A program made the position numbers and the translations under genes. A stretch of DNA of 42,957 nucleotides from Pseudomonadota bacterium (GTDB taxonomy: Bacteria; Pseudomonadota; Gammaproteobacteria; Acidiferrobacterales; Acidiferrobacteraceae), in contig JAJYDN010000012.1 of NCBI GenBank assembly GCA_021777535.1, positions 11,173-54,129 of the forward strand. The letters are read 5' to 3'. The notes under the pieces were generated by a model, which was not told the origin of the DNA, ran no database searches, and saw only the letters and a list, made by a program, of their open reading frames with translations. The stretch's first letter is position 1; each line of letters starts with the position of its first letter. Below, one piece after another: positions 1-42,957 of the stretch.

Positions 1-366
1 GCGAATGGCGAGCTTGATGCCAAATCGACCGAGAATCAGTTCGTCCACCGCTTGGCGCGTCCACAGGGCGTAGACCATCTTCAACTGGTCGGGCGTGCGG
101 TCGCGGATCAGCCGCTGCACTTCGCGCTCCTGCTCCGGCGTCAGTGTTCGGCCGGTGCCCTCCGGACGGCCGGGACGCTCCACGTCGACGGCCTTCCCGC
201 CGCCCGCGTGATACGCCTTGACGGCTGCGATGACCGTCGTTCGCGACATCTCGCATTGCGCCGCCACATCCTTCAGCTTCACGCCGTTCAGCCGCATCTT
301 CACCGCGCGCCGGCGCCGCTCGTTCAGGGCCGCTACCGGCAGCGTTCTCGAATCGATCTTGTCCAT
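1..366 (-). CDS. IS630-family transposase, N-terminal part (runs off the left edge)
   Basis: Read on the minus strand from the ATG at 366, this frame gives about 122 residues and stays open to the window edge. The first 60 residues are basic (NERRRRAVKMRLNG) and form a helix-turn-helix (VKLKDVAAQCEMSRTTV). They are followed by a linker with GRPEGTGRTLTPEQE and the start of a second helical unit (RDRTPDQLKMVYALWTRQAV). This is the usual bipartite DNA-binding N-terminus of IS630/Tc1-mariner transposases, which cut and paste at TA dinucleotides using a DDE nuclease domain. The DDE domain would lie left of the window, so activity cannot be judged. The overlapping plus-strand frame is a shadow. 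I could not place the terminal inverted repeat with certainty; the element should end somewhere in 370-480. Confidence 0.8.
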   Translation of the reverse strand, partial: MDKIDSRTLPVAALNERRRRAVKMRLNGVKLKDVAAQCEMSRTTVIAAVKAYHAGGGKAVDVERPGRPEGTGRTLTPEQEREVQRLIRDRTPDQLKMVYALWTRQAVDELILGRFGIKLAIR

Positions 367-603
367 GCAACATCAGACTCTATCCGGTCCGATAAGTTCA
401 ATGTTTACGTGCCGGATCAATAGATAGTGGGGGCACCCCCGGATCATGGTTTAGGCTAGGGGTAGCAATCCTGCCGGGCCAGACTGGCCAAACCCCTATT
501 GTAGAGGCGGGAACATAGTAACGGGGTACTGCTTGTCGTCAGGCGCTGATCTTCTATCCAGGGGCGAATAGAGGGACTTAGTATCTGCCGAGAAGGGGTA
601 AAT

Positions 604-1425
604 TTAGCTGTCGTTGACATCGCCTGTCGATGACGTTTCGTATAGCGTGCACCGCGATTCGCGTGCGTATCCCACAAGGAGGACGTGATTGCGCCGCGCG
701 ACATCGATAGCCATACTGCTGACGCCCGACACGGCAGACACGATGGGGATGCGCCACGCGAGCGCCTTGCGCAGGATCTCAAAACTGAGCCGCGATGATA
801 CCGCGAGCAGGGTTGCACAGCCGGGCTCCAGTTCTGCGCGCAACGCCGCTCCAAGGACCTTGTCAACCGCGTTATGGCGGCCGATGTCTTCCCGTACCAT
901 GACTTTGCCGGAGGCAAGCCGCACGGCTGCGGCATGCGTATTGCCATTCTGCCGGTTCTGGATCTGCTGCTGTTCCATTTCCGCAAGTGTCGCGGAAATT
1001 GCAGGTATGTCCACTGTTGCCTGTCCTGCAGCCAGCGGCGGGAAGGGCTGCAGGCTAGCAAAGTCAGGTACGCCACAGAGGCCGCAGGCACTCCCGCCTG
1101 GCAGTATCCGGCGTGCGGCACGGGCCCGGCCGGCAGCAGCAGCCGATACCTGGGCATAGATGGCCAGCCCTTCGGCGGTGCGCGCCATTTCCAATGCCAG
1201 CAGTTCCCTGGGATTTTGTAGTATGGCCTCGGTCCATAGGAAGCCGTGGGCAAAATCTTCCAGATCCATAGGGGTAGCCAGCATGACGGCGTAGGGGGCG
1301 CCATTGATCACAAGGGAGACCGGAAGCTCTTCGACCACCGCCTCCTCCCTGGGGTCGGTCCACGAATCGCCCGCCCAGGGATGCGCCAAGGCGGAAATTA
1401 TTCTGATTGGCTGTCCTGTGGGCAC
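604..1425 (-). CDS. fdhD: FdhD: sulfurtransferase/chaperone for formate dehydrogenase
   Basis: Members of this family pass sulfur from IscS to the molybdenum cofactor of formate dehydrogenase-like enzymes in the cytoplasm, which is needed for their activity. The sequence shows the family blocks in order: VVEELPVSLVINGAPY, EDFAHGFLWTEAIL, the paired cysteines in SACGLCG, NTHAAAV, and the strongly conserved REDIGRHNAVDKVLG, ending with SAVSGVSSMAIDVA. I chose the GTG at 1425 (273 residues, normal family length) because AGGAAAGG lies just upstream and the frame before it overlaps a better-supported small gene. It is the last gene of a three-gene minus-strand operon and overlaps the gene before it by 28 nt, suggesting translational coupling. 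Its partner is presumably the molybdopterin oxidoreductase two genes upstream. Confidence 0.93.
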   Translation of the reverse strand: MPTGQPIRIISALAHPWAGDSWTDPREEAVVEELPVSLVINGAPYAVMLATPMDLEDFAHGFLWTEAILQNPRELLALEMARTAEGLAIYAQVSAAAAGRARAARRILPGGSACGLCGVPDFASLQPFPPLAAGQATVDIPAISATLAEMEQQQIQNRQNGNTHAAAVRLASGKVMVREDIGRHNAVDKVLGAALRAELEPGCATLLAVSSRLSFEILRKALAWRIPIVSAVSGVSSMAIDVARRNHVLLVGYARESRCTLYETSSTGDVNDS

Positions 1426-1664
1426 AAAGCCTTTCCTTTCTCCGTAAGCCGTAACCGCAGCCGGAGTCCGTCTTCCTCGGGCGCCAGATAGCCGAGGCCC
1501 CCCAGATAGGGGTCCTCGCCCAGCAGCAGGATCAGTCGCTCCAGCTGGCTGCGCCGCAACTTCAGATGATCGGCGGCAACCGTTGCAGACAGTGTGCCAC
1601 CGTGACGGCAAAGGAGCTGCAAAAGCGCAACGGCCAGATCTTCCGGCTCCCGGGATTCAGACAT
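1398..1664 (-). CDS. Small winged-helix-like protein between the oxidoreductase and fdhD
   Basis: This gene encodes 88 residues. It looks like a compact winged-helix fold: helix EDLAVALLQLLCRHG, a second helix ATVAADHLK, a putative recognition helix RRSQLERLILLL, then a wing-like segment with strongly alternating LRLRLRLTEKG. There is no other domain. It overlaps the stop of the upstream oxidoreductase by 8 nt and the start of fdhD by 28 nt, so the three are almost certainly co-transcribed and co-translated. I infer either a regulator of the operon or an assembly factor for the molybdoenzyme. I do not recognise a named family, and the DNA-binding reading rests on secondary-structure impression only. 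Confidence 0.7.
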   Translation of the reverse strand: MSESREPEDLAVALLQLLCRHGGTLSATVAADHLKLRRSQLERLILLLGEDPYLGGLGYLAPEEDGLRLRLRLTEKGKALCPQDSQSE

Positions 1665-3921
1665 CCGCCGGGCGTCGCAGGGTCACGACGATAAATTTGG
1701 ACGTCGGCGTCCTCGCCCGCTCGGCGTGACTGTCCAGTGGCACCAGAACGTTGAGTTCGGGGTAATAACCCGCGAGACACCCCCGCGGGATATCGTAGGG
1801 CAGCAGCACGAAGCCGCGCGCCCGGCGCTCGCCATCGTGCCAGTGCGAGATGATGTCCACCTGATCCTCTTTGGCGAAACCGGCCTCCGCAAGATCATCC
1901 GGGTGGATGAAACAGACATTGCGGGCCCCCGAAACGCCCCGGTAGCGATCCTCAAAACCGTAGATCGTGGTGTTGTATTGGTCGTGACTCCGCACGGTCA
2001 TCAGGCGATAACTCCGCTCCGGGAGCTCGGGACTGTACTGGGTCGCCACCACCTCTGCGAGCGGCCTGGCCAGAAAGTTGGCCCGGCCATTGGCCGTGGG
2101 CCAGACGCGGCGGCGTGGCGGCAGATCCAGGTGGAATCCACGCGCCCGGTGTACACGCGCATTGAAGTCCTCAAAGCCGGGCACGACCTGGGCGATGAGA
2201 TCGCGGATCCGGTCATAGTCGGCGGCCAGATCCTGCCAGGGGATGCGACTATCAGGCAGAACGGCCTGGGCGAGGCCCGCAACAATGGACACTTCGGAGC
2301 GCAGCTGGGCCGAGGCCGGCGGACGAATGCCCTGGGAGATGTGCACCATGCTCATGGAATCTTCCACGGTGATGCCCTGTGCATGCCCGTTTTGCAGGTC
2401 GACTTCGGTGCGCCCGATGCAGGGGAGAATCAGGGCATCCTTTCCATGCACCACATGGGAGCGGTTCAGTTTCGTCGTCACCAGCACTGTAAGCTCCGCC
2501 TCCTGCAAGGCCCGGTGGGTGCGGGCGGTGTCAGGAGCGGCATTGGCGAAGTTTCCGCCCATCCCAAAAAACACCTTGGCATCACCGCGTTCCAGCGCAC
2601 CGACGGCCGCAACGACATCATAGCCAGGCGCGCGCGGGGGCGAAAACCCAAAGACCTCTTCCAGCCGATCCAGAAAACGCTCCGGAGGCCGCTCCCAGAT
2701 GCCCATGGTCCGGTCACCCTGTACATTGCTGTGTCCCCGTATGGGGGCCGCTCCGGCCCCGGGCCGCCCCATGTTTCCCTTGAGAAAAAGCAGGTTCAGT
2801 AGCATGTGGATCGTATCGACGGCATGGGGATGCTGGGTGATTCCCATGCCCCAGGTGATGATGGATGCCGGACTCGTGTCGTAGATCCGGCCGATTTCCT
2901 CCAGCTCGGTGCGCGACAGGCCGCTCTCGGATTCGAGCTGGGACCAGGCGGTATTGCGGGCGAGCTCCGCAAAGGCGGCAAAGCCATGCGTATGCGCGGC
3001 AATGAATTCCTCGTCAATCGTGCCCTGCTCGAGGATGGCGCGGGCGATCCCCAGCACAAGGGCGTAATCCCCTCCCAGGCGGGGCTGATAGATGTGGCTC
3101 GCGAGTTGCGTTCCCTGGCCGCTGAGCATCTCGGCCGGATTCTGGGGATGGACAAAACGTTGCAGTCCCCGCTCTTTCAGCGGGTTGAACGCAAGAATCC
3201 GGCCTCCCCGCTTCACGACGTCACGCAGTGTGCCCAGCATCCGCGGGTGGTTGGTGCCCGGGTTATGGCCAAACATCAGGACCAGGTGGGTATGATCGAA
3301 ATCCTCGAGCGTAACCGTGCCCTTGCCGATACCGATGGAATCGGGCATCCCCACGCTTGTCGGTTCATGGCACATGTTGGAGCAGTCGGGCAGGTTGTTG
3401 GTTCCAAACTGCCTCACGAAAAGCTGGTACAGGAAGGCTGCTTCGTTGGATGTCCGTCCGGAGGTGTAAAAAATCGCCCTGTCCGGGGAGTCCAGCGTCC
3501 GGAGATGGCGGGCGACCCGGGTGAAGGCCTCCTCCCATCCGATGGGCCGATAGTGGTCGCTGGCGGCGTCGTAGGCCATCGGTTCGGTCAGGCGCCCCTG
3601 CTCCTCGAGCCAGTAGTCGTCGTGACCCGCGAGGTCGCTTACCGTATGGCTGGCAAAGAAGTCCCGGGTCACCCGCCGGTTGGTCGCCTCGGCGGCCACG
3701 GCCTTCACGCCATTTTCGCAAAATTCGAACGTGGAATGGACATCGGGGTCTGGCCATGCGCAGCCGGGACAGTCGAAACCCTCCGCCTGGTTGGAGCGCA
3801 GCAGAAGTGCGGTGCCTTCGGTGAGGATCCCCTCCTGCCGCATGCTCCGTAACGAGGCGCGCAGGGCGCCCCAACCTCCGGCCGCCCTGTTGTAGGGATG
3901 GAATTTCAGCGCATCAGCCAT
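1657..3921 (-). CDS. YdeP/FdhF-family molybdopterin oxidoreductase, alpha subunit
   Basis: A 754-residue protein of the bis-MGD molybdopterin oxidoreductase superfamily, closest in pattern to the E. coli YdeP branch (linked to acid resistance there) and formate dehydrogenase H. Near the N-terminus it has FDCPGCAWPD with Cys51 and Cys54 and a third Cys68, a reduced version of the Fe-S motif. NMCHEPTSVGM follows, where Cys184 sits at the place of the selenocysteine of FdhF (U-H-x-P-S). Cofactor-binding blocks follow: FGHNPGTNHPRMLGTLRD, TWGMGITQHPHAVDT, GNMGRPGAGAAPIRGHSNVQGD, and a C-terminal beta-barrel domain with TVRSHDQYNTTIYG. There is no Tat signal, so it is cytoplasmic. It leads an operon with a small protein and fdhD. 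The substrate is unknown; formate oxidation is possible but not proven. Confidence 0.92.
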   Translation of the reverse strand: MADALKFHPYNRAAGGWGALRASLRSMRQEGILTEGTALLLRSNQAEGFDCPGCAWPDPDVHSTFEFCENGVKAVAAEATNRRVTRDFFASHTVSDLAGHDDYWLEEQGRLTEPMAYDAASDHYRPIGWEEAFTRVARHLRTLDSPDRAIFYTSGRTSNEAAFLYQLFVRQFGTNNLPDCSNMCHEPTSVGMPDSIGIGKGTVTLEDFDHTHLVLMFGHNPGTNHPRMLGTLRDVVKRGGRILAFNPLKERGLQRFVHPQNPAEMLSGQGTQLASHIYQPRLGGDYALVLGIARAILEQGTIDEEFIAAHTHGFAAFAELARNTAWSQLESESGLSRTELEEIGRIYDTSPASIITWGMGITQHPHAVDTIHMLLNLLFLKGNMGRPGAGAAPIRGHSNVQGDRTMGIWERPPERFLDRLEEVFGFSPPRAPGYDVVAAVGALERGDAKVFFGMGGNFANAAPDTARTHRALQEAELTVLVTTKLNRSHVVHGKDALILPCIGRTEVDLQNGHAQGITVEDSMSMVHISQGIRPPASAQLRSEVSIVAGLAQAVLPDSRIPWQDLAADYDRIRDLIAQVVPGFEDFNARVHRARGFHLDLPPRRRVWPTANGRANFLARPLAEVVATQYSPELPERSYRLMTVRSHDQYNTTIYGFEDRYRGVSGARNVCFIHPDDLAEAGFAKEDQVDIISHWHDGERRARGFVLLPYDIPRGCLAGYYPELNVLVPLDSHAERARTPTSKFIVVTLRRPADV

Positions 3922-3962
3922 GAGTCCCCCTGTAATCCAGTCTGCCCGGGAATGGCACAGAA

Positions 3963-4061
3963 ATCATAACAGCGGTTTGGCGTACTGCTTCGGGACCAAT
4001 GGCGGCCCACGCAACGTTGCGGTCCCCATGGCGAGAAAGCCATGGGCCATCCGTCAGTATA
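3963..4061 (-). promoter_or_regulatory. Promoter region of the oxidoreductase-fdhD operon with inverted repeat
   Basis: On the minus strand a TGT-TATGAT extended -10 box occupies 3971-3963, about 42 nt before the start codon, and a second TATACT box lies at 4061-4056. Between them is the 8-bp perfect inverted repeat CCCATGGC-gagaaa-GCCATGGG (4025-4046), and the 10-bp palindrome GCAACGTTGC lies near 4011-4020. The repeat could be an operator or a leader hairpin. This is a prediction by eye. Confidence 0.35.
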
Positions 4062-4074
4062 CCGGAGAAAGGCG

Positions 4075-4564
4075 TGGATGCGGACAACCGCTGTCGCGAA
4101 AGTTGCAACTGGGTCATGCGCCGCCCGCAGTGAGGACTTCCTTTCTTTATGGTGGCGAGGGTTTGCCCGAGTGATCACGGTCCATACATCGGTGCTGTTG
4201 GCGATCGTGCTCAATGATCCGCAAGCGGAGGCGTGCGTTGCAGCGCTCGAGGCTGCGGATGATATTTGCATCTCTGGGGGGGGCACGGCCGCCGAAGCGC
4301 TCATTGTCGCTGCCCGGTGCAATGTAGGCGAAGATAAGGGGGCGCCTGATCTGCGAGCTTGGTTGCGAGATCGTCAGCGCGACATCCGCCGCAGGCCGGC
4401 GCGTCGCGCAAGCGTATGCCAAATGGGATAATGGGCGCACACCCGGCCGCTTCGAATTTCGTTGACCGTTTCGCCTGCGGGGTGAGAGGGAACAGGGATG
4501 CCGGCTGCTCCATGTTGGGGAAGGCTTCAGGAAAACGGATCTCGAAGCGGTCTTGTAGCGACTA
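4075..4564 (+). pseudogene. Degraded vapBC toxin-antitoxin pair (VapB tail plus frameshifted VapC PIN toxin)
   Basis: At 4171 a GTG opens a frame reading VITVHTSVLLAIVLNDP, then ALEAADDICISGGGTAAEALIVAARCNVG, the N-terminal half of a VapC PIN-domain ribonuclease. The first catalytic aspartate (normally VDTS) is histidine. The frame then breaks. The neighbouring frame continues as GCEIVSATSAAGRRVAQAYAKW, and a third as HPAASNFVDRFACGVRG and LGKASGKRISK, matching the usual HPAxLNFGDCFAY and final parts. Just upstream, LYGGEGLPE ends in a TGA that overlaps the toxin GTG, matching the usual GYDEHGLPE ending of PSK-type VapB antitoxins, and RSEDFL in another frame matches the residues before it. 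At least three frameshifts are needed, so neither protein can be made. Confidence 0.72.
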
Positions 4565-4730
4565 GCCCGGACTCTGCCCCCTTGAAGAGCGCGAACCTGC
4601 GCAGCGCCAGGGATTCGGCTTTTGTGCCGCCCTGAAGGCGCCCGTCTGCAGACTGACCCCCTTGCCGCGCGGCTGCGCTGCGACGAGACAGACACAGCCG
4701 GACGACACCTTCATTGTGCGTCCCGTCCGG

Positions 4731-6158
4731 TCAGGCCGAAGCGGACGAGGATGCCGGATGGGAAGCGGCTGCCGCCATGAGTTCGTCTTCGCGGCTCGCT
4801 TCTTCCAGGGACAGACTCTTCGGTTCCCGAATGAAATACATCGTGAGCACCATGCCCACCATGGAGAAGACGAAGGTGATGATAAGTGTCCTGTCGAGAC
4901 CGTAGGCCTGCAGCAACACCGGGAAGATGAATGCGCCGATGAATGCCCCGACTTTGGCCAAGCCTGCCGAGAGACCGTGACCGGTCGTGCGCAGGTTCAC
5001 CGGAAAGAGCTCTGCGGCGAGCAGGAAGGTGGTGGTATTGGGACCGAACTCGGCGAAGAAGTACGAGAGCCCGTACACCAGGAGAAACAGCCAGAGCACG
5101 TGGGAGACAGCCGGCGCAATGCCGATCAGGAGGAAGGCAAGTCCCATGACGAAAAAGCCGACGACCTGGAGCGTCTTGTGGCCGATGCGGTCGACGGTCA
5201 GAACGGCGAGTACGTAGCCAGGAAATGCCGCCACGGCGAAAACCAGCAGACTCATGGCGGTGCTGGCGACGAGCCCTGCGTGGGGTGCGATGTGCTGCAT
5301 GATGAGTGGCGTCGAAATGGTATTGCCATAGTACGCATAGTCGAAAAGAAACCAGGTGCCGGCAGTCCCGATCAGGGTGGTTAGGTATTGCGTCAGGGGA
5401 CGCGAGACCTTGCGGTCTTCTCCCTTCGACATAGCGACACCCAGGCTGAAAGAGGCCAGTTCATGGGCCGCCTCCCGTCCCTTGCCCTTGGCACGCGCGA
5501 GCCAGCGCGGCGATTCCGGGAGGGTCCGGCGGATATGGATCACGAGGGCGGCCGGCAGCGCGCCCAGTGCGAGCATGATGCGCCAGGCGGTGTCGTGATT
5601 GACCCCGGCGGCAAGCATGGTCAACGCCACGATCGGACCGGCGAGCAAGCCCAGTGCCTGGGCTGAAAACACGAGACTCACCATGCGCCCGCGCGAGGCG
5701 GCATTGGCGTATTCGCTCATGAGTACCGCAGAGAGCGGATAATCACCGCCGATGCCAAGCCCCAGAATCACGCGGGCGATGAGCAGCGTGGATACACCCG
5801 GTGCGACCGCCGAGAGGAGAGCGCCGATGACCATGAAGAGGGCTTCGAGGCCATAGATCGCCTTGCGCCCGAAGATGTCGGCTATGCGTCCGAAGAGGAA
5901 GGCGCCCACGAAGGTGGCGATGAGCGAAATCGAGCCTATGAGGCCGATCTCGGTGCCCGACAGGTGCCATTCATCCTTGATGAGCGCCAGCGCGGTGCCG
6001 ATGATGAAAAGATCATAGGCCGAGGTAAAGAAACCCATGCCGGCCGCAAACATCGTGCGCAGATGAAAGACGCTGAATTGCGCCCGGTTCAAGGCATCGG
6101 CCACGCTGTTTTCGACGTGTGCCGCCGTATCGTTACGGTTTGAGAGTGCGTGCTCCAT
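4731..6158 (-). CDS. MFS transporter of the Pho84-like (PHS) family, likely phosphate:proton symporter
   Basis: A 475-residue inner-membrane protein with about 12 hydrophobic segments split by a central loop (ESPRWLARAKGKGREAAHEL). The first transmembrane region reads GMGFFTSAYDLFIIGTAL, and the 4-5 region reads GLGIGGDYPLSAVLMSEYAN. Both are hallmarks of the PHS branch of the major facilitator superfamily, whose fungal members (Pho84) import phosphate with protons. The MFS signature GRIADIFGRKAIYG is intact, and RTTGHGLSAGLAKVGAF marks the matching site in the C-terminal half. The N-terminal 30 residues and the Ala/Ser-rich C-terminus are hydrophilic and cytoplasmic. It lies 292 nt downstream of the phosphate acyltransferase gene on the same strand. 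Another organic anion or aromatic acid substrate cannot be excluded. Confidence 0.85.
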   Translation of the reverse strand: MEHALSNRNDTAAHVENSVADALNRAQFSVFHLRTMFAAGMGFFTSAYDLFIIGTALALIKDEWHLSGTEIGLIGSISLIATFVGAFLFGRIADIFGRKAIYGLEALFMVIGALLSAVAPGVSTLLIARVILGLGIGGDYPLSAVLMSEYANAASRGRMVSLVFSAQALGLLAGPIVALTMLAAGVNHDTAWRIMLALGALPAALVIHIRRTLPESPRWLARAKGKGREAAHELASFSLGVAMSKGEDRKVSRPLTQYLTTLIGTAGTWFLFDYAYYGNTISTPLIMQHIAPHAGLVASTAMSLLVFAVAAFPGYVLAVLTVDRIGHKTLQVVGFFVMGLAFLLIGIAPAVSHVLWLFLLVYGLSYFFAEFGPNTTTFLLAAELFPVNLRTTGHGLSAGLAKVGAFIGAFIFPVLLQAYGLDRTLIITFVFSMVGMVLTMYFIREPKSLSLEEASREDELMAAAASHPASSSASA

Positions 6159-6276
6159 GAGGTCTCCGGTTGGTGAGAAGCCGCCGGGCCGGAAGACAAC
6201 CGGTCGGCGCAGATGTTGGGGCCGGCAGGTACCCCGGATAGATTGTTATTTCACGCCGCCCGCCGATGCTCACTCC

Positions 6277-6320
6277 CGATGCCCGGTGGCGTGGCGCCTT
6301 CCCTGGCGTCACGGGCATCG
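6277..6320. other. Inverted repeat between acyltransferase and transporter genes
   Basis: CGATGCCCG (6277-6285) is the exact inverse of CGGGCATCG (6312-6320), with a 26-nt loop that holds a smaller GGCGCC core. It lies in the 292-nt gap between two minus-strand genes, so it could form a hairpin in a read-through transcript. No T-run follows, so a standard intrinsic terminator is not supported. I see nothing else in this gap. Confidence 0.4.
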
Positions 6321-6450
6321 AACGGAGGCTAAAACGCCGTTATGACGCCGTCTTGTCAGGATGGTGACGAATGGATGTCAGGAAGCGAAAAGTCCGCTTT
6401 GTTCTTGTCTCAGCGGGAATGCGCAAGGCTGGCGGAACGGTTTTTGTGCG

Positions 6451-7377
6451 CTATCCACCATTCCAGTGCGCGTGAACGATGGCGGCGATCGCCGCCGATA
6501 CCAGCCGTGCGGCCGGCGGATCCGATCGGGATGGCAACACGATCGGCACCCTGGCGCCGACTACGATGCCAGCAATGGTGGCGCCTGCCAGGTATTCAAG
6601 GTCCTTGGCGAGGATGTTGCCTGCATTGAGATCAGGGGCGAGGAGGATATCGACATCGCCCGCAACAGGACTTTCGATGCCCTTGACCTGGGCGGCATCC
6701 CGGGAAATGGCGTTGTCAAAGGCCAGGGGGCCGTCCACCACGGCGTGATGGATCTGTTTGCGCTCGGCCATCTTGCTGAGACAGGCGGCATCGATGGTGG
6801 AAGCAATGGCGGGTTTTACCACTTCGATGGCAGACAGAGCCGCGACTTTAGGTAACCCCACCCCGAGCAGGCGGGCAAGATCTACGGCATTTTGCAGAAT
6901 CTCTGCCTTGGCAAGCAGATCCGGTGCAATATTGATGGCCGCATCGGTCACGAAGAGCAGCTTGTGATAGCTTGGCAGTTCCACCACGAATACGTGGCTT
7001 ACGCGCCGGCCGGTCCGGAGGTGTGCCAATACCGGGTGCATCAGTATGTCGGTATGGATCCAGCCCTTCATGAGGCCAAGCGCCTTGCCCTCGAGCACTT
7101 GCTGGACACCGGTCTCGGCCGCTGCCTGGTCGCTGCCGGCCTCAATGATGGGGTAGGCATCGGGAGGGATCCCGAGGTCTTTGAGCAGGGGGCCTATGTT
7201 GTTGCGCTGGCCGATCAATATCGGGTTTATCAGCCCGCTTTGTGCCGCTTCGTGGGCACCCAGCAGAACATATTGCTCGCCGGCATCGACGACGGCCATG
7301 GGGATCGGCGGCAAGTCCCCGGCCGTGTCCACAATCTGCCGCATGCGGCGGGGCACATCATTCAGGTTGATCGTCAT
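6451..7377 (-). CDS. Phosphate acetyl/butyryl transferase family protein
   Basis: A 308-residue protein of the Pta/Ptb fold, which transfers an acyl group between CoA and orthophosphate in the cytoplasm. Family signs are PILIGQRNNIGPLL, an ALGLMKGWIHTDILMHPVL block with the conserved KG and HT, RVSHVFVVELPSYHKLLFVTDAAINIAPDL, and the C-terminal DVDILLAPDLNAGNILAKDLEYLAGATIAG run containing the P-x-x-x-x-GN motif. I chose the ATG at 7377 (MTINLNDVP) over a GTG 12 codons upstream because GAGG lies before it and the family normally starts here. No acetate or butyrate kinase gene is next to it, so the acyl-phosphate partner is unknown. The next gene on the strand is a probable phosphate transporter, which could be a functional link through phosphate. 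Confidence 0.9.
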   Translation of the reverse strand: MTINLNDVPRRMRQIVDTAGDLPPIPMAVVDAGEQYVLLGAHEAAQSGLINPILIGQRNNIGPLLKDLGIPPDAYPIIEAGSDQAAAETGVQQVLEGKALGLMKGWIHTDILMHPVLAHLRTGRRVSHVFVVELPSYHKLLFVTDAAINIAPDLLAKAEILQNAVDLARLLGVGLPKVAALSAIEVVKPAIASTIDAACLSKMAERKQIHHAVVDGPLAFDNAISRDAAQVKGIESPVAGDVDILLAPDLNAGNILAKDLEYLAGATIAGIVVGARVPIVLPSRSDPPAARLVSAAIAAIVHAHWNGG

Positions 7378-7600
7378 GGGGCCCTTAACCTCTGCCGTTT
7401 TCTGGTATCTCACTTAAGACGTCGCTGCACAACCGTATCATAGGATATAGGGAATATCGGCGATATCCGGAGCCTTGTGTTCTGTGCGCACCTGCCGGCT
7501 TTTTTCGGACCAGCATGCCGGGGGTGATCGATGTGCACACAAAAAACCCTGGTGCGCGCACTTGGTTCCGAAATTGACCGGCCGGGGCGCAGGATCATGC

Positions 7601-7714
7601 GATCGTGAACACCGGTTACGATCGTTCCCCCTTGTGTTCACGATCACCCGTAATGGGCGCTCGGGATCGCCCGGAATCCCGGTTCACGATCATCCGAAGC
7701 AGGTGTTCACGATG
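7601..7714. repeat. Array of GTTCACGATC repeats, resembling IS21-family terminal repeats
   Basis: The 10-mer GATCGTGAAC (7601-7610) faces three copies of its inverse: GTTCACGATC at 7636-7645 and 7682-7691, and GTTCACGATG at 7705-7714. Sequences after two of the copies also agree (ACCCG / ATCCG). Multiple copies of a TGTTCACGATC-like unit near an end are known from IS21-type elements, where the transposase binds them. No istA or istB gene is in the window, so this would be a solo end left by an element, or an unrelated repeat. The rest of 7414-7730 has no credible gene. Confidence 0.5.
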
Positions 7715-7730
7715 GCCAGAACTACGCCAT

Positions 7731-8191
7731 TCACACCGCCCCCGTCCATTGGCGCATGATCGCCACCGATTGAGTCAGACCCAGCGCAAGCAGGGTGCCG
7801 AGGCATTTGTTCGCCGTGTTGAGCCGGTTTTTCAGCGAGCGCTGGTGATGCGTCTGTGGTCTCCACGGTATGCCCGCGGGGTGCTGGGTCGCCAGGTTGC
7901 AGGGCCTTGGCGTCTGCAATGGAAAGTCCTTGAGATTGGAAGTCACGATCAGGCTGGCGGCGGCGTGAAGGGCGGCCGCCGCATGGCGATCACCCGGATC
8001 GGGCAGGCTAATCGACACAATGAGGCATTCGAAACAGGTGACCAGGCTGTCCCGAACGTGGGCATTCATCAGTTGCCGCGTCCGGTTCAGCTGGTCTTGC
8101 ATCAAGGCGGGCCGGCCGGCCAGGACATTGTGCATCCATTCGTCGCGGACCATGTCGCTCCAGCATAGACGACCATGAAGCGCGAACTCAT
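7731..8191 (-). pseudogene. PIN-domain toxin with internal deletion and frameshift
   Basis: The gene starts at 8191 with MSSRFMVVYA, the first strand of a PIN toxin (which normally continues VVYDAC), but then jumps in another frame directly to WSDMVRDEWMHNVLAGRPAL. Comparison with the usual layout indicates loss of roughly 25-30 codons that would carry the first catalytic aspartate region. The remaining frame is long: RTRQLMNAHVRDSLVTCFE, LPDPGDRHAAAALHAAASLIVTSNLKDFP, and a C-terminal helix ending LALGLTQSVAIMRQW. The PDPxDRH and NLKDFP blocks are typical of this PIN subfamily, whose partners are excisionase-like antitoxins. With the deletion the nuclease should be dead. Confidence 0.75.
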
Positions 8192-8675
8192 CGACTCAGT
8201 ACCCCATCCTGGTTCCTGGGCCTGCGTGGCCAACTCATCCAAAGCTTTACGGTGTTCGGTATCGAGGGGTTTTTTTGTAATCGACCACATCCTGGTAACG
8301 TACGCGGTGATGGGTGCCGATCTTGTGGAACGGGATGTCTCCTTTCTCCAGAAACTCGACAAGGAAGGGGCGCGAAACGCTGGGGACGTCGGCTGTCTCC
8401 TCAGTCGTCAATTCGGCATGGATCGGGATGATGGATACGGCGTTGCCCTGACCGGCCTCGGTCACGACTCCCATCAGCACGTGCCGCGCCGAGGTCGGTA
8501 TGCACACGGTACGCACCGCCCCCCTGCCGTCATGGACGTCGATTGTCTGGTTCCCGGCGCGGGTCTGGAGCACGGGCGCCAGTGCGCGTCCAGACTCCAG
8601 GCTGAGCGCGATGTCCTCTTCGGAGAGCAGAGTATTGGGGATGGCGGTAGCGTTTGGAGTTTTTCTCGTTGCCAA
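8189..8675 (-). pseudogene. Frameshifted antitoxin with excisionase-type helix-turn-helix
   Basis: From a TTG at 8675 the frame reads LLSEEDIALSLESGRALAPVLQTRAGNQTIDV, then VPIHAELTTEETADVPSVSRPFLVEFLEKGDIPFHKIGTHHRVRYQDVVDYKK. This is an antitoxin whose second half is a MerR/excisionase-like DNA-binding domain. After DYKK the frame runs into an early stop. The adjacent frame continues correctly as KKPLDTEHRKALDELATQAQEPG. The break lies at the run of eight T around 8270-8277, a typical slippage site. A second small shift near the end seems needed to reach the normal GYE-type terminus. The gene sits directly upstream of the damaged PIN toxin, with the ends overlapping, as in working pairs. 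The DNA-binding half may still be made as a truncated protein. Confidence 0.75.
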
Positions 8676-9079
8676 TGTTCAACGAGAGACTTTAAAATAA
8701 GCTAAATAGAAATAACCGAAGCGACAGGCCGATGTCAATACAGATCAACAAGTTGGCGGGATCGCGCAAGATAGTCCGAAGCAGAAGGCTGCGCGTGGCA
8801 GTGATGAGTACGGGAATATCCAGCGGATCGTCCGGGTCGGGCGAGTCTTGGCGACGGCCTCTGGCGAGTGCAGCTGGAGCAGGCGGCAAGTGCAGGCAGC
8901 ATCGAAATGTCCAATGCCGAGAAGGGGGCGGGTGGCCGTTATGGCTGCGGTGGGCGCATGTTAAGGGAATCATGTACAGTTACGGTGGGCAAGCCAAAAG
9001 CAACGCAAACCGTCTTGGAGCAAGCGGACGTGCTATGGGCCGATGGAGCGTGGCATAGGCAGTACGAACGGGACAGCGA
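8676..9079. other. 404-nt stretch without a recognisable gene
   Basis: No frame here has a convincing domain. The minus strand between about 8720 and 8850 reads DPDDPLDIPVLITATRS and then RDPANLL, which faintly recalls the second half of a PIN toxin, but the rest of the frame does not fit. The stretch separates the damaged antitoxin from the HNH nuclease gene and probably holds promoters for both. Confidence 0.3.
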
Positions 9080-10072
9080 ATGCGCTATTGGTGGGTAAAC
9101 CAGAACCAGACCTTCCGCCAGGAGATCGGCGGCGGCTATCTCTGGTCGCCCAAGCGCAATCGGAATGGTAACCGCAACCCCTTCTACGAATTCATGCGCG
9201 AGGTCGCTCCGGGAGACATCGTCTTCTCGTTTTGGGAGACACGTATCGCCGCGCTTGGCATTGTCAGCGGGTATTGCCGGGAAAGCCCGAAACCGGAGGA
9301 ATTCGGCACGGCCGGCACGAACTGGAGCCAGATCGGCTGGAAGATCGATGTCCAATGGCGGCGACTCGCCAACGCCGTCCGGCCTAAGGATCACATGGAT
9401 CGGCTGCGGCCTCACCTGGCGAGGAAATACGCCCCGCTGACCGCAGAGGGTAATGGTCTGCAAGGCGTCTATCTGACGTCAATCGGTACAATGCTTGCCT
9501 GGGCGCTCTTTGGGCTGATCGGCACCGAGGCGACTCAGGTCGCCGACGCCGGGCAACTGGTGGGCGAGATCGAATACGATTCCCCCGCGCCGGAACGGGA
9601 CATCGAGGAATGGGAGCGGCGGATCGAGATGGATATTTCCTCGGATGTGGCCATTCGGGAGACCGAGCGGGCCGCCCTGGTCCAGGCGCGTCGTGGGCAA
9701 GGGCTTTTCCGACACAACGTACGTTCGATCGAGCACGCCTGCCGCATCACCAGGGTCGAGCGTCTGGAGCATCTGATCGCGAGCCACATCCAGCCCTGGC
9801 GGGACAGCAGCAACGAACAGCGGCTCGACGGCGAAAACGGTCTCCTCCTGACGCCGACGGCCGATCATTTATTCGACAAAGGCTTCATTTCCTTCGAGGA
9901 CTCGGGACGACTGATCGTGTCGCCGGTGGCCGACAAGATGTCCCTCAAGCGGATGGGCATCGAGACGGAAAAGGGCGTCAACGTCGGTGTGTTTTCAGAA
10001 GGTCAACGGCAATATCTGGATTTCCACCGCGACAACGTCCTGCGCATGGCGCGAGGCATCACGACGGTCTAA
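9080..10072 (+). CDS. EVE-like domain fused to HNH endonuclease, probable modification-sensing defence nuclease
   Basis: A 330-residue, two-domain protein with no signal peptide. Residues 1 to about 150 resemble an EVE/PUA-type base-flipping module: MRYWWVNQNQTFRQEIGGGYLWSPK at the start, VAPGDIVFSFWETRIAALGIVSG as the core sheet, and GVYLTSIGTMLAWALFGLIG at the end. Residues about 215-300 are an HNH_2 nuclease: HACRITRVERLEHLIASHIQPW carries the catalytic His, then DGENGLLLTPTADHLFDKGFISF gives the Asn and second His. Such fusions are known from type IV-like restriction systems that cut DNA with modified cytosines. The function here is inferred from domain order. The ATG at 9080 is preceded by GGGACAGCGA. 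It stands alone on the plus strand, between a dead toxin-antitoxin pair and hipBA. Confidence 0.82.
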   Translation: MRYWWVNQNQTFRQEIGGGYLWSPKRNRNGNRNPFYEFMREVAPGDIVFSFWETRIAALGIVSGYCRESPKPEEFGTAGTNWSQIGWKIDVQWRRLANAVRPKDHMDRLRPHLARKYAPLTAEGNGLQGVYLTSIGTMLAWALFGLIGTEATQVADAGQLVGEIEYDSPAPERDIEEWERRIEMDISSDVAIRETERAALVQARRGQGLFRHNVRSIEHACRITRVERLEHLIASHIQPWRDSSNEQRLDGENGLLLTPTADHLFDKGFISFEDSGRLIVSPVADKMSLKRMGIETEKGVNVGVFSEGQRQYLDFHRDNVLRMARGITTV

Positions 10073-10335
10073 AGAGATCGTTCGGCGGAAAAATCAGGTG
10101 CACGGGAAGGCCATTTGATCCGGGTTCGGCAAAAGGCCGCTGCCCGGCAGCGTACGGGACTTATGCGCAAACTCTTGGTGGACCCGAAGGGACCATGGCG
10201 TGAAGGAGATCATGGATAGAACACCAAATCGCTGGCGAGAATCCATACCCGGGTCGGAAGGAAGCAGGGTGCCGGCACCGCGAACGGGATCGCGCTCGAG
10301 TCTTCTCGATGGTCAAAAGGTGGCTGGCGCTGACT

Positions 10336-11652
10336 CTAGGCCCGGACACGGGCGCGTATTTCTTTTGCCAGTGCGTGCAAGCCCTTCGCGCTCCCTGTCA
10401 GTTCTGTGAAAGCGTAGGGATTGAGGAATTGCCGGCCCCAAAAAAGATTGCGGTCGATGTCGGAGAGTCTGGCTTCCTCGCAGGTGCCGGGCCAGTTGTC
10501 CGCAATGCTGCGCAATTGATGTTCAACAAGGGTAATGGCCTGAGCCTTGCTGAGCAGGAAGTGATGCGCAGCGTCAAGACAGGACGCGATCCGGCTCATG
10601 CGGTTATTGCCGCTTATCAGCATGGCCTGGCTCGCCTCCTGGCCGCTCCGGGTCTGCGGACAAATGTCGTAAGCGGGGGTGAGGGTGAGGTTGGAGCCGT
10701 CCCAGAACGCCGCGTGGTTGCGGGCATGATCGTCGGTGTTGCCACAAAGAATGTTAAAAACGATACGGGCGAACAGCTCGCGCAGGGTTTCGGTTGGCGC
10801 AGTGAACCGGTGGCGAATGATCTCCGCCAGATCCTGGTAGCTTGCGTAACGCGCCATCATCTCATCCAGCGCGAGCAAAGTCAGTGCCGAGACCATGGAC
10901 TTACGCTGCCAGGCGCCACCGGTCCTGATCCGGTCGAAGCGCTCAATCAGCAGCACGTCCTTGCCGGCGGCGCGGACGAGTGAGACGGGCGCCGCCTTGA
11001 TGCCACACAGCGTGGCAAGCCGCATGGCGATGAATTCGCTTTTGACGACACCATAAAGGTCGGTAGCCGAGGGGAATTTTGCTATGTGCTTGGCGGCGCC
11101 GTCATCGATCAGCGCCTTGGGCCGGGCACCGCCGATGGAGCTGCCATGATTCAGCGCCTGGTCTAGTTCGGGGGTGAGCGGGATACCCTGCTCAACGTGC
11201 TCCGCCGCGCAGACGAGTTCTTCGAGTGTGGCATGGGCCGGCAGGCGCGGCTCGTACTTCGTGGCGGAAAACTGAAAATCGAGTGCACCGGTGCGATCCG
11301 ATCCGGATTCCAGCAGAAAGGTCAATTCCGATAGATCAAGCCTCGCGATTTCATCGCCCCTCATGCCAAATTTGCGATTGAGGATCACACGCCGTCCCCA
11401 GGCATCGGGAGCCGCATCGCGAATACATCCCGGCATGGTCAGGCCGGGAAGCAAGGGCAATTCGCCTGCGTCGAGCGGCAGCTCCGGCAGATAAAGCGGA
11501 ATCGCCTCGCGCAGCGCGCGATAGCTCCTGCCATAGTTGAAATGGATGAGGCCGCCATCAGCATGGAGCCGCCCCGCAACAACGGGTTCTGTCTTGTCCG
11601 GCAGCCAGACCCAGACATAGGCTTCATCGTATGCAGGGACCCTAGAACTCAT
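10336..11652 (-). CDS. hipA: HipA-family serine/threonine kinase toxin
   Basis: A 438-residue kinase of the HipA family. The E. coli protein phosphorylates glutamyl-tRNA synthetase and induces persistence. The N-terminal subdomain holds VWLPDKTEPVVAGRL and LPLLPGLTMPGCIRDAAPDAWGRRV. A glycine-rich loop with possible autophosphorylation serine reads SSIGGARPKA (residues 171-180), followed by Lys192 in HIAKFPS. LLIERFDR, the catalytic loop GNTDDHARNHA (about 304-314) and the metal-binding LTPAYDICP (Asp329) complete the kinase, so all key residues are present. The start is the ATG at 11652, which lies inside the end of hipB and overlaps it by 11 nt. A longer frame upstream is only the antisense-phase extension through hipB. 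The operon order hipB-hipA is the standard one, and the unit appears intact. Confidence 0.93.
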   Translation of the reverse strand: MSSRVPAYDEAYVWVWLPDKTEPVVAGRLHADGGLIHFNYGRSYRALREAIPLYLPELPLDAGELPLLPGLTMPGCIRDAAPDAWGRRVILNRKFGMRGDEIARLDLSELTFLLESGSDRTGALDFQFSATKYEPRLPAHATLEELVCAAEHVEQGIPLTPELDQALNHGSSIGGARPKALIDDGAAKHIAKFPSATDLYGVVKSEFIAMRLATLCGIKAAPVSLVRAAGKDVLLIERFDRIRTGGAWQRKSMVSALTLLALDEMMARYASYQDLAEIIRHRFTAPTETLRELFARIVFNILCGNTDDHARNHAAFWDGSNLTLTPAYDICPQTRSGQEASQAMLISGNNRMSRIASCLDAAHHFLLSKAQAITLVEHQLRSIADNWPGTCEEARLSDIDRNLFWGRQFLNPYAFTELTGSAKGLHALAKEIRARVRA

Positions 11653-11980
11653 CAACGAGGTGCTTGCCGGTCTTGTAGACGTGCCTCGGCAGCAGCGCGA
11701 TGCGGTCGTCCGTGCGGTCTGAGAGCGCAGCGATACCCTTCTCGTCCGCATCGAAGAGCTTCACGCCGAGGATGGCGGCGGCTTCGAACATCAGCCCGAT
11801 TTCGACCCTGGGGTCACCTTTCTCGATGCGCTGCAGAGTACTGCGCGAAACGCCGATCCTCTCGGCCAATTCCTGTGCGGTCAGCCTGCGCTGCATTCGG
11901 CCAAGCCGAATGGTTTTGCCAAAAAGGCCAAGTCCCTCAAGGGTATAGCGCGAATATGTTCGTTTGTGGGTCAACGCCAT
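11642..11980 (-). CDS. hipB: HipB-like antitoxin, XRE-family transcriptional repressor
   Basis: A 112-residue protein with an XRE helix-turn-helix in the first 80 residues: GKTIRLGRMQRRLTAQELAERIGVSRSTLQRIEKGDPRVEIGLMFEAAAILGV. The C-terminal tail (ADEKGIAALSDRTDDRIALLPRHVYKTGKH) would contact HipA. HipB proteins bind operators upstream of their own gene and neutralise the HipA kinase. The N-terminal extension (ALTHKRTYSRYTLEG) is longer than in E. coli HipB. Repeated ATGACC elements lie directly upstream. Expression with hipA is coupled by an 11-nt overlap. Confidence 0.92.
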   Translation of the reverse strand: MALTHKRTYSRYTLEGLGLFGKTIRLGRMQRRLTAQELAERIGVSRSTLQRIEKGDPRVEIGLMFEAAAILGVKLFDADEKGIAALSDRTDDRIALLPRHVYKTGKHLVDEF

Positions 11981-11990
11981 CTTTGACTAC

Positions 11991-12042
11991 CATGACCTAT
12001 ATATGACTCGTATCGACAAGATATGACCAATATAAAGGTCAT
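11991..12042 (-). promoter_or_regulatory. Candidate HipB operator region
   Basis: The AT-rich sequence just upstream of hipB holds ATGACC (11992-11997), ATGACT (12003-12008), ATGACC (12023-12028) and its inverse GGTCAT (12037-12042). The last two form an inverted repeat with an 8-nt spacer. The first two are 11 nt apart, about one helical turn. This pattern fits autoregulation by a dimeric XRE repressor, but binding is inferred. Confidence 0.5.
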
Positions 12043-12269
12043 CTATAAATATCATGCTACGTGATCGGGCGCCAAAGGCAAGTGGCCGGCCCATATATGA
12101 ACCAAATCGGCGCGATGAGGATCGTATACGAATCAATACGCTGTCGAGAATGGCCTGCTCCATCTCCTTGGAGGCCCGCAACCGATTGTCTTCCCAAGCA
12201 CCGCTCAACAAGAAGCGTGTACCCTATCCGCCATCGTTGCCGGGCGCTCCTTTTTACCTCCCCGAGCAA

Positions 12270-12870
12270 AGACCGATGCCCCGGCGGGGCCTGCGTCCGG
12301 TTTCTCGGTTCCGAGAGCGGTCCGCCCCCGGCGCGGGAGGTTCTGTGCGCCGCGCTTGCTCTTTTCGCGCGGGATGGTTTGTGTGCGACGGGCGCGCGAC
12401 ATCGCGAACGAAGCCGGTTACAGCAATCCGGTCCTGTACACGTTCTTTTCCAGCAAAAACGACCTGGCCCTCTAGGTGTTCGAGCGCCGCTACCAGACAT
12501 TGATGGCCGCGTTCCAGGGCGCCATGGCGCCGGGGCGGTCGTTCGATGAAGGTTTCCGGGCACCGATGGATGCCTGGGGGTAGATCCTGGCGTGCTATCC
12601 AGAGGCGATCCTCTGCGTCGACGGGCACCTCCGGCTCCTCTGGCCGCTTGCCTCCATGCACACCAAACGGTTGCCGCTCGTGCGGTTACTGCGGGATCTC
12701 CGGGAGCAGGATCTGCGCGAAGGCCGTATTGCGCCGGAGACCGGCATCACGCATCTGGTGACGATCTCGTCCCCGGTGCCTTGGGCCAGTATGCGTGCTT
12801 CGCCTGTTCCGGGGAGGCGGAGGGTCCGCCCGGGCCGGGCGTGAAAGAGCCCATGCGTGTGCTGGGGGGC
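12270..12870 (+). pseudogene. TetR/AcrR-family regulator pseudogene
   Basis: A TetR repressor can be read across broken frames. REVLCAALALFARDG is the first helix of the DNA-binding domain. In the next frame, DIANEAGYSNPVLYTFFSSKNDLAL holds the turn and recognition helix, and it runs into TAG at 12473-12475. The same frame continues with VFERRYQTLMAAFQGAM and hits a second TAG at 12581-12583. It then reads ILACYPEAILCVDGHLRLLWPL and LVRLLRDLREQDLREGRIAPE from the ligand-binding domain. Near 12772 the frame shifts again to GALGQYACFACSGEAEGP. Two nonsense codons and at least two frameshifts make it non-functional. It may once have controlled the adjacent lactonase-like gene. The outer limits are approximate. 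Confidence 0.72.
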
Positions 12871-13036
12871 TCTTCAGTGAGAGGGCAGGTGCCCATCCCG
12901 CCGAAGACCTTCGTGCCGCACCCTGGGGCCTTCCCGCATGCGCTGGCCGCACGGCGGCTTCACCGGAAGAATGGAAATAACGTGTCCAGCAAGTGATTAA
13001 TGGATAACCGGCCGGTGGATAGGAAGACGAAAACTC

Positions 13037-13048
13037 AAGGGAGGTGAT
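13037..13048 (+). promoter_or_regulatory. Very strong ribosome binding site of the lactonase-like gene
   Basis: AAGGGAGGTGAT is nearly a full complement of the 16S rRNA 3' end and lies right before the ATG at 13051, with 6 nt from GGAGG to the start. It fixes the start codon and predicts efficient translation. Confidence 0.75.
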
Positions 13049-13050
13049 TC

Positions 13051-13890
13051 ATGACGATCCGTATCCATGCGTTGCGTACAGGTGCTGTCCGTATCAAGGC
13101 CGCACAGCTCGCGCGCGAGCCCTTCAGTACCCTGCGGGTGTTGACGAGCCGCAAGTGGACGGGCTATCTGCCCATCTACGCGTGGCTTATCGAGCATCCG
13201 GAAGGGCCCATCCTGGTGGATACCGGGGAGACGAGCCGGGCCTCAACGGCGGGCCATTTCCCGAAGTGGCATCCCTATTACCGGCTGGCGGCGGACTTTC
13301 AGGTGGGTGCGGGAGATGAGATCGGCCCGCTGCTGGCGCAAAAGGGGATCAGGCCGCACGAGATCCGTCTCATCATCCTCACCCATCTGCACACCGATCA
13401 TGCCGGCGGGCTGCATCATTTCCCGGGGGTCCCGGTGTGGGTATCCGGGACCGAATGGGCGCATGCCCAGGGCGTGGGGGGCCGGTTGCGCGGCTATCTG
13501 TCTCACCGGTGGCCCGCGGGACTAACCCCCCGCCTGATTGCGTTTCCGCCCGCGGCGTACGGGCCCTTCGCGGGCGCCGTTCCGGTGACCGAAGCGGGCG
13601 ATGTCGTCATCGTTCCGACACCTGGCCATACGCCAGGGCATGTATCGGTGATCGCGCGGATCGGCGATGTCCGGTATTTCATGGCGGGAGACGCAAGCTA
13701 TACGGAACAAACGCTACTTCGCCGGATCCCCGATGGTGTCACCTTTTCTCCGCGTGTGGCCGTTCAGTCTCTCGGTCGGATTCTGGCCTACGCGAAAACC
13801 GCGGCGACGGTCTATCTCCCCACGCATGACCCCGAAGGACCTGACCGGCTTGCGCACAATCGGGTCCTTGCGGTCAGCGATTTCGTGTAA
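13051..13890 (+). CDS. Metallo-beta-lactamase-fold hydrolase, N-acyl-homoserine-lactonase-like
   Basis: A 279-residue cytoplasmic protein with the complete dinuclear zinc site of the MBL fold. HLHTDHAGG (residues about 111-119) gives the HxHxDH motif, PGHTPGHVSV the third histidine, MAGDASY the bridging Asp, and LPTHDPE the last His. The N-terminal block WTGYLPIYAWLIEHPEGPILVDTGE is typical of the AttM/AiiA-like lactonase branch, which opens homoserine lactone rings in quorum quenching. Many family members act on other lactones or esters, so the substrate is open. It follows a dead tetR gene and is translated from an excellent ribosome binding site. No signal peptide is seen. Confidence 0.88.
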   Translation: MTIRIHALRTGAVRIKAAQLAREPFSTLRVLTSRKWTGYLPIYAWLIEHPEGPILVDTGETSRASTAGHFPKWHPYYRLAADFQVGAGDEIGPLLAQKGIRPHEIRLIILTHLHTDHAGGLHHFPGVPVWVSGTEWAHAQGVGGRLRGYLSHRWPAGLTPRLIAFPPAAYGPFAGAVPVTEAGDVVIVPTPGHTPGHVSVIARIGDVRYFMAGDASYTEQTLLRRIPDGVTFSPRVAVQSLGRILAYAKTAATVYLPTHDPEGPDRLAHNRVLAVSDFV

Positions 13891-13984
13891 GGCGCGTGTC
13901 GCACCGTGTGATGGGACGGCGGACCCAAGGAGATGCAAACGCGCGGCCGGTACCGTAGGCTCTGCTACGCCAAAGTCCTCTCAA

Positions 13985-14820
13985 GGGGGTTGATCTGGAT
14001 GAAGGGCGAACTCTCTTGTGCGCCCGGCACAGTCTCTCCGGGTAGCCGATCTGGTGGCTGTAGAGCCGGGTCCTGCCCGCACGCGCATTGCGCGCTGCGT
14101 GTGTGTCCGAAGAACCACAAGTCCGGCTGGCATGTACGGATCAGCGGCCCGGGATCCGGGTAAAAGGCAGGACCCGCATCCGACAGCCCAGACAGCGGAT
14201 GGACGCACAGAAGGCCTGGGTCATGGTGTGTGACGACAACGGCCGGACCGGCAACTGGCCGCGCCAGATACGTCTCGAGTAAAGCGCGCCTCATCGTGAA
14301 GGTTCCATGCGTCCTCCCGTGTAAAGAGCGCGGTTTTCCCGTTGCGCTGAATGCGGATGCGCCGATGATCGCCGATGCCTTCGCCGCCTGGTTGCCATGG
14401 GCCTTGCGGTCCATCCACAAGGTGGCCCCGATGCATCGGGTATTCCCGGAACCGTTCTGGCGTTGCCGGGCGGGTGGACCCCAGGACATTGCGTGGCGGT
14501 CTCCTTCAGTCTGGCGTGCAACCCGTGTAGTGCATGGCCATAGAATTCATGGTTGCCCGGGACGTAGAGGATGGGCACCTCGACCGGAATGTCCGCATGC
14601 GGGTCCACGGCAGGCCGATTAGCCCGGTATCGATGCCGCTGGCCAGCACGAGGACATCCACCCGTGCCGGGTGTGACCGCCCTTTCGGTGGATCGCCCGC
14701 CTGGCGCCGGCTGCCGCATGGGGAGGATCGCCCCCGTAACCCATCGGACCTGTGCAAAAAATCGGGGTGCAGATCGCTGAAGACTGCCAGTCTCCTCGTG
14801 ACCGCGCCAGGCGGCAAATG
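13985..14820 (-). pseudogene. Metallophosphoesterase pseudogene with many frameshifts
   Basis: On the minus strand the calcineurin-like phosphoesterase motifs appear in order but in changing frames. RRLAVFSDLHPDF (motif I) starts near 14790, then DVLVLASGIDTGLIGLPW, where the expected GD is lost. VEVPILYVPGNHEFYGHALHGL holds the GNHE motif. GATLWMDRKAHG is followed by KTALFTREDAWNLHDEARF in another frame. YLARPVAGPAVVVTHHDPGLL and PDLWFFGHTRSA (normally GHTH) follow, then TRLYSHQIGYP in a third frame. At least four indels are needed to join them. The order and spacing otherwise match a full protein of about 260-270 residues, so the gene was whole before it decayed. Confidence 0.75.
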
Positions 14821-14829
14821 CCGGAAACG

Positions 14830-14967
14830 CTATACATGTCCCGCTGCGATTTCCGGTCCGTCCCACGTCAGGGCGCAATAACCCCGTCGGTCGGCCGGAT
14901 GCAGCCATGCCCGCGATTTTGCCTCGAAGGCATCGTGCCGCTGTGGCGCCCACCTTAACGGTACCAT
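14830..14967 (-). CDS. Short possible ORF upstream of the phosphoesterase remnant
   Basis: A 45-residue frame from an ATG at 14967, beginning MVPLRWAPQRHDAF and ending TWDGPEIAAGHV. It has protein-like composition (RAWLHPADRRGYCAL) and ends 10 nt before the phosphoesterase remnant, as an operon partner would. I do not recognise it. It may be the tail of another decayed gene rather than a complete small protein. Confidence 0.25.
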   Translation of the reverse strand: MVPLRWAPQRHDAFEAKSRAWLHPADRRGYCALTWDGPEIAAGHV

Positions 14968-15538
14968 GGGAAGATCGTCGCTCGATAAGAAAACGGGTGG
15001 CGGCCGGAGTGGCTGCGATGCAAGAACGGGTCCCGCGGAAGAAAGGGAGGGCCCGCGTTTCGCTCTGGAGATCGCCTATCATGCGGACGCGTCGATTTTT
15101 CGTCTATACTGAAGCGGTGGGTCCGAGCGCCGCGATTTTCTAGGTCTTCGCAGACTGCTCAAAAAAAGACCCCCTTCGTGCCGGTGAACGACAACCCGAT
15201 TCGACTCAGCTGACAGGGATGCTGGCATAGGAGAAAAAACTGTGCTGGTGTGGTGTGCTGGGCAACGCCCCGTTGTTTTTTGCCATCGAAGCGCCGCGTC
15301 TTTTTGTTGCGTTTTGTCCTTTGTCCCCCGCTCTCCGGATGACCGATGGAAGCCAGACTGCCTTGCAGGAGGCGGTATCCGCGCGGCAGGCAAGACAGAC
15401 GATCTGTCGTTTTGCCGATGAAGTGCACGGACGCGGCGCCGGTAGGCGCAGGTGTGCGCAGTTTCTGGCGCTGCGGCCGGCCGGAGCCAGGCGCAGGCGT
15501 CCCGCGGGAGGGGGTTTCCCTTTCGAAAGAGGTGGATC
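14968..15538. other. 571-nt intergenic stretch before the diguanylate cyclase gene
   Basis: No gene is recognised. A TATACT box at 15105-15110 could be a -10 element for the GGDEF gene, but the -35 region (TGCGGA) is poor. If used, it would give a leader of about 430 nt. The long minus-strand frame through 15206-16087 is a shadow of the cyclase gene. Confidence 0.3.
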
Positions 15539-16957
15539 TTGAAATCTTTCAGTGACGAGCGTCTTCATTCGACGCTGGGCGACATCAATCTGCTGCGGGC
15601 GACGCCGTCGGCGGGCGAGATCCTGGCCAGCCGCATCGTCATGGCCGTGCTCTTCATTGGCTGCCTGGTGACCGTGCCATTCGCCGTGGACCAGTGGCCC
15701 CCCTCGCAGATGTTGTACGCAGGCGCCGGCATGGCGTCCTTTGCGGAGATCGCGACGGGCATCTTGCTGCTGACCCAGGCGCGCTTGCTGCGCCGCTACT
15801 CGGGATTGGCGCTCGGTCTTGGATACTTCCTGGGCGGCCTGATCGTGCTCGTCGTGATCCTGGTGCCGCAGACCCTGGACGAAAACGTGTGGCTCTTTCG
15901 CATCTGGCACGGCCAGTTCGTCACGGCCGTGCTGGCCTATGCCGTCTTGCATGTGAGGCATGACGGTCCGCCTGGGCATCGCCGTGCGGTCCGCATAGGG
16001 CCGGCGGTGATGGCGGCCGTGGGGATCGTCACCCTGATCGTGGCCTATCTCATCTTTCGTCCGTTTGCGCTGCCTGTCATCATCCATGGGCTCGATTACG
16101 CGACGGGGCCGAACCTTTTTATCAACGGTATCCAGTTCACTGTCATCGCGCTCGCGTGGTGGATGCTCGTGACCGCGCCGCGCAAGACGGTGCTGTCGGT
16201 CTGGATGGCGGTCGTCGCGTGTGCGATCGCCATCGACATCGTCCTGTTTGTGCTGGGTGGCAGGCTCTTTACGGTCGGCCTGTACATTTCGAAGCTAAAC
16301 AACCTGATCGGGGCAACCTTGATCTTCGGGGTGTTTTTCTACCATTACATCCGCATCCAGGGAGAACTGTACCGGCACCGCATTACGCTCGTGCGGGCCA
16401 ACCGGCAGCTCACGCGGCTGGCACTCAAGGATACGCTCACCGGTCTGCCTAACCGTGCAGGCCTGGAAAGGTGCCTGAATCACGTTCTGGCGCGAGCGGA
16501 ACGCGTCCAGGGGCAAGGGGCCGTCTGCGTGATCGATCTCGATGATTTCAAGAAGATAAACGACCAGTATGGGCACGAGACGGGAGACAGGCTTTTGTGC
16601 GCGTTCGGCAAGCGCGTTGCGCGGGTGTTGCGCAAAGGCGAGGAATTCGGGCGATTGGGCGGTGACGAGTTCGTGCTGGTGCTCGAGGATCTCCTTGGCA
16701 TGGAAGAACTCGAGGCCGTCATGGATCGCGTGACGAACGCGCTGGCAGAACCGTTTTCGTTGCCAGACGGGTCCGGTTTTCGGGTCAATGTGAGCATCGG
16801 GGCGGCATTTTTTCGCGGACAGAGCACGGTGGGCGATCTGATGCGGGGGGCGGATCAGGCCCTCTATCGCGTGAAGGCGGACAAGGCCCACAGGCGGCGC
16901 AATTGGGCAGTCTGTTCGCGCACTCTGCTGGATGCGGAGGCGGCAGCGGCGGAATAG
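15539..16957 (+). CDS. Membrane-bound diguanylate cyclase, MASE4-like sensor plus GGDEF
   Basis: A 472-residue protein predicted to make cyclic di-GMP at the inner membrane. Residues about 30-270 contain roughly eight hydrophobic segments (e.g. IVMAVLFIGCLVTVPFAVD and LGYFLGGLIVLVVILV) that resemble the MASE4 integral membrane sensor. A short helix (RANRQLTRLALKDTLTGLPNRAGL) leads into the GGDEF domain, with RLGGDEFVLVLEDL at about residue 374, so the active-site motif is intact. At the inhibitory-site position the sequence is RKGE rather than RxxD, so product inhibition may be weakened. I chose the TTG at 15539 because AAAGAGGTGG stands before it and the residues upstream are not protein-like. 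It lies 144 nt before polX and 3 kb before the adhesin. Confidence 0.9.
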   Translation: MKSFSDERLHSTLGDINLLRATPSAGEILASRIVMAVLFIGCLVTVPFAVDQWPPSQMLYAGAGMASFAEIATGILLLTQARLLRRYSGLALGLGYFLGGLIVLVVILVPQTLDENVWLFRIWHGQFVTAVLAYAVLHVRHDGPPGHRRAVRIGPAVMAAVGIVTLIVAYLIFRPFALPVIIHGLDYATGPNLFINGIQFTVIALAWWMLVTAPRKTVLSVWMAVVACAIAIDIVLFVLGGRLFTVGLYISKLNNLIGATLIFGVFFYHYIRIQGELYRHRITLVRANRQLTRLALKDTLTGLPNRAGLERCLNHVLARAERVQGQGAVCVIDLDDFKKINDQYGHETGDRLLCAFGKRVARVLRKGEEFGRLGGDEFVLVLEDLLGMEELEAVMDRVTNALAEPFSLPDGSGFRVNVSIGAAFFRGQSTVGDLMRGADQALYRVKADKAHRRRNWAVCSRTLLDAEAAAAE

Positions 16958-17101
16958 GCGGTGCGACGAGGGTATTTGGCGCGGATCGGGTAATCGGGCT
17001 GGAAATCCGGATTGGCCGTCCCCATTTTTTTGAGAGATCCGGGTGAGCGGGGTACGCCATCGCATCCTTGAGATGCGGGCGGGAACGCAAAGGGGTCTGC
17101 C

Positions 17102-18853
17102 ATGCCTGTACACAATGCCGACATCGCGGCGGCGTTTTCCGAGATCGCAGATCTTCTGGAGATCCAGGGTGCCAACGCCTTCCGGGTGCGCGCCTACCGC
17201 AATGCCGCGCGCACGGTCAATGAATACGGCCGGGATCTCGCAAGTCTCATCGGTCACGGCGAAGCCCTGCCCAAGCTGCCCGGGATCGGTGTGGATCTCA
17301 CGGCCAAGATCGAAGAGATCGCCCGTACCGGCCACAGCGCCTTTCTCGATGGTCTGCACAAGAGTTGGCCGCCTGCGGTCACGGCCCTTCTGCGGATTCC
17401 CGGTCTTGGGCCCAAGCGGGTCCGCATCCTCTATGAAAATCTGCAGGTGCGCACGCTGGCCGATCTCGATGCGGCAGTGCGCGGTGGCCGCTTGCGCCAA
17501 TTGCCGGGATTCGGTCCGCGCACGGAAGAGAACATCCGCCGCGTGCTGGCCGCCCATCTCACGAAGGCCGAGCGTTTTTCGCTGGCCGTGGCCGGCGACT
17601 ACGCGCAGGCGCTCATCATCTATCTCGGCGCGCTCCCCGGCGTGGAGCGGGCCATCGTCGCCGGCAGCTTCCGGCGCCGGCGCGAAACGGTCGGGGATCT
17701 GGATATCCTGGTTACGGCGTCCGCTGGCGCTTCGATCATCGAGCGGTTTGCGGCCTACGATGAGGTAAAGGAGGTCCTTTCGCGCGGGACCACGCGGGCG
17801 AGCGTACGCCTGCGTTGTGGTCTGCAGGTGGATTTGCGGGTCGTGGCGCAGGAAAGTTATGGCGCCGCTTTGCATTATTTTACGGGATCGAAGGCGCACA
17901 GCATCGCATTGCGGCGTCTTGCGCAGGCGCGGGGCCTGAAGATCAACGAATATGGTGTTTTTCGCGGCCGTGTGCGCGTGGCAGGCGAAACGGAGGAATC
18001 GGTATACGCGGCCCTCGGGCTCCCTTACATCCCCCCGGAGCTGCGCGAGAACCGCGGTGAAATCGAAGCGGCGCGCGCAGGAGTCCTGCCGAGACTTGTC
18101 GAGCGGGCCGAGTTGCGCGGGGACTTGCACAGCCATACGATGGCAAGCGACGGCCACGACAGTCTCGAGGACATGGCCCGCGCCGCGCACACCCAGGGAC
18201 TTTCCTATCTCGCGATCACCGACCATTCGCCGTATCTTGCGGTGACCCATGGCCTCGATCCGCGCCGGCTCGCCAAACAGGGGGCTGCCATCGACGCGTG
18301 GAACGCGGCGCACCCGGAGATCACGCTCCTGAAGGGCATCGAGGTCGATATTCTGGAAGACGGCAGTCTCGACCTGCCGGATGCCGCCTTACGGTCTCTC
18401 GATATCGTCGTCGCGGCGGTGCACAGCCATTTCAATTTCTCGCGCGCCCGCCAGACCGAGCGTATCCTGCGCGCCCTCGATCACCCGTCCGTAAGGATAC
18501 TGGCGCACCCCACGGGCCGCCTGATCGGCGCACGGGAACCCTACGATGTCGACATGGCGCGCATCATCCGCAAGGCGCGCGAACGGGGTTGTCATCTCGA
18601 ACTGAATGCGCAGCCGGACCGGCTCGATCTCGCCGATGTGTATTGCCAGATGGCGCGCTCGGAGGGCGTGTTGGTGAGTATCGACTCCGATGCCCACGCC
18701 ACGCGCGATTTCCGTCATCTCGATCTCGGGATCGGACAGGCACGGCGCGGCTGGCTCGAGCCACGCAACGTATTGAATACCCGCAATCTTTCGGAACTGA
18801 AAGCGCTTTTGCGGGGCGGCCGCGCAGAACCTGTGCCCGGCGGTGCACGCTGA
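17102..18853 (+). CDS. polX: DNA polymerase/3'-5' exonuclease PolX
   Basis: A 583-residue bacterial family X polymerase used in base excision and gap-filling repair. The order is: helical 8-kDa lyase-type domain with helix-hairpin-helix motifs (LPKLPGIGVDLTAKI, LLRIPGLGPKRVRIL, RQLPGFGPRTEENI); nucleotidyltransferase palm with GSFRRRRETVGDLDILV giving two metal-binding Asp and LQVDLRVV the third; thumb with ALHYFTGSKAHSIALRRLA; and a C-terminal PHP exonuclease domain (GDLHSHTMASDGHDS, ITDHSPY, GIEVDILEDG, VHSHFN, SIDSDAHA). All PHP metal ligands I can check are present. The length is typical. It is 144 nt downstream of the cyclase gene on the same strand and may share its transcript. Confidence 0.96.
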   Translation: MPVHNADIAAAFSEIADLLEIQGANAFRVRAYRNAARTVNEYGRDLASLIGHGEALPKLPGIGVDLTAKIEEIARTGHSAFLDGLHKSWPPAVTALLRIPGLGPKRVRILYENLQVRTLADLDAAVRGGRLRQLPGFGPRTEENIRRVLAAHLTKAERFSLAVAGDYAQALIIYLGALPGVERAIVAGSFRRRRETVGDLDILVTASAGASIIERFAAYDEVKEVLSRGTTRASVRLRCGLQVDLRVVAQESYGAALHYFTGSKAHSIALRRLAQARGLKINEYGVFRGRVRVAGETEESVYAALGLPYIPPELRENRGEIEAARAGVLPRLVERAELRGDLHSHTMASDGHDSLEDMARAAHTQGLSYLAITDHSPYLAVTHGLDPRRLAKQGAAIDAWNAAHPEITLLKGIEVDILEDGSLDLPDAALRSLDIVVAAVHSHFNFSRARQTERILRALDHPSVRILAHPTGRLIGAREPYDVDMARIIRKARERGCHLELNAQPDRLDLADVYCQMARSEGVLVSIDSDAHATRDFRHLDLGIGQARRGWLEPRNVLNTRNLSELKALLRGGRAEPVPGGAR

Positions 18854-19533
18854 TCGACAAGCGGGGGGGGGCGGGTGTATACGACCGCGGCGCCAGCGGA
18901 AAGCGGCGCGAAAGGCGAGTTTCCCGCCGGTCATTTCAGCGCGTGCAGCGATCATGCCGGAGGGAGGGGGATTTTCGCAAAGCCTGGTACCGGCCCCTAC
19001 AAGAGGGCAACGGGTTCGCGCCCGCCGTTGGCATTGGCGGCCGAGGGCGCGTGTCGTAGCGAAGCGGGATGCGGGCTTTGATGCGGCCGGGCGCCACGCC
19101 ACGGCAGACGGCAACCACAGAAAAGGGGCCCGACTGCATGAAACGTCCGCATACGGGGCATTATACGGCGCGTGGCGAGGGGGGGCGTGAGAGCAGATGC
19201 AGGGGCAGGGTTAGGCGCACCTCGTCTAATGCTCGAACGAAGCTTCGTTGCCTGGATCGCTTTGCGTGTCGTGCGCCCAGTGGGCACGGTATGGGCGCTC
19301 GCAGTAACTCGCGCTTGGCGGCCGCTCGGAGTGCGAGAAATAAGCGGCATTTCAATTAGATAGTCGCCGCCATGTGGCGGAGCATGCACATTGGCCGTCA
19401 CAACCAAACGGTGCCCCAGATGCGCTGCCTTCAATAGCTGCAAACTTATATTGCCAACGCCGGACGTAAATTGCTTACTTGTGGCGGTGAAAGCAGGGCG
19501 GCCGCGCAACGAACAATTTTGTTTCACCCCGCG

Positions 19534-19561
19534 TTGACTTTCCGCAAAATGGTGGAATAAT
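19534..19561 (+). promoter_or_regulatory. Predicted sigma70-type promoter upstream of the adhesin leader
   Basis: TTGACT (19534-19539) and AATAAT (19556-19561) are separated by 16 nt, five of six matches to consensus in each box. This is the best-looking promoter in the 1245-nt gene-free stretch 18854-20098, and it lies where GC content drops. Transcription would begin near 19568 and run about 530 nt before the adhesin start codon. Confidence 0.55.
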
Positions 19562-19567
19562 GGCCCT

Positions 19568-20098
19568 CCAAGAATTGGACACAATCTTAGTCAGATAATA
19601 ATTTTAATTATACAAACAATCGGAACCTATAAAAACTCGCCCCGAAGGGGTTCGGTAGGCGAAGGCGCGGCAGCAGACTGAGATCTGGTAGCGCCAAGGA
19701 TTGTTGGAAACGTATCGCCCGACAAGAGAACGTCCATTGGAACCGCAACGGTTCAAATGGTGGATTCAGGCCCAAAAAAAGGGCTCTGTCGGTAGCTGGG
19801 GTGGGTAGTTAAAACACAATAACGGGTTGTACCGAGTATTCCGCTCGTGGAAGGGGTGCTTGCGGTCGTCGTTCGTGTCGGATACGGGTCGGTCTGCGCG
19901 CAGCGTAGGTCCTGTGTTGGGCAAGCGGCGGTTGGAACGCCCGCGTCTGCCACACGGGCAGGCCGGGGCTGTGGGTAAGTGCGCCGCAACCATCCTCTCC
20001 GTTATTGCTTCGGGCGCCGGTACGGCGGGAGTGAACATCTGTTCGCGCCGCCGTTCAGGTCCCCTACATGGGTGCTGCTGCGTATTGGGAGAGAGAAG
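19568..20098 (+). other. Long untranslated leader or small-RNA region before the adhesin
   Basis: No convincing reading frame fills this stretch. It has several short hairpins, such as CGCCCCGAAGGGG near 19640, AACCGCAACGGTT at 19740-19752 and GCCCAAAAAAAGGGC near 19771-19785. I could not match it to a known riboswitch. The part 18854-19533 also holds no gene; the minus-strand frame there has no recognisable domain. Confidence 0.35.
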
Positions 20099-23000
20099 AT
20101 GAATAGAATTTACCGGCTGGTCTGGTCGCATGTCACGCGTTGTCTTGTTCCGGTACCCGAGGTGGCGCGCAGCCATCGCCGTGCGGGACGCGATGCGGCG
20201 CGGTCAGTGGGCGCGTCACGCAAGCCCGTGTGGGCGGCGGCACCGGCCTTTGCCATGGGGCTTTCGCTCCTGGCCTTGAGTGAGGCCGCGCAAGCGGTGA
20301 CGCCGGTTACGGTCAATTCCGGCCAGACGCAGATTTTTTACGGTGATGGAGCCGGCTCGGACGGAGTGGCTCTTACCGACAACGGGACGGTCAATCTCTC
20401 CACGATCCAAACCCAGACCTATACCGCACCAGGGTCTCAGGTCATCACTGCGCCCACGGGTTCCGTCGGCATGGACGCGACCGTGGCAGGCGGAGGCGGT
20501 GGCGGCGGGACCGCAGCGGGTGGCGCAGGCGAAGTAATCTCCAATATTCTGGTGCCCTATACCAGTCTTCCGAACGGGCTGGATATCGTCGTCGGCGGAG
20601 GCGGCGCATCCGCCGGCAATACACAAGCTGGCGGTGGCGGCGGAGCGAGTGGCATTTTCGACGGCACACCCGCGCAATCCAATGCGCTGGTAGTCGCCGG
20701 CGGGGGCGGCGGCGGTGGTGGTACTACCGCGAGCGGCGGGACCGCAACGGCGGGCGGGATGGCTGGAGCGCCGACGGGCACGGTCAGCACGGCTCCGGCC
20801 TACGGAACAGGAGGCCAAGCAACCGGCAGCACGAGTACGGCGGGCAGCAATGGGACGGCCTTCGGTGCCGGCGGTGCGGGCGGCACAACGAATAGCGGCG
20901 GTTTTGGCGGCGGCGGTGGCGGCGGGTCGGGTTCGAGCACGTCTGGCGGCGGTGGTGGCGGCGGTTATGTCGGTGGCAGTGGCGGCGGCGGAGGCAGTGG
21001 CGGCGGCCTGAGTTACATTTCGAGCACCGTCTCTGCGTACAACGCCGATCTGACGCCGCCAAATAGTTACACGAATAGCGCCGATAACAACGGCGGTAGC
21101 GCCGGGTCGGCGGGAGGCAATGGAACCATCACCCTCCAGTTTCTGTTTCCTCACACATACACCATCGACACGCTGTCCGGATCCGGGCAGATCGATACGG
21201 CCACGGGCGCCAATGCGGTGTCGCTCGCCATTGCCGATGCCGGCGACAACGGCAGTGGCAGCGGTACGTTTGCGGGTGTCATCACGGGCGCCGGGGACTT
21301 CACCGTGGGCGGTGGCGCAGAGACGCTATCGGGAGCCAACACCTATACAGGGGCCACGGTCATCGATTCCGGGGCTACTCTGATTGTTTCGGGCTCTGGC
21401 TCCATCGCCAACTCGAGCAGCGTGACAGACAGCGGCATGCTCGACATATCTGGTGTTGCGCCCTCCGGGGCATCCATCAGCGTGAATGTGTTGACGGGGG
21501 CCGGCACGGTAGACTTGGGCGGCAACGATCTGACCGTGTCCGATGTGGGCACGATCTCCCCGAACCAGACCATCGATGCGGCGCACCCGGCCATTTTCAA
21601 CGGTGTTTTGAGTGACGGTGGCGCGGCCGGCGGGACAGGCGGCAGTCTGACCGTTGGGAGCGGCTTCCAGGAATTGAGCGGCCAGAACACCTATACCGGT
21701 GCGACGACGATCGACGCCGGCGCCGATCTTCTGCTCGGCAATACGAACGCTCTTACCACATCCAGCACCGTGACCGACAGCGGCACGCTCGATCTCTCCC
21801 CCATCACTGGCGGCATCGTCAACATCACGACTTTGCAGGGTGCCGGGACGGTGAACCTCGGGCCGAATCAGAGTGTCGAGCTTGCGCTCACCAATGCCGG
21901 CGGGACCTTCAATGGCATGATCCAGGGGGCGGGCAACCTTTTAGTCGGTGGCGGCGCGGAAACACTCGGCGACGCCAACACGTTCACCGGGCAGACCCTC
22001 ATCGGGCCGGGCGCAAGCCTCGTTCTGGCCAATGCAGGCGCATTGACAGATTCCGCCAACGTCTCCGATCAGGGTACCCTCGACCTGTCTGGTCTTGCAT
22101 CCGGATCGGTGGCGACTATTGGCAGTCTGTCGGATTCCGCCACAACGGGTCTGGTCAATCTTGGCGGCAATACGCTCGATATAACCAACGGATCCGGAAA
22201 TTTCGCCGGTGTGATAACGGGCACGGGGGGCGCGCTTGAGGTCAGCGGCAATCCGTCCGGGCAGGTTCAGTATCTGTCTGGCAACAACAACTACACGGGC
22301 ACAACGATCATCGAGGCGGGTGCTTCGTTGGGGATCTCCGGGACCGGCAGTCTCGCGCAGAGCAGCGGGATAACGGACAACGGCACCTTCGATATTTCCC
22401 AGGCGAATGCCGGTGCGAGTCCTTCCGCTACCACGGTCGGCACGGGCGTAACCGTTTCGGTGCAGACGCTGACCGGGAACGGCGCGGTGACGCTTGGCAA
22501 CAACAGTCTCACCATTGGAAACGCAAGTCCCGTAAGCAGTCCAGCCGGTACGTCGTTTACAGGCGTCATAGCGGGCAAAGGCGGTCTCACACTGGCCGCA
22601 GGCACGCAGGCTCTGACGGGCGTCAACGGTTACACCGGGATCACCACGATCGATTCGGGTGCGACGCTTGCGCTCGCGAACGCAGGATCAGTCTCCCAGT
22701 CCCAGGATATCGTCGATAGCGGCGTTTTCGATGTCGGCAAATCGGCCCTGCCGGGCAATGTCGGTCCCCTAACGGACAACATCCAGAGTCTGGATGGCGG
22801 CGGCGTCGTGGCGCTCGGTGCCAACAACATCGCGCTCAGCCACGCCAACGGCAATTTTGTAGGCACGATCACGGGTTCTGGCGGCCTGTTGATGGCAGGC
22901 GGCACGGAAAACCTGAACGGGGCCAATACCTATACGGGCGCGACCTTCATCAATCAGGGTGCCGATCTGACGCTCGCGGGAGCCGGTAGCGTGGGCGCGT

Positions 23001-26000
23001 CCACGCTCGTGCAGGACGAGGGAACGATCGATATATCGGGCGCCAATGGGCCGGTGACGCTGAATAATCTGTCGGGCGCGGCGGGCAGCCTGGTCGACAT
23101 GGGTACGCAATCGCTGATCGTGAATTCAGCAGCTAGCGCGCTGAATACTCAGAACGACACCTTTGCCGGCGCCATAACGGGCAATGGTGGCCTGACCATC
23201 GCAAGCGGTACGGAAACCCTCGGTGGCGTCAACCGCTATTTTGGAGCGACGACTATCGATGCGGGTGCGACGCTGGGGCTAAATGGCGGCGGCAGCATCA
23301 GTGACTCGAGTCATATCATCGATAACGGCACATTGGATGTGTCGGGCATCGATACGGGGACGCCGGTTCTTGTGCAGAGCATCTCTGGTGCCGCCGGCAG
23401 CAGCCTGAACCTCGGTAACAACAGCCTCGACATTGCGGCTGGCAGTGATACGTACGGGGGCGTGATAGGGGGCAATGGCGGCCTTACGGTGTCCGGTGGC
23501 GAGGAGACCCTCGGTAACGCCAGCACATATACCGGCGAAACCGTGGTGGACCGCGGCGCCCAGCTCAACTTTTCGGGCAACGGCAGCATCGCCAATTCCA
23601 ACGGGCTTGTCGCCAATGGCACAGTCGATATTTCTGCGATAACGCCACAGGATTTCACCGTGGCTTCGTCGGTGTCTGGCGCAGGCGAGATCAATCTCGG
23701 CGGCAAAACCCTGGTTTTGGCCAGCGGCGCCAGTACGCCGGGCGATTGGGCCTTTACGGGCCTTGTAAACGGATCGGGATCAGCCGGCTACTATACGGCA
23801 TCCAACACGTTCGTCACGCTCGAGAAGGGACAGGGAGCCGCGGCACCCGCCACGATCACCGGCAATCCGGTGATTCAGCCGGCCACCGGGCAGGCGCAGA
23901 TCACCATGTCAGGCAATGGTGGCGCCGGTTATTTCCTGAATAATCAGCAAAACCTGACCATCAACAACGCGGTAATGGAAAATTACGTCGCCCAGGGCGG
24001 CGCCGGGAGCGGTGGCGGCGCGGGACTTGGTGGGGCCATCTTCGTTGGTAACGGATCGTCTGCAACCATCGATAACACAACCTTTCAAAACAATACGGCC
24101 ATTGGCGGTGAAGGTGGTGTCGGAACGGCAGGCGGGTCCTTGGACAGCCTAGAGTCGTCTCAAAACGGCACGAACGGCGCCGCCGGGGCGACGTTTGGCG
24201 GCCAACCGTTCCAATCCTATGTTCATCTGACGGGTGGGTCCGGTACAGATGGACAGTCCGTGTCCGGTGCGTCCGGTGGGTCGGGTGGCAATGGTGGCGC
24301 TGGCGCGAGCTACGGGGTGATCACCGGCGCGAACAGCTTCGGCGAGTCGATCGTATTGCAGGAACAGCAGGTGGCGGAGGCCGTTTCGCAGCGCAGCCTC
24401 GATATCAGTAATCTGGCAGAAACCATCGCCGGCCAGCTGAAGGATGCCTCCGACCTGGTTCTGGATGCCAACGAGATCACTTCTACAGGCGCGGACGCAG
24501 CCGCCACGACCACCGAGAACGCTGCCATCACCGCGGAAGGCGTCGATCTCACCAGTCTAGCAGCGGTCGATGCCGCTGTGGCCGTGACCGACGGCGTGTC
24601 GGCCGCGGTCGACGCGGCCGATGCGGCCGACGTTTTTGAGGCACCCCTTGCGGCCACGGATGCCGCTGAAAACGTCGCCAAGGCCGTTGAAGACGGAGTC
24701 GCGGCCGGTGAAGTGCTGGCCAGCGACAGCACGGTGCTGGCGACCGATTCGACGGCTGCTGTGGCTGTTGCCGCAGACGCGAGTCTGCAGACGGCGGATG
24801 CGGCCAAGATTGCCGCCGACATTTATCAGATCAATGTGGATCTGGCAGCAGAAGTGACAGCAGGGCTTGTGATCCAAAACGACACGGCCAGCGTCAATAC
24901 GAACATCCAGGGCCTGAAGTATTTGGTGACCAATTCCAACAACGGCCTGGAGGGATACCTGGGGGCGGCTGCCGCCGGTACCATCGGGCAGGGAAGCCAG
25001 GGGGGTGCGGGGGGTCTTGGCGGCAACGGCGGTTTCGGATTCGGCGGCGGTGCGGGTGGTTCGGGTGGCGCGGGTGGCGCGGGGGCTTCTGTTAACGAGA
25101 CGCTGAATTTGGCGGATGTCTTGCAGACCCTGGGTTTTAGCAATGATCCCTATACCACGGGTCAGGCTGGTCTTTCGGGAACCATTACTTATAACGGCGG
25201 CGCCGGCGGCGGTGATGGCGGGAATGGCGCGGCTGGCGGTGCCGGCGGCTTTGGTGCTGGTGGCGGTTCGGGTGGTGACGGCGGTCTCGGTGGGGCCTCG
25301 GGCAATGCGGCCAACCCCAACTGGGTCGGGCAGGTGGGCCTGGGCGGCGCAGGCGGTATCGCGGGTTTTGGTGGCGGTAACGGCGGCAGCGGCAGCGGTC
25401 TCAATGGGTCCGGTGGGTCCGGTGGCGGCGGTTCGGGCCTTGGCGGCGCGATCTTCGTGAACAGTGGCGGTGTGCTTACCGTCACCGGCAATAGCCTGTT
25501 TAAAGGCAATCAAGTCATTGGTGGCACGAGCCTGAACGGGGGCACGGCCGGTCAGGCGGCAGGTACGGCGCTCTTTATTATGAAAGGTGCGACCGTCACG
25601 CTCGATCCGGGTGCCGGTAACGTCATCACCTTCGACGACGGGATCGCCGACGACAGTGCGTCCAGCATCGCGGGCAGCGCACTGGCCGCCGGCAGCGGCG
25701 CATCCGTCAATATCGGCGACAGTGCCACACCGGGCGCCGATACGGGTTTGGTCATATTCAACGGCACCAATACATACAGTGGCCAGACGAATATCTACAG
25801 CGGTGCGCTGCAGGCAATCGACGGCGTCGGCATCGACCACTACAGCAATATCGACATCGCCGGCGGCGCGCTGCAGACGACCGGTATGTTCTCCCGCTTC
25901 GTGGGTACGGCGCCGAACGATATTCAATGGACGGCGGGCGGCGGATTCTCGGCGTTCGGTGGCGGCCTTACGGTGTCTTTGAATAATGGCGACCCTCTCA

Positions 26001-29000
26001 CGTGGGGCAGCGGGTCGTTCGAAGTGATCGGCGATCCTCTCGTCTTCGGTTCATCGAGTGCGAATGGCACGACCACCTTCACCAATGCCGTTGATCTGAA
26101 TGGTGCGACCGGCCGGGTCGTCGTGCAGGCGAACGCGGGGAACACAGATACCGCGATCATGTCCGGTGCGCTCTCAAATGGCGGACTGACGGTCGGAGGT
26201 TCGGGCATTCTGCAGCTGACTGCCGCCAATACCTACCAGGGTGAAACGACCATCAATGCCCGTGCCGATCTGCAACTGACCGGGATAGGCACGGTGGCGG
26301 ATTCCCAGGAAGTCCTCGACAACGGCATTCTTGACGTGTCGGGCGTGACGGGAACCGGGGGCACGGACCTCACGAGTCTCGCTGGCGGGGGCCAGGTCAT
26401 TCTGGGCGACACGGGTCTCATTCTGACCGATGCGGGCAGCAACGGGACCAACAGTGGCGATTTCGCGGGAGGGATCGATGGCCTGGGTGGACTGAGTGTC
26501 CAGGCGGGTACGGAAACCCTGTCGGGCGTGAATGGCTACAATGGGCCGACCACCATCGACGCGGGCGCGACGCTGCAGTTGCAAGGCAGCGGTTCGATCA
26601 GCAACACGGAAGTTGTCAACGACAACGGCACCTTCGATGTCTCCGGCGCCAATATCGCTGGCGCGCCGGTTGACGAAATCGTCGGGAGCTTGAGCGGTTC
26701 CGGTGCGGCCGATCTGGGCGCCAACAATCTGATTCTTGCGTCTGCTTTTTCATCCTACGCGGGCGTCGTGAGCGGCACCGGCGGTCTCACCGTGGCCCAT
26801 GGTACTGAAGGTCTGGGTGGTGTGAACACCTATACCGGCGCCACTACCATCGGCACCAATGCCACGCTGGCGCTCACCGGCAACGGCAGCGTGGCCGATT
26901 CGAGCGGCGTCAATGATCAGGGTCTCTTCGACATCTCGGGCGCATCCGGTCTGGAATCCGTGACCACACTGTCCGGCACGGGCAACGTGAACCTGGGTGC
27001 GAACAATCTGTTTGTGAGCCGTCCCGCCGGAATCTTGAGCGGCACTCTATCGGGATCCGGCGGTGTCGGCTTCGGCGCGGGCCAGGAGACCCTGACGGGC
27101 GCGAGTACCTATACGGGCGGTACCACCCTCAATGGCGGGAGCACAGTCTCGATCGCCGCCGCCGACAACTTGGGCAGTGGACCGATTATCTTCAATGGGG
27201 GCACGCTGGACGCGACGGGCAGCTTTACGGACAGCGCATTGATGTATGTGTCACCGCAAAACGGAACCATCGATAACGGCAGGTCCTCGTTGGAATTTAA
27301 CGGGAACATCAGCTATTACGGGGCACCGGACAATATCCTGTATCTGACGGGAAGCGGGACCACGGACCTGAATGGCACGATCACTGGCGTCACGGTCGAC
27401 AACGAAATTACCGGCAGCAATCCGTCAGGGCTCGATCTCGGATCGAACGCCAATGTGAATGTGGTGTCCTTCAATAGCACCGGATCGACGGCGATGGGTT
27501 CGGGCTCACAGATCCATACGAGCGGCGGGTTCTCGAACGCGGGCACTCTGACCATGAGTTCGGCGACCCTGATTGCGGCGGCGGGGGGTGTGAGCAATAC
27601 TGGTATCCTCAAGGTGGGATCATCGGCGGCTGGCGCGGCGACACCCGCAGAGGGATTGCCTGCCCAGGCCTTGGCAGGGCTGCCGGCTTATGCTGCCTGG
27701 GGTGCCGTGATGCCGACGGGTCTTGCCACGCTGCGAGGCAATTACACGAGCAGTGCGGGCAGCACGACCGACTTTGCCATCGCGCCCACTGCCTACACGC
27801 AACTCGGGGTGACCGGGAATGTCAGGTTGGGCGGTCAGTTGATCGTCCAGGCCGTACCGGGCGCCTTGCCCTACGTACGCAACACCTATGTACTCATGGG
27901 CCCCGCCGCTGGCACGTCGCAGTTGTCGGGGCAGTTCAGCGCGGTCACGGTAGAAGGCCTCCCGCAGGGTGACGTGTATCGGCTCCTGTACATCACAGAC
28001 CCGGCCGTTGCGCTCGTGGCGTACAACCCGAACCAGTTTGTCGATGCCGCGCAAACCGCCAACGAAACCGCGGTCGGTACGGTCCTCGACAGCGCGCTGC
28101 CGACCGCCACGGGCGCGCTGTTCAACCAGATGAACGCCCTCTATGGCGAGTCACCGGCGGCGCAGGCCGCAAGCCTGAACCAGATAGGCGGCGAAAGCTA
28201 TGCGGATGCGGGGGCGATTCTTCGGGCCACGGCATCGAATGCGTGGGCGCCTGTGTTCAACCGTATGGGGTTGAGCGGCACAAGCCGTTATCCGGGTCTC
28301 CACCACCACCATCATGTCTGGCTTGCGACCACTGGCGGTCTGGACAATTTCGGCGATAACGGCAATGCAACCGGCCTGTCTTCATCCGAGGCGGGGACGA
28401 CCATGGGCGCGGACTGGAAGAGCGGACCGTTCACGGCCGGTGTCGCGGGTGGGTACGAAGGGGTCTGGGGCAATCTGAATGCACCAGGCGCCGGAACCCT
28501 GACGGCGCATCTCTGGCAGTTTGGTGCGTATGGGGGTTGGCGAGACCATTCCAGCCGGGTCGGCGTACTCGTCGGCTACTCTGGTGGCCGGCTCGCCGCA
28601 AGCCGTTCTGTGAATCTCGGCACCAGCAGCTACCAGACGGCGGGCCAAGCGCCCGTGAGCGCGATTACCGCGGGCGTTCGTGCGGCGACCAGCGTGCGGC
28701 TGCGAGTTCTCACGGTGACACCGATCGCGGGATTGAGCTATGCGTGGGCCCATCTTGGGAGCATTTCAGAAAGCGGTGGTGGTCCGCTCAGTCTCAATGT
28801 GGCCGATCAGAACGACAACAGCCTGAACGCGCGGTTCCTCATGCGGGTGTCGCGCTCCTTCTCCTGGCTCGGTCTGGCATGGGCACCGAGTGCCGACGTG
28901 GGCTTGCGGCAGGCTCTGATCACCCCGTCCAGCACGGCGCAGGTAACCTTCGCAGGCATTCCGGGGCAAGGCTTCGCCATTAACGGGACGCGCGCCAACC

Positions 29001-29137
29001 GCACGATGGGCGTTGTGGGCGCCTCTTTGCATGTGTCGCTCACGAAGGATCTGGATATGCGGTTGAGCTATGAGGGCGAGTACGGCAGTAGCACGACCCT
29101 GAACACGTTCTCGGGTAACCTCAGCTATCGCTGGTAG
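20099..29137 (+). CDS. Giant type V autotransporter adhesin with PATR repeats and a looped-out alanine-rich segment
   Basis: A 3012-residue secreted adhesin-like autotransporter. The start MNRIYRLVWSHVTRCLVPV is an ESPR extended signal peptide, followed by a hydrophobic core and AQA cleavage site near residue 66. This fixes the start at 20099, behind GGAGAGAGAAG. Residues 128-304 are extremely glycine-rich. About 13 repeats of roughly 90 residues follow, with the core L(S/G)GxNTYTGxTxIDxGAxL, the passenger-associated beta-strand (PATR) unit: eight before and five after an interruption. The interruption (about 1270-1880) holds two Pmp-like GGAIF...FxxN modules, glycine-rich tracts and an alanine-rich segment (1414-1620). 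A linker helix (2650-2728) precedes the C-terminal beta-barrel of about 278 residues, ending LSYRW with an aromatic terminus. No protease motif was noticed. The role is surface adhesion or biofilm by inference. Confidence 0.95.
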   Translation: MNRIYRLVWSHVTRCLVPVPEVARSHRRAGRDAARSVGASRKPVWAAAPAFAMGLSLLALSEAAQAVTPVTVNSGQTQIFYGDGAGSDGVALTDNGTVNLSTIQTQTYTAPGSQVITAPTGSVGMDATVAGGGGGGGTAAGGAGEVISNILVPYTSLPNGLDIVVGGGGASAGNTQAGGGGGASGIFDGTPAQSNALVVAGGGGGGGGTTASGGTATAGGMAGAPTGTVSTAPAYGTGGQATGSTSTAGSNGTAFGAGGAGGTTNSGGFGGGGGGGSGSSTSGGGGGGGYVGGSGGGGGSGGGLSYISSTVSAYNADLTPPNSYTNSADNNGGSAGSAGGNGTITLQFLFPHTYTIDTLSGSGQIDTATGANAVSLAIADAGDNGSGSGTFAGVITGAGDFTVGGGAETLSGANTYTGATVIDSGATLIVSGSGSIANSSSVTDSGMLDISGVAPSGASISVNVLTGAGTVDLGGNDLTVSDVGTISPNQTIDAAHPAIFNGVLSDGGAAGGTGGSLTVGSGFQELSGQNTYTGATTIDAGADLLLGNTNALTTSSTVTDSGTLDLSPITGGIVNITTLQGAGTVNLGPNQSVELALTNAGGTFNGMIQGAGNLLVGGGAETLGDANTFTGQTLIGPGASLVLANAGALTDSANVSDQGTLDLSGLASGSVATIGSLSDSATTGLVNLGGNTLDITNGSGNFAGVITGTGGALEVSGNPSGQVQYLSGNNNYTGTTIIEAGASLGISGTGSLAQSSGITDNGTFDISQANAGASPSATTVGTGVTVSVQTLTGNGAVTLGNNSLTIGNASPVSSPAGTSFTGVIAGKGGLTLAAGTQALTGVNGYTGITTIDSGATLALANAGSVSQSQDIVDSGVFDVGKSALPGNVGPLTDNIQSLDGGGVVALGANNIALSHANGNFVGTITGSGGLLMAGGTENLNGANTYTGATFINQGADLTLAGAGSVGASTLVQDEGTIDISGANGPVTLNNLSGAAGSLVDMGTQSLIVNSAASALNTQNDTFAGAITGNGGLTIASGTETLGGVNRYFGATTIDAGATLGLNGGGSISDSSHIIDNGTLDVSGIDTGTPVLVQSISGAAGSSLNLGNNSLDIAAGSDTYGGVIGGNGGLTVSGGEETLGNASTYTGETVVDRGAQLNFSGNGSIANSNGLVANGTVDISAITPQDFTVASSVSGAGEINLGGKTLVLASGASTPGDWAFTGLVNGSGSAGYYTASNTFVTLEKGQGAAAPATITGNPVIQPATGQAQITMSGNGGAGYFLNNQQNLTINNAVMENYVAQGGAGSGGGAGLGGAIFVGNGSSATIDNTTFQNNTAIGGEGGVGTAGGSLDSLESSQNGTNGAAGATFGGQPFQSYVHLTGGSGTDGQSVSGASGGSGGNGGAGASYGVITGANSFGESIVLQEQQVAEAVSQRSLDISNLAETIAGQLKDASDLVLDANEITSTGADAAATTTENAAITAEGVDLTSLAAVDAAVAVTDGVSAAVDAADAADVFEAPLAATDAAENVAKAVEDGVAAGEVLASDSTVLATDSTAAVAVAADASLQTADAAKIAADIYQINVDLAAEVTAGLVIQNDTASVNTNIQGLKYLVTNSNNGLEGYLGAAAAGTIGQGSQGGAGGLGGNGGFGFGGGAGGSGGAGGAGASVNETLNLADVLQTLGFSNDPYTTGQAGLSGTITYNGGAGGGDGGNGAAGGAGGFGAGGGSGGDGGLGGASGNAANPNWVGQVGLGGAGGIAGFGGGNGGSGSGLNGSGGSGGGGSGLGGAIFVNSGGVLTVTGNSLFKGNQVIGGTSLNGGTAGQAAGTALFIMKGATVTLDPGAGNVITFDDGIADDSASSIAGSALAAGSGASVNIGDSATPGADTGLVIFNGTNTYSGQTNIYSGALQAIDGVGIDHYSNIDIAGGALQTTGMFSRFVGTAPNDIQWTAGGGFSAFGGGLTVSLNNGDPLTWGSGSFEVIGDPLVFGSSSANGTTTFTNAVDLNGATGRVVVQANAGNTDTAIMSGALSNGGLTVGGSGILQLTAANTYQGETTINARADLQLTGIGTVADSQEVLDNGILDVSGVTGTGGTDLTSLAGGGQVILGDTGLILTDAGSNGTNSGDFAGGIDGLGGLSVQAGTETLSGVNGYNGPTTIDAGATLQLQGSGSISNTEVVNDNGTFDVSGANIAGAPVDEIVGSLSGSGAADLGANNLILASAFSSYAGVVSGTGGLTVAHGTEGLGGVNTYTGATTIGTNATLALTGNGSVADSSGVNDQGLFDISGASGLESVTTLSGTGNVNLGANNLFVSRPAGILSGTLSGSGGVGFGAGQETLTGASTYTGGTTLNGGSTVSIAAADNLGSGPIIFNGGTLDATGSFTDSALMYVSPQNGTIDNGRSSLEFNGNISYYGAPDNILYLTGSGTTDLNGTITGVTVDNEITGSNPSGLDLGSNANVNVVSFNSTGSTAMGSGSQIHTSGGFSNAGTLTMSSATLIAAAGGVSNTGILKVGSSAAGAATPAEGLPAQALAGLPAYAAWGAVMPTGLATLRGNYTSSAGSTTDFAIAPTAYTQLGVTGNVRLGGQLIVQAVPGALPYVRNTYVLMGPAAGTSQLSGQFSAVTVEGLPQGDVYRLLYITDPAVALVAYNPNQFVDAAQTANETAVGTVLDSALPTATGALFNQMNALYGESPAAQAASLNQIGGESYADAGAILRATASNAWAPVFNRMGLSGTSRYPGLHHHHHVWLATTGGLDNFGDNGNATGLSSSEAGTTMGADWKSGPFTAGVAGGYEGVWGNLNAPGAGTLTAHLWQFGAYGGWRDHSSRVGVLVGYSGGRLAASRSVNLGTSSYQTAGQAPVSAITAGVRAATSVRLRVLTVTPIAGLSYAWAHLGSISESGGGPLSLNVADQNDNSLNARFLMRVSRSFSWLGLAWAPSADVGLRQALITPSSTAQVTFAGIPGQGFAINGTRANRTMGVVGASLHVSLTKDLDMRLSYEGEYGSSTTLNTFSGNLSYRW
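21325..23640 (+). repeat. First block of eight passenger repeats in the adhesin
   Basis: Eight units with the core LSGANTYTGATVIDSGATL and a following VTDSGxLDISG strand, at the protein level. Units differ enough that DNA-level identity is limited, suggesting old duplications. Five more units lie at about 25750-27200. Confidence 0.8.
24331..24970 (+). other. Alanine-rich, probably helical segment inside the adhesin passenger
   Basis: The segment starts near SIVLQEQQVAEAVSQRS and continues with repeated Ala/Val/Asp runs (AAVDAAVAVTDGVSAAVDA, ADAADVFEAPLAATDAAENV), ending before EGYLGAAAAG. Composition and heptad-like spacing suggest alpha-helix or coiled coil. It is flanked on both sides by glycine-rich stretches and by GGAIF/FxxN modules that belong to the beta-helix. 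It looks like a domain looped out of the stalk. Confidence 0.6.
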
Positions 29138-29222
29138 GCCGGATACGGGGAGGGCGACACGGCGTGTGTGGTCCTCCCTCCAGCGACGGCCGCCAGTGTC
29201 GTGCGCCCCTTAGAAGGCTCTG

Positions 29223-29250
29223 TTGAATGTCCTGTGCGCAATGCTATACA
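29223..29250 (+). promoter_or_regulatory. Predicted promoter of the degenerate-GGDEF gene
   Basis: TTGAAT (29223-29228) and TATACA (29245-29250) with a 16-nt spacer, 90 nt after the adhesin stop codon. It could drive the membrane GGDEF-like gene at 29648 separately from the adhesin. Confidence 0.45.
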
Positions 29251-29278
29251 TAGCGTCATAAGTAATGGCGTATGATCA

Positions 29279-29313
29279 TTACGGTATCTCCATTCCCTTT
29301 TGGGAGACCGTAA
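29279..29313. other. Imperfect hairpin downstream of the adhesin
   Basis: TTACGGTATCTCC faces GGGAGACCGTAA across a short loop (attccctttt). It could be a leader hairpin of the next gene or a weak terminator, but no T-run follows on either strand. The rest of 29138-29647 holds no gene that I can support. Confidence 0.4.
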
Positions 29314-29647
29314 AGTGCAGCCGCTTCCGATCCCGATCTGGCCCCTGAATCCTGGCCGCCCCAGCAACCTGCGCTAATGGCTTCCATTTGACTGGGGCGC
29401 GAATGGAAAATCCGGGTTTGATCAGGAATGAGCAAGCCTGATGGAGCGGCGCTCATTGACGTGCATCAAGCGTGCGGCGCAGGGCGCATGCTATCCATAA
29501 GCGGCAAGAAGGCGGACGCGGCAGTGAATACCCCTCGAGGGCTTCCTGTCCCGGCACGTCTCGTGAGAAGCGCCAGCCGCAGGCACGGACCTGACGGTAA
29601 AGAGGCGCCGGGTTGTGTGCATTGGAATTGCAAAAACGGGGGGCATC

Positions 29648-30847
29648 ATGAGTGCAGTGCAGTCGTCCAGAAGTATGAGTTTCCTGCGGGAAGTGTTTGC
29701 ATTGGAGCCTCACGAGGGGCTCGGTGTCATCGTTGCAGGTTCCTTTCCGGCATTTTTCGATCATAACCGGATGCGTCTTGTGCTCGCGCGCACACAGGCC
29801 ATTGCGCTTTTGTTTGCGGTGCTGGTTCCGCTATGGATCTTCGTGGACATGCAGGTGTTCCCGTATACGCTGTGGGCGCGCCTGGCGGTCGGCCGGGTGG
29901 TCGTATCGGTCGCCTTCAACTTTTTGGCCATCTACGCCGGACGCGTCATGCTGCGTGCAACCCGGGGCCAGGGGTTCGGATCGCTTGCGGTCTTGTTCCT
30001 GATTCCGGCCCTCTTTTTCCTGCTCGTGCTGTCCCAGCCGGTGCTCGCGATGGCGTCCGGCACCCGCTTGGGCGAATTCGGCGGGGCGGTGCCGACACTC
30101 TATATTCTTTTGCCGCTCATGTTCGTCGCGGGCATCAGTCTGTTTCCGCTCACCGTCTTGGAAAGCGCGCTTGTGGTCGTGCCGCTTCTGGCGGTGACCG
30201 CTACCTTGCTTGTGCGCAGCAAGACACTTCTGTCCGGAATGAACAGCCTGGCCGTGCTGTGGGTGGCCGCCTTGATCGGTGTGGTGGGGATTTTGGCGGC
30301 CGCAAGCCAGTTGCAGTTCATGCGCGAATCGTTCGAGCACAGGACCCGTGACCGGGCGACGGGGTTGCTCAACCGGACCGGTGGCGAGCAGTGGATCGAA
30401 TTCGCGGCTTCACGCCTCGAGGCGGGCGAGCCGCTTACCCTGTGTCTGCTCGCGTTCGATCACGCCGAATCGTTGCTTGGCAAGGGCATCCTGGCGCGCA
30501 TGATCGCCGATGTCGAACGGGTCCTGAAGGAAGGGGAGACCCTCATCTGGTGGGATTACGGCACGCTGGCCCTGGTGCTGCCGGCTGCCTGCGAGGAGGC
30601 CGTGCAACGGGTGCTCGCCGTCCGCTCGGCGCTTGCGGCGGGGCGGTATGGAGAGGGTAAGGTCCTGCGTTTCAGTGTGGGAGTCGCCGAAGCGCGGGAG
30701 GGGACCGGCGAATCGCCCGACCGGCTGATTCCGCTTGCCGAACTGCGTCTGCGCCAGGCGCGCGCCGGTGAAGGTCACCGCTTGCAGGGGTGCGGCCAAC
30801 AGGGTATTGCGCTCTTTCCGGTGGCAGCAGCCGGACAGGGCGTTTGA
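29648..30847 (+). CDS. Membrane protein with degenerate GGDEF-like domain
   Basis: A 399-residue inner-membrane protein. After a short cytoplasmic N-terminus come about six hydrophobic segments between residues 40 and 215 (e.g. AIALLFAVLVPLWIFVDM and YILLPLMFVAGISLFPLTV). Then a GGDEF-like fold begins with HRTRDRATGLLNRTGGEQWIEF, matching the usual DxLTGLxNR entry. At the active site the expected GGDEF is replaced by WWDYGTLALVLP, and the metal-binding Asp in the first strand region reads LCLLAFDHAESLLGKG. It should not make cyclic di-GMP, and may act as a receptor, partner or signalling relic. It follows the adhesin by 510 nt. I chose MSAVQSSRSM at 29648; an ATG a few codons downstream is also possible. 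Confidence 0.8.
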   Translation: MSAVQSSRSMSFLREVFALEPHEGLGVIVAGSFPAFFDHNRMRLVLARTQAIALLFAVLVPLWIFVDMQVFPYTLWARLAVGRVVVSVAFNFLAIYAGRVMLRATRGQGFGSLAVLFLIPALFFLLVLSQPVLAMASGTRLGEFGGAVPTLYILLPLMFVAGISLFPLTVLESALVVVPLLAVTATLLVRSKTLLSGMNSLAVLWVAALIGVVGILAAASQLQFMRESFEHRTRDRATGLLNRTGGEQWIEFAASRLEAGEPLTLCLLAFDHAESLLGKGILARMIADVERVLKEGETLIWWDYGTLALVLPAACEEAVQRVLAVRSALAAGRYGEGKVLRFSVGVAEAREGTGESPDRLIPLAELRLRQARAGEGHRLQGCGQQGIALFPVAAAGQGV

Positions 30848-30901
30848 GAATGGGCACGGCATGGGACTCATCGTGCCGTGGCGGCAGCCGGCACTGGCCC
30901 T

Positions 30902-30930
30902 TTGACGGTCGCGGCGAATCGTTTTATATA
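30902..30930 (+). promoter_or_regulatory. Predicted promoter of the marR-type gene
   Basis: TTGACG (30902-30907) and TATATA (30925-30930) with an ideal 17-nt spacer, ending 31 nt before the GTG start. The gene thus seems to be transcribed separately from the upstream gene. Confidence 0.6.
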
Positions 30931-30961
30931 GGGGTTTTGCCGCGCGACGGGGTGGCAGCTG

Positions 30962-31450
30962 GTGGATGAAGAGGCAGATCGACCGGGGGCGGGTGCGGCC
31001 GCACAGGAAGGGGGGTCTGCTGGCCGCGATCCGCTGCTTGGTGCCTTGCGCGAGCTTGCCGAGGCTTATCACGCCTTTGCGGCCTATTCGGCCGCGCACG
31101 TCCGCGAGATGGGACTTACTCCCGCACAATTCGATGTGATCGCAACGCTTGGGAACACGCAGGGGATGGCTTTGAGCCAGCTTGCGCAAAGGACGCTCAT
31201 CACCAAAGGCACGCTCACCGGCGTCATCGATCGCCTGGAGGCGAAAGGCCTCGTGCGGCGGGAGGTGCAAAGCGCCGACAGGCGCAGCTTCCGCGCCGTC
31301 CTGACGCCGGCGGGCGAGGCGCTCTTTGCGCGCGTGTTCCCGGCCCACATCGAGCACATCCGGGCGCTTTTTCAGGATGGCACGATCGATCTCGGAGAGA
31401 TCCGCAGGGCGCTTCGTGTGTTACGGGAGCGCTTCCGGGCGCCGGTCTGA
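30962..31450 (+). CDS. MarR-family transcriptional regulator
   Basis: A 162-residue protein with the MarR winged helix: LGALRELAEAYHAFAAYSA dimerisation helix, GLTPAQFDVIATLGNTQGMALSQLAQRTLITKGTLTGVIDRLEAKGLVRR (helix-turn-helix), and the wing SADRRSFRAVLTPAGEAL. The C-terminal helices complete the dimer arm. MarR proteins usually repress efflux or stress genes and release DNA when they bind phenolic or oxidising compounds. A plausible target is the EmrB-type exporter and YceI genes 1.5-4 kb away, but they are not adjacent, so this is a guess. The start is a GTG at 30962. The Gly/Ala-rich N-terminal 20 residues are not conserved in the family. Confidence 0.9.
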   Translation: MDEEADRPGAGAAAQEGGSAGRDPLLGALRELAEAYHAFAAYSAAHVREMGLTPAQFDVIATLGNTQGMALSQLAQRTLITKGTLTGVIDRLEAKGLVRREVQSADRRSFRAVLTPAGEALFARVFPAHIEHIRALFQDGTIDLGEIRRALRVLRERFRAPV

Positions 31451-31478
31451 AGGCGCCCGTTCGGCAAGACACGCTTTC

Positions 31479-32324
31479 TCAATAAGCAGCGGCGCTCGCC
31501 GCATAGGCCTGCGCGGCCATCCATCCCGCCACGAGCGCCGGCAGAAGGCCTGCCAGTCCGCACAAGAGCATCCACCGGATACCGGGGCGCTCGGGCGCCT
31601 TGCGGATGGCGAGCGCGCCCGCGCCGATCGAAAGGAGAAGGGGTGCCATCGCGCGCACGGGGGCCTCGGCATAGATCCACACATCGAGCACGAGGCTGCC
31701 AAGGACGATGGCCGCGAGATCGACGGCGATCGCGTCGGTGCGCAGCCCCCCGGACACCAGCAGGATAAACAGGCTGCAGGCAAGCGCGCCGCTCATTTCA
31801 CCCAGCAGAAGGCTCCCGGAAAGCGGTGCGATGACGGCCAGCGTGGCCGCCGCGATGAACAGGATGGCGCTGCTTGCCGTGCCGTGGCCAGAGGGCAGGG
31901 AGAGCGCCGACCAGAGGAGGCCAAAGGCGCACGCGCTAAAGCCCCACAGGCCTACGGCAGTTTGCAGGGATTCCTGCCCAAGGACCGGCCACAGAAGAAC
32001 GGCGGCCGCGCAGGCGGCGATGGCCCAGCGCGCAGCCTGCGCGATGTGCCAGCCGCGTCGTGCGGCAAAGGCCGGGAGGAGCAAGCCCCCAAGTGCAAGC
32101 CACGGTACCCAGGAAAGAACGGTGTGGGGAAGCCAGGTGAAATCGCGGTCGATGAGGCCGTAGGCGGCGAAAAAGCCGCAAAAAAGCGCAAGGGCAGTGC
32201 TCATGCCGCGGGTGACGCGTGTTGCGCGCGCGAGAGCGCGTACGCTTGCGGTGACGCCCGCGGGTACCAGAATGCTGCGCAGGATGAGGTGGTACGCAAA
32301 CGGTGAATCCGCAGGGTTCCACAT
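31479..32324 (-). CDS. Polytopic membrane protein of unknown function
   Basis: A 281-residue protein made almost entirely of hydrophobic helices, roughly eight to nine, separated by short basic loops. Examples are ALALFCGFFAAYGLI, VLSWVPWLALGGLLLPAF and SAILFIAAATLAVIAP. There are no catalytic motifs or recognisable domains, and I do not recognise the family. It follows the YceI gene after 63 nt on the same strand, so the two are probably co-transcribed, and it faces the marR gene tail to tail with a 28-nt gap. A role with YceI in envelope stress or quinone/lipid handling would be speculation. Confidence 0.75.
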   Translation of the reverse strand: MWNPADSPFAYHLILRSILVPAGVTASVRALARATRVTRGMSTALALFCGFFAAYGLIDRDFTWLPHTVLSWVPWLALGGLLLPAFAARRGWHIAQAARWAIAACAAAVLLWPVLGQESLQTAVGLWGFSACAFGLLWSALSLPSGHGTASSAILFIAAATLAVIAPLSGSLLLGEMSGALACSLFILLVSGGLRTDAIAVDLAAIVLGSLVLDVWIYAEAPVRAMAPLLLSIGAGALAIRKAPERPGIRWMLLCGLAGLLPALVAGWMAAQAYAASAAAY

Positions 32325-32387
32325 GGCAGGGGGGTCCTTTGGTGACCCGGGACGGCGGATCGGTGTCCGCAGTCCCGGGCGCTTGGG

Positions 32388-33035
32388 CTAGCGGCTCGTG
32401 CGCACACCTTCGATATTGACGTGCAGGTGCACGGTGTTGGCGATCATGCCGGGGTAAGCGTCGACGCCGAACGCGCTGCGCGCGATCGTGGTGCTCGCTT
32501 CATAGCCCGACAGGTAGCCGCCCCAGGGTTTCGGGAGCATCGTTACCGGGCCTGCGCCGATTTCGCGGATGCGGAAGACCACCGGCCGGGTGACGCCATG
32601 CAGGGTCAGGCGTCCATAGAGACGTCCCGTCATGCGACCCGTTGGCTGGTAGCGCGTGCTGGTGAAGGTAATGTTCGGGAACTCGCGCACGTTCAGGAAA
32701 TCGGGTCCGCGCAAGTCGTGGTCCCGCATGGGGAAACCGGTATCGATGCTGGCGGCATGGATGTGGATGGCGACCTGGTCGCGGGCGGGTTTGGCGGGGT
32801 CGAAGGTGTAGTGACCGGAGAGCGTGTCGAAGCGCCCGACGACTACCGCGACACCGGCATGACCGATCGTAAACCAGGCCACCGAATGGTTCGGGTCGAT
32901 GCGGTACGCGCCCGCGGGGTTCCCGTGCAGGGTGTGGTAGGCGGCGGCGTGGGCCGCCGGCGCCCGCCATGCCGCCAGGGCAAGGACGGAAAACGCTGTC
33001 GCCAGGGTGGTCTTCAGGGTTTTGTTGCGTGCCAT
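32388..33035 (-). CDS. YceI-family periplasmic lipid-binding protein
   Basis: A 215-residue secreted protein. A signal peptide (basic KTLKTT, hydrophobic AFSVLALAAW, AHA cleavage site) is followed by the YceI lipocalin-like barrel: AYRIDPNHSVAWFTIGHAGVAVVVGRF, ASIDTGFPMRDHDLRGPDFLNVREFP, and LTLHGVTRPVVFRI. The HDxHLRGPDFLDVxxFP-type motif is nearly canonical. Family members bind isoprenoid quinones or fatty acids and are often induced by acid or base stress. It sits 290 nt downstream of the EmrB-type exporter gene, with its own promoter-like region, and upstream of a membrane protein gene. Confidence 0.93.
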   Translation of the reverse strand: MARNKTLKTTLATAFSVLALAAWRAPAAHAAAYHTLHGNPAGAYRIDPNHSVAWFTIGHAGVAVVVGRFDTLSGHYTFDPAKPARDQVAIHIHAASIDTGFPMRDHDLRGPDFLNVREFPNITFTSTRYQPTGRMTGRLYGRLTLHGVTRPVVFRIREIGAGPVTMLPKPWGGYLSGYEASTTIARSAFGVDAYPGMIANTVHLHVNIEGVRTSR

Positions 33036-33157
33036 GATCTCGTCTCCTCAAGGATGCCGAAAAAAGCCCGGTTGCCAGGCCGGCCGCATGCAGCGGCGCG
33101 GTGCCCGTGTATGTCTGCGGTCCCCTCCGCAAGGTGCGGTTCGATGCGGCTCGCCCA

Positions 33158-33177
33158 ATTAGTTTGTATTAGTACTA
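33158..33177 (-). promoter_or_regulatory. Candidate operator upstream of the yceI-type gene
   Basis: The AT-rich island contains two ATTAGT copies about one helical turn apart and the perfect 8-bp palindrome TAGTACTA (33170-33177), 120-140 nt before the start codon. It stands out in the GC-rich context and could bind a MarR- or TetR-type regulator. No good -35/-10 pair was found. Confidence 0.35.
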
Positions 33178-33325
33178 TATCGCCAAAAGGGATCCGCGGC
33201 AAGGGCGGAGCGGGACGGCCCGGGGGCGCCGCGTGAGGATCGCCTGACTACCCGGGGCGCTGAAAGGCTTGCAAGAGCGGGGTATGCCGGCGGCCGCCGG
33301 CGGTCCGCAGCTGATGAAAAAAAGA

Positions 33326-34909
33326 CTACTCCGGCAAGACCTCTCCTGCCTCTACGGAAGCCGGATGCCTGGGCGTCGGCATGAGGAGGACGATCGGAAT
33401 CATGCCGAGGAAGCTCCAGAACACGAAGACCAGCGCATCGAGGATGCCGCGCATGGCTGCCTGCTGTTCAAGCAGCGCGCCCAGGATCGCAAAGGTGCGG
33501 GGCGCCGCCGGCAGTCCCGTTGCGTGCAGAAACGTCTGCAGGGCTGGCCGGTATGGTGTGATGTGGCCGCCTATCTGGTTCCATCCGGTCTGGGAAAATT
33601 CCGTAATGATCGTCGAAATGAGGGCAATACCGACTGACCCGCCGAGGTTGCGCATGAGATTGAAAAGACCCGAACCCTCGGCGGTCTCCTGCTTTGAGAG
33701 TGTCGAGAAGGCGATCGTGAACAGGGGGATGGAAACGAGTCCCAGTCCGAGCCCGCGGATCACGCCAGGCCAGATGATCCAGGCGGGACTTACCGAAAGA
33801 TTATAGGAAAGGGTAAGCCACGACCCGATGGATCCGAAGGTGATGCCGGCGAGGGCAAGTATGCGCGGACTGGCGCGGCGGTGCAGCAGGCGGCCTGCCA
33901 GCCACATGGAGAACATGGCGCCCATGCCCTGGGGCGCCATCACGAGACCGGAGGTCTGCGCTTCGTAGCCCATGTGTTCCTGAAGAAAGATTGGCAGGAT
34001 GACCATGACCCCGTACAGGGCCAGACCAAAGAGGCCGATGCCGATGCTGCCGAGCGCGAGCGCCTGGTTTTTCAGGAGGCGCAAATTGACGACCGGACCG
34101 GGATGGTCGAGCGACCGGAACACGAAAAGGAGCGTAAACGCCGCCGCCATGACGGTGAGCGTGACGATCGTATTGGAGCTGAACCAGTCATCCTGGTTGC
34201 CGAGGCTCAGCATGGTCTGTAGCGCTCCGAGGCCGACGGCCATGCTTATAAAGCCGATCCAGTCGATGGACCGGGGTCTTGGGCTCTTGCCGGCATCGGG
34301 CACGTAGCGGATGAGCAGGGCGAGTGCTGCGAGGCCGACGGGCACGTTCACGTAAAAGCACCACCGCCAGCTTATGTCGTCGGTGATATAACCGCCGAGA
34401 ATGGGGCCCAGGATGGGTCCCAGCATGATGCCCATGCCGAGGGTGGCCATGGCCACGCCACGTCGTTCCGGCGGGTAGCTCGAGACCAGGATCGCCTGTC
34501 CCACCGGCACCATCGAGGCGCCCAGTGCTCCCTGCAGGAAACGCCAGATTACCATCTCGACGATCGAGCGCGACTGTCCGGCAAGCGCCGAACAGACGAC
34601 GAAGCCGCTTACGCTTGCGATCATGAGGCGCCGCTGCCCGAACCGTTCGACGAGCAATCCGGTGAGCGGGGTCACGATCACCATCGCCAGCATGTAGCTC
34701 GTAAGGATCCAGGTGGTCTGGTCGACGTTCGCGCGCAGCCCGCCCTGCATGTGCGGGAGTGCCACGTTGACGATGGTGGTGTCGAGGACGTTCATGATGA
34801 TGCTCGCCATCACGGCGAAGGTGATGGCGAGCATGTTGACCGGCGCTGAAGGCTTTTGGTTTTCGTCCAAGCCGAGTCTCCCCGTCTCGGGTAATCCCGA
34901 TCGTTCCAT
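33326..34909 (-). CDS. DHA2-family (EmrB/QacA type) drug:proton antiporter
   Basis: A 527-residue inner-membrane exporter with about 14 transmembrane segments. Motif D1 reads NVLDTTIVNVALPHMQGGL, with the membrane-embedded Asp. The motif-A loop is LLVERFGQRRLMI, and motif C is GMGIMLGPILGPILGGYI. These mark the 14-helix DHA2 group that expels hydrophobic toxins. EmrB normally works with an EmrA adaptor and an outer-membrane channel; no emrA gene is next to it in this window, so it may act alone or with distant partners. It is the first of a minus-strand series with the YceI and membrane protein genes. Confidence 0.93.
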   Translation of the reverse strand: MERSGLPETGRLGLDENQKPSAPVNMLAITFAVMASIIMNVLDTTIVNVALPHMQGGLRANVDQTTWILTSYMLAMVIVTPLTGLLVERFGQRRLMIASVSGFVVCSALAGQSRSIVEMVIWRFLQGALGASMVPVGQAILVSSYPPERRGVAMATLGMGIMLGPILGPILGGYITDDISWRWCFYVNVPVGLAALALLIRYVPDAGKSPRPRSIDWIGFISMAVGLGALQTMLSLGNQDDWFSSNTIVTLTVMAAAFTLLFVFRSLDHPGPVVNLRLLKNQALALGSIGIGLFGLALYGVMVILPIFLQEHMGYEAQTSGLVMAPQGMGAMFSMWLAGRLLHRRASPRILALAGITFGSIGSWLTLSYNLSVSPAWIIWPGVIRGLGLGLVSIPLFTIAFSTLSKQETAEGSGLFNLMRNLGGSVGIALISTIITEFSQTGWNQIGGHITPYRPALQTFLHATGLPAAPRTFAILGALLEQQAAMRGILDALVFVFWSFLGMIPIVLLMPTPRHPASVEAGEVLPE

Positions 34910-35107
34910 TATAAGGCAAGGCCGTGCAGGGCGGGCCTGGCAGTCCCCCGGGCCGCCAGTGGCCCGGTGATTTCTCCAGACGGGTGCGCGGTTTGGCGGG
35001 CCCCTTTATCTGGGTGCGCCGGCCTTAGGCCGTTTGTGCCCAAGGCCTGGGTTTGTGTTGTCAGCCGGTGATTTCTGGACCATGATGAATGAGGGGCAAC
35101 CGATGAA

Positions 35108-35149
35108 CTGTGGGGTTTTGCTGCGCCATGGCGCAAGCGGCCCCCACAG
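35108..35149. other. Long hairpin with nested palindromes
   Basis: CTGTGGGG (35108-35115) is the exact inverse of CCCCACAG (35142-35149). Between them lies the 14-bp perfect palindrome TGCGCCATGGCGCA (35122-35135). A third alternative stem joins GGCCCCCAC (35139-35147) to GTGGGGCC (35158-35165). Mutually exclusive stems like these can act as a switch or a terminator/antiterminator pair. The 419-nt stretch 34910-35328 holds no gene; it also has a 12-bp direct repeat CCGGTGATTTCT at 34964 and 35065. Confidence 0.5.
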
Positions 35150-35328
35150 GCGAAGGGGTGGGGCCGGTTTCCGGAAACCGAGCGGCCGTGGCCGCATGCG
35201 AATGCGTGCGTGCGGGGGCCTGTTCATGCCGGTAAAGCCTGAACCCGGGAGAGGGGAGGGTGCATGGCGCGCACGATGACGCCCGCGATGGCAAGGCCGT
35301 TGCACAAGGTGCTTTGCTGGCCGCGAAA

Positions 35329-35405
35329 TGGCGCGCCCGGAGAGATTCGAACTCCCGACCACCTGGTTCGTAGCCAGGTACTCTATCCAACTGAGCTACG
35401 GGCGC
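35329..35405 (-). tRNA. tRNA-Arg (anticodon ACG)
   Basis: On the minus strand the acceptor stem GCGCCCG pairs with CGGGCGC, followed by G and an encoded CCA. The D arm has GCTCAGTTGGATAGAGT, the anticodon arm CCTGG-CTACGAA-CCAGG gives ACG (read as ICG, arginine), and the T arm contains GTTCGAATC. All stems pair. Read antisense, the gene gives the well-known false protein start RPERFELPTTWFVARYSIQL, which falsely lengthens the following kinase frame. Confidence 0.97.
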
Positions 35406-35615
35406 GTAGAAGGATCCAAACGAAGCCGGGATTGTCCCTATTGGACCCGCGGCTGTCAAGCCAACGGCGGCCCGCTCCCGCTTCGGCGCGCCCGTCCGGC
35501 CGCGGATTTGCGGCGCGGCCGCCTGGTCCTGCAAAGGTTTCTCCGGTGGCGGCATGCGCGTGCGCAATGGGGTCGCCGGGATCCTGTTTTTGGCCTATTT
35601 AAGGGCCCGCGCACC

Positions 35616-38600
35616 GTGAAAGGCACAGGGGGGTCTATCCGCTTTCCGGGTGTCGCTTCCTATCCGCTGCTCCTTGCGGGAATTTTTTCCGCGTTCCTCG
35701 GTGTTGCGGGCCTGTGCGGGTTCTATATCGGCCTGATCTGCCTGGTGGATCCGCTGCGGGCACTCGCGCCGTTGTCGGTGACGCCGGCCTTCGATCTCAT
35801 CATCGTGGGCGCAATCGCCATCAGCTCGGCCTTGGGCCTGCGCCGCACTGCCCTGGCTGGCGGTCTTCTCGGTCTTGTCCTGATCGCCGTTCTGGCCGTC
35901 GGCGCGAGTCCTTACACGCACGGTGCACTGCATCGCATGCTGGTGCATGCCAACGAGATCCAGGGGACGGCCGTCTGGACCGGTCCGTTGAGCGAGTGCA
36001 TGGCCTTCGTCGGCGTCCTCGGCCTGCTTTTCACGGCTTTACGCGGAATGCCGCTTGCTGGCGGCTTTTTTGGCGCGTTGCTGCTCGCCTTCTCCGGTGC
36101 GGCGCTCGTCGGCCAGCTGTCGCCGATCTGGCCAATCTGGAAGACGCTCGGATTCGTTGCTCCCCAGGTGGCAGTGGCTCTGTGTGCGCTGTCGCTCGCG
36201 CTGCTTGCGTCGGGATGGCAGGATCTGAAGGATCACTCCTATGGGTTTGCGGTGCTGGCCGCCATCGGCTCCATCACGGTGTCCATCATGCTCGCGGGCG
36301 CCATGCGCGCGTATGAGCGCGCGGAACTCAGGCGGACAAGCCTTGCGGAGGCCTATTCGGTAGCCGATCAGTTGGCCGGCGGCGTGAGCCGGCCGGTGGC
36401 CATCCAGGCGATGATCGGGCGCTGGCAGGCCTTCGGTGTGCCGCCCCGGCGCCGGGCGCAAGGGGAAGCGAGGCTTCTCATGCGCGACATGCCGGAGATT
36501 GCTGCCATCGGATGGATTGCGCCTTCGGCCCACCCGGTGTGGTGGGTGTCGACGCGGCCGCCCTCGGGCGCGATCGTCAAGCCACTCCTGGAATACCATG
36601 TGCGCCGCCTGCGGATCCTGCAGTACGCGCGCCGCGAGCGGCATTTGGTCATGACGCCACCGGTGCGGATGCTCGGGCACAACAGGAGCTTCATCGTTGT
36701 AGAACCCGTATATCGGCACGGGGTCCTGCGCGGATACCTCCTGAGCGTATTCGACGCTTACCGGTGGCTTGCCCATCTCATCGCCCGGCAAGTGGCGCGC
36801 GGCTATTACGTGCAGGTTCTCTACGGCGGCATCCCCCTGTTTACGCGCGGTACGAGGGGCTACTGCCAGTACATGCAACAGGTGCATGTCCGTTTTCTCG
36901 GTCGGCGCTTCCGTGTGACCGTATGTCCGCAGCGGCGGATCGTCAAGCAGACGGATGTGGGCTTGCCCGCCCTGATGCTCATCAGCGGTAGTCTGCTCGC
37001 GCTGTTTGCGGCGGCCGCCGTGAATGCGATGCAGCGTGCGAGATGGCACGCGCAGTTGCTCGATTCCATGAATAGCGAACTCGAAATCCTCGTAGCGAGC
37101 CGCACGGCGGCGCTCAAGGATGAGCGCGAACGCTGGCGGGTGACACTGATGAGTATCGGTGACGGCGTGATCCTCACGGATACGGAAGGCTGCATCCAGA
37201 TCATGAACGAGGCTGCGGAACACTTTACCGGCTACACCAATGAGGCGGCGCATGGACGGTTCCTGTCCTCGGTGCTGCCCTTGCGGGACGCGGCCACACA
37301 AAGATTGATGGACAGGCCACGGGCTACGAACTGGGGGGAGCGCGGTGTCGTCGCGCACAGCGCCGGCATGATGTTCAAGGATGCCGGCGGCCGGGACCGG
37401 TTTGTGAGCGACAGCATAGCGCCCGTGCAGGATGAGCGGGGTGCCATTGCCGGATTCGTGGTCGTGTTTCGTGACATGACCGAGCATCGGGCGCTCGAAG
37501 AGGAGGCGATGAAGGCGCGCAGTCTGGAGGCCCTGGGTGTGCTGGCAGGCGGCATCGCGCATGATTTCAACAACATCCTGACGGCGATCATCGGCAACAT
37601 TGCGCTCGCCAAACTCCATGGCGGGGCGGACAAGCGGCTGCTGGCGGCGCTCGACGATGCCGAGCAGTCCGGCTGGCGCGCGCGGGGGTTGACGCTGCAG
37701 TTGCTGACCTTCGCCAAGGGCGGCGCGCCGGTGATGCGCTCGGGGTTGATTGCGGAGGCGATCCGGGATCTGGTCAGATTCTTTCTGAAGGGTTCACGGG
37801 TGCGTGCCGTTCTCGATCTGCCCGATGACCTGTGGGCGGCTGAGTTCGACCGCGACCAGATGGGGCAGGTCATCCAGAACGTGGTGTTGAATGCCATGGA
37901 GGCCATGAACGAAGGGGGGACACTGTGCGTGCAAGGGGCCAATGTCGTGCTGCGCGAAGGCGAGGTGGCCGACCTGCCGGGAGGATCCTATGTCATGATC
38001 CGTTTCACAGACAGCGGCCCGGGGATCAAAAAGGAATTCCTCGACCGCATCTTCGATCCGTATTTTTCCCTGAAGTCCACGGGGACCGGGCTTGGCCTTG
38101 CGGTCGCCTACTCGATCATGCGCCGCCATCATGGTGCCATCGTCGCCCAGTCGGCCATGGGTATAGGAACTACCATGATCTTATATCTGCCGCGTTCGTA
38201 TACCGGTGTCGTCGATGTGTCGGCGGTGGGCAACGCGAGAAAGCCGGCCGGCAACGGCGAACGCATCCTGCTCATGGATGACGACGAGGCGGTGCGCAAG
38301 GCGGGCAAGGCGCTGCTTGCGGCACTTGGGTACGAGGTGATCGAGGCGGCAAGCGGAGAGGAGGCCTTGCGGTATTTCCGTGAAGATCCGGACGGTTTTG
38401 CGGCCGCCATTCTCGATCTGACGGTCGCCGGCGGCATGGGCGGCGAGCGCTGCATAGCCGAGTTGCGCAAGATAAGACCCCATGTGCGGGCGCTGGTCTC
38501 CACGGGTTACTCGACCGACCCGGTGGTCGCCCGCTATCGCGACTATGGTTTCGTCGGGACCATCCAGAAGCCCTACCGCCTCGACGATCTGGCATCGATC

Positions 38601-38657
38601 CTGTCCGCCGTCCTGTATGGTCCGCCGGACAAGGACGGTCCTCCCACGTCCGCCTGA
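35616..38657 (+). CDS. Hybrid sensor histidine kinase with membrane sensor, PAS and receiver domains
   Basis: A 1013-residue inner-membrane protein. I chose the GTG at 35616, after AAGGG, because the longer frame reads antisense through a tRNA. Residues 13-235 hold about seven hydrophobic segments. An extracytoplasmic CHASE-like domain (about 240-450) is closed by a helix (LMLISGSLLALFAAAAVNA). A PAS domain (about 508-620; SIGDGVILTDTEGCIQIMNEAA) leads to the kinase core: GGIAHDFNNILTAIIGN with the phospho-acceptor His near 649, NVVLNAMEAM (N box), DSGPGI (G1) and GTGLGLAVAYSIM (G2). The C-terminal receiver (about 880-1002) has MDDDEA and the likely phospho-Asp in AAILDLTVA. No separate response regulator follows, so a phosphorelay to an unlinked protein or self-control is likely. 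The opgG-type gene starts 80 nt downstream. Confidence 0.93.
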   Translation: MKGTGGSIRFPGVASYPLLLAGIFSAFLGVAGLCGFYIGLICLVDPLRALAPLSVTPAFDLIIVGAIAISSALGLRRTALAGGLLGLVLIAVLAVGASPYTHGALHRMLVHANEIQGTAVWTGPLSECMAFVGVLGLLFTALRGMPLAGGFFGALLLAFSGAALVGQLSPIWPIWKTLGFVAPQVAVALCALSLALLASGWQDLKDHSYGFAVLAAIGSITVSIMLAGAMRAYERAELRRTSLAEAYSVADQLAGGVSRPVAIQAMIGRWQAFGVPPRRRAQGEARLLMRDMPEIAAIGWIAPSAHPVWWVSTRPPSGAIVKPLLEYHVRRLRILQYARRERHLVMTPPVRMLGHNRSFIVVEPVYRHGVLRGYLLSVFDAYRWLAHLIARQVARGYYVQVLYGGIPLFTRGTRGYCQYMQQVHVRFLGRRFRVTVCPQRRIVKQTDVGLPALMLISGSLLALFAAAAVNAMQRARWHAQLLDSMNSELEILVASRTAALKDERERWRVTLMSIGDGVILTDTEGCIQIMNEAAEHFTGYTNEAAHGRFLSSVLPLRDAATQRLMDRPRATNWGERGVVAHSAGMMFKDAGGRDRFVSDSIAPVQDERGAIAGFVVVFRDMTEHRALEEEAMKARSLEALGVLAGGIAHDFNNILTAIIGNIALAKLHGGADKRLLAALDDAEQSGWRARGLTLQLLTFAKGGAPVMRSGLIAEAIRDLVRFFLKGSRVRAVLDLPDDLWAAEFDRDQMGQVIQNVVLNAMEAMNEGGTLCVQGANVVLREGEVADLPGGSYVMIRFTDSGPGIKKEFLDRIFDPYFSLKSTGTGLGLAVAYSIMRRHHGAIVAQSAMGIGTTMILYLPRSYTGVVDVSAVGNARKPAGNGERILLMDDDEAVRKAGKALLAALGYEVIEAASGEEALRYFREDPDGFAAAILDLTVAGGMGGERCIAELRKIRPHVRALVSTGYSTDPVVARYRDYGFVGTIQKPYRLDDLASILSAVLYGPPDKDGPPTSA

Positions 38658-38737
38658 CCGGCCGCGGCCGTCCTCCTTAAGACCGGCGCCGCCAGATGGC
38701 CGCCAGGGCATCATGCCTTGAGGGGAAGCGGAGCGAA

Positions 38738-40294
38738 ATGGCAAGGCGCGAACAGCTGATGAGGGGCCTTGCGGCGGGCCTGTCCTTTCTGGCCGTGTCC
38801 TGCGCGCACGGCGCGGTCGGCGGGCGCTTCGGCTTTCGGGCGGTGATTGTGCGCGCGCAGGCGCTTGCGCGCGCGGCCTACCGGCCGGATCCCCCGGATC
38901 CCGCGCTCGGTCATCTGGATTACCGGCAGTACCGGTCCGTGCATTTCCGGAAGAGCCGCACCCTCTGGCCGCATCGGCGTTTCTCTTTACAGCTCTTTGC
39001 ACCGGGATACCGGTTCCGGCGCTTCGTGCGCATCAGTCTCATCGGCCCGGATGGCGTGGGTGCGTTGCCGTTTGCGTTGCGCGATTTCCGCTATCCCCGT
39101 GGCACCTACCCGCAGCGGCTTGCCCATGCGGGTTTTGCCGGCTTCCGGCTACTCTACCGGGATTACAGGAGGAACGCAGGCGTGCCCGGCCAAAATGGTC
39201 AGGTGATCGTCTTTCTGGGCGCAAGCTACTTTCGCGTCAAGGGCGCACGCGAACAGTTCGGCACCTCGGCGCGGGCCGTGGCGGTCGATACGATCGCGCG
39301 TCACCCCGAGGAGTTCCCGCGGTTCGTTCATTTCTGGATCCGTACTCCTGGGCGCGATGCGCATCGCGCAATCGTGTACGGCCTCCTCGACGGTGCGGCG
39401 GTGACCGGCGCCTTTCGCTTCGTCATCGTGCCGGGAGCATCGGCCCAGGTGCGCGTGCGCGCACGGCTTTTTCTGCGGCATGCCGTAGCGGAGCTTGGGC
39501 TCGCACCGCTGTCGAGCATGTATATGTACGATCTTATCGACCGCCGTCCGTGGGCCTATTTGCGTCCGGCCGTACATGATGCCGAGGGGTTTCTGCTCGC
39601 GTGCGGCCGCCGCTTTCGCTGGCGCCAGCTCGCCAACCCGGTGAAGGTCCGGCAATTCACTTTCGTCTGCGCCGATCCGCGGGGTTTTGGGCTTTTGCAG
39701 CGTGACCGGAAGTTTGCCGACTACGAGTCGATATCGATGCGTTACCAGCAACGGCCGAGCGTCTGGGTGACACCGCGCGGCGAATGGGGCCAGGGGGCGG
39801 TGACGCTGATCGAGATTCCCACCCCGAACGAGGCCAATGACAACATCGTTGCCTTCTTCCGGCCATCGCGCGAGCCGATCGGCCGTCCGCTGCGCTTCGA
39901 CTACGACATGACCTGGGGCCGCCACGGCCCGCCCGAGCCGGTAGCCAAAGTCGTGCAGAGCTATGCCACGTTCCGCCGGCCGGGAAGGCCCGTGCGGTTT
40001 GTGATCGACTTTGCGGGCCATATGCTGGCAGGGCCCCGGCCGTTGGCAGCGCATGTGCGGATCGCATCGGGGCGGGGGCATGTGTCGGCGCTTTCGTTGC
40101 GGCCTTTGCCGGGAGCGGACGCCTGGCGTTTGTCGTTTACGGTCGTGCCGCGCACGCGCAAGACCCTGCATGTGCGCGCCTGTCTGACGGCGCGCGGGCA
40201 TGTGGTGTCCGAGATCTGGGATTATGTCGTGGCCGCCCAGAATGGCCCTGCGGACGCCCGGCGGTTGCCGTGCGTGGCGGTTGGAGGATCCTGA
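38738..40294 (+). CDS. opgG: OpgG/OpgD-family periplasmic glucan biosynthesis protein
   Basis: A 518-residue exported protein, close to the length of E. coli OpgG (511). The signal peptide is MARREQLMRGLAAGLSFLAVSCAHGA. Family features are DYRQYRSVHFRKSRTLWP, FSLQLFAPGYRFRRFVRI, SYFRVKGAREQFGTSARAVAVDT, FPRFVHFWI, the LSSMYMYDLIDRRPWAYLRPAVHDAEGFLL block, and FGLLQRDRKFADYES. OpgG proteins act in the periplasm on osmoregulated beta-glucans made by the membrane glycosyltransferase OpgH, and many branch or modify the chain. No opgH gene is in this window. The ATG at 38738 is preceded by GGGGAAGCGGAG. It follows a hybrid sensor kinase by 80 nt and precedes a shorter paralogue, probably in one transcript. 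Confidence 0.92.
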   Translation: MARREQLMRGLAAGLSFLAVSCAHGAVGGRFGFRAVIVRAQALARAAYRPDPPDPALGHLDYRQYRSVHFRKSRTLWPHRRFSLQLFAPGYRFRRFVRISLIGPDGVGALPFALRDFRYPRGTYPQRLAHAGFAGFRLLYRDYRRNAGVPGQNGQVIVFLGASYFRVKGAREQFGTSARAVAVDTIARHPEEFPRFVHFWIRTPGRDAHRAIVYGLLDGAAVTGAFRFVIVPGASAQVRVRARLFLRHAVAELGLAPLSSMYMYDLIDRRPWAYLRPAVHDAEGFLLACGRRFRWRQLANPVKVRQFTFVCADPRGFGLLQRDRKFADYESISMRYQQRPSVWVTPRGEWGQGAVTLIEIPTPNEANDNIVAFFRPSREPIGRPLRFDYDMTWGRHGPPEPVAKVVQSYATFRRPGRPVRFVIDFAGHMLAGPRPLAAHVRIASGRGHVSALSLRPLPGADAWRLSFTVVPRTRKTLHVRACLTARGHVVSEIWDYVVAAQNGPADARRLPCVAVGGS

Positions 40295-40296
40295 CC

Positions 40297-41592
40297 GTGC
40301 GCGGGATGGGGTTTGTGATACTGTTCGCCGCCGCCGCACACGCAGCGGCGCTGCATTACGCAATGGTGGTCGGACAGGCACAGGCGCTCGCCCGCGAGCC
40401 CAGGCGGCCGGCCGCCACGCTGCCTGCGCGGGCCGCGGGGCGCTGGCGTCTTGCGGGCGTGCTCGGTGATGGATGCGTGCTGCGCGTGCGTGGGCAGGGG
40501 CCACTGGTGGTGACCCGTCTGGGGCACCACCCGCAGGGGGTGCATTGCGCGCAGCTGCGTATCACCGGGGCGGGACCAAGGCCCGCCGTCTTGTGGTCGG
40601 CGCACGGGGCGTTCTTTGCGGCACACCCATCAGGCGAGGGCACGGGCACGGAGGCTGCGCTCTCGTGGCCGGCAGCCGGCGAACGCTTTACGCATGTCTG
40701 GGTGGCGGGCGCTTCCTGGCCTCTGCGTGTTTATGCCCTGGTCGACGGACCCGCGGGCACGGCGGCCGCCCGCTTCGTCATCCACGCGGCTTCCCGTATA
40801 TCGATGGCGGTACGCGTGACCTTGTTTGCGCGCGCCCCGGGAAGCATCCGCGGCATGGGTCCCCTGGAAAGTCTCTACTGGTACGGGGTCGCAAACCATG
40901 TGCCGGCGCAGGCGCTGTATCCGGCAGTGCATGACGCCGACGGGGTGTTGGTGAAAACGGCCACGGCGGCCATCTGGCAGCCGCTTGCCGATCCGCACCG
41001 GCTGCGCCGGCCGCTCATGACGCGTCATGCCGCGCACGCCTTCGGCCTTCTACAGCGCGATCGCGTGTCCGGCCGTTATGAGAGCCTAGCTGCGCGCTAC
41101 CAGGATCGGGCAAGCGTATGGGCGGCACTCAAGGTTCCGCAAAGCGCGCAGATCAGGCTTACCGAGGCGCCGTGGTGCGGGCCGCGCAATATCGTCGCCT
41201 ATTGGCGCCTGCCTGCGCGCATCGGGCCGCATGGGCTTGCCGTCGCCTATACGCTCACCTTCGGGCGCCAGCGGGCAGTGGCTCGGCGTGCGCGCGTGAT
41301 CGCCACATTGATGGGCGGGGATGCCCGCAGTGGCGATCTCAAATACGTGATCGAATACGCCGGCGCGGCCCTGGCGCATGTCAAGCTGTCGGCGCTGCGC
41401 GCAGGGATCGCGGTCTATCCGCACACCCGTGTGGTGGAAGATCGCCTGGAACGAAACCCCTATACCGGTGGTCTACGGCAGGTGATCCAGGTGGTGGCGG
41501 CAAGCCGGCCCATGCGGGTGCGCGCCTGGCTTGGCTCTGCGCGGGGGGCGGTTTCGGAGATCTGGCAATACTGGATCTTCCATCCCCGCTGA
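40297..41592 (+). CDS. Shortened, divergent OpgG-like paralogue
   Basis: A 431-residue protein that begins 2 nt after the opgG stop, behind GGTTGGAGG. The N-terminus (VRGMGFVILFAAAAHAAALHYAM) could be a signal peptide or anchor. Blocks shared with its neighbour are LESLYWYGVANHVPAQALYPAVHDADGVLV, FGLLQRDRVSGRYESLAARYQDRASVWAAL and APWCGPRNIVAYWRLPARIGP, in the same order, and the C-terminal SEIWQYWIF. The first 100 or so residues of OpgG (the QYR and LFHPG region) are missing or unrecognisable. It is therefore a paralogue that lost part of one domain, and the active site may be changed. The role is unknown: modifying enzyme, inhibitor or accessory of the upstream protein. The start is a GTG at 40297; an ATG three codons on is possible. 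Confidence 0.85.
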   Translation: MRGMGFVILFAAAAHAAALHYAMVVGQAQALAREPRRPAATLPARAAGRWRLAGVLGDGCVLRVRGQGPLVVTRLGHHPQGVHCAQLRITGAGPRPAVLWSAHGAFFAAHPSGEGTGTEAALSWPAAGERFTHVWVAGASWPLRVYALVDGPAGTAAARFVIHAASRISMAVRVTLFARAPGSIRGMGPLESLYWYGVANHVPAQALYPAVHDADGVLVKTATAAIWQPLADPHRLRRPLMTRHAAHAFGLLQRDRVSGRYESLAARYQDRASVWAALKVPQSAQIRLTEAPWCGPRNIVAYWRLPARIGPHGLAVAYTLTFGRQRAVARRARVIATLMGGDARSGDLKYVIEYAGAALAHVKLSALRAGIAVYPHTRVVEDRLERNPYTGGLRQVIQVVAASRPMRVRAWLGSARGAVSEIWQYWIFHPR

Positions 41593-41717
41593 GCTGCCGA
41601 AGCGGCAGGGCCTGTACAGACCTGCGTCTTGACGTTACGCTCGAACCCCCTAGCGGGGGCCACAGGCTCTGCCGTGGCCGGACTTCCCTGCTCAATGGAT
41701 CAGTGCCGGAGGAAACC

Positions 41718-42143
41718 ATGGATAAGCGCAAACGGCCGCCCGGAGGGCAGCTCAATCAGGGACGCCTCGATGCCATCGTCGCCAAGGCGCACAAGGACGC
41801 CGACGTGCGGATGCGCGGCTACCGCGAGCAGTCATTGCGCCTGCATCCCCATGTGTGCGCCCGTTGCGGGCGCCCCTTCGAGGCGGGCAGCCTGCACGAA
41901 CTCACCGTGCACCACAAGGATCACAATCACGACAACAATCCGTCCGATGGCAGCAATTGGGAGAATCTCTGTCTCTATTGTCATGACTGGGAACACCAGA
42001 AATATTCCTATGCGGTCAAGGGTGCGCACGCAGGATTCGGGCTCACCGGGGGCGGTAGTACGCCGGCCCCGTCCGCGACCGCCGACGCCACCCACAACCC
42101 CTTCGCCAAGCTGAAAGAGGCGCTTGCCAAAAAGGACGGCTAG
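41718..42143 (+). CDS. YajD-like HNH endonuclease family protein
   Basis: A 141-residue protein with an HNH zinc-finger nuclease fold in the middle. CARCGRPF and CLYCHDWEHQK supply the zinc cysteines, and LTVHHKDHNHDNNPSDGSNWENL holds the HH and N of the HNH motif. The pattern fits the YajD group, whose biological role is poorly known. The N-terminus is basic (MDKRKRPPGGQL), and the C-terminal Ala/Thr-rich tail is low complexity. The ATG at 41718 is preceded by GGAGG; a longer frame upstream reads through the end of the OpgG-like gene and is not real. Its TAG overlaps the psiE TAG on the other strand in a shared CTAG. Confidence 0.88.
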   Translation: MDKRKRPPGGQLNQGRLDAIVAKAHKDADVRMRGYREQSLRLHPHVCARCGRPFEAGSLHELTVHHKDHNHDNNPSDGSNWENLCLYCHDWEHQKYSYAVKGAHAGFGLTGGGSTPAPSATADATHNPFAKLKEALAKKDG

Positions 42144-42577
42144 CGGGGGACGGAATCGGTCATGTGTTTTTCGCGCTGGAAGACCAGCACGGAGCCGATG
42201 CGTAAAGCGCCGAGCACGAGGATGAGGAGGCTCAGGGCGAAGATCTCGTTTACCGGCAGCGTCTGTTCGAAAAGACCGATCATGACATCGCGCAACACGA
42301 ACACGATCGTGGCGTCGACGATGTAGGTCATGCGCAGCCGGTGGACGGTGAAGAAATGGACGAGCGAGCGGGACAGCTCGATCAGCACGAAGAGGGTGAG
42401 CACGTCACCGACCAGATGCAGGTATTGGGTCGTCGGGTGACCTTGGGTGAGCAGGTGGAGCAGGCCAAGGAACAGGCGGCCGACGCCGATGGCGATACCG
42501 AGCATGATGAAGCTCAGCATGACGCTCAGTACGAAGTTGACGATTTTTTCGAAGATTTTCAGGAGATTGCCGTTCAT
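42140..42577 (-). CDS. psiE: PsiE family phosphate-starvation-inducible membrane protein
   Basis: A 145-residue protein with four hydrophobic segments: IVNFVLSVMLSFIMLGIAIGV, LVGDVLTLFVLIELSRSL, MTYIVDATIVFVLRDVMIG and IFALSLLILVLGALRIG. The RDVMIG and LRMTYIVDATIVFVLRD blocks are typical of the PsiE/DUF family in the inner membrane. E. coli PsiE is induced by phosphate starvation; its function is unknown. I chose MNGNLLKIFEK at 42577; the longer frame upstream has cysteine-rich, non-conserved residues. It faces the HNH gene tail to tail. Confidence 0.88.
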   Translation of the reverse strand: MNGNLLKIFEKIVNFVLSVMLSFIMLGIAIGVGRLFLGLLHLLTQGHPTTQYLHLVGDVLTLFVLIELSRSLVHFFTVHRLRMTYIVDATIVFVLRDVMIGLFEQTLPVNEIFALSLLILVLGALRIGSVLVFQREKHMTDSVPR

Positions 42578-42702
42578 AGTGGACGCTTTATTGTGGGCGC
42601 TCCACACCAGAATAGCGCATGCGCACATCCCGTGCAGCTGGGTTTTGAGCGCGCACAGAACACGTTGCAGGCCATTGACTGCCTGCGGCAGGCAAACACA
42701 GG

Positions 42703-42728
42703 GACCGGCAGGCGCATGCCTGCCGGTC
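42703..42728 (-). terminator. Perfect hairpin downstream of the cold-shock gene
   Basis: GACCGGCAGGC and GCCTGCCGGTC are exact inverses with a 4-nt loop (GCAT), directly after the cold-shock gene stop. A second short palindrome (GCCTGCGGCAGGC) lies at 42681-42693. The hairpin probably stops transcription, although the following T-tract is poor. Confidence 0.5.
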
Positions 42729-42739
42729 GCCAAGTCACC

Positions 42740-42943
42740 TTAGGCCGGTGTCACCTGCGTGGCCTGCAGGCCCTTGGGGCCCTTTTCCACCTGGTAGGTC
42801 ACGGTCTGACCTTCCGCCAGGGTCTTGAATCCGCTACCCGTGATGGCGGAGAAATGCACGAACACATCGGCACTTCCATCCGAAGGGGAGATGAAACCGA
42901 AACCCTTCGATTCGTTAAACCATTTTACTGTTCCTGTTGCCAT
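42740..42943 (-). CDS. Cold-shock/CspA-family RNA chaperone
   Basis: A 67-residue single cold-shock domain. It has the RNA-binding motifs RNP1 (KGFGFI) and RNP2 (VFVHFS), the aromatic surface residues of [14 protein letters not shown], and the usual end LQATQVTPA. It binds single-stranded RNA or DNA and melts secondary structure. The full length is present; the window edge is only 14 nt upstream of the ATG, so the promoter and any cold-shock leader are outside. GAGG lies 11 nt before the start. It is probably monocistronic, ending at the perfect hairpin. Confidence 0.97.
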
Positions 42944-42957
42944 TCCTGTATTGCCTC

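Follow-up and report, generated by a model that had tools for sequence, protein, structure and literature searches.

An autotransporter adhesin with a predicted polyglycine-II bundle and alpha-helical arm at an Omega-loop position of its beta-helical stalk

Models of the chlamydial Pmp proteins place an FxxN motif at turn T2 of the beta-helix and a GGA(I,V,L) motif at turn T4, with a variable Omega-loop between them at T3 (PMC10715098). In gp38 of phage S16, a PGII sandwich with receptor loops grows out of two beta-helix turns (PMC6851490; PMC12892980), while the GGX-rich tracts of the mycobacterial PE_PGRS proteins are predicted to form a PPII bundle with the alpha-helical PE domain alongside (PMC13243192). 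In the literature searched, most of it outside the subscription journals, no description of a PPII/PGII bundle in an autotransporter was found.

The sequence analyzed here, referred to as the window, was a 42,957-nucleotide stretch of a Pseudomonadota contig (JAJYDN010000012.1). An open frame runs uninterrupted on its forward strand from a GTG at 19979 to a stop codon at 29137 and encodes a single giant protein. Translation probably starts at the ATG at 20099, because the ESPR domain begins there (E 3.4e-11). The protein has the features of a classical type Va autotransporter: an ESPR start, a passenger, a beta-helix with PATR repeats and a C-terminal barrel that matched PF03797 in full (1-255/255, E 5.8e-38). 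The PATR profile, PF12951, scored above the cut-off over 10 stretches of the adhesin, and PATR unit cores were located at residues 450, 566, 663, 766, 879, 979, 1081 and 1178 (n=8) in the N-terminal stalk and at residues 1927, 2080, 2181, 2279 and 2372 (n=5) in the C-terminal stalk. A motif scan placed GGAIF at residues 1351 and 1822 and FxxN at residues 1369 and 1841. The order of the parts, read directly from the sequence, is eight PATR units, a GGAIF/FxxN module, glycine-rich sequence, an Ala/Val/Asp-rich insert, more glycine-rich sequence, a second GGAIF/FxxN module and five PATR units (Table 1), exactly as the first-pass annotation of this DNA had listed them. The two modules and the region that they enclose are called the cassette below.

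Table 1. Features of the adhesin gene, in window coordinates
Feature	Position	Strand	Basis
Whole autotransporter adhesin, 3,012 aa	20099..29137	+	ESPR start (E 3.4e-11), PATR, C-terminal PF03797 barrel (E 5.8e-38)
N-terminal stalk, eight PATR unit cores	21326..23542	+	PATR profile, motif scan
Beta-helix rungs preceding the loop, GSGGGAGLGGAIF (GGAIF at 24029) to FQNN (24083-24094)	23888..24094	+	Predicted strands, pLDDT about 70-92
449-residue loop from FxxN (residues 1369-1372) to GGAIF (residue 1822), putative giant Omega-loop	24095..25441	+	Motif scan, AlphaFold2, Pmp comparison
First glycine-rich tract, part of the predicted PPII/PGII bundle	24137..24322	+	Period-3 test, structural match
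Ala/Val/Asp-rich helical insert	24323..24994	+	Composition, periodicity, AlphaFold2 helices (mostly pLDDT under 60, largely under 50)
GGX tract with glycine period 3, predicted PPII/PGII bundle	24995..25090	+	Period-3 test, structural match
Smaller second side loop with short strands and a helix; most relatives have a shorter one	25085..25198	+	Alignment, AlphaFold2
GGX tracts closing the predicted bundle and leading into the second GGAIF	25193..25441	+	Alignment, period-3 test, structural match
Second GGAIF/FxxN module, containing the conserved IADDS block, where the beta-helix resumes	25442..25933	+	Alignment, AlphaFold2
C-terminal stalk, five PATR unit cores	25757..27124	+	PATR profile, motif scan
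Autotransporter beta-barrel domain	28316..29074	+	PF03797 match

The ESPR start is preceded by a long leader of 540 nt (window 19560-20098), with a promoter-like site (10/12) at 19534-19561. A riboswitch in this leader was rejected, as there was no Rfam match and the folding energy was ordinary. Near the N-terminus of the adhesin lies a second glycine-rich domain (residues 165-345, window 20471-21013) with long glycine runs and no period 3, which had no Pfam match and, by eye, resembles the ALK-type glycine-rich domains.

A profile of the second GGAIF/FxxN module matched 3 of 398 Pseudomonadota genomes, the window's own included, and none of the 59 genomes of other relatives. A sister of the same genus (L041, 8819-9249) has about 430 bp where the window has 10.8 kb (18822-29638), and the flanks on both sides (window 15572-18822 and 29638-31392), with a DNA polymerase X gene and a GGDEF-like gene, are syntenic between the two. 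The adhesin locus is sporadic and was probably acquired, loss in the sisters being the alternative; no long flanking repeats were found at its boundaries.

The match to GGDEF in the gene directly 3' of the adhesin (window 29615-30847) was weak, with an E of 1.2e-4, just under the cut-off. An FNR-like box, TTGACGTGCATCAAG, lies upstream of this gene at about 29470 and was also seen, by eye, in the sister genome. Further along the window, a tRNA-Arg(acg) at 35329-35405 (-) overlaps the first codons of the ORF at 35328-38657, a hybrid histidine kinase, whose true start must therefore lie further in. Two successive frames, 38696-40294 and 40270-41592, both match MdoG; the second covers profile positions 165-476 only and is therefore a tandem, possibly truncated copy.

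The insert comprises 224 residues (1449-1672, window 24323-24994; about 220 aa, or 221 as cut in the cassette alignment). The narrower limits proposed for it previously, 24331-24970, correspond to residues about 1452-1664, and the helices of the AlphaFold2 model described below span 1458-1664. Compared with the rest of the passenger, the insert is rich in alanine (24% vs 12%) and poor in glycine (7% vs 22%); it contains a single proline and has a net charge of -28. No other stretch of 200 residues in the passenger is as helix-prone, and none elsewhere scored above 0 on the index; the hydrophobicity of the insert has a 100-degree periodicity (z = 3.0) with no 170-degree (strand) signal. The GC3 of the insert and of the whole gene are equal (0.72), so a frameshift artifact is unlikely; with one open frame throughout, frameshift, assembly and wrong-frame artifacts were all rejected. 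A recent internal duplication was also rejected, as only short imperfect repeats were present. The insert sequence had no match in Pfam, NCBIfam, PDB sequences, 41 related genomes, 369 class genomes or plasmids, and a known domain was rejected, the match to a 5-nucleotidase (E 0.14) and those in the PDB (E 0.22 and 1.4) being at chance level. A search of genome contigs with the insert region found no relative, and no relative was found among viral contigs.

The cassette as a whole recurs in other bacteria. A tblastn search of plasmids matched three Novosphingobium megaplasmids, and the two that were inspected have the identical order of parts. When an alignment of the second GGAIF/FxxN module (A1) was used to search genome contigs, 21 loci were found, 15 of which include both modules and the helical segment. 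These 15 loci, to which the megaplasmids are additional, belong to the Alpha-, Beta- and Gammaproteobacteria, the Campylobacterales and the Verrucomicrobia. The hosts are Burkholderiales, another betaproteobacterium, Prosthecomicrobium, Roseomonas, Novosphingobium, a Hyphomicrobiales MAG, two Croceibacterium, Oceanicola, Pseudooceanicola, Loktanella, Peristeroidobacter, a Campylobacterales MAG, a Verrucomicrobia MAG and an Akkermansia MAG. More distant loci in Chlamydiia, Brevundimonas and Nostoc have glycine-rich loops between GGA motifs, with other cargo or none. The PF03797 barrel was present at the C-terminus of 7 of the 10 relatives tested. In all cassettes an Ala-rich helical segment occupies the identical position. 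The cassette of the relatives lies within the first 6-157 residues of the open frame, at the distal end, whereas that of the window protein is a mid-stalk one, preceded by eight PATR units and a further glycine-rich region. No Pfam or NCBIfam model names or covers the cassette and, as far as these sequence searches indicate, it is named by no curated family. The first-pass annotation was aware of no described type with this layout, and no named family covers it; it is not a one-off, however, since the same cassette is present in 15 other genomes from several phyla.

Some of the loci (L009, L010, L016, L014, L018 and L020-L026) carry an extra insertion of roughly 330-400 residues between the first FxxN and the glycine tract, made up of VGMxVTGxGIPAGTxIxxI-type repeats; the window protein does not have it. 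In L030, from a Brevundimonas MAG, a similar glycine-rich loop carries, where the helical hairpin would be, a segment that is rich in Tyr and has two Cys.

The conservation of the cassette was uneven. In a 14-row alignment (A2), the aligned relatives were 41-50% identical to the window protein. Mean pairwise identity in the first rung was 0.65, against 0.43 in shuffled sequences; module 2 reached 0.56 (shuffled, 0.34), the second glycine tract 0.62 (0.54) and the first 0.47 (0.43), and the helical segment of the aligned set, at 0.35, equaled its shuffled value of 0.35. This segment has 67-114 residues in the aligned relatives and 221 in the window protein, which therefore has the largest arm; its Ala-rich composition is kept across the aligned set. 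The dN/dS of the hairpin was 0.04-0.29 in five close pairs, a purifying selection similar to that on the scaffold, and a hypervariable hairpin was rejected because these pairs had no clear excess of change. In more distant pairs the hairpin was the least identical part. Purifying selection in close pairs, taken with shuffled-level identity, therefore indicates that the arm is maintained but, from one lineage to another, has been replaced or has become unrecognizable. Two features set the window protein apart, the length of its arm and the mid-stalk position of its cassette.

AlphaFold2 models of the window protein and of one relative, L015, were both built from the same 14 sequences, without a scrambled control. 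The L015 model (mean pLDDT 77.9) had rungs at residues 18-88, helices at 168-192 and 199-231 (pLDDT about 75-85) and rungs again from 344. In the window model (mean pLDDT 66.2) the rungs continued to residue 1375 and resumed from 1825 (pLDDT mostly about 80-94), with helices at residues 1458-1502, 1522-1548, 1555-1582, 1592-1629 and 1653-1664. The confidence of these helices was low (pLDDT blocks mostly 33-61), so that the hairpin is confidently predicted only in L015. Neither model continued the beta-helix through the segment. The helix propensity, the 100-degree periodicity and the predicted helices between rungs agree with the earlier proposal that a helical domain is looped out of the beta-helix. 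The loop lies between FQNN (residues 1369-1372) and, 449 residues later, GGAIF (residue 1822); the glycine-helix-glycine region is therefore at the position of an Omega-loop, within one rung.

The low pLDDT of the insert in the window model, largely under 50, would also suit a disordered acidic spacer, meaning an unfolded, flexible linker of low complexity, as would the lack of sequence conservation in the helical segment and its few composition types. Such a spacer is rather unlikely for several reasons, 1) the segment is under purifying selection and its position in the relatives is constant, 2) the L015 hairpin has a pLDDT of 75-85 and 3) the insert has helical periodicity and one proline in 224 residues.

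The top structural match of both models was the springtail antifreeze protein 7jjv, a bundle of nine PPII helices. It superposed on the L015 model with a Z of 18.6 and 1.9 Å over 121 residues (next row, Z 14.5) and on the window model with a Z of 14.7 and 1.9 Å over 117 residues (next row, Z 11.5). The matched range, 111..328 in L015 and residues about 1393-1809 in the window protein, encloses the helical arm, and the predicted bundle would therefore be built from the glycine tracts on both its sides. The beta-helix VIA matches of the models included TibA, Ag43 and pertactin (Z 10-12.5), and the L015 hairpin superposed on long coiled-coil hairpins. Plain Foldseek searches of the PDB and BFVD gave no match with an E under 0.001. 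Phage gp38 was absent among the structural matches listed (Foldseek PDB/BFVD and superposition lists), where an absent row does not exclude likeness. The cassette profile matched mostly glycine-rich linkers and unrelated proteins among PDB sequences, plus a weak match to IcsA.

Glycine had a significant period of 3 in the tracts of the window protein (p 0.0145, under 0.0005 and 0.0015; Gly content 42-59%) and, at p<0.05, in 11 of the 14 cassettes. The GGX signal supports the predicted bundle on sequence grounds alone. The first-pass annotation had taken these tracts for flexible hinges flanking the looped-out helical domain, a reading that accords with their glycine content and with a pLDDT that is only moderate (about 55-80) in both models. 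Hinges, however, would not need the tract length and sequence that are kept across phyla, and the GGX period of 3 and the 1.9 Å match to a rigid PPII bundle make them improbable; the tracts are better read as an ordered polyglycine-II bundle, predicted to lie within the 449-residue loop.

The match of the models to an antifreeze fold also raises the idea of ice or crystal-surface binding, in which the PPII bundle would be the active face, as in the springtail proteins, and the helices a side decoration. The relatives include two Antarctic species, Loktanella fryxellensis and Pseudooceanicola antarcticus, but there are gut and soil bacteria among the hosts as well, many of the X residues in GGX are charged or bulky, and phage gp38 uses the same fold for receptor binding. 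Ice binding is thus very improbable.

The reading that we favor, with a rough probability of 0.55, is that the segment forms the outer portion of a head for display or recognition, in which a PGII bundle in an Omega-loop would project an alpha-helical arm for contact with a partner. The passenger would be exported by the barrel, the beta-helix would fold and the Omega-loop would be extruded sideways. Within one rung, the loop that the FxxN and GGA(I) pair encloses would have been enlarged to 449 residues, and its GGX tracts would form a rigid PPII/PGII bundle that serves as a stiff bracket. The alpha-helical arm, a hairpin in the relatives and about four to five helices here, would be held out between two PPII helices, after which the chain would re-enter the next rung, so that the stalk itself would be uninterrupted. 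The bracket would project the arm sideways from the stalk to contact a partner, which may be another cell, a polymer or its own copy. What the sequences show directly is the anatomy of the segment, its conservation and its recurrence, whereas the fold is a prediction. We infer a binding role for this head and, among the spacer, interaction site and coiled-coil trap suggested initially, the interaction site is favored. A role in binding at the tip fits less well, as the cassette of the window protein is in mid-stalk and that of the relatives at the distal N-terminus.

Antigen 43 and TibA, which are among the beta-helix matches, are self-associating autotransporters. The acidic arms of neighboring molecules might likewise zip into coiled-coil bundles and give autoaggregation rather than binding of a foreign ligand; the amphipathic 100-degree periodicity of the insert and of several relatives, and the superposition of the hairpin on long coiled-coil hairpins, are compatible with this. 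It is the main alternative to the display head, but we regard it as unlikely, since like arms with a net charge of -28 would repel unless bridged by cations, coiled-coil hairpins are a common shape, and the Ag43/TibA match covers the beta-helix only.

If the display head is the correct reading, it would explain how type V secretion can accommodate a folded alpha-helical domain on a beta-helical passenger with the stalk unbroken. This part of the adhesin would join two rare structural themes, Pmp-type Omega-loops and predicted polyglycine-II bundles. The cassette lies outside the Pfam and NCBIfam models although it recurs across several phyla, an Akkermansia MAG included, and on this reading its anatomy would supply clean boundaries for deletion tests in laboratory strains.

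The adhesin shares ESPR, PATR repeats, a beta-helix and a PF03797 barrel with the AIDA-type autotransporters, including the pertactin, TibA and antigen 43 folds. To our knowledge, the solved passengers of this type (pertactin, TibA and antigen 43) have no PPII bundle or comparable helical insert. A variable loop bounded by an FxxN and GGA(I) pair in a beta-helical passenger is a feature shared with the Pmp proteins (PMC10715098), but the repeat region of the Pmps has 9-25 rungs, whereas here there are only two canonical motif pairs, inside a PATR stalk. The Pmp Omega-loops are without confidently predicted structure, while the 449-residue loop here has a predicted PPII bundle and a helical arm. 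PF02415 was not matched by the cassette module at E up to 10 or by the module halves at E up to 5 and, given only two canonical pairs, a similar way of working does not place the adhesin in the Pmp family. The likeness to springtail 7jjv extends over 117-121 residues at 1.9 Å with 40-43% identity, probably largely through glycine; 7jjv is a free-standing ice-binding protein, whereas here an alpha-helical arm would interrupt the predicted bundle, itself mounted on a beta-helix, and the likeness does not imply ice binding. In PE_PGRS, compared here by features and not by homology, the PE domain is N-terminal, outside the bundle, and the secretion route is another.

The gp38 proteins of phages S16 and PP01 share with the cassette beta-helix turns that run into a glycine-rich PGII lattice with intervening loops, which in gp38 meet the receptor (PMC6851490, PMC12892980). 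The loops of gp38 are short beta-turns, whereas one loop here is a helical hairpin, and the phage protein has hypervariable loops, unlike close relatives of the cassette; the likeness drawn here is one of architecture rather than of sequence, and does not by itself place the cassette in the gp38 family. Tentatively, and at somewhat less than even odds, the cassette may be a head domain found across phyla, in which the polyglycine-II bundle of the Omega-loop would be a socket for changeable alpha-helical cargo, with a conserved scaffold and a cargo free to change from lineage to lineage. Such a modular display platform would be convergent with the gp38 sandwich.
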